Below are positions 1 to 64,000 of a stretch of 64,000 nucleotides of DNA, piece by piece. Position numbers and translations under genes: made by a program. The notes beneath the pieces were generated by a model that made no database searches, was not told the DNA's origin, and saw nothing but the letters and a program-made list of their open reading frames with translations. The DNA is from Halisarca cf. caerulea (Eukaryota; Porifera; Demospongiae; Chondrillida; Halisarcidae), in the NCBI GenBank assembly GCA_963170055.1, contig CAUJGJ010000125.1, forward strand, positions 2,127,401-2,191,400. The letters run 5' to 3'. Each line of letters begins with the position of its first letter. Within the stretch, counting starts at the first letter, position 1.

Positions 1-8
1 ACATTTCA

Positions 9-740
9 TTGTATGAACTGCAAAAAGTTGTTGCTAACAACTCAGATTTTTTGCCTGTTTACATCCAAATGGTGTCTCCCAACACAAGCTTGATTGTTTT
101 CCAAAAGAGCTATGATGCAGAACCACCAAAAGTATATGCGCATCAGGGAATTCAACAAGTAAAGAACTTACAACATACTCTAAAATTGAGTGGCTATGTT
201 ATTACACACCTCAAATACTACAACTTACCTCAGCATCACATTATGGCTTTGGTTACTTTTACCAAATCAAATGGCTTAATGACATTGCAAAGACATGCAA
301 ACCACCGTTTTGAGAGGAAACTCAATGCTACAAGAAGAAAAGGCTACACATTAGAGACTGTTACTGCTCATGTTAATAATGTTAATGTCACTAAATTCAC
401 ATCTGTGTTTCAGCTATATGACAAGTTTCTGGATTATACCTTGTTCATGCATATTGAGGAAGATCAAGTGATAGGATTAGTATTGAAACAAGCTCAAAAG
501 GGACGCTACCTTCGTCACTTGGACACATATCAAAGTGCTGAAAACTTGTCAACCTCTGTTCACATATTACTCTTCCATGAAATGGTGGCAAACAAGCAAA
601 GCTATCCACTTTTGGTGGTAAGAGATCCTTACAAGGCCAATCTTGTGATAGAGAAGGAAATGAATTTGGGCTACATTCCCATTGTTGTTGCCCGAATTGA
701 AGAAAAGATCGTTGTGCAGCTCAAGCACTACTCAGTATAG
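9..740 (+). CDS. Unrecognised protein, C-terminal portion
   Basis: An open frame of 243 codons runs from near the left edge to a TAG at 738-740. The first ATG at 9 may be internal, because the gene probably continues to the left of the window. Codon use and the lack of low-complexity sequence look like a real exon. The protein is soluble-looking, rich in Tyr, His and Val, with no signal peptide or membrane segment. Two or three stretches share a loose pattern of Gly-Tyr, about seven residues, an aromatic or His, then alternating hydrophobics (near residues 60, 113 and 223). This hints at degenerate beta-hairpin repeats, vaguely like tandem-repeat regions of some beta-lactamase-related proteins. 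I do not recognise the family and assign no function. Confidence 0.5.
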   Translation: MYELQKVVANNSDFLPVYIQMVSPNTSLIVFQKSYDAEPPKVYAHQGIQQVKNLQHTLKLSGYVITHLKYYNLPQHHIMALVTFTKSNGLMTLQRHANHRFERKLNATRRKGYTLETVTAHVNNVNVTKFTSVFQLYDKFLDYTLFMHIEEDQVIGLVLKQAQKGRYLRHLDTYQSAENLSTSVHILLFHEMVANKQSYPLLVVRDPYKANLVIEKEMNLGYIPIVVARIEEKIVVQLKHYSV

Positions 741-1037
741 AATGAAATCTATAGAAGATATTATACTATTTTACTTCAGCTATGCATTATATAGAACTAT
801 TAGAAGTGTATATGTATGCTCACATATGTATGTGTATGTTATACTTATTAAATAATATACTAATTTATGCATGTAGTATTAAGTATTATATTTATATACT
901 GTATATTTTACATCTAGTTACCAAACCTTGTCAATGATTTTATGGGACAATGAAATTGTTTACAGTACATTTTTGTAGGACAATTGTTGTTCCTTGTTCA
1001 AAAGTATACCAGTAGTTTACCTAGTCTTAGTAGTATA

Positions 1038-1237
1038 CAGTAGAACCTCGTTAGTAAGAACACTGTTAGTGAGTATAATACCGGGTTAGGAAGTACAAGG
1101 ATATGATACCCCAGCTACTAGCTGCATTGATACCCATTACCCATAATACTAATATATATGGTTAGCAAGTACTACTGATAGTGAGTAGCAGTTTGGAGGG
1201 TCGACCCCCAGGTGTACTCACTAACGAGGTTTGACTG
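1038..1237. mobile_element. Small TIR element (CAGT-nn-AACC family, copy 1)
   Basis: The left end reads CAGTAGAACCTCGTTAGT and the right end is its near-perfect inverse (CAGTCAAACCTCGTTAGT when reverse-complemented). TA dinucleotides flank both ends. It is about 200 bp and has no coding capacity. Ends of this form with a TA target duplication fit non-autonomous pogo/Tc1-mariner-type elements; the superfamily is inferred. Confidence 0.75.
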
Positions 1238-1258
1238 TATCTATGTGATAACAATATA

Positions 1259-1316
1259 CAGAGGAACCCCTCTATAATCCAGACCCCTGAATTGCAGACA
1301 TGCATCCCTCTATAAT
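1259..1316. mobile_element. Truncated end of a CAGT-nn-AACC element
   Basis: The sequence begins CAGAGGAACCCCTCTATAAT and resembles the left end of the copy at 6566-6747. No matching right end is visible before the TA-rich tract. Confidence 0.5.
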
Positions 1317-1467
1317 AATATAATATATATATTATATATATACATATATATATATATATATTTTTTTTTTTAATTTAATTATTTTTTTATTTTTTATTAT
1401 TATTAGACATGACAACAGCAAAAAAAACAAAACATGCCCAGAGGGCAAAGTAAAGTAAAAGAAAAAA

Positions 1468-2118
1468 TTACTGAACAAAAGACTGATTGTTATGAGAACC
1501 TAGGATTGCAACTGAGTTACATCTTTGAATAGTTACACTAATTGTTTGACACAAATGGTGGAAAGACTGAGGATCAGCAGTCTTCAATCGGATACGATGA
1601 GCTAATTCCTTCAAAAATGACATTGCACTGTCTCCAAAGACTCCCAGAGATTCAAATCCAATTGGTACAAAATAATGGGATTGAGAGATTTCCTGATATA
1701 AAGTGATCTTTCTGTTCTCTGCCATGTTTGCAACCTTGGTTGCTCCCAGGGAGGCACTTGGGATGTAGGATGGAGCAAGTGTGTCCCAGCATGTGACATC
1801 CCAAGCTAGAGTCCTACCCCTCTTCCATGGAATCACCGTGACGCCGTCAGCCCGCTTCCCATCTGAGTGGCAGAGACCAGTTGGCTCCAACATGGATGGA
1901 ATGTCGGCTGCAGCTAGTGCTCTTTTTACCAAGTCATTCAAAGCAGTGTGGCGGGGGTGTCGACCTAGACTCCTTCTGCAGCTCAGCCCATGTGTTCCTG
2001 AGCTGTCTACACAGACACCACACTGGGCACACTGGTGTGAAGCACATATTGGTAGACCGAGTTTCAAGCCCACTGCCACTCTCACTGCATCATCTTCCAA
2101 TCGAAGACCAAGAGAAGA
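1468..2118 (-). pseudogene. Retroelement reverse-transcriptase C-terminal region
   Basis: The minus strand encodes about 210 residues carrying the pattern HQC-x2-CG-x-C-VD-x-G-x-HGLSC-RR-x4-RH, then HTALNDLV, EPTGL, DGKRADGV-x-IPW and TWDVT-like blocks. I recognise this Cys/His-rich segment as the tail commonly following reverse transcriptase domains in non-LTR-like elements of sponges, cnidarians and other invertebrates. The frame is open here, but the upstream RT domain is absent and a TA microsatellite starts just beyond its 5' side, so it is a truncated fragment. A second, more decayed copy lies at 2727-3270. Confidence 0.7.
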
Positions 2119-2144
2119 TGCAGGTAGGGCCGTGAGCCAGGCAC

Positions 2145-2146
<2 letters not shown>

Positions 2147-2206
<60 letters not shown>

Positions 2207-2227
2207 CATATATATATATATATATAG
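2147..2227. repeat. TA microsatellite
   Basis: Tandem TA dinucleotides with one short interruption (ATCA) near 2204-2209. Confidence 0.95.
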
Positions 2228-2726
2228 GCCACACAAAATGAATAATATGTTTCTGGCCTTGGATATCTTTGAAAATTGACCAGGTCACCAGGGTTTCTAT
2301 GTATGGTTTTAGTTTTTTTTTGTTTTTTTTTTCAATCTAGTCATTGACAAAGGTATTCATGCAAGTATATATATTCCTTATATCTGTGAACAGATGTTAC
2401 TAATGCTAACAAGAATGTTGAATTGAAACAAGTTGAAAGATGATGCAAACTTTATACAGAACAATTAGATTTTGAGTGCATGTCTGTATGGAACCAGACG
2501 GTTACTAGTCCCATAATAACACAATGGTTTTCATGTGTTCATGCTGAACACACACTGTGATATGCTTTACTTGATAGATTACAATAATTTCGGTCAGAGT
2601 TTGAACCCAGCATGCTCACTCACTTTTCTTTAGAAAAATTCTTTCCTTTTCAACTAAAATTTTTGACCAGGAAGGGGACCAGAAAAATAAAATTAATTTT
2701 GCATGGCCTATATCAAACAGTACAAC

Positions 2727-3270
2727 CTAAGATTGAAGTGGTATTAAAATTTTGAATACATACACAATTTGTGGATCATGTGATAATCTGTGGGAACATT
2801 TGGCAAGATCATGAATGAATCTTATAGGCATTCTGTCCACATGCTTTGCTAGTTTCAAATACAATTCACTGAAATTGGTGGCAAATTGATAGTTCAGCAT
2901 ACAAGGCCCGTTTCTTGTGGCTGCATGGTCAATGAGCAGTGCAGCATGAGAAGATGGCAGGTGAATGTTGGACGGGGCAAAGGAATCCCAACATATCACA
3001 TCCCACACCAGAGCACGGCCCCTTGCCCAAGGTATGTTAGTGAGACCATCACATTCAGGTCTCTTACCGTCCCTCCAACAAAAGACCCTGGGGTTCTAGG
3101 GTGGCAGGTACATTGTCAGCAATCAGGGTCCCGTGGATGATGTCATTCAATGCAGAGTGATGAGGTGTTCTTCCCTGTCTGTTTTGGAAAGGAAGCCTAA
3201 AGCCAACTGGAGTCAATCAGATGGATGTTGCATATTGACTCAAGGAGGGATCTTTGGAGTCGATCTGTCA
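2727..3270 (-). pseudogene. Second decayed retroelement RT-tail copy
   Basis: Minus-strand translation gives ALNDIIHG, IPWARGRALVWDVICWD and a following region that parallels the fragment at 1468-2118, but spread over more than one frame and with stops. It is an independently decayed copy of the same element family, in the same orientation. Confidence 0.55.
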
Positions 3271-3362
3271 AAATCTGACAACATGGTTGACTTAAGCATT
3301 GAGCAGTATGGACTGTGTACATGAGCCTGAGTAGTGAGAAAGCATTCTTCAGTATAGTATTC

Positions 3363-3388
3363 TGTACATACATACATACATACATACA

Positions 3389-3485
<97 letters not shown>

Positions 3486-3486
3486 A
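3363..3486. repeat. CATA tetranucleotide array followed by TA array
   Basis: About 13 CATA units (3363-3416) run directly into a TA array (to about 3472) and then TATG/TGTA units. Confidence 0.95.
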
Positions 3487-3490
3487 TATA

Positions 3491-3670
3491 CAGTGGAACC
3501 TGTCTATAGTGGTCACTGTGTAATGCAGCCACCTAGCTGTCTATACCAGCCACAAATTCTTGTCCGAATCAGTTATAATGTATAGTATTCTACCTCATTA
3601 AAGCAGCCACCTGTCTAAAACAGCCAGAAAATTTCACCGCAATGGTGACCGCAGTAGACAGGTTCCACTG
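3491..3670. mobile_element. Small TIR element (CAGT-nn-AACC family, copy 2)
   Basis: It starts CAGTGGAACCTGTCTATAG and ends with the inverse, TAGACAGGTTCCACTG, so the terminal repeats match over roughly 16-28 bp. Length 180 bp. TA precedes the left end and TGTA follows the right end. Confidence 0.8.
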
Positions 3671-3779
3671 TGTATATATATATATATAGTATAGTGGACA
3701 CATAATTATACTGTATAATCAATCAATCAATCATTATTAATGTGCACACATGTACATCAGACACTAGGGTAATGAGATA

Positions 3780-4985
3780 CCCAATGAGGCACAAAGTCAA
3801 AATAGAACAGAATAAAAACTAGATTAGCTAAAGCACGCACACCACATTACACATAAGAGTTTTGCAATCTTGTGAGCCCTGCAAGCTTGGTCCACAATCA
3901 TGGTAACCCTTTTCATCTGTGCCCAAATCATCAAATTCACTATTCAGTTCACAAGCACGTACAATTATGGGTTGACGCTGATTTGACCAGACAGGGTAGC
4001 TCCGATGGTGCACATCATTAATCATGCCATCATCACACTCACAGCAAACTTGATCTTCTTGTGCTATACACCGCCACCTAGCTGTCTGTCTCCACTTGGA
4101 AGTGAGCAGTGCCAACTCTCAGTTTCATGAGCATAGAGCGAGTGACCCTATCCTGCACTCTCCAGCATCTCTGGGTTAAGCCAAGACCAAAGATCTTATT
4201 ATTATATAAGCAAACTCAGCTTGGGTTTAGTTACCATCCCTTGCATGATGCCATTCTGACCTTATCCTCTTCTCTGCTTGTGCAATTTCACAGTGTCCCT
4301 TGTCACTGTGACCCATCACAACTCCTCCAGTCTTGGCAATTTACCAATTAAGGGATTGCTCCATCCAAATGCTTTGAAACAGCCTTCTTGTTTCCTAATC
4401 CAACTGCCTCTATTCACTGATAGAGCCTCCAATGCCACTTTTTTATAATGCAGTTCTCATAATCAGAGTGGGTCATCACTTTATACCAAAACTTCATTAT
4501 CTAACTTTAGCCTCCCAACATAGAGGAAGACAGTCCATCTTCACAAGCAAGGATACTCCTCGATGTGATCTGGCTACACCAAAGAACGATCTGAGAATTC
4601 TCAGTTGAAGCTGGTCCAAACAAGTCAAATCTGTGTTGCAGCCCCACACCTCAGAACCATAAAGAGCCACAGATTGCACTATGCATTCAAATAGTTTCTT
4701 AAAAGACTGACCAGAAAGCATTCCAACAGAAGTTAAAACACATTGAAGGAGAAGGTATGCAGCTTTCCTTCCATGCAGCCTCCAGAATCCACTCTATCTG
4801 CAACCATATCGTTTAAATCAAAAAATTCATTGACACAGCACCCAATTGCAAGATACTTGTAGGAAGATACCAGAGGAATAACTTCACCATTGACAACAAA
4901 TTTGTCTTGACATTGTTCACATGATCTATCCCTGAAGTGAATAATAGCAGACTTCTCCTCATTCGCATATTATGCAACCATGTAC
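3780..4985 (-). pseudogene. Degraded LINE reverse transcriptase fragment
   Basis: On the minus strand, 4740-4975 encodes a segment with a YKYLAIG block (compare YKYLGV-type motifs), 4497-4721 encodes LYGSEVWG, LRILRSFFGVAR and LPLCWEAKVR (typical of the RT thumb/connection of jockey/CR1/RTE-like elements), and 3828-4115 encodes a Cys-rich tail. The pieces are in different frames and separated by stops, so this is a dead, 5'-truncated LINE copy. Confidence 0.7.
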
Positions 4986-5028
4986 TGGAACCAAATTCCC
5001 TATGCTTTGTTATAGTACATCTTCAGCC

Positions 5029-5108
5029 CATGAAATCAAGGACACATTGATAATCAGGACAGTCCTTCCTGTGCGGCTGGTACCAAGGTGTCCAGAATAG
5101 AGCACTAG
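5029..5108. mobile_element. Fragment of a CAGT-nn-AACC element
   Basis: The stretch with GATAATCAGGACAGTCCTT and ACCAAGGTGTCCAGAATAGA matches the right half of the copy at 6566-6747. The end itself is damaged. Confidence 0.5.
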
Positions 5109-5304
5109 ATTCACTACATGCATGCATAGATATTCACCTGAATCTGCACTATAATATTGAATACTCCACAAAAGGTAAATTTGATTGCATGAGGGTTTGC
5201 AATACAAGTTTTTAGCTGGAAGTAAACTACCCCCTTCTTGATTATAAGTTATAATTGATACATATAATAATTTGCTGTACCTCAAATTTGCAGAACTTTT
5301 GCAT

Positions 5305-5310
<6 letters not shown>

Positions 5311-5357
<47 letters not shown>
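5311..5357. repeat. TA microsatellite
   Basis: Uninterrupted TA array. Confidence 0.95.
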
Positions 5358-5360
<3 letters not shown>

Positions 5361-5567
5361 ATGTATAGCTAGTGTAAAATATATTTCTATTATATTTGCA
5401 TGATCATTGTATATAGGCTTGATAGATGTCACCATAATATCAATAATATATTCTTGACCATATACAGCATTCTCATCCAACACTATCACATGCAGCACCA
5501 CACACAATACTATTACAAACATATCCAGTAAAATCACAAGAACACAACATACAAGGAATAAAATGAA

Positions 5568-16636
<11,069 letters not shown>

Positions 16637-17772
16637 GGTATGCCAGCGTCTACGTAGTCCTCGTGTACGTACTCGGCGCTGATTGGGATGGTCTATCTAA
16701 CCAGACTTGTATGCACGCGTTCGCTCATTTTTCTTCCTCTCAACTTTCAAAATAGTAAAATCAAGAATGCATGAGCTTTCAGATGCATGATTTTGTACCT
16801 CGATCCCCGTTTGGTTAATGAATTCACTATTTACAACTAGTAAGGAGGGTAGCCAGACTAGACTCACAATGTTCAACTGTCACTCACGTTGCTGTCGTGC
16901 AAGATCTTATACTTTGAGAAAAAAATTGTGTATGGGGAATTGCCTAGATATTGTATAGTTTACACGACCATCATGCTATGAGTATTATCATTATGGCAAA
17001 CCAATATTATACTTTCTGTTAAAATGGGTCTTCCATATGGAAGAAATCCAGGACATACAATTAGCAGTTCTTACATATGCGTACAACGTTGAGGATGAGA
17101 GCTTTCTTCTGGCCATCAGTCAACTCTTTACAACTGTTGTCCATACCCATTCCATGTTTTACATCTTATAATAACCAGTGACACATGACTTCGAATCCAC
17201 TTCCCCATTGTCACACTTTATATGTACAAAGCCCTCCCTCATCAACCCAGACCATCTACAGTCATGCATGTGCACTATATGCACCGCTTGGATCCATAAT
17301 TATGGATGCAATGTCATGGCTTATATACACAACAACATGCAGCTAGTGCTGCATCCTATCATCTGTCATGCAGTCTCAATATTATATGTTAACGTATATG
17401 TATAGCATGCAGGGGGGTACAGCCGGCATTGGGGCTAATTTAGATAATATAATAATAATAATATGTACATATCAAGACATACAGATTCACACAATATCCG
17501 AAAAATAATAATCACAAAATTATCATTATAATATTATAGCATTACATAAAGTACATCATTGAACATAATATTATATAAGAAATAATACAGGTTGACTATG
17601 TATTCTTCAAACATACAAGCATAGTCTTGCATAGCACTGACCGTGCTTCCCACTCCCCTTGTATATGATAGCATCACCTTACCACGGGTAGTAATATCAT
17701 GGTACAAGAAAGGAGGGAAACAAGGTCAGTGCTACACAAGACTATTCTGAACATACAGAAATCAAAATGAAA
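16637..17772. other. Intergenic: kinase 5' side and SPRYD3-like 3' side
   Basis: Both flanking genes are on the minus strand, so this interval should hold the kinase promoter and the 3' UTR of the SPRYD3-like gene. An imperfect foldback occupies 17623-17743 (listed separately). I see no further coding sequence. Confidence 0.5.
17623..17743. repeat. Imperfect foldback
   Basis: AGTCTTGCATAGCACTGACC at the left is answered by GGTCAGTGCTACACAAGACT at the right, about 20-bp arms around a loop of about 80 bp that itself has inverted pieces (TTGTATATGATA / TATCATGGTACAA). A MITE-like element just downstream of the SPRYD3-like stop. Confidence 0.65.
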
Positions 17773-19092
17773 TTATCCTGTCAATGGATGAAGGTTTACA
17801 GATATGTTTTCACCAGAACTCAGCACACCCACAATAGGGTAAAATCCACCAATAGGGATAGCAATTTCTGTTTCACCTATGTGAGTGCCATTTTTAGTGA
17901 AATACACAATACAGTGTGGACGCCCAATCTTTTTCTCAGCAGGTGTGTCATATATTCTCTGCTTTGCCGTCTTATACTTAACCACTTGAGGATAATCGTC
18001 GTAATCTGAGTCATAATATGACTCATCAGAGTCTACCTCACACTCCTCAGTCACTTCCTCTAATTCTCCCAGATCATCATCGGCAATTTTCACATCATCT
18101 CCATAGTAGGGATCCAAAAATTTGATCCCACATCCCATAACATCGCCTTTCACACACTTTGGACCAAACTTTGTGCCACTCCCACGCTCCTTGTACAGAT
18201 GCCCGTTGTCTGAATGATATCCCACAGATCCTTCATTCCAGCCAGGGAATTTGACCAGGGAATAATCTCTCTTTGCTAAACCAATACCAACCTCACAGCA
18301 TTCTCCTCCTTCTACTATGGTCAACTCAAAATAGTGATTGATAGGAGTTAGAAAGAAATTAGCGATGGCCACACCCACATCTCTCTTGGCATTGCTGGTG
18401 CCATCATAGTACAATGTTTCCCCACTTCTAAATCGTACTCCATTGCAGCGCATCCAGATAGAGTGTGGAGACACAATAGATTCCATAACCCCCAACTCTA
18501 GTGACTCAGGATCCCGGTAACTATGGCCAAGATATCGAACAGATTCTCCTTTGCTGTGCATCCCTATGAGCGGACAGAACCCTTGCAAAGGACGCTTCAT
18601 TTTTTCCGGCTCGCCAACCTTTTTGCCATTCTTCGTGAACCAAACCTTGGCGTATCCAGTGCCACAGTCGGTGGAAAAATCAATTCCGCACCCCATGATG
18701 TCACCCTTAGTGCATGTAGGCCCAAACGCTCGACCCGACCCGCTCTGGTGGAAAAGATGACCGTCGTCTGCATGATAACCAATACCATGCGAATTCCAAC
18801 CGGGCATCGCTGACATTGAGTATCCAGAATTCCCCACTCCTAGCCCCAGAGCAGTTCTCATACCTTTATCAAGTATTTCTATTTCAAAGTAATTCAATAG
18901 AGGAGACATGGGCTCCCACAATTTCACTACTCCAACTGACGATCCCTTGGACTGAGCGAAAGTAAACACTGAGCCTGTTTCATCTTTAGATGCTGCCTTT
19001 ACGTCAATGTTGTTACTCAAAGCACCGCCGTACTCCCTGTACAGATTAACTCGTTCATTTGCTGCTGCAGGAATGACTTCCTTGGCAGCCAT
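17773..19092 (-). CDS. SPRYD3: SPRY domain-containing protein 3-like, intronless
   Basis: A single exon of 439 codons from ATG at 19090-19092. I chose this Met (MAAKEVIPA) over the in-frame upstream one because the extension overlaps the 3' end of ERCC3 and is not conserved-looking. Two related SPRY/B30.2 halves are visible: residues about 60-200 (LGLGV, GWN-x5-GYHADDGHLF, FGPTCTKGDIMGCGIDF, VWFTKNGK) and about 265-435 (GIGLA, FPGWNEGSVGYHSDNGHLY, FGPKCVKGDVMGCGIKF, VYFTKNGTHIGE), the second interrupted by an acidic Asp/Glu/Tyr-rich insert near residue 355. Length and the two-SPRY layout match animal SPRYD3 (about 440 residues), whose molecular role is poorly known. It lies 68 bp downstream of the ERCC3 stop on the same strand. 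Confidence 0.85.
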   Translation of the reverse strand: MAAKEVIPAAANERVNLYREYGGALSNNIDVKAASKDETGSVFTFAQSKGSSVGVVKLWEPMSPLLNYFEIEILDKGMRTALGLGVGNSGYSMSAMPGWNSHGIGYHADDGHLFHQSGSGRAFGPTCTKGDIMGCGIDFSTDCGTGYAKVWFTKNGKKVGEPEKMKRPLQGFCPLIGMHSKGESVRYLGHSYRDPESLELGVMESIVSPHSIWMRCNGVRFRSGETLYYDGTSNAKRDVGVAIANFFLTPINHYFELTIVEGGECCEVGIGLAKRDYSLVKFPGWNEGSVGYHSDNGHLYKERGSGTKFGPKCVKGDVMGCGIKFLDPYYGDDVKIADDDLGELEEVTEECEVDSDESYYDSDYDDYPQVVKYKTAKQRIYDTPAEKKIGRPHCIVYFTKNGTHIGETEIAIPIGGFYPIVGVLSSGENISVNLHPLTG

Positions 19093-19159
19093 ATTTCTCG
19101 AGACCACGCAGGAATGCATAATACGGACAAACCACGACAAAATACGAAGAATCATGAAT

Positions 19160-22100
19160 TCATTGTCTGAATTTAAAAAGTGGGTGCCTGGGCCTATTGT
19201 GAGTAGAAGGCTGAGAATACTCCAAGTAGATCATATCATCTCCACCAGACAGTGTGGACATAGATCCTGCCTTTCTAGATGGACCAACCTGTGAATACAG
19301 CCAGCAGAATACTAACTATAGTGTACTATATCTAGTACATACACTACACCAAGTTGCTCACTTTTGCACTTCCACTCCCTGACCCAGATCTGCCCACCCC
19401 TACAGTACCTTCTTCATCTGCATCAGCTTCAGATGCAGCTAAGACCTACAGACACAATACATACAGTGTATGTATGCACATCTTTCAATAGGTTGTAAGT
19501 TTGTAACAGTGTACAGCATGAAATTGGGCTTACATCACAAATCATATGAATAGTCAACTTGCCTGTTGGAGCAGTTCCTGCTGCTCCTTCTTTGAATAAC
19601 ACACAAGGTCTTGGTCATCTTCTACTCCAGGAAGTTTGCTGACAACCTTAAGTTGTACAACGACAAACATACAATGTCACAAGGTGGGAACAAAATTGAA
19701 CATTCAACATTATTGGGTACCTGTAAGAACAGCCTGTCTAAAGGCTTCTCAGTCTAAATAAAGATACCCTAATAACATGCAACTACAGGAGATACCATGT
19801 CAGACTTGGCACCACCATTGTCCCTTAGTGAATATACTAGCCCCCATGAAAACCATTGGTGATCTGGAAAGTATTCAAAACAGAATATGTTTCCGAAACC
19901 ATCATTATCTATACATTTAGAACCTTACGGCAATTATTGTTATTTTTTAGTAGTTAAGACATAGGCACTTGGGCGCGCAGTATGGCATATAAAAATGGAT
20001 AAAATGGATGAACGGATGCTATACATTATTAATTCCATACAGCTGCACTTGCTATAAAGCTTAAAATATTGTTGGATATATTTCCCTTTATTCTTCATCA
20101 AGCCATTGGATGGCTGAGTACTAGGACCAATGTACAGACATATACAAGCACAAATAATCAGGAAATGAGTAGGAATGGGTTCTAGTAATCTTTCCATATG
20201 AAGCAAAAACTACCTTGAAACTGTAGCCTTGGTTAACCAGAAACCTTTGTCTCTTCAATGAATAGTACATTTCTTGTGTATCCTAAAACACAGCATTTGA
20301 AATAAAATTTACGGTAAATTTCATATTATACAGAGAATATGGATTCATATCCGTGAGGGACTATGCACAACATGCATGTATGCCATACCTGAGATATCAG
20401 TGAGTAAAAGTAAGCATTGTACTCCTCAGCAATAGAATCTAATGGGAACAGAACACACACAATACACATTCATTCACCAAATAGAATTACATCAGTTTCA
20501 AAGAGTACCTTTCTTAGGTCGCAGTATACGTCCAAGTCTTTGAGCTTCTTGTCTTCTGGAACCTCCATGTGCTGATATCTGCACATCCATCACATGTGTA
20601 ATGTGAATATTCAAAAATAACATACATTATATTTCCACAGAATACGTATACGCAATTTGAGTGTACCTGGATCAGAACATTAGCATCTGGTAGATCAAAT
20701 GAATTATCTCCAACCTGGTGTGGAAACATTGAAAACAAACTATACATTAAATATGATATGGTATGTTCTACTGGTATATCTAACCTTTGATATAAATATG
20801 CAATTCAGAGCCGGATTGTGAACGAAATTTTGCAAAATTTTCATACGTTCTGCTTGTACCGTTTGTCCGTCAATAAATGGCCTACAGGATAACCAGATAT
20901 GAAACAATGAGGATCCCTCAAAGGGTACCACAAGGAGGATTCAAGTAACTTACTTTCCAAACTTCTTAGCATATGCTCGTAAAGCAAATACGATATCAGA
21001 AAATACAATTATCTTGTCGTTCCTCCTACATTCACAAGCCAATAAAAACATTGACATACCAAGCCCAAATCTCACAACCTTAATGAAAGGTGTTTTGATC
21101 ATGGGCTTAATTTGACATACCGCTCATGGTAGCGAATCAAAAACTGCAATTACAAAGCATAAAAGATACAATAACAAGCAAAACTTCCACAATAGTAGGT
21201 GTCGGCCGATACTCACTTGGCAAGTCCTCAACTTTATAGGATTCATGACATACACCAACTTCCTTTTGCGAGTTCTGATAGCCAGGTATTCTCTGTAGAA
21301 CTCAGGAGTCATTGGACACCATACCTGCAGAGTGCATCACCACAGCTACAGGACTGCCTTACACCAGAACAACACACCAGGTAACACATGCACAAGTACA
21401 CTGCGAGAGGTACTGTAAACAGCATCCAAACACAAAATGAAAAGGCCCATTCATAAGAAGAGAAATCCACCTGGAATATAGAATACCTAGCAAAGCTAGA
21501 CAACTGGCTACCGACACTGCATACATAGTGTAAACCACACATAAACTGGACAATACAACTCACCTCAGCACATTGGACTCGAGCAATGAAACCACTTCTC
21601 TGTAACTCCATCCAGTTTGCTTCGTAAAGTTTAGGTCCAATCAAGAAATTGAGATCTTGTATCCTATCATCTTCTCTTACAAGAGTTGCTGTCAGTCCCA
21701 GCTTGCAATGAGCATTCACAGCTGGAGAAAAAAGAGACAATATAACACACTCACAATTAACCATATTTCTAGTTTGCTCATCACAGAAGCATGAGGTTGT
21801 ATTATGTAGCACCATCGCAATATGAAAATAAAGTGTTTAAGTCAAAATAGGCACGTTCCCACAGTAGCTTCCAGTGTAGCTCACCTGATAATACTCTTCG
21901 AAACTTGTCTGCCGGAATAGTCTGTACTTCTGCAAATGCAAAACACAGCACACACATTAGAGTAACATTGATTTGAGTAGCTTATGGCATGCTTCTTTTC
22001 CCAATAAAAATGTGAAGCAGTCAACAAAGCATATATGGGATGTGTACCACAACATTGGACACACACAAGATATACTGTACACTGTCTTGGTGAACACAGG

Positions 22101-24796
22101 GATCCGATTTATGATAATATCATTACAATAAAATGTTATATCACTATACTACACCTAATATCATATCGTGATACAAATTTGGCATTTTGCTATGGTGGTA
22201 CTTGCCTAAAGACAGTAATATGCCTCTTGAAGCCGCATTATAGTCTACGTCAGGGTTTCTTTTAGGGGGGGCAGGGGTGGGCATTCGCCCCCCCTTGGAA
22301 ATTTCTTGCCCCCCCTTGAAAATTTGGGATGGTAATATTTTATAAGTTGTAATGTTAATATTTTTGTTTAAGTAGGATCATTACAATGATATCCATATAT
22401 AAACACCTTGTCTATAGTTTCTGATCTTGACACTATCGGAATTCTCTCTGCTAGGATTGTGTAATTGCCTTATAACCCATCCATTACTGGGAATATTGTG
22501 TCTCTGTTTGTTTCCCCTACACAGTAGCATGGGATAGAGACTAATTTCCTGTCATCTTAAAATTTGTGCCATATGGCAGTGACCATGTACGTACCTCTGC
22601 TTATCACTTAAGGAAACTTGTATAGGTCGAAGATGTTGTCAGGTGGATTATGAAGAAATCTCTCCGTATAACAGCTGTATTCTATTTAGTGGCTAAGACA
22701 TAGGCTTGAGGGCTGTATGGCATATAAAATGCACTTGCCCTTGGGCACTGGGTACTCGAGGGTGAGTGCATCGATCTGCCACACAGCCAGAGTGCCAATA
22801 TCTTAACCATTCAGGGTTCTATCCATAGGGGGAGGGAAGCTTCTACCCCAAAAAGATCAAACTGTATATAGTACAAATTACTATAGAGAAGGCTCTACTT
22901 GAATGTCAATATCAATCTTCAATGGTCCAAAATGGCCTCAAATACTACCTTATATAACCTAAAAACTCAAATTTTCCCTGGGGGAGAATACCCCCAGACC
23001 CCCCTAGTTACATCACTGCACTGCATGTGTTTATAGACATCTAGGATGTCATGTATGTACACATCTGCCTCCTTCCATTTCTTAGTTGAACATTTGTTAT
23101 TGGCCCCATGATCATTATCCGGAAAGAAAAGAACTGCTACATAGATACAAAGAGATGCTATACATGACTGTCCATCACAGATAATATACATGGATGCTCT
23201 ATATCACAGCATGCCTGCATATGCTATACCGTATATCCGGAAATATTGGCGACATTTTTAAATTGGCGGTTTGGCGGTCATGATCAAAATCGCCAAATTT
23301 CTATCACCAAATTCATATAAACCTACTTACTATACTTTGTCCTTGCTGTGCAACTGCCAAATTTAATTTTCGCCAATATTTCCAGATATACGGTAATCTA
23401 TAATGCTTTAGACTTGCCCCCCACATATTCTTCATGGCTAAATTTGCCCCCCCTTGACACATTTCCTGAAAGAAACCCTGTACGTATATAACTCCGTGTA
23501 ACATTGGCACAGTCAAATACACTGCTTTCATGGATACACATGTGCAAAGACACATTATATCCACTAAAGTATCAATTGAATTGATGTTTCTTTTCTTTTC
23601 ATATTCTGGTATTTTGTACAGACTAACACAGCCAGACTTTGTGGAACAGCTAATCATAAACCTACATTATACCTATCCTCATGGTATTACCAAAAATATC
23701 ATAATATTTTGTTGAGAATATCATAGATTATTGTGACAATGTATTTCCCGTCATTGCACATCCCTCTGAACACAAGAGTAGTGGTAGAGCATAAACTACT
23801 TATGAAATGGCAGTCTCATCATTCGGTCAAGCTCTTTCTACTGAAACCCGGCACTATCCTGTCCACATATAAGACAAACAACTGGTGGAAAAGCAATGTT
23901 CCATACCATCCAATAGCATGACTCCCCATTCCCTGCTTTGTAAGAACTCCATCACTTTCTCGGATTCATATGCTCGTTTTTGAGTGTAAGATACCATTGA
24001 NNNNNNNNNNNNNNNNNNNNNNNNNNNNNNNNNNNNNNNNNNNNNNNNNNNNNNNNNNNNNNNNNNNNNNNNNNNNNNNNNNNNNNNNNNNNNNNNNNNN
24101 NNNNNNNNNNNNNNNNNNNNNNNNNNNNNNNNNNNNNNNNNNNNNNNNNNNNNNNNNNNNNNNNNNNNNNNNNNNNNNNNNNNNNNNNNNNNNNNNNNNN
24201 ATAAGTACTAATAGCAATTCCAGTGTTTTCTATACCAAATAGTATAAGTATATCCAATCATAGTCAGTAAAGAAACCAAATCCTCATGGACCATAGTCAT
24301 CTCACCATCAGGCTTATCCTTTGCATCAGAAGTGAATCTACAGATGACTTTATCATCAACAGTTGACCACAGTTTGAACTGCAATTGTGGTGAAGAGAAG
24401 AAACACTTAGTAAGATGATACCTTGCTCCCTCCAGCACCCATAACAAACCTGTGATCGCCATTGTTCAACAGCCACAGCTGGGAAAACAAACCATACATA
24501 AACTGACAATATGTACTGGAAAACACACCAACATGTATGATATTCACTATACTGTCACATACACATACCTGATGTACACAGCACAAGAGTCCTCTTCCTG
24601 ATAGTACATGCAGCAGTTACTCCTACCAGTGTTTTCCCAGCTCCTGCATGCAAATGAGTGTGTGAACACATTAATAAAATAAACATTGTACTTTTGACAT
24701 GTATAGTACACAGTACATTACTGTAAGAGGTAATATAATCTTTTAGTTAATCTATGGACGCCACACTCCAGATTCAACTGATGCAAGCACACGTAT

Positions 24797-24865
<69 letters not shown>

Positions 24866-27800
24866 ATATAGAAGTGATTACATAAGTGTGTGACATAAAA
24901 ATCACTCAGAATAATGTTTTACTGAACTGTATATACATATAAACTGTAGACATACCACATGGTAGTACAATAACCCCTGATCTTGCTCGACCATTTCCAA
25001 ACATCTTTCTAAGACTTTTCTCCTTCAGATATAATAAATTTGCAGTAAGAAAATGATCACAAGAAGCAGAAAACATACAAATCTACAAAAGCACACCTGG
25101 TACGGTCGCAGAACAGTAGTTGGCTTAAGGTCCATGCTAGACAACCAAAAAGGGCAGAGAAAATATATACGCATCTAACAAAGGAGAAACGAAGGGTACA
25201 TTCCTCACCTAATGTCCTTGTTAACAGTGTCGTTGCGGAAATCATACTCAGCAAGCAATGGAAATTCCAACTCCAAACATCTATGGAACAATTAGCCACA
25301 TATTCTATATGCACGCAAAATCCAGGGCAATAAAGCATGGGTAATAAACATCCTTCTCAATATGCACAAACCTCTTCTGCAGTGTTTCCAAGTCTTCCTG
25401 CTTAATTTCAAAAGATACGGTTTTTAACTATAAAAATGGATGATTGATCACCTCATTGTCCAGCCTTGGTAAAAGGCAAAATCTAACCCACCTCATCCAG
25501 ATCATCATCATCCTTGTCCATCCTGTCAATGTAAGCTGCTATATCTTGTGGTACAGACGGAGTACTTTCCTACAAAGATACAACCATCACCAAGATACTA
25601 GGTACGTATGTAGATGGATAGCATCATACAACACATGATGGAGTGCAACACCCTATTATACACAGTCAATAGAAATACAGTGGAACCTCCTATAACAAGC
25701 TCCCTCAATGGAAAAAAAAAAACCTCTGTAACAGACTGCTCTTGTGGATTTAAATGGATTATTATACATATAAAATGGCCTCCAAAATAGGGGAAACTTC
25801 TGTATAACAGACAGATTTTCAGTTCCCAATGTGTCTGTTATGGAGAGTTTCTGCTGTAATCAAAATAGCAACAGACTAAAAATGCCTTACATTGCCTTTC
25901 TCTGATTCTGTGGTATCTGATTTGCTTCCAAACTACACACAGTAAGCACATTATACATACATAAGACTGTATGGGAGGGGAAGTTTACACTCAGTACATG
26001 TACAACCTGAATGCCCAGTGGAGGCTGTAAAGAGCTTGCTACATCCATTAATGTGGAGTCTTCTTCATCCTCTAACACCCGTCTACACAAATATCTACAA
26101 TAGTCACAGTGTGAGATACAAAAGCAGAGTTTTACTAATATTGACCTTGTTTGCTGTATGACACTATCCTTTAGCAAAGTTTGAAGAATGTCCTGAAAAA
26201 TATAATTTATTATTAGAAATATGTATCATAGAAAAAAGTGCATATATCCTGACCCATCGACTAAAGCAACAAACATAGTAGACTACACACATGTACAGTA
26301 CAATCTCCTCTTCCCGTAGACTGCACATATACTTCCAGCAGCAAACAGCTATGTGCTCACCGGGTAGTGGCTTTCAACAAAGTAACGGTTGTGCTTCAAC
26401 ACCAGCTTCACTTTACCACAGCTCACAGTGCACAACTGTGGACAGCAGAACACATCATGTTCACAGAAGCCTCTAAACACACATTGAAAATTCCAAACAG
26501 ACATTGAAAATAACACAGTACATTCTGCCATCAGACCTTTATGAAGCTGATTATTCCTTCGGGAATATTGGTTTTGCTCAAGCGACTTAGGTACTCTATT
26601 ATGTCCTCTGTCTGCAAAAGTAGACAGAGGTGGAAATCCTGAAACTCAATGTAGCCCGTGAATACAAAAGATAGAGAAACACACACCTGCAGACCAACAG
26701 ATGATGCAGCATACAAAGAATAGGCTGTCAGTTGAAATTCATGAATATTTTCTGGTCTACACACAGGCTAAGGGAGTAAAAATATGAGAATATCACACAA
26801 ATATCTGCCATGGATTGATGTGCAATGTGCAGACAAGTATGCACAAGCCTCCCTCAAGAAAGTACACTAAAACCTTAGTTTTCCAAAATTCTTGAGACCA
26901 GCACCCTTTGGATACATGAGTATTCCTGATATTATGTAACTTTTAGCGCAGAGTACACCAATACAATCATTTGTCAATGGGATACACTGTACATATACAA
27001 ATACAGCCACACATTCCTTGCCAAAAATGATGAACTCAAGCAAGCATAAATTTGTCAGCATCGCAACATGACCAACATGACCACACAGGACTAGGATAAT
27101 AAGTAGAACATCGGTACAAACTATGCAAGAGCACATCAAACCAAAGTAAAAGATGACAAATTTCCTACCATTAAAACCCACACACAGTCGACACTCGTTT
27201 ATCCGACCACATCTGTTCCTATATAAAATGTGTCTGATAAACCAGGTTTTGGATAAATCAGGTTAGATTGAACACAATTTAGTGATTGGGATCCACAGCA
27301 AATTGTTGGATAAGCAAGATTTTTAGATAAACCAGTTTCAGATAAATCAAGTATGACTGTAATTTTAGTTACAATGTAGTCCACTTAATTCAAATGAAAC
27401 CAACAATAAGTTTGAATTAACAGGAATTTATAATTATGACTATCCATTATTTTGTATGGTTAATGTTGGATTTCCTACATACAAGATAACATTGTAACAA
27501 AAAGGACAGTGAATGGCAGTTGAATAATACCTAGATAAAGGTTTCAAACACAAAAAAACTCCCTACAAATTCTATGAATTGCAAGTATATAGAAAGCTCA
27601 AGTTTTATTTGAATTAAGCATTGAAATTACTGTATGTGGACTACATTGTATGTATGTATCCAAATGCAAAATATCAAAAGTACCTCAGCAATAGCAATAA
27701 GAAAGTCTCTTGCATGCTTGTACACGGGTGAAAATGACTCTAAAAAGATGTGTCCATCACCTGCCTTCAGGAGAAAGGAATCACGATTTCTGGTTATTAA

Positions 27801-28492
27801 CCAAATGAATATCAATACACTTACAACCCAGAGAGGACGGGCATTGTGATCTGCCTTCAATGATAAAACAGAACTGTAGTCTTTAGCACCATAAACATCC
27901 TAAAGCAAAAGCTAATATTCTTGAAAAAGCAACGGTTGTAATAGTAATACAAATGTCACACATACCACTGGGGCTTCTTCAGTCTCGGATGCAACTGCTG
28001 AAGCTGAACTGGGGAGATCCTCTATAAACAGGATAAGAAGTACATAGTATTCATACAAACTCACCACCCACCCATCCCCACACATATGCACCATGGATAC
28101 TCCACTCACTTGTAGTGGAACTTGACGTACTCTCTGCAAGCTTGGACTTCAGTTTAGCAGAAGGTGCTTCAAGGTCATCTTCCTCTGGGAACACATGCAA
28201 GTTCAAGTTATTCAATGTGTACTACATTACAGCATGTAACCCCCCCCCCCCCCCCCATACACGCACACTCTGACTCCAGACAGTAATTAAAAGAAAAACA
28301 CTTCTGGTATCAGTAGGTAACCCAATGGTACATTCCTTAGTTCATTACACGTTCAAGTGTTTGTAGAGTTGTCATTTCAGTAAATGTATACTATAGTTAT
28401 ATACTGTGACTATTTCAGCCTATTTGAACCCCAGTGCCATATAAATTAAACAAACCATAACTTCTGAACCGCTTCCTTCTGTCAGCCATCAT
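19160..28492 (-). CDS. ERCC3: XPB/ERCC3 DNA helicase-translocase of TFIIH
   Basis: About 33 small exons, from 28462-28492 (MMADRRKRF start) to 19160-19288 (HPLFKFRQ stop). Clear XPB landmarks appear in order: RPLWV...[15 protein letters not shown] (27684-27899), [15 protein letters not shown] (26361-26435), Walker [16 protein letters not shown] (24956-25022, 24569-24643), FTSDAKDKP (24306-24378), the Walker B exon (23907 to the gap), [12 protein letters not shown] with the RED motif (21564-21721), [18 protein letters not shown] (20785-20881, 20667-20714) and motif [14 protein letters not shown] (20509-20578). The protein is a 3'-5' translocase that opens promoters in transcription initiation and drives nucleotide excision repair. 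The DEVH box reads DEVQ across the 23907/21885-21929 junction. The intron after 19563-19646 uses a GC donor. Assembly gap 24001-24200 removes the start of one exon, so the model cannot be completed here. Confidence 0.92.
22251..23480. mobile_element. TIR-bounded non-autonomous element, about 1.2 kb
   Basis: The left end CAGGGTTTCTTTTAGGGGGG is answered at the right by TGAAAGAAACCCTG (inverted). TACGT lies just outside both ends and may be a target duplication. The interior carries GCCCCCCTTGGAAATTT-like blocks near both ends, a stretch at 22685-22810 resembling one near 19950-19990, the dispersed repeat at 22808-23050, and an internal CCGTATATCCGGAAATATTGGCG inverted pair around 23230-23395. 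No transposase is visible. It lies in an ERCC3 intron and is probably a composite of nested insertions. Confidence 0.65.
24001..24200. other. Assembly gap (200 N)
   Basis: A run of N of exactly 200 bases, likely a fixed-size scaffold gap. It interrupts the ERCC3 exon encoding the segment just before Walker B: the residues next to the gap ([19 protein letters not shown]) align with the block preceding the DEVH box. Confidence 0.99.
24799..24859. repeat. CA microsatellite
   Basis: CA array in an ERCC3 intron. Confidence 0.95.
25678..25856. mobile_element. Small TIR element (CAGT-nn-AACC family, copy 5)
   Basis: Left end CAGTGGAACCTCCTATAACA, right end TGTTATGGAGAGTTTCTGCTG, flanked by TA. It lies in an ERCC3 intron. 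Confidence 0.75.
27185..27359. mobile_element. Small TIR element (CAGT family, copy 6)
   Basis: Left end CAGTCGACACTCGTTTATCC, right end GATAAATCAAGTATGACTG, followed by TA. More diverged than the others; repeated GATAAACCAG-type motifs in the interior. ERCC3 intron. Confidence 0.65.
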
Positions 28493-28634
28493 GACGTAAG
28501 AAGGAGTTCTCTGTTCACGTGACTTAAAGAGTCACATGAACCAATCAGCTCACACCACGCTGTGAATCTTGTCCGCAAAAAGAGAGTTCCAGCTCGCGAA
28601 TTGTCTCTAGACTACGAGGAACGTGCTAGTGAAG
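28493..28634. promoter_or_regulatory. Bidirectional promoter between ERCC3 and calreticulin, with ER stress element
   Basis: Only 142 bp separate the two start codons, which face away from each other. At 28541-28559 the plus strand reads CCAAT, nine bases, CCACG: the exact ERSE consensus bound by NF-Y plus ATF6/XBP1 in vertebrate ER-chaperone promoters, about 76 bp upstream of the calreticulin ATG and in the sense orientation. Other sites are CACGTG (28516-28521, E-box) and TGACGTAA (28492-28499, CRE/ATF-like, touching the ERCC3 start). No TATA box is obvious. Function is inferred from the motif and its location. Confidence 0.75.
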
Positions 28635-30869
28635 ATGAAATCGGTAATCGCCCTGTTTCTTCTAGTGGCAGTAGCTGTAAATGCTACTGTTTACTTTGAA
28701 GAAAAATTTGAAGATGGAGGTATGCTTTTTTTTGGGTTTGATTTTCTGCTTATTTCCACATCATTGTAGTTTCCTTTTACCGAATATTATGCAGTTTTGT
28801 GTTTCCGCAGTGATAATGTATTTGGTGATCACAATTATAATTCGTTTCATTTGTTAGATGCTTGGGAAAGTAGATGGATAACTTCTACCAAAAAGTCAGA
28901 TTACGGGAAGTTTAAGTTGTCGGCTGGAAAATTCTACGGGGACGCGGAAAAAGACAAAGGTAATGTGTAGGATGGTGGTCGTGTCTTCCAGGTACCCTGT
29001 TAACGATCTCCATGTACACTTCTTTTGTGCAGGAATTCAAACCAGTCAGGATGCGAGGTTCTATGCTGTATCGTCCAAGTTCAGCGAGCCGTTTGCCAAC
29101 GAGGATAAGAATTTCGTTGTGCAGTTCTCAGTAAAACACGAGCAAATCATTGACTGTGGAGGTGGCTATGTGAAGCTGTTCCCTAGTGAATTCAAGCCCG
29201 AGGAAATGGAGGGCGAATCTCCATACAATATCATGTTTGGTGGGTGTCACATGAATCTGCTTACAATTATATTGTGTTTATCTGCTTGGGTAACACATAG
29301 TATATGTGCACACATACGGTAGGGATCAAAAAAAAGTTTACATTTCGTAATAGTAATACGCATCGTTTTACACAGTGATTACCAAGCGTATTGCGGAAAA
29401 ATTACTCTCTGTATTGCGTTGCGTATTACAGATCATTTAGGGCTGCGTAATTTCCTATTGCCAACGAGGCACGCGCACTAATATTAGATGCGCGCATATT
29501 TTGTATTATGTTGACCAATGACAAAATGGCCGTAGCGGCGACTTTAGAAATATCGTTCACTGAGTCTTTTAACTTAGTTTTGAAGTATTCGAAATCAAGG
29601 AAAATTGCATTCGATGTTGTTTATGACTCTTCGTAAGACACTAAAGAAACCCGTCGAGTAGACAGGTATTTTTGCTAGTAATCTGATCGTAGCCTACCTA
29701 CGTACGTAGCCATAAGCTTTTATCTCCAAGATCGTTCCCATTTTGCTAAGGAAAACGCGTGGTTTAGTGTTTTGGTCAGAAAAAGAGAACAATTCGTCTT
29801 GATATGTGACTTGCCGAACTAGAAAGTTGCGACGTTGGCCAAGAAATTTCCACGTAGGTCGGCCAATGCCTGTTCAAAGGCATACTAAAAACAAGGTCGA
29901 AATTTAACCAATGTTTGAAGAGCACAGAAAGACTTCCTAAAGGCACAACAGAGCGAAGTTGCACTGCGTAATTATAATATGTAATTACAGAATTCTCTGT
30001 TATTACGCAGAGTAATTGCGCACAGTAATACGTACGTAATACGCACGTATTGCGGATCGCAATGTAAACTTTTTTTTGATCCCTACCGTACTAATTCGTG
30101 CATGTGTGGATAGGGTAAAGTGAGGTAAATTGGAACGGGAGACGACAAGCAGTGCCAACAGCATGTGGCACACTTTGTTCTTCATTAGTGCTGTCTACAT
30201 GAATTTCAAGTTCAGCAGTGGCATGTACAACTAGACGTCTTGATTGTAGGAAAATATATAATTCTTTTCCAAGTTATCCCACTTTGTATATGCATTACCC
30301 AACTTCATACATACAAGCGAGGAACTAGCTGATCATTTTGGGGGGATATTACTTATCTTAAGTGTGTTAATTGGTTACTTTTAAGGTCCTGACATCTGTG
30401 GTCCTGGAACCAAGAAGGTGCATGTCATCTTCAACTACAAGGGAAAGAACCTCCTCATCAAGAAGGACATTAGGTGTAAAGATGATGAATTCACTCACCT
30501 TTACACTCTGATAGTCAAACCTGACAATACCTATGAAGTTTTGATTGACAATGAGAGTGCACAGAAAGGTAGCTTGGAGGAGGACTGGGATTTCTTGCCA
30601 CCCAAAATGATTAACGATCCTGAAGCAAAGAAACCAGAAGATTGGGACGACAACCCCAAGATTGATGACCCTGAAGACACGAAACCTGAGGTATGTGGGC
30701 TCTGATGCTTGAGTATGTTCTTTGTCTGTTACATCTCTGGCTTTTTGCAGGATTATGACCAACCTGAGTACATTGCAGACCCTGATGCCAAAAAGCCAGA
30801 GGACTGGGATGATGATACTGATGGCGAATGGGAACCACCTATGATACCCAATCCTGACTACAAGGTTTT

Positions 30870-30958
<89 letters not shown>

Positions 30959-31810
30959 CACACACACAACACACACACAACACACACTGTGTTCAACCAT
31001 ATGTCATTTGCCTGTATTTCAGGGTGAGTGGAAGCCCAAACAGATTGACAACCCCAACTACAAGGGTGAATGGGTACACCCACAAATTCCTAACCCTGAG
31101 TATGCTGAAGATCCTCATTTGTACCGTTATGCAAGCACAGAATACATTGGCTTTGACTTGTGGCAGGTTGGAATTCTAAGCTAGTAGGGTGTGTGTGTGC
31201 TATGTGTATCACTTCCATTTTGTGTTTGCAGGTGAAGTCTGGCACTATCTTTGATAATGTTCTTGTGACTGATGATGTGGATTATGCCAAGCAAGTAGCA
31301 GAAGAAACATGGGCAGTCACCAAAAAGGGAGAAAAAGAAATGAAAGATAAGGTCAGTGATGTTCTGTGTCCCAGTCATGGATTCATTTTTGGGAGTAAAA
31401 AAGGAGGCACTCACCATCTCCTTTGAAATTGTTGGGCAGTATGCTTGTGATTTTGCCTGCTTGTTGCTGTTCCTCCTTTGGGACATTTGTAAGTAAGAGA
31501 TTGTGGGATGAACTGCCGGTTGAAGTTATGTTTTTCTTGTGGTTTTTGTGCATGTAGATTGATGAGGAAGCACGTAAAGCTCAAGAGGAAGAAGAAAAGA
31601 AACGGAAGGAAGAAGAGGAGGCAAATAAGGAAGAAGAAGAAGAAGAGGAAGAGGAAGAAGAGGAGGAGGAGGAGGAAGAAGAAGAGGTACGTATTTATAT
31701 TTGACATCTTCAGGGTGACCTATGTTGCATTAACAGTTGCTTTTATCCCAAACTAGAAACCTGAAAGCAGTGAGGAATCAGAAAGTGGTGAAGTCAAAGA
31801 TGAATTGTGA
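28635..31810 (+). CDS. CALR: Calreticulin
   Basis: Nine exons: 28635-28719, 28858-28959, 29033-29239, 30386-30690, 30751-30864, 31023-31166, 31232-31351, 31558-31686 and 31757-31810, 419 residues in total, the usual calreticulin length. The first exon gives a signal peptide ([17 protein letters not shown]). The N domain holds [26 protein letters not shown] lectin sequence, the P domain has three [16 protein letters not shown] and three [17 protein letters not shown] repeats, and the C domain is a long Glu tract ending SGEVKDEL, an ER retrieval signal. The protein is the Ca2+-buffering lectin chaperone of the ER lumen, acting on monoglucosylated glycoproteins. The introns hold a 776-bp TIR element and a CA array. 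The start follows the ERSE-bearing promoter directly. Confidence 0.96.
29315..30090. mobile_element. 776-bp element with perfect 30-bp terminal inverted repeats
   Basis: The first 30 bases (starting TACGGTAGGGATC, then eight A, then GTTTACATT) are exactly inverted at 30061-30090. TA at the outermost positions may be the target duplication. Subterminal parts share TAATACGCA/TGCGTAATAC-like motifs in both orientations. No transposase is visible. The perfect termini suggest recent insertion into intron 3 of the calreticulin gene. Confidence 0.88.
30870..30985. repeat. CA microsatellite
   Basis: CA array with ACAACACA variants at its end, in the calreticulin intron between exons 5 and 6. Confidence 0.95.
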
Positions 31811-33332
31811 ACATTTGCTGGATAGGAGTATTGTTCACATAGGAATAATTATTTACAATCCTGGCTTTCATAATATTACATGTTGTAGGAAAGTTAACAC
31901 TGAGTGCTTTTCGTGTTCTTTGGTTTTATGATGCACTTGTCATGTTTATGCCAAATTTTTCTGCAACCTCACCTATAACTGTGCTGCAGCTGTGATGTGA
32001 AAGTATAAATCTATATAATTATACGTAGCTGCAGGCAGCAGCATACCATGCACTATAGTATACTAATAATCGTATGCACCCATGAGGCATGCAGGGTATA
32101 TAGGGAATTATGCAAGGATGGAGTCATCTGCATGTATTATTATTATTATACACTAACACAATATTTAATTGCAATGTCATATTACTGTATATATACATGC
32201 ATGCATGCATGTACAGTGAAAATTAAACACGTGCACTTGAAGGAATACTGTGGATAAGACCCATTGTAAAGGCAATTTACTTCATTTCAGATAATGGAAT
32301 ATTTTACATAATATTATAGGAATACTTTTTGCCAGCTGCAGTCCAAAGGGTATGCTATTAAGAGTATATATTCCACAGTATACTACAGTATAGTCATGCA
32401 ATATATTACACATACAAACTAATGCATGTACAGTATATACACTTTCATGTACAGTACACTTGTATGTACGTACACGTACATTCATACTCTACATTATCAA
32501 TGTCAAACAAAATCCTGCGTAGAAAATTGGTTAAGTGAGGTACATAATTTGTATTCTATCCCAGTTTGTGAAAGATCAAAGGAAAACTGGGCATGTATGG
32601 TAGTTATCCCCCGGGTAATAACTACCAGGTAGTAATCATGTGTCAATTTGGTGTTAATGAAATCAATTATTGCCAATTGAGTCTACTAATTGAAAAATCA
32701 ATTTACATGGGATAGAAGTTAATTATTCCCGGTTCACTCGCATGATATCCAGGTCATCGCCCGTGACCTCGGCTTTGCCTCAGTCTTGGGTGATAACCTG
32801 GATATCATGCTCATACCGGGATATAAATATAACTTATACACCACTTGAATATGGAAGAAAATCACATTGTACTGTGATGTTGCTGGGTCATTTGTTAGAC
32901 AAAACGATTTCACTTTGTATGAACGTGCACTTGAGTCTTACATTGTATAATCATAACAAAAAGGACAGACCGCTGGTGAATATTCTGCATTCAACATGAT
33001 CGCAATCCATGAGTTGCATATGATTAACTGCAAAAATATTACACGCTATTGTAGTACAATGGCAAAGAAGACCGACTAAGACTCTGCATGAATTATGGTG
33101 GTGAAATTATTCCAACACTTGTGAAGATTGTATGTACAAGGCTATGTAAGGGCTAGAATATACAATGGAAGCTTTCAAAAAACCCTCTTGGGCAACAATG
33201 GCAACTATGTCTGGAGGTTCCGATACACATGTTACTAGGATATTACATATACTGAAGATGTAGGACATGCATGTACATATGCAGATGTGAGAATTTGGTT
33301 CAAGTTTGTAAGACAAGTGGAATTGCTTAAAT
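31811..33332. other. Intergenic, convergent 3' ends of calreticulin and cadherin
   Basis: AT-rich sequence holding the calreticulin 3' UTR at the left and the cadherin 3' UTR at the right. It contains a short palindrome at 32599-32630 (around CCCCCGGG) and a foldback at 32724-32823. No further gene is visible. Confidence 0.5.
32724..32823. repeat. Foldback element
   Basis: TATTCCCGGT...ATGATATCCAGGTCATC is inverted as GATAACCTGGATATCAT...ACCGGGATA, with arms of roughly 35 bp around a loop containing GACCTCGGCTTTGCCTC. The loop resembles that of the foldback at 13734-13855 (GACCTTGGGGCTTTGCCC). Confidence 0.75.
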
Positions 33333-36300
33333 TTAGCTCCATTTGACATTTGAAACTGCAGGCCTTGAGGGTGTTGTGAAGTTCCCTTTTCCTTGCACAA
33401 ATAGGTCTAATTCTGAAGGTCGAGGGGACTCCAAAGTGGTGACGGTTGTCGATGCATCTGCCTTGTAAGAGCTCAGGTAATTGTCCATGTCACTGTTGGC
33501 ATCTTCACTTGGTGTCCTAGACATCTGCGTCTTGCGGCGATCACCATCAACAGTAGCTCTCAGTGTAGTTGCATTCTGTAGATCATGCAACAAACTAAAC
33601 ATAAGCATGTATACAAAATATAGGTATGATTGTCAGCATGATGGGAGGTTGTCAATGTGTATGTACAATGGGGTACATAACAATGTGCATTGCAGACAGA
33701 GAGAGTGACTGCCTGAATAAGTACAGAAAATTTTTTACTGACATTCTGGTAATAAAACGCACATGAACAGTAGACAAATCAAGGGAGATTAAGGTTTCAA
33801 GACTGCATGCATGTACAATACCTCATTTTCATCTTTAACATAGTTAGGGTCCCACCAAGGCATTTGTACATTCTGTCCCAATAGCTCATCGTCTTCATGT
33901 AAAAGCTTGTTGATGTCTACATAGTGTGTTGTGGAAGACAAGATGAGATGTTAAACAGTGTGTGATGATGGGTATGCGAGTGCTCGTACACACCAGAGTA
34001 GTTGCGGGGCTGTAGAGGGATGGTGTCCTGGCCAATAGGTTTGCGTCTCATACCCCAGTTGTCATTTTCAGCTTGATTACCTTCTCTGTAAGAAAAAAAG
34101 TAGTGTGAACATCGAACTAGACTGGGATTGGGAACATGTTATGCAATACTCACTCTTTGGGTTTTTTTCTTCGACGACATACAAACAATAGCACTACAAT
34201 ACCACATCCCATGATTACTACAACTAAAACAACAGCTATGATGATAGTGATTATCAGCTGGAAATTATCAGCAGGTGCTTGAGTAGTATCTGGAGGTTGA
34301 GTGGGTGCATCCGTGGTAGTGGAATTTCCAAGAGCAATTCTGAATTGAAGCAAGGCATTAATCTACACAAAGAAATGTTGTTTTCATTATTTATGGTGAT
34401 AAAAAATACATACCACAAATGAAAATGTCAATACATACCGTATCCAATCTGTTCATGATGATTGTGCTGCTACTGTTGCTATTCTCAAATATGTAGTCAT
34501 ACACAGGGGTACCAGTTACTCGCCCAGGAGGTTCGCCGTTACCTTGGTAGAACACACCACTGATCAACAGGCTGAAGGTAATCAGAGGGAATAACAAAGA
34601 ACAGTGTGTGGACAAACACAAAGTCAATACACTGTGTGGTGCAACCAAGACCCCCCCCCCACTCTTCATTTGCATTTGAGAGAATTAAATGAAGAGAGTT
34701 CAAAAGCTTCTAGAGATGCATCCCAAAGAAAATTGCCTATCTATATTATTCTCTGATGCTAGGATAAATATATATCCTTAGAATGACAGTACATTGTGAT
34801 CACCATTTCATTGCTGTATAGATGCCATGGATTTTTTAGATGCTTGCAGCCATTTTGGGATGACTATTCATTTATACAAATTACAAACATACAATTGATA
34901 TTGCTTAAGTTCAAAGTACTGAAGATTCAAGGAAAATCAGCTTTACCATTGCCGAGAAATAGCCCTTGCAAAAACGACTTGGGAAAAAAAAATTCCAAAC
35001 CCTGGGAGTATACAATTATGTTGGGCATGCATGATGACACAATTCTCAATAGGACAGCAGCCCGATGTCATATGTTCATGCATTGGATGGACATATTAAA
35101 CTGATACATATGAAAATGAGCACAAATGTCAATGATCTCAACTGATGGAATCTTTTTAAGTACAAAAACAGACATAAAAGGGAATGTGTATACATGTAAA
35201 TGGGTGCACACTATTTACAGTAGCCCATGTTGTCAAAGCCTTTCAGGTATCATTATTCAAATATAGATTGAAGAACAAGACTAGGGTAGGAAGGGGTCTT
35301 AAGGTAGCAGTATTGGCTAAGGGGGGGGGGGGGGGGGGGGTAAAAAGTAATTTTCAAAGTCATGTATCTGCAGCATGAAATGTACTATGCAAGGCTAACT
35401 TCTCATGCAAGTGGGCATACAGTGCACCAATTCTGTGACACACTAATTAAGTCCTTCCACCTTATAGTTGTAGAAATTCTTTGACATGCTAGAATGATTT
35501 GGAAAAGTTTTATCTTCGGACAGATAACGCATGTCACAATTTTCATCAACAATTATTCAATTGTACAACGTTTCGCCCACTTGGACTTCTTCAGGTACAC
35601 ACACTAAAAAACCAAAAAAAAATAAAAACTGATTAAACAATGTAAGTGAGTAAGTGAGTGGATGGAAAAAAATTAACCAATGGGATCAAAGCATGCATGA
35701 TGCCTGTCCAATCAGGGGATTTCACACCTGACTCAGGGCTAACCCTGAGTCAAGGTTGTAGTTATCCTTGCTCCTGATGTACAGGCTCTCCTTGATCCTC
35801 CTCTTCTTCCAGTGCTGCTCCCTGTTAATGATTCTGGCATTCTCCCAGTCAATACTGTGACTCTCTTTCACACTGTGTGCAGCATTGGCGTTCTTCATGT
35901 CTTCATTCTTCACTGCACGTCTATGCTCCTTCATCCTCACTGTGAATGGTCTACCAGTCTCTCCAATGTATGACTTCTCACAGTCACCACAGGGGATCTG
36001 GTAGACAATTCCTTTGTCCGCATTTCTGTGTTTACCTTTCACGTAGGTAAGTACCGTTTGCAAGGTTGCCATATGTCTGAACACAGATCTTGCTCCTTTC
36101 CGTGTGTAAATTCTTGCCAGTCTCTCTGACAGTCCTCTGATGTATGGTAGTACGTAGAGTGGTGTTTTTCTTCCATCTTCTCCCTCATTCTCCCTGTCCT
36201 CTCTGATGTTGTGTAATTGTTGCTCTCTGTAGACCCCTTTCAATTACTTCCTCTGGATAACCATTCTTTTGAAAAACTGCTTGCAAGTGTTTCCTCTCTT

Positions 36301-39300
36301 CTTCCAGTTCCTCAGTGGCCATGCAAATCTTTAGTGCTCTTTTCATCAAACATTGTATGACTCCATACTTTATCCTGGGGTGATGGTCAGAGGTGTAGTG
36401 GATATAACGGTCAGTATGTGTCTTCTTCCGATAGACTGAGGTGATCAGTCTACAATCATCCTTCTTTACTAAAACATCCAAAAATGGCAGTTGACTCTCC
36501 TCCTCCATTGTGAATTGGATGCTGGGTCTCAAGGAATTCAGGTGCTGGTGAAACACACTCAATTCATCCATGTTCCCACTCTAGATCACAAAGGTGTCAT
36601 CCACATAACGTAGCCACATCTTGGGTTCTACTTCAGCTGTCTGCAGGGCCATCTCCTTGAAATACTCCATGTATGTATATGTTCGCAACGATCGGGGAAA
36701 ATGGGTTGCCCATGGCTGCACCATCAGTCTGTTCATAATACTCATCATTCCACATGAAGTAGGTTGAGGTGAGGCATATTCTGAGTAGGTGTTTAATCAT
36801 GGGGATTGACAATGTTGTGTCTGATGGGTCATTACATGATTCCAGTCTTCGGCCAATCACTTCCAGAGCTTCTTTAATTGGTACCTTGGTAAACAGAGAT
36901 TTCACATCCAAACTAACCAACCTGTCATCGCTACTCATCGAAAAATCTTGAATCTTCTGGACGAAATCCCCTGAATCCCTGACAAAGGACAAAGTCTTCC
37001 CGTCAGGGGAGAGATGACCCGTGCCAGGCTTTTTGCAACTTTGTACGTAGGGGATCTAATACATGAGACTATGGGTTGCATGGGTGTATTCTCCTTGTGA
37101 ATCTTCGGTAGACCGTACAGCTGTGGTGCGACACTATGGGGGGTACGTAACTGGTCATACACAATCTTATTAATCTCACCCGATTGGAAAAGGTGTCTAA
37201 GTTCGTCATTCACAGATTTCTCCACTCTTGCTGTAGGGTCAGCAACAACTTTCCTGCATTCACCTGCAAGACTTCTTGCATCTTTTCTTTGTAGTCACTT
37301 TGCTCATCACAACAGTCACATTTCCTTTGTCTTCAGGTAAAATCACTATGGAATCATCATATCTCAGGCCTGCTCTCATATCTCTGTTCAGATCTGACTT
37401 GGGAACCTTGGTTCTCTCTAGGCATCTCTTTGTTTGTACTCTGAACTCTTCTGCTTCCTTTTGTGGTAACTGTGTGGCTTTATCTTCAAGTGCTGTGATG
37501 ACGTCAACAACCGGAAGTGATCTTGGGGTAACCGAAAAATTGAGACAAGAGCCAGCACGCTCGTCTCTTCAGGTGACAGAGGACGTTTGCTGAGGTTCCT
37601 TATGGTTTTCTCGGCATCCAGCCCTCCGTTTGTCGTCAGGGATGAGCAGTTTCTAGCTTCCTGTAGTCGTCTAAACTTTTCTTGTTGTATGGTCTTGGTG
37701 TCTTCAAAAATCTTCTTGCTGCAGTTGTCGACCCTGCAGTTCCATTATAACTTTGTAGCCTTCCTCATCCACCTGTTCCCGAATCTCTTCTCTTGTCTTC
37801 TGTGAATTAGTGGTAAGATATCTCTTCGTCCCTACTGTGTTGCGTATTCTCTCGTTTAATAATGCGTGTTCAGCTCGTTGCTTGATTCTGTTGGCCGCGT
37901 GCGATCTTACTGGGAAATTGAGGCAAAGTCCTTTCAGGATGATGTCATTCTTTCGGCATCTCAACATGTAGGTTAGATGGTTCTTCGTCCTACTCAGCTT
38001 CTCTTCATTCCTTCTTAGCGTGTAACTGATACGTGTTACGGCTGGTCCTTCCACCTTCATTTGGTTAAGTTATAACACTCCAAATTTCAAGAAGGAATTA
38101 TACAAGTGGTCATAAACATTGAAATAACTTTATTTCTACAAGGCTGACAAAGATGAAACTTTCCTGGGTTATTCTGTGATAAATAAGGAAGATCTGGACG
38201 AGAAGAATAATGTATTGCATGTTCTATTTGAGTATCAGGCATAGGTAACTTCGAACGACCACCTGCTATACAGGATAAGAGCCTACCACCTTGAACTCCC
38301 ATCCAGACCTTCAGTTTGCTTTCAGATACTGACGCCCGCGAGTTTAGCCGTTTCGGGGAAACACCGCTATGGTTATTCTTGCTAGAAGATGGCACTTTCC
38401 ACGATGAATTGTAGTGACTTGAAAAAAGCGCTCGTATACCTGTAGTTGATATCAAAAAAAGAAGCTTAGAGTCCAAAGAAATCGTTTTGTGAGCCAATTC
38501 TGAAAGGACGACAAAAACCAAGCGATTTTCTATCCTTCGAATTTATCCACAACATCGCAACGCCTTGGTTGTTTGGCGACAAATATGAATAAATAACATA
38601 CCGCTGCGACAGATCGGTGGATACATTACGATAAAACGTTTATTTCATGCTCAGAAATGCCTCGTATAGCGAGAGAATTTCCGATTCTGTGATAAAAAGG
38701 ATTTCACGCCCTATTATGCTTCCCAGTAATGCTGATTGCCTCATTAGCAAATCCACAGAATATTACTTGAGGTGTGAAATTCCAAATATAAACAAAACTT
38801 TTTGCTGTATTGTTGGCTTTGTTGTGTGCATTTCATGAAATTAAACAGCATAAATCATGTACCCAGTCGTTCCTTCAACATATCCTTGAACATTAGAAAA
38901 TTCTGAGTATGTCACTTTAGCCAATACTGCTACCTTAAGAGTTTAGCAATAATAATAATAATAATAATAATTTCTTATTTTGACTGGGTGGCCATTAGCC
39001 TGAGGCTACTACTAAGGCCCCCAGTATCCCATACACTCGCTCACACACACAAACAAATTAAATCGAATTCAAATTGTTTGGTGGCTGTAGTAGGTCATCT
39101 TCTCAGCTGTCCCAGGTTGGTGGCAGGGAGGTTCAGAGAAAAAAAACTCCAAATGGCACACAGGTGGAGTGGTGCCTTCTGTCCAATGCTTGACTGACTT
39201 CAGAGCTAACCTACTGAGCCACCAGCACCCCCTTAATAGATCACATGCAGCCCATGTGATCCCATAACATTTCTACAATTCTGCTGATTTGGAATAAAGC

Positions 39301-42300
39301 ACAGACTTTTACAAAATAGCACCAAAAGTTTCACCAAATGATCTACACTATACAATGCATTACCTTATTCTCGTTACCCCCTTACATAATTATTGCTGTA
39401 GCAGTTAAAGTAATAAAAGCAAATCCCCTTGCATTAATAAACTTTCACTTTTCTCAAATATTAGATGAGAATCAGCAGAATAAGATATTTTGAAAACACA
39501 CATATTCTTACAGTTTAAAAAAGATGCTATTGGTATTGATCAGCGTATTTCTGTTTGAAAAGGGACATGTTTCGGCATTGCTTATTGCTATACTAAAGTG
39601 TGTGGACACATTGCACTATATTTTTCTTTGCACAATCCACTAAATTCATATATGCACAAAGGAGGCTGTGTGCCCTGGGTGGATGCACTGGGTGTATATC
39701 CTTGCTTTCCTGAGAATCCTTTGCCACTGAATTCTATGGAGCCCCATTTATCGACCATTTTACAAGGGAGCACAGAAGCTGCCTAGCTATTTTCATACTT
39801 TAAAAGAAGCATTCATCAGGATTTTGTCATACATTATGAGCACTGTAAAATTCTTCACACTGACAAGTTTTCAGAAATCAAAAGCAAAGTATGGGATAGA
39901 AAAATTTACAAATAAATCCTGTGAGTTTCGTCAGTACATATGTATAATATTTTGGGTGTCCATTGCAGTAGCCTCTGCTAAAGGCTCCCTATGGGTAAAA
40001 ATGACGTTACCTGCATGGTACTGTGTCAATCTATACATCCCTTCACCATTGTAAATAGTACATACTATGCACCCTTTTCCAATAAGCACCACATGCACCA
40101 GCTTACTTGTCTTGATCAATATCTTCGCCATTATAGAAGTGAAACTGAAGGCCTGCAGCTGCATTTTCAAGAGCTTCCTTTACTTCAACTGCCTCTCGAC
40201 TCCTAAGAAAAGCTCTGACACTTAGCTTTGAGGGTATTTTGAGCTGAAACAGTGCATCAGTAGGGAAGATCACAAGATACAGGTTGGCTGAATCCATGCC
40301 AGATTTCAAATCAATTATATTAAAAGTCTCCATCATAAAACTCCCTGTTGTAACACCTGCTTCGAAGTTGATTCCAATACTTATCTGTATTTCCATATTA
40401 TCCTCACGTCCATCTAAAAAAGGAGGTGTTATGATTCGTGAGATACTGTCGCCATTATCTTCATCAGAGTACCCAGCAGTTAGAATTACAGTGTTAACTC
40501 CATCTCCCTTTGTTGTACTGGCTTTAGCAAAAGCAATGTAAGAGTCAGAATCAAGAATGGGAGGATCATTGACATCTGAAACTTCTATTCTAAATGCTTG
40601 GGTACTGCTTTGCGGTGGAGTACCCTGATCTGTTGCAGTGACAGTGAATTCATAGTGGTCCTCCATCTCGAAGTTGAGGGACATACCAAGAATTATGGTG
40701 GTGTGTTGGAGTAATACAATAGAAGAGCCAAAAATGGCCAGAGTAACCACTGCATTAGGTCCTATATCTGCATCTGACACATTGACAAAGGCAATAGGAA
40801 TGTTGGGGCTATTATTCTCCTGTATTGTTATCATAGAAACATTCGGTACAATACTGGGAAAATTGTCATTCACATCCACTACAGCAATCTCCGCAGAAGT
40901 AAAAGCAGTTCCAGTGGCACTTTCTGCCGATACATTAAGTTGTACTGAGGAAAATTCTTCACGATCAAGTGTTATTGAGGATGATGCAAGACACACTTTT
41001 GCTCCAACCACTAAATCACTGTTACTATCCCTGACAATATCAAGCATAACATCTCCATCTGCCACATTCGGATTGATTCCCTCTATCCTGAAAGTAATAT
41101 CCCTAGCTCTAGACACTTCCAAGATTTCTAGTAGATAATCATTGGTACAGGTGACACCATGTATCTTTGTGTTCTCCGTGATATTGAAATTGTGGGTACT
41201 TTGAACAAATGTTAAGCTTCTCGGTACTATTTTTATTACTACTTTGACTGTTGATGTCACATGGTACTCACTGTCATCAGTGGCCCTCACAGTCAGGGTA
41301 ACATTCTGGTCAGCAGTAAACTTCTCTTCTCTCCTCTTGTAAATAACACCAGATACATTACCTATGGAAAAGTCGGAAAAAGTAAACATCCCTTCTGGAG
41401 TTCCAGTCACATCAATAATTTCAAACTCCACTCTGTCTTGATCAGGATCTCGTGCCATGATGCTGATAATTTCGCTCCCCGAGCTAATATTCGGGGCAAT
41501 ACGAACAGGATACTCTGACACATTCATACCAGCACCATTGATAAATGTTGGTGGAGTATCTGGTTGGTCAGCAACATGTATCGTTATAGTTCCAGTGTTA
41601 GTTTGACTAGGCAATCCATTGTCAGTCATTTCAATTAGCACTTCATAATTTTCTTGCAATTCAAAGTCAAGCTCATGTAGAAGAACTAATGCATTTCCTT
41701 GTAATTCAAATACATCGTTGTAGTTACCAAGCCGTGAAGACACAACAGCATTTGCTCCCTCATCCTTATCATTTGTAATGATGTTAAATATTGTCTGATT
41801 AGCACAACAGCGTTCCTGTATACTGTAATACAAAGGAGCAATCAGTTGTGGGGAGTTGTCATTTGCATCCAAAATATTCACTGTCAATACACCAGTGTCA
41901 ATGTGTTCGGAGTCATTTACCGCAATGACAAGATCAAAAGATGTGTAACCTTCATCTCTGTCTGCACCAAGGTAAAGAATACCATTGGGCATGTTGGGGC
42001 TGAACAGAAAAGGAAAATTTCCGTTTAAAATAGAGTAAGTAAAGGATGCTTGTTCATCCGGATCATAAACATTCAAATAGAATATTGGTACAGAAATACT
42101 AATATTATCTTCACGAATACTTATTGTCTGTGGGAGATTGGTGATATTTGGACCATTGTCATTGTCATCTTCAATGGTGACCACTACTGAACAATTTACA
42201 GTCACCGTGCTGGAGTTTGAGATTAGACTTGTTGCAGTAACCACAAAACTGTACACTCTTTGAGTAGATTCATAGTCCAAAGAATCTGTTGTATACAAAA

Positions 42301-45300
42301 TGCCATTGTTGTTAACTGCAAATACATCGGAATCATCGGTGAAAGACAAAGCTCCCTCATCTATTAGTGCTGCATTACTAGCAGATACTGTTATGTTACC
42401 TACATAGTGACCTCCTGACATTCTCTCAGAAACAGTAAAGGCAAAGGTATTGCGTTCACATGTTAATTCATCTGGTTCAAAGATGGCATTGATAATTACC
42501 GTTACTTGATTAGTTCTCAAGATACCATCCTGCCGATTACTAGCCACCACCAAAAATGAAATCACTCCAGGCAACAGTGGACGGGTAGCAGTGATGAGTC
42601 CCTTATCACTTATTCTAAATGAAACCGGAGGAGAAGCTTCGATGCTATATGTCACATCACTTACAAGATCATTGTCTGTTGTAGTCACCTGAAGGGATTC
42701 AGGAGCTAAGGGCACACGTGCAGAGAAACTAGCAACATAGATGTCTTCACCAAAGATTGGATCATGATCATTTATATCAAGAATGAAAACTTGAACAGCA
42801 ACAGTTGCATTCACCTCTTCTGAAAGGTCTACTGAGACCACTAGCTGGTAAACATCCTTTTGCTCTCTGTCAAAAGAGTTTAGAGCAATTAATTCACCAC
42901 TATTCTCACCAATTAAAAAGGAATCTGAATAATTTCCCTCAATCAGTGAGTATCGAAGAAGATTAAGAAGACTGTGTGGTACATTAGATGTCTTGATACT
43001 TCCTATTGATGTACCAATAGGAGAGTTTTCAGCAACAGAAAAATTTCTACTGTTGTCATCAAAAATTAACATGTTTGGTATAGCTGGAGAAACAAGGATA
43101 TCCACACGGACATCCGTAGATTGTACTGGTGTTCCTGCATCTCTGGCAGTAACTATTAAGACATATCGACCCTCTGAAGGACAAGTAGTTGGTGATATTA
43201 TCCCATTTGTTGTGTTAATTGTGAAATTACCACTACCAGAGAGGGAATAAATGATGTGCTCATTTATTCCATGATCACGATCAATTGCAGATACATTGAA
43301 ATTATTGGAAGAGCTGTCCACAGTGGATGAGCAGGTCAGCTCAAACACATAATGTGACTGCAAAAACTGGGGAGCATTGTTGTTAACATCTGTAATGTTG
43401 ATGTAGACATCTGCTGTCTGGTTGTGCTGGCCGGCTTCTACTTGAACACGAATGTGAAACATTCGAGGGACATTATTATTGTCTAGATAACGTAAGGTAG
43501 AAATTTCTCCGGTTGCTCCATCAATAATAAAATAATTTGAAGGAATTTGACTCAAAATTGTGTACATGGGTTCTTCCTGGACATAGTCAGGTAGCATACG
43601 TCCCACACTACCAACAAATGAACCTATTGTAGCATTCTCATCAACTGTGAACTGGAAACTGCTTTTAGGAAAAGTGGCAGTTTTGGAAGGATCCTCATTG
43701 ACAGTGATAACAACAAGAGCTGTGGAGGACATTGTGGGATTTCCACCGTCAGTTGCAGTAACAATTAGCAAATAGTGGCCAAGAGGCAGTGGTGCCACAG
43801 CAGGATACACCCTACCTGATGTGTTGTCAATGCTAAATAGAGTAGTGTTATCCAAAGAGAAATGAATGAATCCATTCATATTTGCATCTGGATCTGAAGC
43901 ATTGACTAAGAGGATGGTACTAGAGAGGCCACTGAGGTCAGTTGCTATCCCATGAAACACATTAGATTGAAAAGTGGGAGGATTATCATTTCTATCCAGA
44001 ACATTGATGGTAATGTTGGAGCGTGTTGTGGAACCAGATATTTCTGCAAGTGCTGCCAATTGTATCACAGGTTGTCTTTCTCTGTCAATTAGTCTCAGCA
44101 CAGTAAGATTCCATGTGTCTTTATCAAATTGCACAAATTCCCCACCCCCTGTTACTGTTACATTCACATGAGTACGGTTTAAGCGGGTACCATTTTCAGT
44201 ATTGGATGATATGCGAGTATACAAGAATACATCTAATGGCAAAGGAACCACCAATCCAAGCTTTGAGTTTTCTGTAATGTTAATACTATATTCTTCCTCT
44301 GAGAATTGTATCCATTCTTTAGGAACCTCTTCAACAAATATCGTAATGTTTAAGCTGTCTGATGTTACAACATCATAGGCAGTCTGATATTCCATATTAA
44401 TACAGTTCACAGTCAAATGATATTCAGGGTCGTGAGAGCCATCCAAGGAGATAAGCAGCACCAAATCTTGGCCATTAAGTTTGAAATTTCCACTTTCATC
44501 ATTTATGGTAGCAACTAAGTTACTATCTAGTGTATCTTCAGCAGTACAGCGAATAACCAAGATGGTGCTGTTTACTTGGGCTGTTTCTTTGATTGTAATG
44601 TTTGCACTGGAGACATTAATATTTGGTGTAGGTACAGTAAATACTCCAAATGTGACGTCTTGAGAATTAGATGTATATGTACCATCATTAGCAACCACTG
44701 AAATAGTCAGATTCCCTGTGGGTAGCTTCTTAGTTGCAGTAATATTCCCGCTCATCGAATCCACAGAAAAGTATGAATAATTGCTTCTGTTTTGTATGGT
44801 GTACATCAAATTCACAACAACATCACTATCAGAGGCACTGACTGTGTGGATAACCGTTTCCAGATCAATTTGTTCAGGTAGTTCAATAAATACCGTAGCA
44901 GGTTCGATGGTGGGGATAGCATCATTGATAGCTGCAATAGTAGATGAAACAAAATGAGATAACTTGGAGTTGAATTATGGCATGGACAACTATTAGTAGT
45001 GCATAATATTACCCGACAGCTCTACGTATGTCATAATATGTACGTACGTACAGTATATACTGTATAAGATCTATGATCAATTGCGTTTCATTCTATTTGT
45101 ACAGTAGGTCTGCACATACTGCACTGGAGCAATTTTCATGCAAAATGTTATGAATCGTAATAAGTCTCCAGAATAAATCCTAAATACAAGATAAACTCCT
45201 TGAGAATGTTACAACACATACAGTGAAACCTCACTAATCTGGCCAGATTGGGAACAAGAAATTTGGCCAGATTAGTGAGGTGGCCGAAATAGGCAGGTCC

Positions 45301-47348
45301 AATCCAATATATTGGTGACTTTTGGGACCAAACAGTATGGCCACTTTAGACAGTGCGGCCAGTTTACAGAGGGTTGGATATAGAGAGGCTTCACATTATA
45401 TTATTAGAAAAAAATTATGCACATTACACTTAATGATAGAGGGAAATCCCTTGCATAATTTGCATAAAAATTCCCATTTGTAGCTTTATGGCAGAATATC
45501 AATGGTACACACACATACACTAGATACATATATATATATATATATATATAACATGAAGGTACAAATTTATAAGTGAACCTTAATTTATGCCAAAATGCAA
45601 GGGATTTCCCCTCGCATCAACAGTAATTTTATAAAACATTACCATCTGTAGTGGCATTTGCAATAAACTATTCTATCCTATTCCTTAGTAGGGAAGTGGA
45701 TAAATTAAGTTTGCACAGTAGATTTTGAATGCTGTTTTTTTTGCAAAATTACATAATATTGTCACAGTTTGTAGTTGTATGTACGTATGTACATAGCCTC
45801 ATGAACCAGACCTACTCGCTGTGTGTGGGCATAAGTACTAATCTTCACCAGGCATGCTTTTGGGAGTTTTGCAGATACCTTAAGCGTACACCAGCCATGC
45901 AAATTTATTCCCGAATGTTTGGCTAGGTACGTACATACACAATCTAACATGTACACATAAACATGTAGTAGGGATTGGTACGTATATTACAATCAAGTTA
46001 TGGAATCACAAAATATACATCCAGAAAACATAGCAGCATTACTGTATAAATATAGGGTGGCAATGGTCGCAGAACACTTGCTCTTTAGCTTGAAAGCAAA
46101 TTGCGAATGCTACCACATGTGTAAAGGATGCTCATAGCCTGCTGCTCATATCAGCAACCTTAACATTTGTATATTCCCTAGGTTCCCTCGCTTTATCTGC
46201 AATTTCATCCAGAATGGATGTGTGCAGATAAGTGAGGCCTGAATGTATAACCCTATTCCAGTCTTGGCCTTGGCCTATGTATATAGCCCTGTGTCAGTTT
46301 ACAGCTTATCCGTGTTCCGAGTGTTTTGGAGGATGAATTTTAGAGAATGCCTTTTATATGTTTCTTAATTAGTACCCAGGGGCGGATCCGGGAATCTGTA
46401 AAGGGGGTGCTGGCCGGAAAAAAAGTGGACCTGTAGGGGGTTGGGGGGCATCCTCCCATGGAAAATTTTTGAAAGTCAAGCATAATTTACTACATTCTGG
46501 GCAAGTTACAATGCAAAATTATTATAGTGACAAAATTCATTACAGCAACTATGAAATGTAGCTGCTGTACAAGCAGTAGTAAGAGAAGCACGCGCAGCTA
46601 GTGGGAAAAGCAATGACCTGGAGTGACTATACTGAATGAGCATTATGGGAAATAGCGTAAGCTACTTGTAAAGGATGAAGTACTAACAATTTTAGTTAAC
46701 TCAGCACACACAAAATTTTAGTCAAAGGGGTTGACCAAGTATGACCTGCTTGCCAGATGGCTCGCTAAAAGAAGTCCATGATATTATCAGGCCTCTTAGC
46801 CTTCAATCTGGTAGCCTGGGACATTATATATCTAAGAATAATAGCAGAAATAAGACAGGCTTTAGACTTAGTTCAAAAATTCAGTTGTGTTCACTCAGAC
46901 TCAGCTAATCACAAAGGTGATAGATTATGTGGTTAGCTGATCAACAGAACTTGATCCTTGAACTTGGGCGTTATTTAGAGTAGGGTAAACTGGGGCTGGG
47001 AAGGGAGTAGAAGACTTGTTTTTAGGTCTTCTATAGCTAAAGCCCAAAACGTTTTGACAACTTCTCTAGCCCTTGTCAAGGCTGATAAATGTTAGCTCTG
47101 GTGCTGCTGGTACCATGAAAACAGTGGACAGAGAATAAGGAAAGGAGATTTTCAAACAATAGCAAATCATGATGTGAATATTACTGTACACATTTTTTTG
47201 CCCCTTTGGAGAGAGGGGGTGCTTCGGCACCCAAAGCACCCCCCCCCCCCTAAATTTGCCCCTGGTACCAGACTGGGAAAATTCTGTACTGTTCCAGGAC
47301 TGAATAATAAATACAGAATTCATAAAAGAGAAGACGTACCCAGACACA

Positions 47349-47411
<63 letters not shown>

Positions 47412-47422
47412 TCACTCACTCA

Positions 47423-47487
<65 letters not shown>

Positions 47488-50198
47488 TGGCATGTTTCAT
47501 TGATCATCTCATAGCCATTGTCACAATCACACAAACCAGATGATGAGTTACAAGACTCATGTAATCCACAAATAGATTCATTACTTGAACAATTAGCTGA
47601 AGAAAAAAAAACGAGCATTTTCATTAGTAGGATATGAGAGAAGACCATACATGGAAACTGAAATCCAAGCAAGTACACGTATGTAGTGCTGTACAATATT
47701 GAATGAATTGTATGAATATAGAACACAAAATTAATTTTTTCTACTCCTAATGAATGCTTTCTACTTCTACTACAACTTCAATTTCCATTTTATTTTATGT
47801 TCTTTTTGTATCAAATCTCATTTTGTGGTCTTTTGTTCTCATTTTTGTATATGATGTCTTGTCTTCTGGGTGCTGGGTAGAGCAGCCCCTGGCTAACAGC
47901 CCCCCAGATAAAATAAGTATACCCAACCTGAATATACCGAATAAATAGTAATATGTACCGCAATATTATTTGTGCTAAATTCAGATACTGGCCAACTTTT
48001 TCCTATACCGAAATATCGTGTGATACCATGGTTTTCTTTGAGGATAGACCAGTATTGGAAGGACTAAACATAATAAGGTATTTTAAGGACATGAAATTCT
48101 ATCTTAGGTGATGTATTCAAAATCTGTTGAGCTGTTACTTCTGGCAGCCATGATTATTGGTGCAAAAGGAGCATAATATGTAGCATACATGAGTGTCAGT
48201 TGTGAATGCCTTCGATATGTGTGTGACAAGGATTCATTTGATATGTTGTCTACAGTTTCAACACTCGGTATACCGTGATAGAATGTGGGGAATATACCAA
48301 AACTGACTATTTGTGATACTGCACAGCCCTATATGTACATAAGAAATATCATATAATGTACTTTGAAGTATTCATGGATCATATGTATGTTAGAATTTGT
48401 GGAACTAACTTTCATACATTGCAAACACATACATAGTTCTCATCCTATGTGTGAATGCTTGCTTCATAACATAAATTACGTATGTACGTATCTGTCTGAA
48501 GTAAAACTCAGTGGGTAGCTACCAATCTGAAAAATACAACAAAGCTTCATCCCACAACATTAAGGTCTGTGAAGTGACATACAATACTGTGAACTGTACA
48601 ATACTAGAACAGCATTATGCTAAAATATACTACAAGCAGTCCTCTGAAATACTATACTATAAGAACCATATTTTGCTAGTGTGCAAGTATAAATGGGAAT
48701 AGTGATGACTCCACAGTATCACCAGAAGACCCTCAGCTGTGGGCTTGAGTATAAAAAATCAACCAAGACATAGTATTGAATTCAAATGCACTTACTAGCC
48801 ATAGGTGTTGCCGATGGAGTAATTGCTATAGACGCTGAGCTGGAATACATGCTAGAGAACGTAGGTGTAATAGATTCCACAGCACTACTACTTGAAGACA
48901 AGGAGCCAACTATGGAATTGGAAGTGACCTCAGAAGTAGACGATATTTCAAGCGTTGGTGTTAAATATGAGTCTTGTGATGAGGAAGCGCTGACAACAGA
49001 CTCCATAGTGCTGGTTGAGGAAGTGCTGACAACAGACTCCATACTGCTGGATGAGGAAGGGCTGACGACAAACTCCATACTGCTGGAGGAGGAAGGGCTG
49101 ACGACAAACTCCATACTACTGGATGAGGAAGTGCTGACAACAGATTCCATACTACTGGATGAGGAAGTGCTGACAACAGACTCCATACTACTGGAGGAGG
49201 AAGGGCTGACAACAGATTCCATACTACTGGATGAGGAAGTGCTGACAACAGATTCCATACTACTGGATGATGAAGCACTGACAACAAACTCCATACTACT
49301 GGATGAGGAAGGGCTGACAACAGACTCCATACTACTGGATGAGGAAGGGCTGACAACAAACTCCATACTACTGGATGAGGAAGTGCTGCTGACAAAAGAC
49401 TCCATACTGCTGGATGAGGAAGTGCTGCTGACAAAAGACTCCATACTGCTGGATGAGGAAGGGCTGACAACAGACTCCATACTACTGGATGAGGAAGGGC
49501 TGACAACAAACTCCATACTACTGGATGAGGAAGTGCTGTTGACAGCAGATTCCATACTGCTGGATGATGGAACACCAGCAGAAGACTCCATACCACTAGA
49601 TGATAAAGGATTAGCAAGAGATTCCACACTGGTACTTGCAATAGACTCTATGCTGGTAGATGACAAAGTAACAGTGTTGGCAGATTCCATGATGGATGAC
49701 ATTGAGGTACTATCAACAGACTCCATACTAGTGGACTGAATAAGGTTGGTAGCGTACACGCTGGTTACCTGAGCAGTATCAATAACTACAGATGATGACC
49801 TAGTAGCAGATATATCTTCGGTAGAGAGAGAAGTCATAGTTGGGGAGGAAGAATATCTGGTGCTATCTACTTCGGTGCTCTCTGGACTTTCGCTGGTCTG
49901 TAACGAACTGCCTAGACTACCCAGATCACCAGTGGAAGGTGCTGAAATCTGTACAGATACATCCGTCACGCTACTTACGGAATCAAGATTTAACGTTACG
50001 GTATCCGATTGACCCATTACCGACCAAAATGCTGCAAATGAAAGGACAGAGAAGCACACATTCGCGTACATTGAGAAGGACACATGCACGAATACATAGA
50101 GTATCTATGATAAGATCTACGTTCAAGTTCACACGATACAACTCACCAATGGTTGATAAGATGAGCAGCATGACAGAGATTTGCAAGTAATTCTTCAT
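33333..50198 (-). CDS. Large transmembrane cadherin with mucin-like N-terminus and EGF module
   Basis: Nine exons: 50147-50198, 48796-50031, 47486-47596, 40107-44931, 34439-34571, 34154-34362, 33994-34085, 33822-33916 and 33333-33575. They sum to 2332 codons with consistent phases. Exon 1 gives a signal peptide (MKNYLQISVMLLILS). Exon 2 (412 codons) is Ser/Thr-rich, with about 15 repeats of SSSSSMESVVS(P/T), expected to be heavily O-glycosylated. Exon 3 is one six-Cys EGF-like module (GLCDCDNGYEM). Exon 4, a 4.8-kb exon, encodes about 14 cadherin repeats; calcium-binding DxNDN-type motifs are clear in about half (DRNDNPP, DVNNNAP, DANDNSP, DVNDNFP, DVNDPP). Then come a membrane-proximal region, a 24-residue membrane segment (LIITIIIAVVLVVVIMGCGI) and a tail of about 150 residues with PLQPRNYSG and DPNYVKDE. 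I see no recognisable catenin-binding motif. Likely a cell-surface adhesion protein; paralogy to FAT, dachsous or protocadherins is unresolved. Confidence 0.9.
35322..35341. repeat. G homopolymer
   Basis: About 18-19 consecutive G in the long cadherin intron. Confidence 0.95.
35560..38060 (-). pseudogene. Decayed Penelope-like retroelement with GIY-YIG endonuclease
   Basis: Reading from the 5' side, the minus strand encodes an N-terminal basic region (37704-38060), a middle region (37276-37700), RT blocks QLYGLPKIHKE (36935-37225), DVKSLFTKVPI and AAMGNPFSPIVANIYI (36633-36992), the YVDD catalytic box (about 36600-36620), FLDVLV and the thumb (36185-36571), and a GIY-YIG domain with VYQIPCGDCEKSYIGETGRP (35722-36243). 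DVKSLFT plus a C-terminal GIY-YIG are hallmarks of Penelope-like elements. Frames change several times and a TAG falls a few codons after YVDD, so it is inactive. The flank at 35565-35592 carries ACGTTTCGCCCACTTGGACT. It sits in the largest cadherin intron, in the same orientation. Confidence 0.88.
38087..38626 (-). CDS. Possible nested two-exon gene inside the cadherin intron
   Basis: A short exon at 38602-38626 (ATG, 25 bp, strong GTATGT donor) joins in phase to 38087-38499 after a CTTTCAG acceptor, giving about 145 residues. The N-terminal third is basic/hydroxylated with hydrophobic LLFLIST, possibly an organelle-targeting sequence; the rest includes KVWMGVQGGRLLSC, PDTQIEHAIHY and FHLCQPC. 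I do not recognise it. An AATAAA lies near 38112-38125, just before the stop, which either marks a short 3' end or argues against the C-terminus. It could instead be a fragment of the adjacent retroelement's flank. Confidence 0.35.
38945..39233 (-). repeat. SINE-like repeat with AAT tail
   Basis: On the minus strand the sequence begins GGTGCTGGTGGCTCAGTAGG, close to the start of tRNA-derived SINEs (box A-like TGGCTCAGTAGG), runs about 270 bp and ends in an ATT trinucleotide tail (38948-38970 on plus). I could not place a convincing box B. A similar GACTGGGT-GGCC/AGCC-TTAGCC block at 62800-62830 suggests a repeated 3' part. Confidence 0.55.
45221..45397. mobile_element. Small TIR element (CAGT-nn-AACC family, copy 7)
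   Basis: Left end CAGTGAAACCTCACTAATCT; the right end TAGAGAGGCTTCACATT is a damaged inverse. It lies in the cadherin intron between the EGF exon and the cadherin-repeat exon. Confidence 0.6.
46377..47265. mobile_element. Element with CCAGGGGC termini, about 890 bp
   Basis: GTACCCAGGGGCGGATCC at the left and AATTTGCCCCTGGTACC at the right are inverted over about 11 bp; both subterminal regions contain GGGGGTGCT-like tracts. No transposase. CAGGGGCGGAT-type ends recall non-autonomous hAT-like elements in invertebrates (inference). Cadherin intron. Confidence 0.55.
47357..47485. repeat. CA microsatellite abutting the EGF exon
   Basis: CA array with an internal CTCA block (47406-47425). It ends directly at the splice donor of the EGF exon at 47486, so the donor GTGTGTGTG is itself part of the repeat. 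Confidence 0.95.
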
Positions 50199-51208
50199 GT
50201 TTGCAAGATCTTCACGACACTTACCGCTGACAAAACCCCAAAAAAATCCGTGGTGGCGGACACCAGGAACTCGGACTCGGATCTAATGGGCGGGGCGCCT
50301 GTAAAGCAGTAAACAACACGTGTTTTGGCACATCCGATGAATATGATTAAAGTTAGAGATTGGCAAAATTAATGTAAAATGGCCACGCCATGGATCCATG
50401 CTTGTATTATATGCTTATATATACATATTTTATGGCCATACCTCGACTCCAGGTACTTATAGGTTTACATTTATCTTGTATTCTGTACCAAACAGCTGAT
50501 GCTCACTACTGATAAGTGTGGGGATTGAGACATGCATGCAATGTTCAATCATTACTACTTGCATACCCATGAACAATATGACATTGCACACATGTATTTG
50601 ATACATGTGCATGCATTATATAAAATTGAGAAGATTCAATCATGCAATGTTTATTTGCATATACGTACAGTAAATCCTGTATTAAAGGACACCTCCAAAA
50701 TGCTCTGTCCCATTCAAAGTCACTCGCGCACTGCATGTGCATGATTGAATCCTCCCAAATAAGGACACCTCCATAAACAGGACAGCTTACTATGGTCCCA
50801 GTGGTGCCCTTATCAGGGAGGTTTCACTGTACACAATTAATACATAGCATAATACTACAAGTGATGCAGTCTGCAGGGTGTATGACCATGTACAATTTCT
50901 AACATGAAAAATCACTCTATATAGGTGGCTGACATGTGTATTGAGTGTTCCAACACTTATTCCACTAGATGGATTCATGCATGGAGCATGCCTCAAAATA
51001 ATTGATGGTGCTATTACATTACATACAATCCACAAATAATTTAATTCTATCTACAACACAGATATAGTACATGTGCAAAAACAACAAGTGAACTTAAATG
51101 AAATATATACACCAAGAACACACAGATACGTACACACCAAACACAATGGATATAAAGAAAGGATTATGAAGAAAAATCATGAATTTAGTCATCCATTAAT
51201 TGAGAAGT
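50199..51208. other. Intergenic: cadherin promoter side and 3' side of PI3K subunit A
   Basis: Contains a short GC-richer patch (50250-50320) just upstream of the cadherin start, plausibly its promoter, and a TIR element at 50668-50829. No further gene is visible. Confidence 0.5.
50668..50829. mobile_element. Small TIR element (CAGT family, copy 8)
   Basis: Left end CAGTAAATCCTGTATTAAAG, right end TTATCAGGGAGGTTTCACTG, flanked by TA. Its interior GGACACCTCCA is like that of copies 3 and 5. Confidence 0.7.
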
Positions 51209-52526
51209 TTATAGAAATGCTGGTTTTAGCAATGCAGTATCCATTTCTGGGTTATGCTTCTTTAGTGAGCAATGAGCATAGTGACAAATTAAATGCTCCA
51301 GTGATCTGAATTCCAAAGGATCAGCAAATCCATACCCGCCATTGGTGCTCCTCATTATTGCTATTCTCTTGTACTTATGAGCATCCCTATAGCAAATTTC
51401 ACAGGATCAAGAACAATCTATGTGGCCTACATTGTATAAAACTCACATCACATCAAGAGTGTGTGTGTGGTATATGCTCTTTTCCCTGTCCATGCATTCA
51501 GGTGGGTCCTTGGGCCGTACCAGAAAGGTACCATTTGGTTTGGTAGAAAGAAGTGATCGTGATTGTTCTCGCCTACACATACACATTTACACAATATGCA
51601 GGGGCAGAGCAATATAAAAAAACTACACCACTCACGATATGGAGTTGCTCAACCATGTTGTCTGATTCCTATGCGGCAATGTACTGTAATCCATTGAGCC
51701 CTTTGTAAAAGGATAACCATGTATACACTAATACTATTTGAACACATTTCACAGCCAAACTTACAGCAACCGTTTCATCCAAACTTGACTCGTCTCGACT
51801 GGAAAACTTTGGAGGACGGGTTAATGTAGGTGGGTAATGCTGCTGACGTCTTGACCGGGCAAAAGACTCCATGGACATCACAAGCCTGTCGTATTGCTCC
51901 CTGAATAATTTCAGAAATACAACTGACAGACCTCTATATTAAACAATTGCATATAACTCACTGGCTTCGCTCAGTATGAAGTAAGGCATAAATTTCATGA
52001 GGGTCTTCATACTGAGAGAAAGGCTCCTCCTTTTCAGTCATCCTTTGGTATATCTCTTCGTCTGTGAGACCTTGCTTGAGTAACCACCTGACATTGAATG
52101 TATAAAAACAATGAATACTTGAAAAACACTCTGATGACAACATGCTTACTTTCGATAGAAGTTTTTGCTTTCCGTTAGTTTAAGTATCTGAGGTTTCAAG
52201 GCTTGCATTCTCATATCCATATCCCTTGCATCTCTATCAAGGCAAGCCAGTTCTCTTTCCATCACCATCACTCCTTCTCCATGACCTTGAGCACGTCGTT
52301 TTACACATTCTACATTATCTTTCCACCTAAACAATACAGACAACCTCACTACAGAATTTCAGTAGCTCATGTCTAGAACCTACGCAGTAATTTCAGTGTT
52401 AGCTATAAAACTAGCTGATTTTGACTGTATTTCCTCATGCTCCCGAATCATATCCACAATTAACTTCTCTGAACTGATCTTCTCCCTTAAAGCATTGATT
52501 TCCTAGGCAAAAGAGGTAACAATAAT

Positions 52527-52575
<49 letters not shown>

Positions 52576-54947
52576 CGTGCGTGTGTGTGTGTGCATGATT
52601 GTGTGCATTCATACTCTACCTGACTGTACGTATCCTAACATCCACTGTAAAAGTAACTATGGATACAACATTGCCAGACAAAACGGAAAAAGAACCCCTC
52701 CACCGTGCTCAGCAAAGTATTTAGCCTAAAGACCTAGTATTCAATATTCCAAAATAATGACTGGACACGTCTCGTGTAGCCAGATCACACCCCTCCATGT
52801 TTGTTCCTGCAAACACAGAGGGGTGTCATTTGGCTACGTGAGACTAAATCTGCTATGCATAGAGGCATAGGAAACTAATAAAGGTTGCATACCATTGCTG
52901 CATCATCAGGTACTGTGCTCCCAAGAGATACACACATTACACTATAGATCCCACTAAACCTACCTGGTGGACAGTAGACCATTTACTATAATGATCGTTA
53001 TACTGCTTTGTGAGGTCCTCCATTCGAGCCTCTGCTTCAACTAAAGCTTTAATAATGGAATCAACATCATTAGCTATTAGGCCATCATCCTCCTAAAGAA
53101 GAATAAAGTAATATCCACAAAACATATGTAGCACAAACCACAGTTTTACATACTCTCATCTCCTCCTTTGAAACTGGATACAGGAGATTAGTGTCGAGCT
53201 TGTAACTGTAGGGCCTCAATGAATGATGCTTGTGATAATTGACCAATTCCACAACAGAATTAAATTCAAGCGGTTCTGAAAACCCATACTTCCCATCGTG
53301 ATAAATAATTCTAATAAGTCTGTTGACACCTCCAACTCTGCACAGAAAAATAAAAAAATGGAGTGCAAAGGGCCCTTCTTAATTGCATAATGCTTGAAAA
53401 ATGTCGTACATTAAACAAATATTCAAAACAGCTTTTACCTCAGACATGCATCATTACAAAATAGTTGTACCGTACTTCCTCCTAAAGATTTGGGAATCTA
53501 ATTTTCAACGGGGCAGCCTGATTTTGCCTACCAATACTTCTAAAAATTCGAATTTTACGCAACTCTGATATTCGTGCTAAACCCTCTAATTTCGACAATC
53601 GATTTTCTGTCTTCTGACTTCTTCTATATGGCAAACAAACTCTTCTTCCAATGTCAGGTTTCCAAACTTGTTTGTACACGTGGTACGCTCTAACAATACA
53701 AGAGATGAGAAAAAACAACAACCGGCGCTGCGACATCAGCCATCTTAAAAAGAGTCCCAAAATGGCCGTAAGAACGCGGGCTCTGTTTCAGTTTCGTGAC
53801 GAGTCTCCAATTTCATGAAGAGTCTCTGATTTTCGCAAAGCGCCTGTCAACAAGAAGACTTAACTTCTTAAATTTCAAAATATGTGATTTGAAACTACTA
53901 AAAATGTCCCAAATTTTAGAGGAAGTACAGTAATAATGGTACGTATACTCTGGACAAACTCTTATGTATACACACGCACATACTCTTAAAATCAGGAATG
54001 TTGGCTCCTGAGCCAGCATTCCTGATTTTAAGAGTATGTGCTTGACAGGGGCCTACTGTAATACGCACGTTCAATGTCCCTTAACTTAATTAGCACATAA
54101 TACCTGATATCATACATGCATTCATCAGGCTCACTTGAGTGTTAAGGTGTACTCTCCTACTACCTTTGCTGAATCCCTGACCAGAAAAGATCCATCTGAA
54201 CAATTTTTCATTATATCTATAACTTCCTCCCTATGTAGACAAAAGGAAAGTAAATATTATTATCTACACAACCAAGAAAAAGTATGTCTTTTCTCACCGA
54301 GATATGTTTCCCCAATACCATTCTGCATTTTCTAGCTTTGTGTCTCCATCAAAACCTCCTGGTGGCTGCTTTGGAGACAGAGGCGGGCCATTGACTACAT
54401 TGCTTCCATTATGAGAAGAGGTAAAAACATAAGTGGAATCTGACACTCTCTGGATGCTTGGCTGCCGTTGTACTGATATAGAACCCGCTGTCAAATTAGA
54501 GAATTGGAAATCAAAACAGTAAAGGAACTATCCTACTACACAGCACTCACCTCTGGGAGGAAGGGGAGGAGGAGTTTCTGGTTCAGGCACAGTAGGAAGA
54601 GGACGATCTGCAGCAATGACATGCATAGTAATAGTTCCATTACTGGCATAGTAGATCATCATACAAAAACTGATACCTATGTATGCATATAATTTCTATG
54701 GTATAACCTGTCATTATACGCAATAATAAATGGGATGACAGAGTTATGACTGCAACAATAGACAAATTACACTTTCAGGAGTAACAACACATTGAAACTG
54801 ATACTTACTGAATTTGACGGGTGATACACCTGCCGAGTCAGTACTTGGTCTCCTGGTGGGTACAGGAGGTGGCTGACCATCTGCAATGATTGTGTAACAC
54901 ATATAACACTGCGCCAGTAGGAACCTTGATAAAGTCTCACCTGACAT
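51209..54947 (-). CDS. PIK3R: PI3-kinase regulatory subunit, p85/p55-like (gene A)
   Basis: Fourteen exons: 54941-54947, 54809-54880, 54551-54607, 54298-54487, 54135-54230, 53154-53337, 52964-53092, 52384-52502, 52150-52326, 51962-52087, 51765-51900, 51636-51700, 51447-51572 and 51209-51386, giving 553 residues in one frame. The N-terminus has two proline-rich segments ([17 protein letters not shown]) and no SH3 or RhoGAP domain. The N-terminal SH2 runs from [11 protein letters not shown] through [14 protein letters not shown] and [12 protein letters not shown] to NLLYPVSK. The inter-SH2 coiled coil follows ([29 protein letters not shown]). The C-terminal SH2 has [20 protein letters not shown] and LKKHNPEMD. 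The layout equals vertebrate p55-type adaptors, which bind p110 through iSH2 and phospho-YxxM receptors through SH2. The tiny first exon (MSG) is the least certain part. Confidence 0.93.
52530..52592. repeat. GT microsatellite
   Basis: GT array with GC interruptions, in an intron of PI3K subunit gene A. Confidence 0.95.
52769..52844. mobile_element. Short TIR element (GTCTC-nn-GTAGCC family)
   Basis: GTCTCGTGTAGCCAGAT at the left is inverted as ATTTGGCTACGTGAGAC at the right; 76 bp. Related termini occur at 61236-61342. Intron of gene A. Confidence 0.7.
53468..53932. mobile_element. TIR element carrying a gene-like fragment
   Basis: TACCGTACTTCCTCCTAAAG at the left and CTTTTAGAGGAAGTACAGTA-like sequence at the right form imperfect terminal repeats. 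Inside, the minus strand at 53482-53760 is open for 92 codons and includes [18 protein letters not shown], which resembles a YHVYxxVWxPxxG motif seen in HIRAN-like ORFs of sponge and cnidarian genomes (recalled, not checked). A CpG-containing ATGGCTGATGTCGCAGC start-like site lies just upstream. It may be a captured host or viral-unrelated gene piece. It sits in an intron of PI3K gene A. Confidence 0.5.
53976..54041. repeat. Near-perfect 66-bp palindrome
   Basis: GCACATACTCTTAAAATCAG at the left is exactly inverted at the right, with arms of about 29-32 bp meeting at TTGGCTCCTGAGCCAG. Intron of gene A, immediately downstream (plus sense) of the TIR element at 53468-53932. Confidence 0.85.
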
Positions 54948-55735
54948 GATGATCGAAAGGTTAACCTATCAAAGAAGACATGAGAAAATTTAAAGAAGCA
55001 ACTTAGCCTAAACTACAAAATGAAAAAATAACTACCAGTAAGGTAGAGGTCGCAAATTTCGAACAGTTGTTAATTCCGAACACCGCTTTTCCTGAGCCCA
55101 GGAACGAAACTTGGGGGAATTTCAGCCTAGCATTTCTTAGCACTGATACAGGACATAACAGCTGTAGAAGAATAAAACTTAGATCTTTCTGCGTCGGCTA
55201 GGAGATACCCTGTTCGGAATTAACAACTGTTCGGAATTAGGGCCCTCTACCTTAATACTCTAAACTAATAAATAGTACAAATATCTTAGTAATGGTAAAG
55301 GTGTCGAATTAATCATAGACTCTATCCTATCGAAGGGTATACAATAACAAGGCATACAAACACAGGAAGTATGGTATGACAGTCCACCGACTCGGGATTC
55401 ACAAGCGAGAAGAAATTAAGCATTAGTGACACAAAAATGTGAACAAAACACAACATAACTCACCTTAAACAGGCCTGGGACAGCGTTGATAGTGTAACTA
55501 AACAATAAACACCACGGGCTTCGCCAAGAACCTCTTGCGTGTGGTTTGAGAAAGGAAGGGCGTGTCCATACAGAGTGATGTATAAATTACAGGAATCCTC
55601 TCTAGCTGTGCTTTCCTAAATTAATACAGTATAAATAGCAGCCTACCAGTATTATTATTCGTGATAATAGATAGCGGCAGATAGATACTGGAGACGTATA
55701 CGGAAAACAAGGAGATTTCTTATGAGATTTCTGCA
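54948..55735. promoter_or_regulatory. Divergent intergenic region between the two PI3K subunit genes
   Basis: 788 bp separate the two facing-away start codons. It must hold both promoters and 5' UTRs. A 216-bp inverted-repeat element occupies 55039-55254, close to gene A, leaving about 480 bp next to gene B. A CACGCAAGAGG-containing GC-richer patch lies at about 55510-55570. I could not identify a TATA box or start site with confidence. Confidence 0.55.
55039..55254. mobile_element. TIR element (TAAGGTAGAGG family, copy 1)
   Basis: TAAGGTAGAGGTCGCAAATT and AACAGTTGTTAATTCCGAAC at the left are inverted at the right end (ending CCCTCTACCTTA), giving terminal repeats of about 45 bp. The interior matches the element at 61783-61965. 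Confidence 0.8.
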
Positions 55736-58646
55736 ATGAATCACAAAGACGATTTGAAGTCACAGGAATGGTACTGGCCAAAAGCTGAACGGTTCGTATC
55801 GTGCGAATACGATAACTCAATACTTGTGGTGCCTTTGCAGTCGATGTAGAGTAGACCGAGTGCTTACAGATCACTGCAAATCGTTTTTGGTTACCTTTTG
55901 TGATTTTTGCTTATTTTGGTATCGATTGCTCATCCAGTAGAAGTGAAATAGCCGATGCCATGAAAGGAATGCCCGATGGCGCTTTTGTTGTGAGGAATTC
56001 CTCCTCCAGGGAAGGAGAATATACTTTAGTAGTGAGGTACGTCGAGTTAGCTAGCACTATTTGTTTCACCAGCTCGTCTTCTGGAGGATTTTTCTTTAAG
56101 CAACCCGTGGTTCAATCAATCAATGTAGTAATACTATACAGAATCCCTTTGGTAAAAGTGCCATCATTTGGACAGATGGTCCAACTTCACTGCAACTCGT
56201 CTGTTACATTAGACTGAATCTTAGACAATGCTGTTAGTCCATAGACCGAGCCATAGACCCTCGTGACTTATGAATCTCTTTGTAATGCAAACTGAACATT
56301 AAGTTTTTGATAAGTAGTAATTACCTTAAAAGTAGTAAATACCTTTTGTATCTTGTGCATTTTTATGCTACATTTTGTGATTGCAAGTAACCTTTTGCGT
56401 TTTGCAGGAAAGGAGGAACCACAAAACTTCTGAGAATCCTAGAATACAATTCTCAGTATGGCTTGGCTCATCATCTCATGTATGCATCCGTTGTTGAGCT
56501 GGTATCTTACTATCAGTGCCACACTTTGGCAGAATACAATCCCGGGTTGGACATTGCATTGCTGTACCCTGTGCCTGATCCACGGAGGGTGAGATTCTGT
56601 AAACTTGGTGTAGATAAGTATGAGAATGTGATGTGCACTATGTTGGACAATCAACATGGATGTCTGCAGTCTCCCCTCAGCTAATGCCTGGGGAAAGTAT
56701 ACACTGCCAATATTAAACAGAGTTTTCCTATCCTGTTTGAAATTTGGACATCAGATTTTTAAACTTTTAATTCATACAATTCCTGAATCCCAAGTCTACT
56801 AATGTCTAGTCTGGCCTGCTATGACCATCCCATATACCCCCACCCCCCAGCGCGTATGTGGGACAGTCGTAGCAGTCCAGGCTAACTAATCCCACACTCT
56901 ACAATGTTATCTATCATCAATATTGCCATGCAGCTGGTCTTTGACATTGAGCACCTTTTTTGATCACTGTTTGGCTTGTACGTATGTATGTGATAACTGT
57001 TGTTTTTGTCTGTGTATTATGTTAGCATTGCCCTGCTGTATTTTGTCTCAGAGGAAGGCCTCGGTGTCACTAAGAGGAATGATTGTCCGATTAAAGGAGG
57101 CTAACATAAGATATCGTGAGAAGCTAACAGAATATAATGAAATGCGTAAAGAATATTCTTTGTGTATAGATGTAAGCTAATGTTCCCATGCTTTATCTTT
57201 GATGCTATTAGCAGTGTTTTGTCTGTGTAGGTAGTATATGTGTACTTTGGCGAATAATTGATGGGCCGATCACGAGGTTTGCTACTTTCTTAGAAACTAC
57301 AGCAATTGCGCTTGGAGTTGGAGTCAGAGAGCAAAGTAGTACAGCTGTATGAGTCACAGAAAATTGAATATTTTGAATGTTTGAAAAGTGTTGGGGAATC
57401 AGAGAAGTTTTTGTGAGCTGAACTTTTTGATGAACTCAAATATGAATTGCTAGCATATTATGTGCTTGGTTGTCATTGTTAATCTTAGGTACTTGCAAAA
57501 TTTTGACCGAATGAAATACAAACTTACTGAATGTTTGGAGTGTTGTGATGACCTTAAAACTAAACTCCACTTGGCAGACATGCACTGCAGCCATCTTGAT
57601 GTAAGGATTAATGAGGTTAAGCCTGAATTGATAGAGCTTGAAAGGGAAAATTCAGAATTGACAAGGTTCATATACATCCCATAATATCTAACAATGTGGC
57701 TATTGATACGTTAAGTATTGTATGTAATGAATCTTCTCTTTGTTGTATACTTATTTCTTCAGTTGGCTTCAATGTCATGGCATAACTACCCGAGAACTGC
57801 AGAGGTACTTGCCACAAGTTAGTGATGAGAGCATTGTAGCTGGAGATAGGAAGGAAAACCTATATGACCTCTACTCCCGTCTACATCTTAGAGAGTGAGT
57901 TGTCCCTTCACTACTGCAACTGTCGTGGAACACTTACTTGTGTGCATTCTTTTTAACATGAACCATCTACTTCAATTTAGGTATGGTGAAGAACTGGATG
58001 ATTCCCTTTATGTTGTCAGTTGTATATATGTTGTACTGATGTGCAAGCATTTTACTAATACAGTGTCTTGTTGCTGGTCCTCCAGGATGCTCCGGTTGAC
58101 TTACGTGAAAAGATCCCACAGCTAGATTCTAGTGGGTGGCTTGCTAAGGAATTCAGGTCTGTATTTCTTACTCATGCATGTCTTTAGTGTTTTATTTTTC
58201 TACCACACTGTGTACTGTACAATAACTTGTATGTTTGCTTTGTACTTGTGTAGTCGAGTGGACTCAGTAAAATGCCTATCTAGTACACCAAATGGCACAT
58301 TTATCATTCGCCCTAAGAATTACTATGTGTTGGATGATGGTCACTCTTCAGAAAACAGTGCCCCAGTTCACACACACACTTTGGATATCATGTAAGTTAA
58401 ACTGAAAAAAACTGTAGTGAGATGTGTGTATATTAACTAGCTATAGTTTTCAGGTCTTCTAAAGGTGTTTTACATATACGGATATTTCAAGACAAGAGTG
58501 GAGGCTATGGATTTGCAGAACCTTTTAACATATCTTCAATTACAGAGCTTGTATTGTTTTACTCCAGCAATCCTCTTAATAGACACAACCCTAAATTACC
58601 ACCAGAACTGAAGCTGAACTACCCATACTTTTCAGAACATAAGTAG
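55736..58646 (+). CDS. PIK3R: PI3-kinase regulatory subunit, p50-like (gene B)
   Basis: Eleven exons: 55736-55791, 55938-56036, 56408-56588, 57052-57171, 57303-57412, 57489-57665, 57763-57894, 57981-58014, 58086-58156, 58254-58391 and 58454-58646, 436 residues, about the length of vertebrate p50-type subunits. The protein starts almost directly at the N-terminal SH2 (EWYWPKAERRSEI), with FVVRNS, GEYTLVVRKGGTTKLLRI and LLYPVPD. The inter-SH2 coiled coil spans residues about 112-290 (LRGMIVRLKEANIRYREKL, VKPELIELERE). The C-terminal SH2 has SSGWL, NGTFIIRPKN, GGYGFAEPFNI and LNRHNPKLP. The phosphotyrosine-binding Arg is kept in both SH2 domains. It lacks the proline-rich N-terminus of gene A. 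Several exon junctions match gene A in position and phase (for example after THTLDIM / THTLDVM), supporting a duplication. Confidence 0.93.
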
Positions 58647-58946
58647 TTTTTTTGAAACCTTTTTATACAGTAGACATGTGTAAATATGAACTTGGTTTTG
58701 TTGGAAGAAAAATTTATGGTCAGCCACTATTAAATACAGATCCATGTAATATTGGTATACATGTGCGCAAGGGAATGCATGTATTATATGTGTCTATGGT
58801 GTAGGTATATATGATATTACTGTATAGGATGGGTTTTAATTGCATATTGCAACATGTACTGCGTTTCAGGGCATGCACAGTAGATTGCATTTTTAAGAAT
58901 ATTTCCTAACATATAACTACATACAGACCAGGCTATTAATTGGTTA

Positions 58947-59244
58947 CAGGCCTGTAGCCAGGTTATGGGGGGGGGGGGGGGGGGTCTTCTGGCCAAAGTG
59001 GAACTCTTCGCTACGTAAATGGCCATTGTGGCTGATTACATTTTGCTGGACGGACAATCTGATCTTGAAGTATTTGGATACTAGCTTTATTTCATAAATC
59101 TAAAAAGTACTAGTTATAGTAAGTTCTCATGAAACAAGGCTATAGAATGTCTGTTTTATTTTCAGTGTTGTTTGCCAGGTGGAACTGGCTTCTAAGTGGG
59201 GGGGGTGCTTCTGCACCCCCCGAACCCCCCTGGCTACGGGCCTG
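58947..59244. mobile_element. TIR element with CAGGCC-GTAGCCAGG ends
   Basis: CAGGCCTGTAGCCAGG at the left and CCTGGCTACGGGCCTG at the right are inverted with one mismatch. About 298 bp, with a long G homopolymer near the left end and GGGGGTGC...GCACCCCCC near the right. Such ends recall non-autonomous hAT-like elements (inference). Confidence 0.75.
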
Positions 59245-59380
59245 GGTTATAATACATCTTTAATATTTGTGCCTAGCAATTAGCTAGCAATCATGCAGTG
59301 TTTATTTCAATGTAGCAATTAAAACCCATCCTACGGTATACAATCATCTCAAGCATAACACATTTGAACCTAGCTCTCTA

Positions 59381-59559
59381 GAATGAACCTCGGATACAAT
59401 GAACTCCATGATATAACACATAATATATTACAAACGCTAAGTAATTAGAATTTACATGCCTGCATGCACCTTGCATGCATGATGTAGCTAGAGCAAACAC
59501 CCAATATAGTAAGCCTCTTCTGTGGTCCTGCAGGTGTTTGTTACGGTGAGGTTTGACTG
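59381..59559. mobile_element. Small TIR element (CAGT-nn-AACC family, copy 9)
   Basis: A decayed left end (GAATGAACCTCGGATACAAT) and a good right end (TTACGGTGAGGTTTGACTG followed by TA). Confidence 0.55.
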
Positions 59560-60039
59560 TACAATTAATATTATGTGAGTATGCATGCTGTGTCTGAGTT
59601 TTAAATACTTTCCCCACATATTATACAAGATACCATAGAGTGGAAATTTTTGTGAGGTAATATTTTTACTATGTCCATGAATTGTACAGATTTGCAAAAA
59701 CTTTCACTGCAAAAATTTATACTTTATTACTATTATGTAATAAAAACATTATATAACAAAGATAGCCATCACATGCAACCTGCTATCAATAAGATCTCAA
59801 CACTCAACACAAATGTAAGTATATAATTAATATTATTATGCACCAGATCTGGATTGAACTTAAAAAAAGGGATTGGGAAATGTAAATGAACAAAAAAAAT
59901 TGGAATACTATGCACCAAACATCCTGCAAAAAAACAAGACAAAGAAATATGACCAGTATCATGTACACGTACAACATTTCAACACATAGCTGCATACAAA
60001 TTTAAAGAATAACCCAAAACACTGTATGCTGAAGACAAC

Positions 60040-60177
60040 TCACAAAAACATTAGGATGATGACAATTATGTTCCACATGGCAATAAAGATACGAAATTTC
60101 CGCATTGCCAAGAGCATTTCCCTTATTTTGTCTCCTAGCGTTGCTTGTACTTCCTCGCCAAAGTCTGCCTGCTTTGT
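60040..60177 (-). CDS. Exon of an unrecognised protein with a membrane segment
   Basis: After a good acceptor (AAACAG) the minus strand is open for 45 codons ending in TGA: a polar amphipathic part (QADFGEEVQATLGDKIREML) and a hydrophobic stretch (FRIFIAMWNIIVIILMFL) right at the end, as in a tail-anchored protein. The stop overlaps a GTGAGT that could be a donor, so it may instead be an internal exon. No partner exons were found further right before the repeats, so the gene is incomplete here. Family not recognised. Confidence 0.4.
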   Translation of the reverse strand, partial: TKQADFGEEVQATLGDKIREMLLAMRKFRIFIAMWNIIVIILMFL

Positions 60178-61235
60178 CTGTTTACTGCGCATAAAGAATA
60201 TATACTTATGTGTATTCATAGCTATTCCGAAAAAATGTAACTTTATACATCTTCACATGAAAATGAAAATACTCAAGCAACAGATTTAAAATACTTCGGT
60301 CCCTAACTATACAACACCACATTTTAGGGGGTTTCCATATGCATGCCATTGAATACAACTGCTAAATAGCAGGGTATATATGCCACTTGAGTGTAAGATC
60401 GTACACCATGATGAGCTAGGCCTAGGGATTTGATCTACGATCTTGGTGTAAGTACAGTAGCTGACAATTTCATGTCAGCAACAATGTTCATAAAATAACA
60501 CAATATATTTAATACATTATTTAAATCTGCCTAAATTCCAGGTGAACAATAATTTTGCATGAGACATGAAAAATAGTGAAATTTCTGTAGCAAATCCTAT
60601 ATTTACTTTGAATGCAACCCAAAATTCACACTTTGGATTATATAAACCATCAGTTAAAAGGAAAAGATATGGTAGTAGTCCCAGATTACTGACATCTATA
60701 AAGCTTTACCCATAAAAGTAGAGACATTCACAAACTGCATCATGTGAATGGGTGTGCATGTGTTCCAAATCTTGGTACCCTGAATGAGAAGGCTTTCATT
60801 ACAATCTCAGCAGACAGAAGAAAAGGCATGTTGGACCATAGATCTGTGATTGGATTGACATGCCTTCAGACACCCATGGAGAACAGTGAATCACATTACA
60901 TTATCATCCATACAAAAGCTATGACAATGAATCGACAACAAAGTAGTCCTTTCTGCAATTCAACAGTCTTCACCCAGTAAAATTTCTTATTCCTTGCATT
61001 ACACATGTTACAATAGCAGTACATAAGGGCTTCAGAAATTGAAACAATAAAGGTACATCTCTGATAGTAGAGGTTCAGCAGAGCTGCAGCATGTTGTGCA
61101 CAGGTCTACTGATGTGTGGATATTCAATAAACACAGAAAATGAAAATTAGGAGCACAATAGCAATGCATGAGCAAAACTTGAAATATAACAAACTGGGTT
61201 GCACTTTACATCGTTACTACTTATAATTATGCAAC

Positions 61236-61342
61236 AGTCTCAAGTAGCCAGACCCAAGTGATCCATCTGTACAAAGGAGAGGCTTAGAGGTCACATTTAA
61301 GAGGATCAAGGAGCTCAGTTGAGGGTCTGGCTACATGAGACT
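61236..61342. mobile_element. Short TIR element (GTCTC-nn-GTAGCC family, copy 2)
   Basis: AGTCTCAAGTAGCCAGACCC at the left is inverted as GGGTCTGGCTACATGAGACT. 107 bp. Confidence 0.75.
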
Positions 61343-61782
61343 ACTTATGCAATACATGTACAGAATTCCCTGATAGCACATCTGCATACAGAGTAACACA
61401 AAAGCTCACAGTCTGAAGTTCAAGATGGCTCCTGCATTCAGCAACAAAGTACTACACAGTACAGAGAGTAAGCAAAATATATAATATCATTGAGAAACAT
61501 ACACATTTGGGATTTAATTATGCAGATACTGTCATGGAATCTAGCCAAAGACAATATACAATCCAGCTATGTATGTCTTGAGCTGGGGCTGTTTTGCTAA
61601 AATTATGATAAAGTTATTACCACAATAATGTTCTACACTGCATACAAAATCCACATCATAAAAGTCATGTGGATATGGTTGCAAATGACTTCAGCATTGA
61701 TTTGACCAAGTATCTGACGCAGTACATGGATCCACATGATGGATTCAGTCCCAATTCCGGACTCATCATATACCATTTATCG

Positions 61783-61965
61783 TTAAGGTTGAGTGCCCTA
61801 ATTCCAAACACATTATCTCTTAGCCGACACAGAATGATCCAAGTTTTATTCTTCAGCAGCTGCTATTTTCTGTGTTAATGCTAATAAATGCCAGGCAAAA
61901 TGTCTCCAAATTTAGTTCCTGAGCTCAGGAAAAGTGGTGTCCGGAATTAGGGCACTCTAATTTAA
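61783..61965. mobile_element. TIR element (TAAGGTAGAGG family, copy 2)
   Basis: Starts TTAAGGTTGAGTGCCCTAAT and ends GGCACTCTAATTTAA. Its interior (TTAGCCGACACAGAA, AAGTTTTATTCTTC, TCCTGAGCTCAGGAAA) matches the element at 55039-55254 in inverse orientation. Confidence 0.75.
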
Positions 61966-62408
61966 CCTGCCAAGGTCAACAGTTAAAATTTAATGTGTGT
62001 ACGCTAGAATAGCACATATAAATAGCATGAATAAAGATGCACACATGAATTCATGATTTAGGGTAGCAAGCCTCGTGTAGTCAGTAGCCAGACCGTACTC
62101 GCCACTTATGGAGTCCAAGTGACCACAGAGTATCTATGAAGTGACGGTCTGGTGTGACATCACGATACTACAAAATACAGTCACAAAAAAAACAATCTAT
62201 GTTCCCCATCTCAACTTAAAATGACCATAAAAGGTTACAGGTACGGCTTGCATAATATCTGTTATGGTTGAACTAACCAAAATAGCAGTATGTCCCCAAT
62301 CATTTTCAGTCAAGAAACCATAGATACTCCAAGTATCTACTCCTACCATAGATACTCGACCTGCTACCGAACGAAGCAGTATCTAAATACTCGCCGTAGG
62401 CGCTTTTT

Positions 62409-62537
62409 ACATAGAAAATGGCGAACGAGCAACAAGGTCCAAAAGGTTCGGATTCCCTACAGTTGGGAGAGAAGGGTGCAGGAACCAATTGTGTAGATAA
62501 AGCGTTTTCATTTTCTGTCAATGGGGCTGTTGCAGGT
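62409..62537 (+). CDS. Candidate first coding exon, unknown gene
   Basis: ATG at 62419 in good context (AAAATGGCG) opens a frame MANEQQGPKGSDSLQLGEKG and about 20 more residues, to a consensus donor (GCAG|GTGAGT) near 62535. The surroundings are CpG-containing, like a promoter. No following exon is visible before the LINE, so it could equally be a gene whose rest lies outside the window or a captured promoter fragment. Low confidence. Confidence 0.25.
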
Positions 62538-63048
62538 GAGTGGCGATGGAACAATATACGGTAGGTACACCATAATTTTTCGTCCATCAAAGATAGAGCT
62601 CCAAGTAGTGTAAGACTCGGCGTAATCATAGATACTCTAGCCTAGCAACTACTATAGGAAGTGAGAGGAAGGTCTTTGTATAGCTTCTGATTTCAGTGCT
62701 AGAGTAATGAGAGGTGAAAATGTCAGAAAGGTCTTTTAGCACATTGGCTTTGTTTCATCTGACTTGATCAGGTATCAGGTATCAGGTAGCATTAATTAGA
62801 CTGGGTAGCCTTTAGCCAATGGCTATTCTCTCAGACGCTCAGTGAAAAGAAAAGAAACACAGTACAAAAAAAAACAGAGGGAAAAATCATGTTAAAGTAT
62901 AAAAACATGCATCAAGATTGTTAATTGGGTTCATTCATCAAGCAGTAAAAATAAAATGAAAACTGAATATTGATTATAATGTATAACCATGCTGTATGAG
63001 AAAGGGAAAAAACAAGAGTAAAAGATCATGCACATGCCAATACAAAGG

Positions 63049-64000
63049 TCAGTCCAGCAAGAGATCCGCACATTTGGCAGAGAAGGCCCGGAAATCCTTC
63101 ACCCCCTGGATGTCTGCATGGAGGGATTGCCACATAGCAGCACCAGTAAAGCTGAATGACCTCTGCCCGAAGGATGATCTTGTAACCGGAAGGTTTAGTT
63201 GACTCGAAGAGTGAAACCAGGTGTGATGGGAAGAGCTTGGAGCAGAGAAAAGCTGAGGTAGATAGGATGGACAAGGAGAAGAGAGGCACCTGAAGATAGT
63301 CTGAGAAAGATGAAGCTTCCTTCTGGAGGAAAGGGTGGATAGACCAAGATCATGACGAGCGGCAGAAGCAGAATAGTGTTTAGATCTACGAAGAACAGCA
63401 TGGCAAGCAAAGTTCAATAAGGATTCAAGGCGAAGGGACTCAGATTTGGTACAGCCAAACCACACAACATCACAATAGTCGAAGTGTGAGAGAATGTAGG
63501 ACTTGAGAAAAAGAAGCAGGAGAGACTGAGGAAGAAACCAAGAGAGGTGACAGAGTAAATTAGGGTTACGAGAGACCTTTTTACAAACTATGTCAATGTG
63601 GTCAACCCATGTGAGGGTGTCGTTGACTACTACTCCAAGGAATTTATAGCACCAAACCTGCTCCACACTACTATCATCAATCCTTATGGTTAAACTGCCA
63701 TCTACCATCTTTCTGCTAGAATGAATCAACATAGACTTGGTCTTTGACGCGTTGATCTTCAAGCCTTTTCTCTGGAGCCACAGGTTGGTAAGGTCCAGGC
63801 AAAGCTGTAAAGATGCTTGGATGGAGGAAAGACTGTCGCTGACAATGTAGATGGTAGTGTCATCTGCAAAGAGTACAGTGGAGTCGGGAGGAAGCACAGA
63901 AGGGAGATTATTGATAAAAACAGAGAAGAGAGTAGGTCCAAGTACAGATCCTTGTGGGACACCAGTGGAGGGGAAGCCAGGGGAAGAGTAAGAGTTATTG
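63049..64000 (-). mobile_element. CR1/L2-like LINE reverse transcriptase, C-terminal half, open
   Basis: The minus strand is open from the right edge to a stop at 63049. It encodes GVPQGSVLGPTLFSVFINNL (RT block 4), the catalytic FADDTTIY box, KTKSMLI, the YKFLGVVVNDTLTW block, the thumb (HFDYCDVVWFGC) and a C-terminal SFTGAAMWQSL-x6-VKDFRAFSAK segment typical of CR1/L2/Rex-like elements. No frameshift or stop is visible, so this copy is relatively young. It continues beyond the window; its 3' UTR extends left to about 62800. Confidence 0.85.

Follow-up and report, generated by a model that had tools for sequence, protein, structure and literature searches.

Splice models and domain matches confirmed two class IA PI3K regulatory subunit genes of the SH2-iSH2-SH2 type, arranged head to head in the window (a stretch of 64,000 nucleotides from the sponge Halisarca cf. 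caerulea). Gene A (51209..54947, minus strand) and gene B (55736..58646, plus strand) had start codons located 788 bp apart, and the original prediction of two intact subunits that are transcribed away from each other was borne out. Both probably encode working sponge adaptors, and comparison of their proteins suggests that they are paralogues that likely predate the split from the Dysidea and Halichondria lineages. Gene A would correspond to the demosponge adaptor of Dysidea and Halichondria, and B would represent a fast-evolving second adaptor lineage that lacks the N-terminal extension. That a sponge should have a second adaptor lineage, seemingly an old one, is the notable point of the locus. 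The top match among solved structures was p85alpha for both A (E 2.2e-60) and B (E 1.5e-51), which is far beyond chance, and both proteins contained SH2 and PI3K_P85_iSH2 domains above the curated Pfam cut-offs.

Gene A, which was identified by its splice model, Pfam, and the p85alpha match, comprised 14 coding exons (1662 nt) encoding 553 aa plus a stop, the same length as first proposed, in the order proline-rich N-terminus, nSH2, iSH2, linker, and cSH2. In the splice model, all on the minus strand, exon 1 (54941..54947) contained the start codon, exons 2 (54809..54880) and 3 (54551..54607) were proline-rich, and nSH2 started in exon 4 (54298..54487), continued with FLVR in exon 5 (54135..54230), and ended in exon 6 (53154..53337). 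The iSH2 domain was distributed over exons 7 (52964..53092), 8 (52384..52502), and 9 (52150..52326), and ended in exon 10 (51962..52087), which also carried linker sequence, as did exon 11 (51765..51900). The cSH2 domain started in exon 12 (51636..51700), contained FLVRPK and, from the alignment, a sponge-type insert in exon 13 (51447..51572), and ended together with the stop codon in exon 14 (51209..51386). Intron 1 of A (60 nt) lacked a stop codon and could alternatively be coding. The iSH2 of A scored 58.2 bits with Pfam against a cut-off of 31.5. The protein search with A matched 1538 proteins; no record identical to A was found among the 120 that were listed, and more sponge paralogues are possible among the rest.

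Gene B, identified by the same three lines of evidence, comprised 11 coding exons (1320 nt) on the plus strand encoding 439 aa plus a stop, in the order nSH2, iSH2, linker, and cSH2, and the proposed distinction between A with and B without a proline-rich N-terminus was upheld. The start codon and the start of nSH2 were located in exon 1 (55736..55791), FVVR in exon 2 (55938..56036), and the end of nSH2 in exon 3 (56408..56588). Exons 4 (57052..57171), 5 (57294..57412), and 6 (57489..57665) encoded iSH2, exon 7 (57763..57894) its end and linker sequence, and exon 8 (57981..58014) linker, whereas exons 9 (58086..58156), 10 (58254..58391), and 11 (58454..58646) contained the start of cSH2, FIIRPK with a sponge-type insert (from the alignment), and the cSH2 end with the stop codon, respectively. 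Besides the splice model, exons 4 to 9 were supported by a JGI protein (P0121), which was identical to B residues 122-376 and spanned six exon junctions. Because P0121 agrees with it, the exon-8 donor following 58014 (GTCAGT) was adopted, which yields 439 aa rather than the 436 residues initially assigned to B. Pfam reported a single SH2 stretch in B, and the C-terminal SH2 was recovered by BLASTP to A and by alignment. A model of the B iSH2 built from P0121 (alignment of 20 sequences) showed block pLDDT values of 91-98 over residues 1-140, and its best three matches to p85 iSH2 structures had TM scores by target of 0.81-0.90 and rmsd of 1.2-2.4. An antiparallel iSH2 coiled coil is predicted for both proteins, for B by the model and its PDB matches, and for A by the Pfam score.

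The introns between coding exons of A and B were GT-AG in 23/23 cases, and 19 of these 23 contained an in-frame stop. In the region shared by both genes, introns matched in order and phase (10/10), and two iSH2 exons were of the same length, namely, 119 nt (A exon 8 and B exon 5) and 177 nt (A exon 9 and B exon 6). Human PIK3R1 exon 11 corresponds to residues 434-475, as given in the accessible part of PMC11750134, and its equivalents were A exon 7 (43 aa) and B exon 4 (40 aa), with phase 0 at both ends in each; in the alignment to p85alpha, the right end of A exon 7 coincided exactly with that of the human exon and the left end to within one residue. Matching introns were rejected as proof of a recent duplication because the boundaries of the 434-475 exon are common to human PIK3R1, and agreement in intron phase is also expected between any two family members.

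A and B showed 28% identity, their silent sites were saturated (19 of 50 fourfold silent sites were the same vs. 14.7 expected), and DNA matches between them were only 27-30 bp. In full-length trees, A grouped with eight demosponge-type proteins to the exclusion of B (97/95 and 95/94), and full-length AU tests against A+B gave p values of 0.027 and 0.0405. In light of this divergence and of the trees, the proposed recent local inverted duplication, in which A and B would have been born in the sponge's own recent lineage with B then evolving fast, appears unlikely. Such an event would fit the adjoining position of the genes, their 10/10 intron phases, and the sponge-type cSH2 insert that they have in common, which measured 21 residues in B, 17 in A, 15-18 in the eight demosponge-type proteins, 11 in Sycon, and 6-7 in nine bilaterian-type proteins. 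However, B carried two residues that were absent from A and the eight others, and a local origin would need two reversals. Position 379 (residue numbers follow p85alpha) was R in A, in 8/8 demosponge-type rows, and in C, a third, partly readable adaptor gene in the same genome, vs. K in B, Sycon, and 9/9 bilaterian-type rows; cSH2 bD4 was R in A and 8/8 demosponge-type rows vs. H in B, Sycon, and 9/9 bilaterian-type rows. On whether A and B are sisters, the full-length trees and these two residues argued against it with moderate support, whereas AU tests on single domains did not reject A+B (nSH2 p 0.069, iSH2 0.384, and cSH2 0.315). In the iSH2 tree, A joined Sycon and bilaterians (87/85), and B clustered weakly with six demosponge-type rows. 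Support for one side comprising A, B, and the eight demosponge-type rows was only 82/68, and a grouping of B with Sycon survived the AU test (p 0.272). B had a very long branch, with 2.45 and 2.62 changes per column in the two full-length trees, and its tree position may therefore be an artefact; the branching order of A and B has moderate support.

In the alignment, the phosphotyrosine-binding arginines aA and bB5 were present in 4/4 SH2 domains of A and B. The difference between FLVR and FVVR/FIIR, which had been read as a signal of specificity, does not serve as one, because all four domains have the phosphate-binding arginine and the motifs differ only in hydrophobic letters. Of the iSH2 residues at the p110 C2 contact, D560 was kept in both proteins, and N564 was kept in B and replaced by Q in A; both positions vary in accepted class IA members too. 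At the inhibitory contact of the p85 cSH2, the residue in A was L; together with Q at N564, this suggests that regulation of A may be non-standard. B was the only one of 21 rows with this alteration of the nSH2 EF region, namely, F to L and P to H. This alteration, the long branch, and the cSH2 missed by Pfam would be in line with B being a decaying copy, or a protein of other function that keeps only the fold, but this is improbable given a frame that is intact across 11 exons with all introns GT-AG, the retained key arginines and iSH2 contact residues, and the spliced JGI record. Side-by-side old paralogues would be unexpected unless they formed a local pair, but an erroneous assembly that brought two distant genes together is very improbable, as A and B are located on one contig of 2,244,800 bases with no N in 50500-59500, and no second copy of either was found among the own-genome candidates scored (24 and 21). 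Two working adaptors that arose before the Dysidea and Halichondria lineages split off is the likely reading.

Between the start codons, a 5′ UTR intron of A (GTGAGT...TGATAG; 54966..55463, minus strand) was predicted from the sequence, which would place a putative A start site beyond 55464; the start site of B is predicted near 55660. A 216-bp MITE-like element (55039..55254), recognised by its inverted repeat and genome copies, occurred at 39 or more further sites (89-98%) among the 40 candidates scored out of 160. The candidate shared promoter region (55465..55735), proposed from sequence resemblance, contained GGGCGTG at 55558 and TATAAA at 55581 and 55630 on the plus strand. The CpG o/e of the intergenic stretch was 0.82 vs. 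0.39 for the whole window, which is weak support for a promoter because 119 of 1275 window segments attained this value. A promoter common to A and B is possible; with start codons at 788 bp, a spliced record was seen for B only. It is also conceivable, although doubtful, that sponges have an ancient B lineage whose head-to-head position with A dates from before the separation of the demosponge orders, maintained by a shared promoter and with divided work, in which A would have the usual nSH2 surface but have lost the aromatic cSH2 inhibitory contact, and B would have an aromatic residue there but a remodelled nSH2 EF loop. The head-to-head placement had been considered remarkable, but spacing below 1 kb is common in Amphimedon queenslandica, for which the accessible part of PMC4773876 gives 11,379 head-to-head genes whose start sites are no more than 1 kb apart; A and B are likewise divergent, may resemble these bidirectional pairs in the spacing of their start sites, and are paralogues of each other.

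The accessible part of a phylogenetic survey (PMC4617754), in which the inclusion of sponges is unstated, describes just one class IA regulatory subunit for animals that are not jawed vertebrates, in agreement with the expectation that invertebrates usually have one such gene. No description of several class IA adaptors in one sponge was recognised in the open-access literature searched. The possibility that gene C is a haplotype copy of one of the two was rejected, as its nSH2 showed 52% identity to A and 40% to B, and two p110 loci with a p85-binding domain above the cut-off were found in the genome. A whole-genome search with the Pfam iSH2 family found no match, which probably reflects the division of the domain among short exons; this is not evidence against the genes, and it makes three adaptor genes a lower bound. 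Low-sensitivity searches for a B orthologue, which used exact shared words, revealed none in another sponge: they yielded P0121 only with the whole protein (1 of 3419 candidates; the method missed clear p85 relatives), and only P0121 and a Dysidea protein with the cSH2 region (2 of 41 candidates). No related linked loci were found in genome_contigs (45 pattern stretches) or viral_contigs (22), which are collections without animals. The Dysidea avara PI3K regulatory subunit gamma-like protein (P0001) was the best listed match of A (40% over 82%) and, besides P0121, the sole match of the B cSH2 region (41%), although B falls outside the group formed by A, P0001, and seven others. The gamma-like protein of Halichondria panicea (P0007) was 33% identical to A, with the same domains and cSH2 insert but a longer proline-rich head (666 aa). 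The Sycon ciliatum PI3K regulatory subunit alpha-like protein (P0013) had a short head, K379, and the cSH2 His as in B, but a shorter cSH2 insert (11) and an iSH2 that was 25% identical to that of B. Vertebrate p55gamma (PIK3R3) and p50/p55alpha resemble A and B in having nSH2-iSH2-cSH2 without SH3 and RhoGAP, A having a short proline-rich head and B hardly any; they differ in that the cSH2 insert is long in A and B, and iSH2 identity to the four vertebrate rows was 21-23%. A and B are separate genes, unlike the vertebrate p85/p55/p50-type forms, which arise as paralogues or from alternative promoters.

Such adaptors connect PI3K, an enzyme of growth signalling, with receptors; in p85, iSH2 holds p110, and inhibition is lifted when the SH2 domains bind phosphotyrosine. 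A and B would each be expected to bind one p110 catalytic subunit via the iSH2 coiled coil and to keep it inhibited until their SH2 domains bind receptor phosphotyrosines; docking would differ between A and B, and A, B, and C would compete for the two p110 subunits of the genome. Several class IA adaptors are unusual for an invertebrate, whereas the spacing of A and B is ordinary for a compact sponge genome. If true, at least three adaptor genes alongside two p110 loci would indicate that the adaptor side of the pathway was also elaborated independently near the base of the animals, and a sponge with several adaptors would offer a natural case for how competing adaptors share catalytic subunits.

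Gene A, the long class IA PI3K regulatory subunit, and gene B, the short one, were rebuilt from the sequence of the window (C114:2127401-2191400). Gene A ran from 54947 to 51209 on the minus strand, with 14 coding exons encoding 553 residues, and gene B from 55736 to 58646 on the plus strand, with 11 coding exons encoding 439 residues. The original prediction of two intact adaptor genes was sound, including the length of A, and only the length of B (436 residues) had to be corrected. All 23 introns between the coding exons of A and B had GT-AG boundaries, and 19 contained an in-frame stop. The JGI protein P0121 (255 residues; contig of 1,989 bases) corresponded to B residues 122-376 and spanned six junctions, for which a cDNA assembly would be the simplest source. 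Its end coincided with the expected start of B intron 10, as if that intron had been retained. No record identical to A was found among the 120 proteins listed as A matches. The SH2 and p85 iSH2 domains were above the Pfam cut-offs in both proteins, and p85alpha was the best solved-structure match of each. The C-terminal SH2 (cSH2) of B was not detected by Pfam and was visible in alignments to A and other sponges. A structural model of P0121 predicted a confident two-helix coiled coil that superposed on p85 iSH2 structures; outside the coiled coil, the model was of low confidence and uninformative.

Order and phase were the same for A introns 4-13 and B introns 1-10 (10/10), although the positions of the linker introns corresponded only approximately. 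In both genes, an iSH2 exon with phase-0 ends was the counterpart of human PIK3R1 exon 11, given as residues 434-475 in PMC11750134. This common structure speaks against an origin of A or B as a retrocopy, and it says little about the date of duplication. The two proteins shared 28% identity. Of 50 fourfold sites at which the encoded amino acid agreed, 19 had the same third base (14.7 expected), and matches at the DNA level were of 27-30 bp only.

Trees were built from A, B, and 18 of the 120 listed relatives: eight demosponge-type rows (two named, and six unnamed and labelled by tree position), Sycon, and nine rows of bilaterian type, of which two were unnamed. The full-length tree grouped A with the eight demosponge-type relatives and left B outside (support 97/95; 95/94 in a second alignment). 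AU tests gave p 0.027 (second alignment, 0.0405) when A and B were constrained together, and 0.031 (0.058) when B was placed with the eight without A, while B with Sycon was not rejected (p 0.272). The cSH2 tree was in line with this topology, again excluding B from the group of A and the eight (85/84). On the other hand, the iSH2 tree conflicted: A fell beside Sycon and the bilaterians (87/85), and B grouped, with weak support, with six of the demosponge-type rows. A clade joining both A and B to all eight received support of just 82/68, and single-domain AU tests did not reject A with B (nSH2, 0.069; iSH2, 0.384; cSH2, 0.315). Because the branch of B was very long, discrete characters were also examined. 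B carried the long cSH2 insert of demosponge type, which was absent from the bilaterian-type rows and present in part in Sycon. K379 (p85alpha numbering) and a cSH2 histidine were both found in B, Sycon and all nine bilaterian-type rows, and both were arginine in A and all eight demosponge-type rows. These sequences are most economically explained by a duplication in the sponge lineage that preceded the split of A from Dysidea and Halichondria. Identity, fourfold sites, full-length trees and characters indicate that the duplication is probably older than originally supposed, and it may or may not have been local and inverted when it arose.

The best match of A was Dysidea avara (40% over 82%), followed lower in the list by Halichondria panicea (33%) and Sycon ciliatum (31%), so the PI3K genes of the window point to a sponge. 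The window also contained, on the minus strand, a protein kinase gene piece (16118-16696; Pfam PK_Tyr_Ser-Thr), a protein with two SPRY matches (17773-19230), and open frames that look like retroelement pieces (35722-37055), one with a GIY-YIG match of 21.7 bits, just below the Pfam cut-off of 22.6. A FAT4-like open frame of 1623 residues with eight Pfam cadherin matches (40103-44974, minus strand) formed a very long uninterrupted coding stretch. A repeat array at 48782-50104, with 16.2 copies of a 36-bp unit (48978-49572), was open on both strands, the minus-strand frame reading as a repeat protein rich in serine.

Of the 788 bp between the two start codons, 216 bp were an inverted-repeat element found in at least 39 other places in the genome at 89-98% identity (40 of 160 candidates scored). 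The element lay inside an intron predicted from sequence in the 5' untranslated region of A (55463-54966, minus strand). Intron 5 of A held two further inverted-repeat structures (53468-53932 and 53973-54044), one a hairpin with 35-nt arms that were 94% complementary. The candidate start region contained one GGGCGTG box and two TATAAA motifs, around which CpG was raised, not exceptionally. Should this predicted intron exist and the start site of B lie below the second of its TATAAA motifs, the two start sites would be about 200 bp apart or less. A and B may have a common promoter. The head-to-head arrangement is less special than claimed and ordinary for a sponge, since PMC4773876 reports for Amphimedon 11,379 head-to-head genes with start sites less than 1 kb apart (nearly one third of genes), a median intergenic distance of 587 bp, and Sp1/GC-boxes in approximately 36% of bidirectional versus 29% of unidirectional promoters. 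The paralogy of the neighbours is the less usual part.

A search of the genome (194,469,755 bases, 454 contigs) with A identified a third nSH2 (C434:180910-181209, 48%), with which the preceding exon and the first iSH2 residues continued in phase. This locus (G000:C434:179988-181209; nSH2 exons, then the iSH2 start, the remainder being N) probably represents another class IA adaptor gene, C, which would bring the number in the genome to at least three. A and B have two nSH2 introns in common, of which gene C lacked the second, and the nSH2 tree gave C no settled place. The p85-binding domain of p110, the catalytic partner, was found at two loci (G000:C76:42052-42276 and G000:C2:3297519-3297731). 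One class IA adaptor is described for animals outside jawed vertebrates in PMC4617754, whose set may or may not include a sponge adaptor.

The FLVR/FVVR/FIIR contrast proposed as a specificity signal did not hold, as the differing letters are all hydrophobic and the phosphate-holding arginines were kept in all four SH2 domains in the alignment. Other differences may be of consequence: the EF region of the B nSH2 had L and H (F and P in the other 20 aligned rows), and the A cSH2 had L at the site equivalent to p85beta Tyr677, where the 19 remaining full-length rows had F or Y. Tyr677 is described in PMC3670040 as the main cSH2 contact restraining p110beta. Fold and contact residues suggest that both A and B would bind p110, and the loop changes that they may dock differently. 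In the best-supported reading, A, B and C would compete for two p110 subunits, and the heads and SH2 surfaces would distinguish A from B. That A and B are old paralogous class IA adaptors in competition with C appears reasonably probable, with confidence slightly lowered by the iSH2 conflict and by the weak support for a clade of A and B with the eight demosponge-type rows. The apparent second adaptor lineage, together with the third gene, deserves a specialist's attention.
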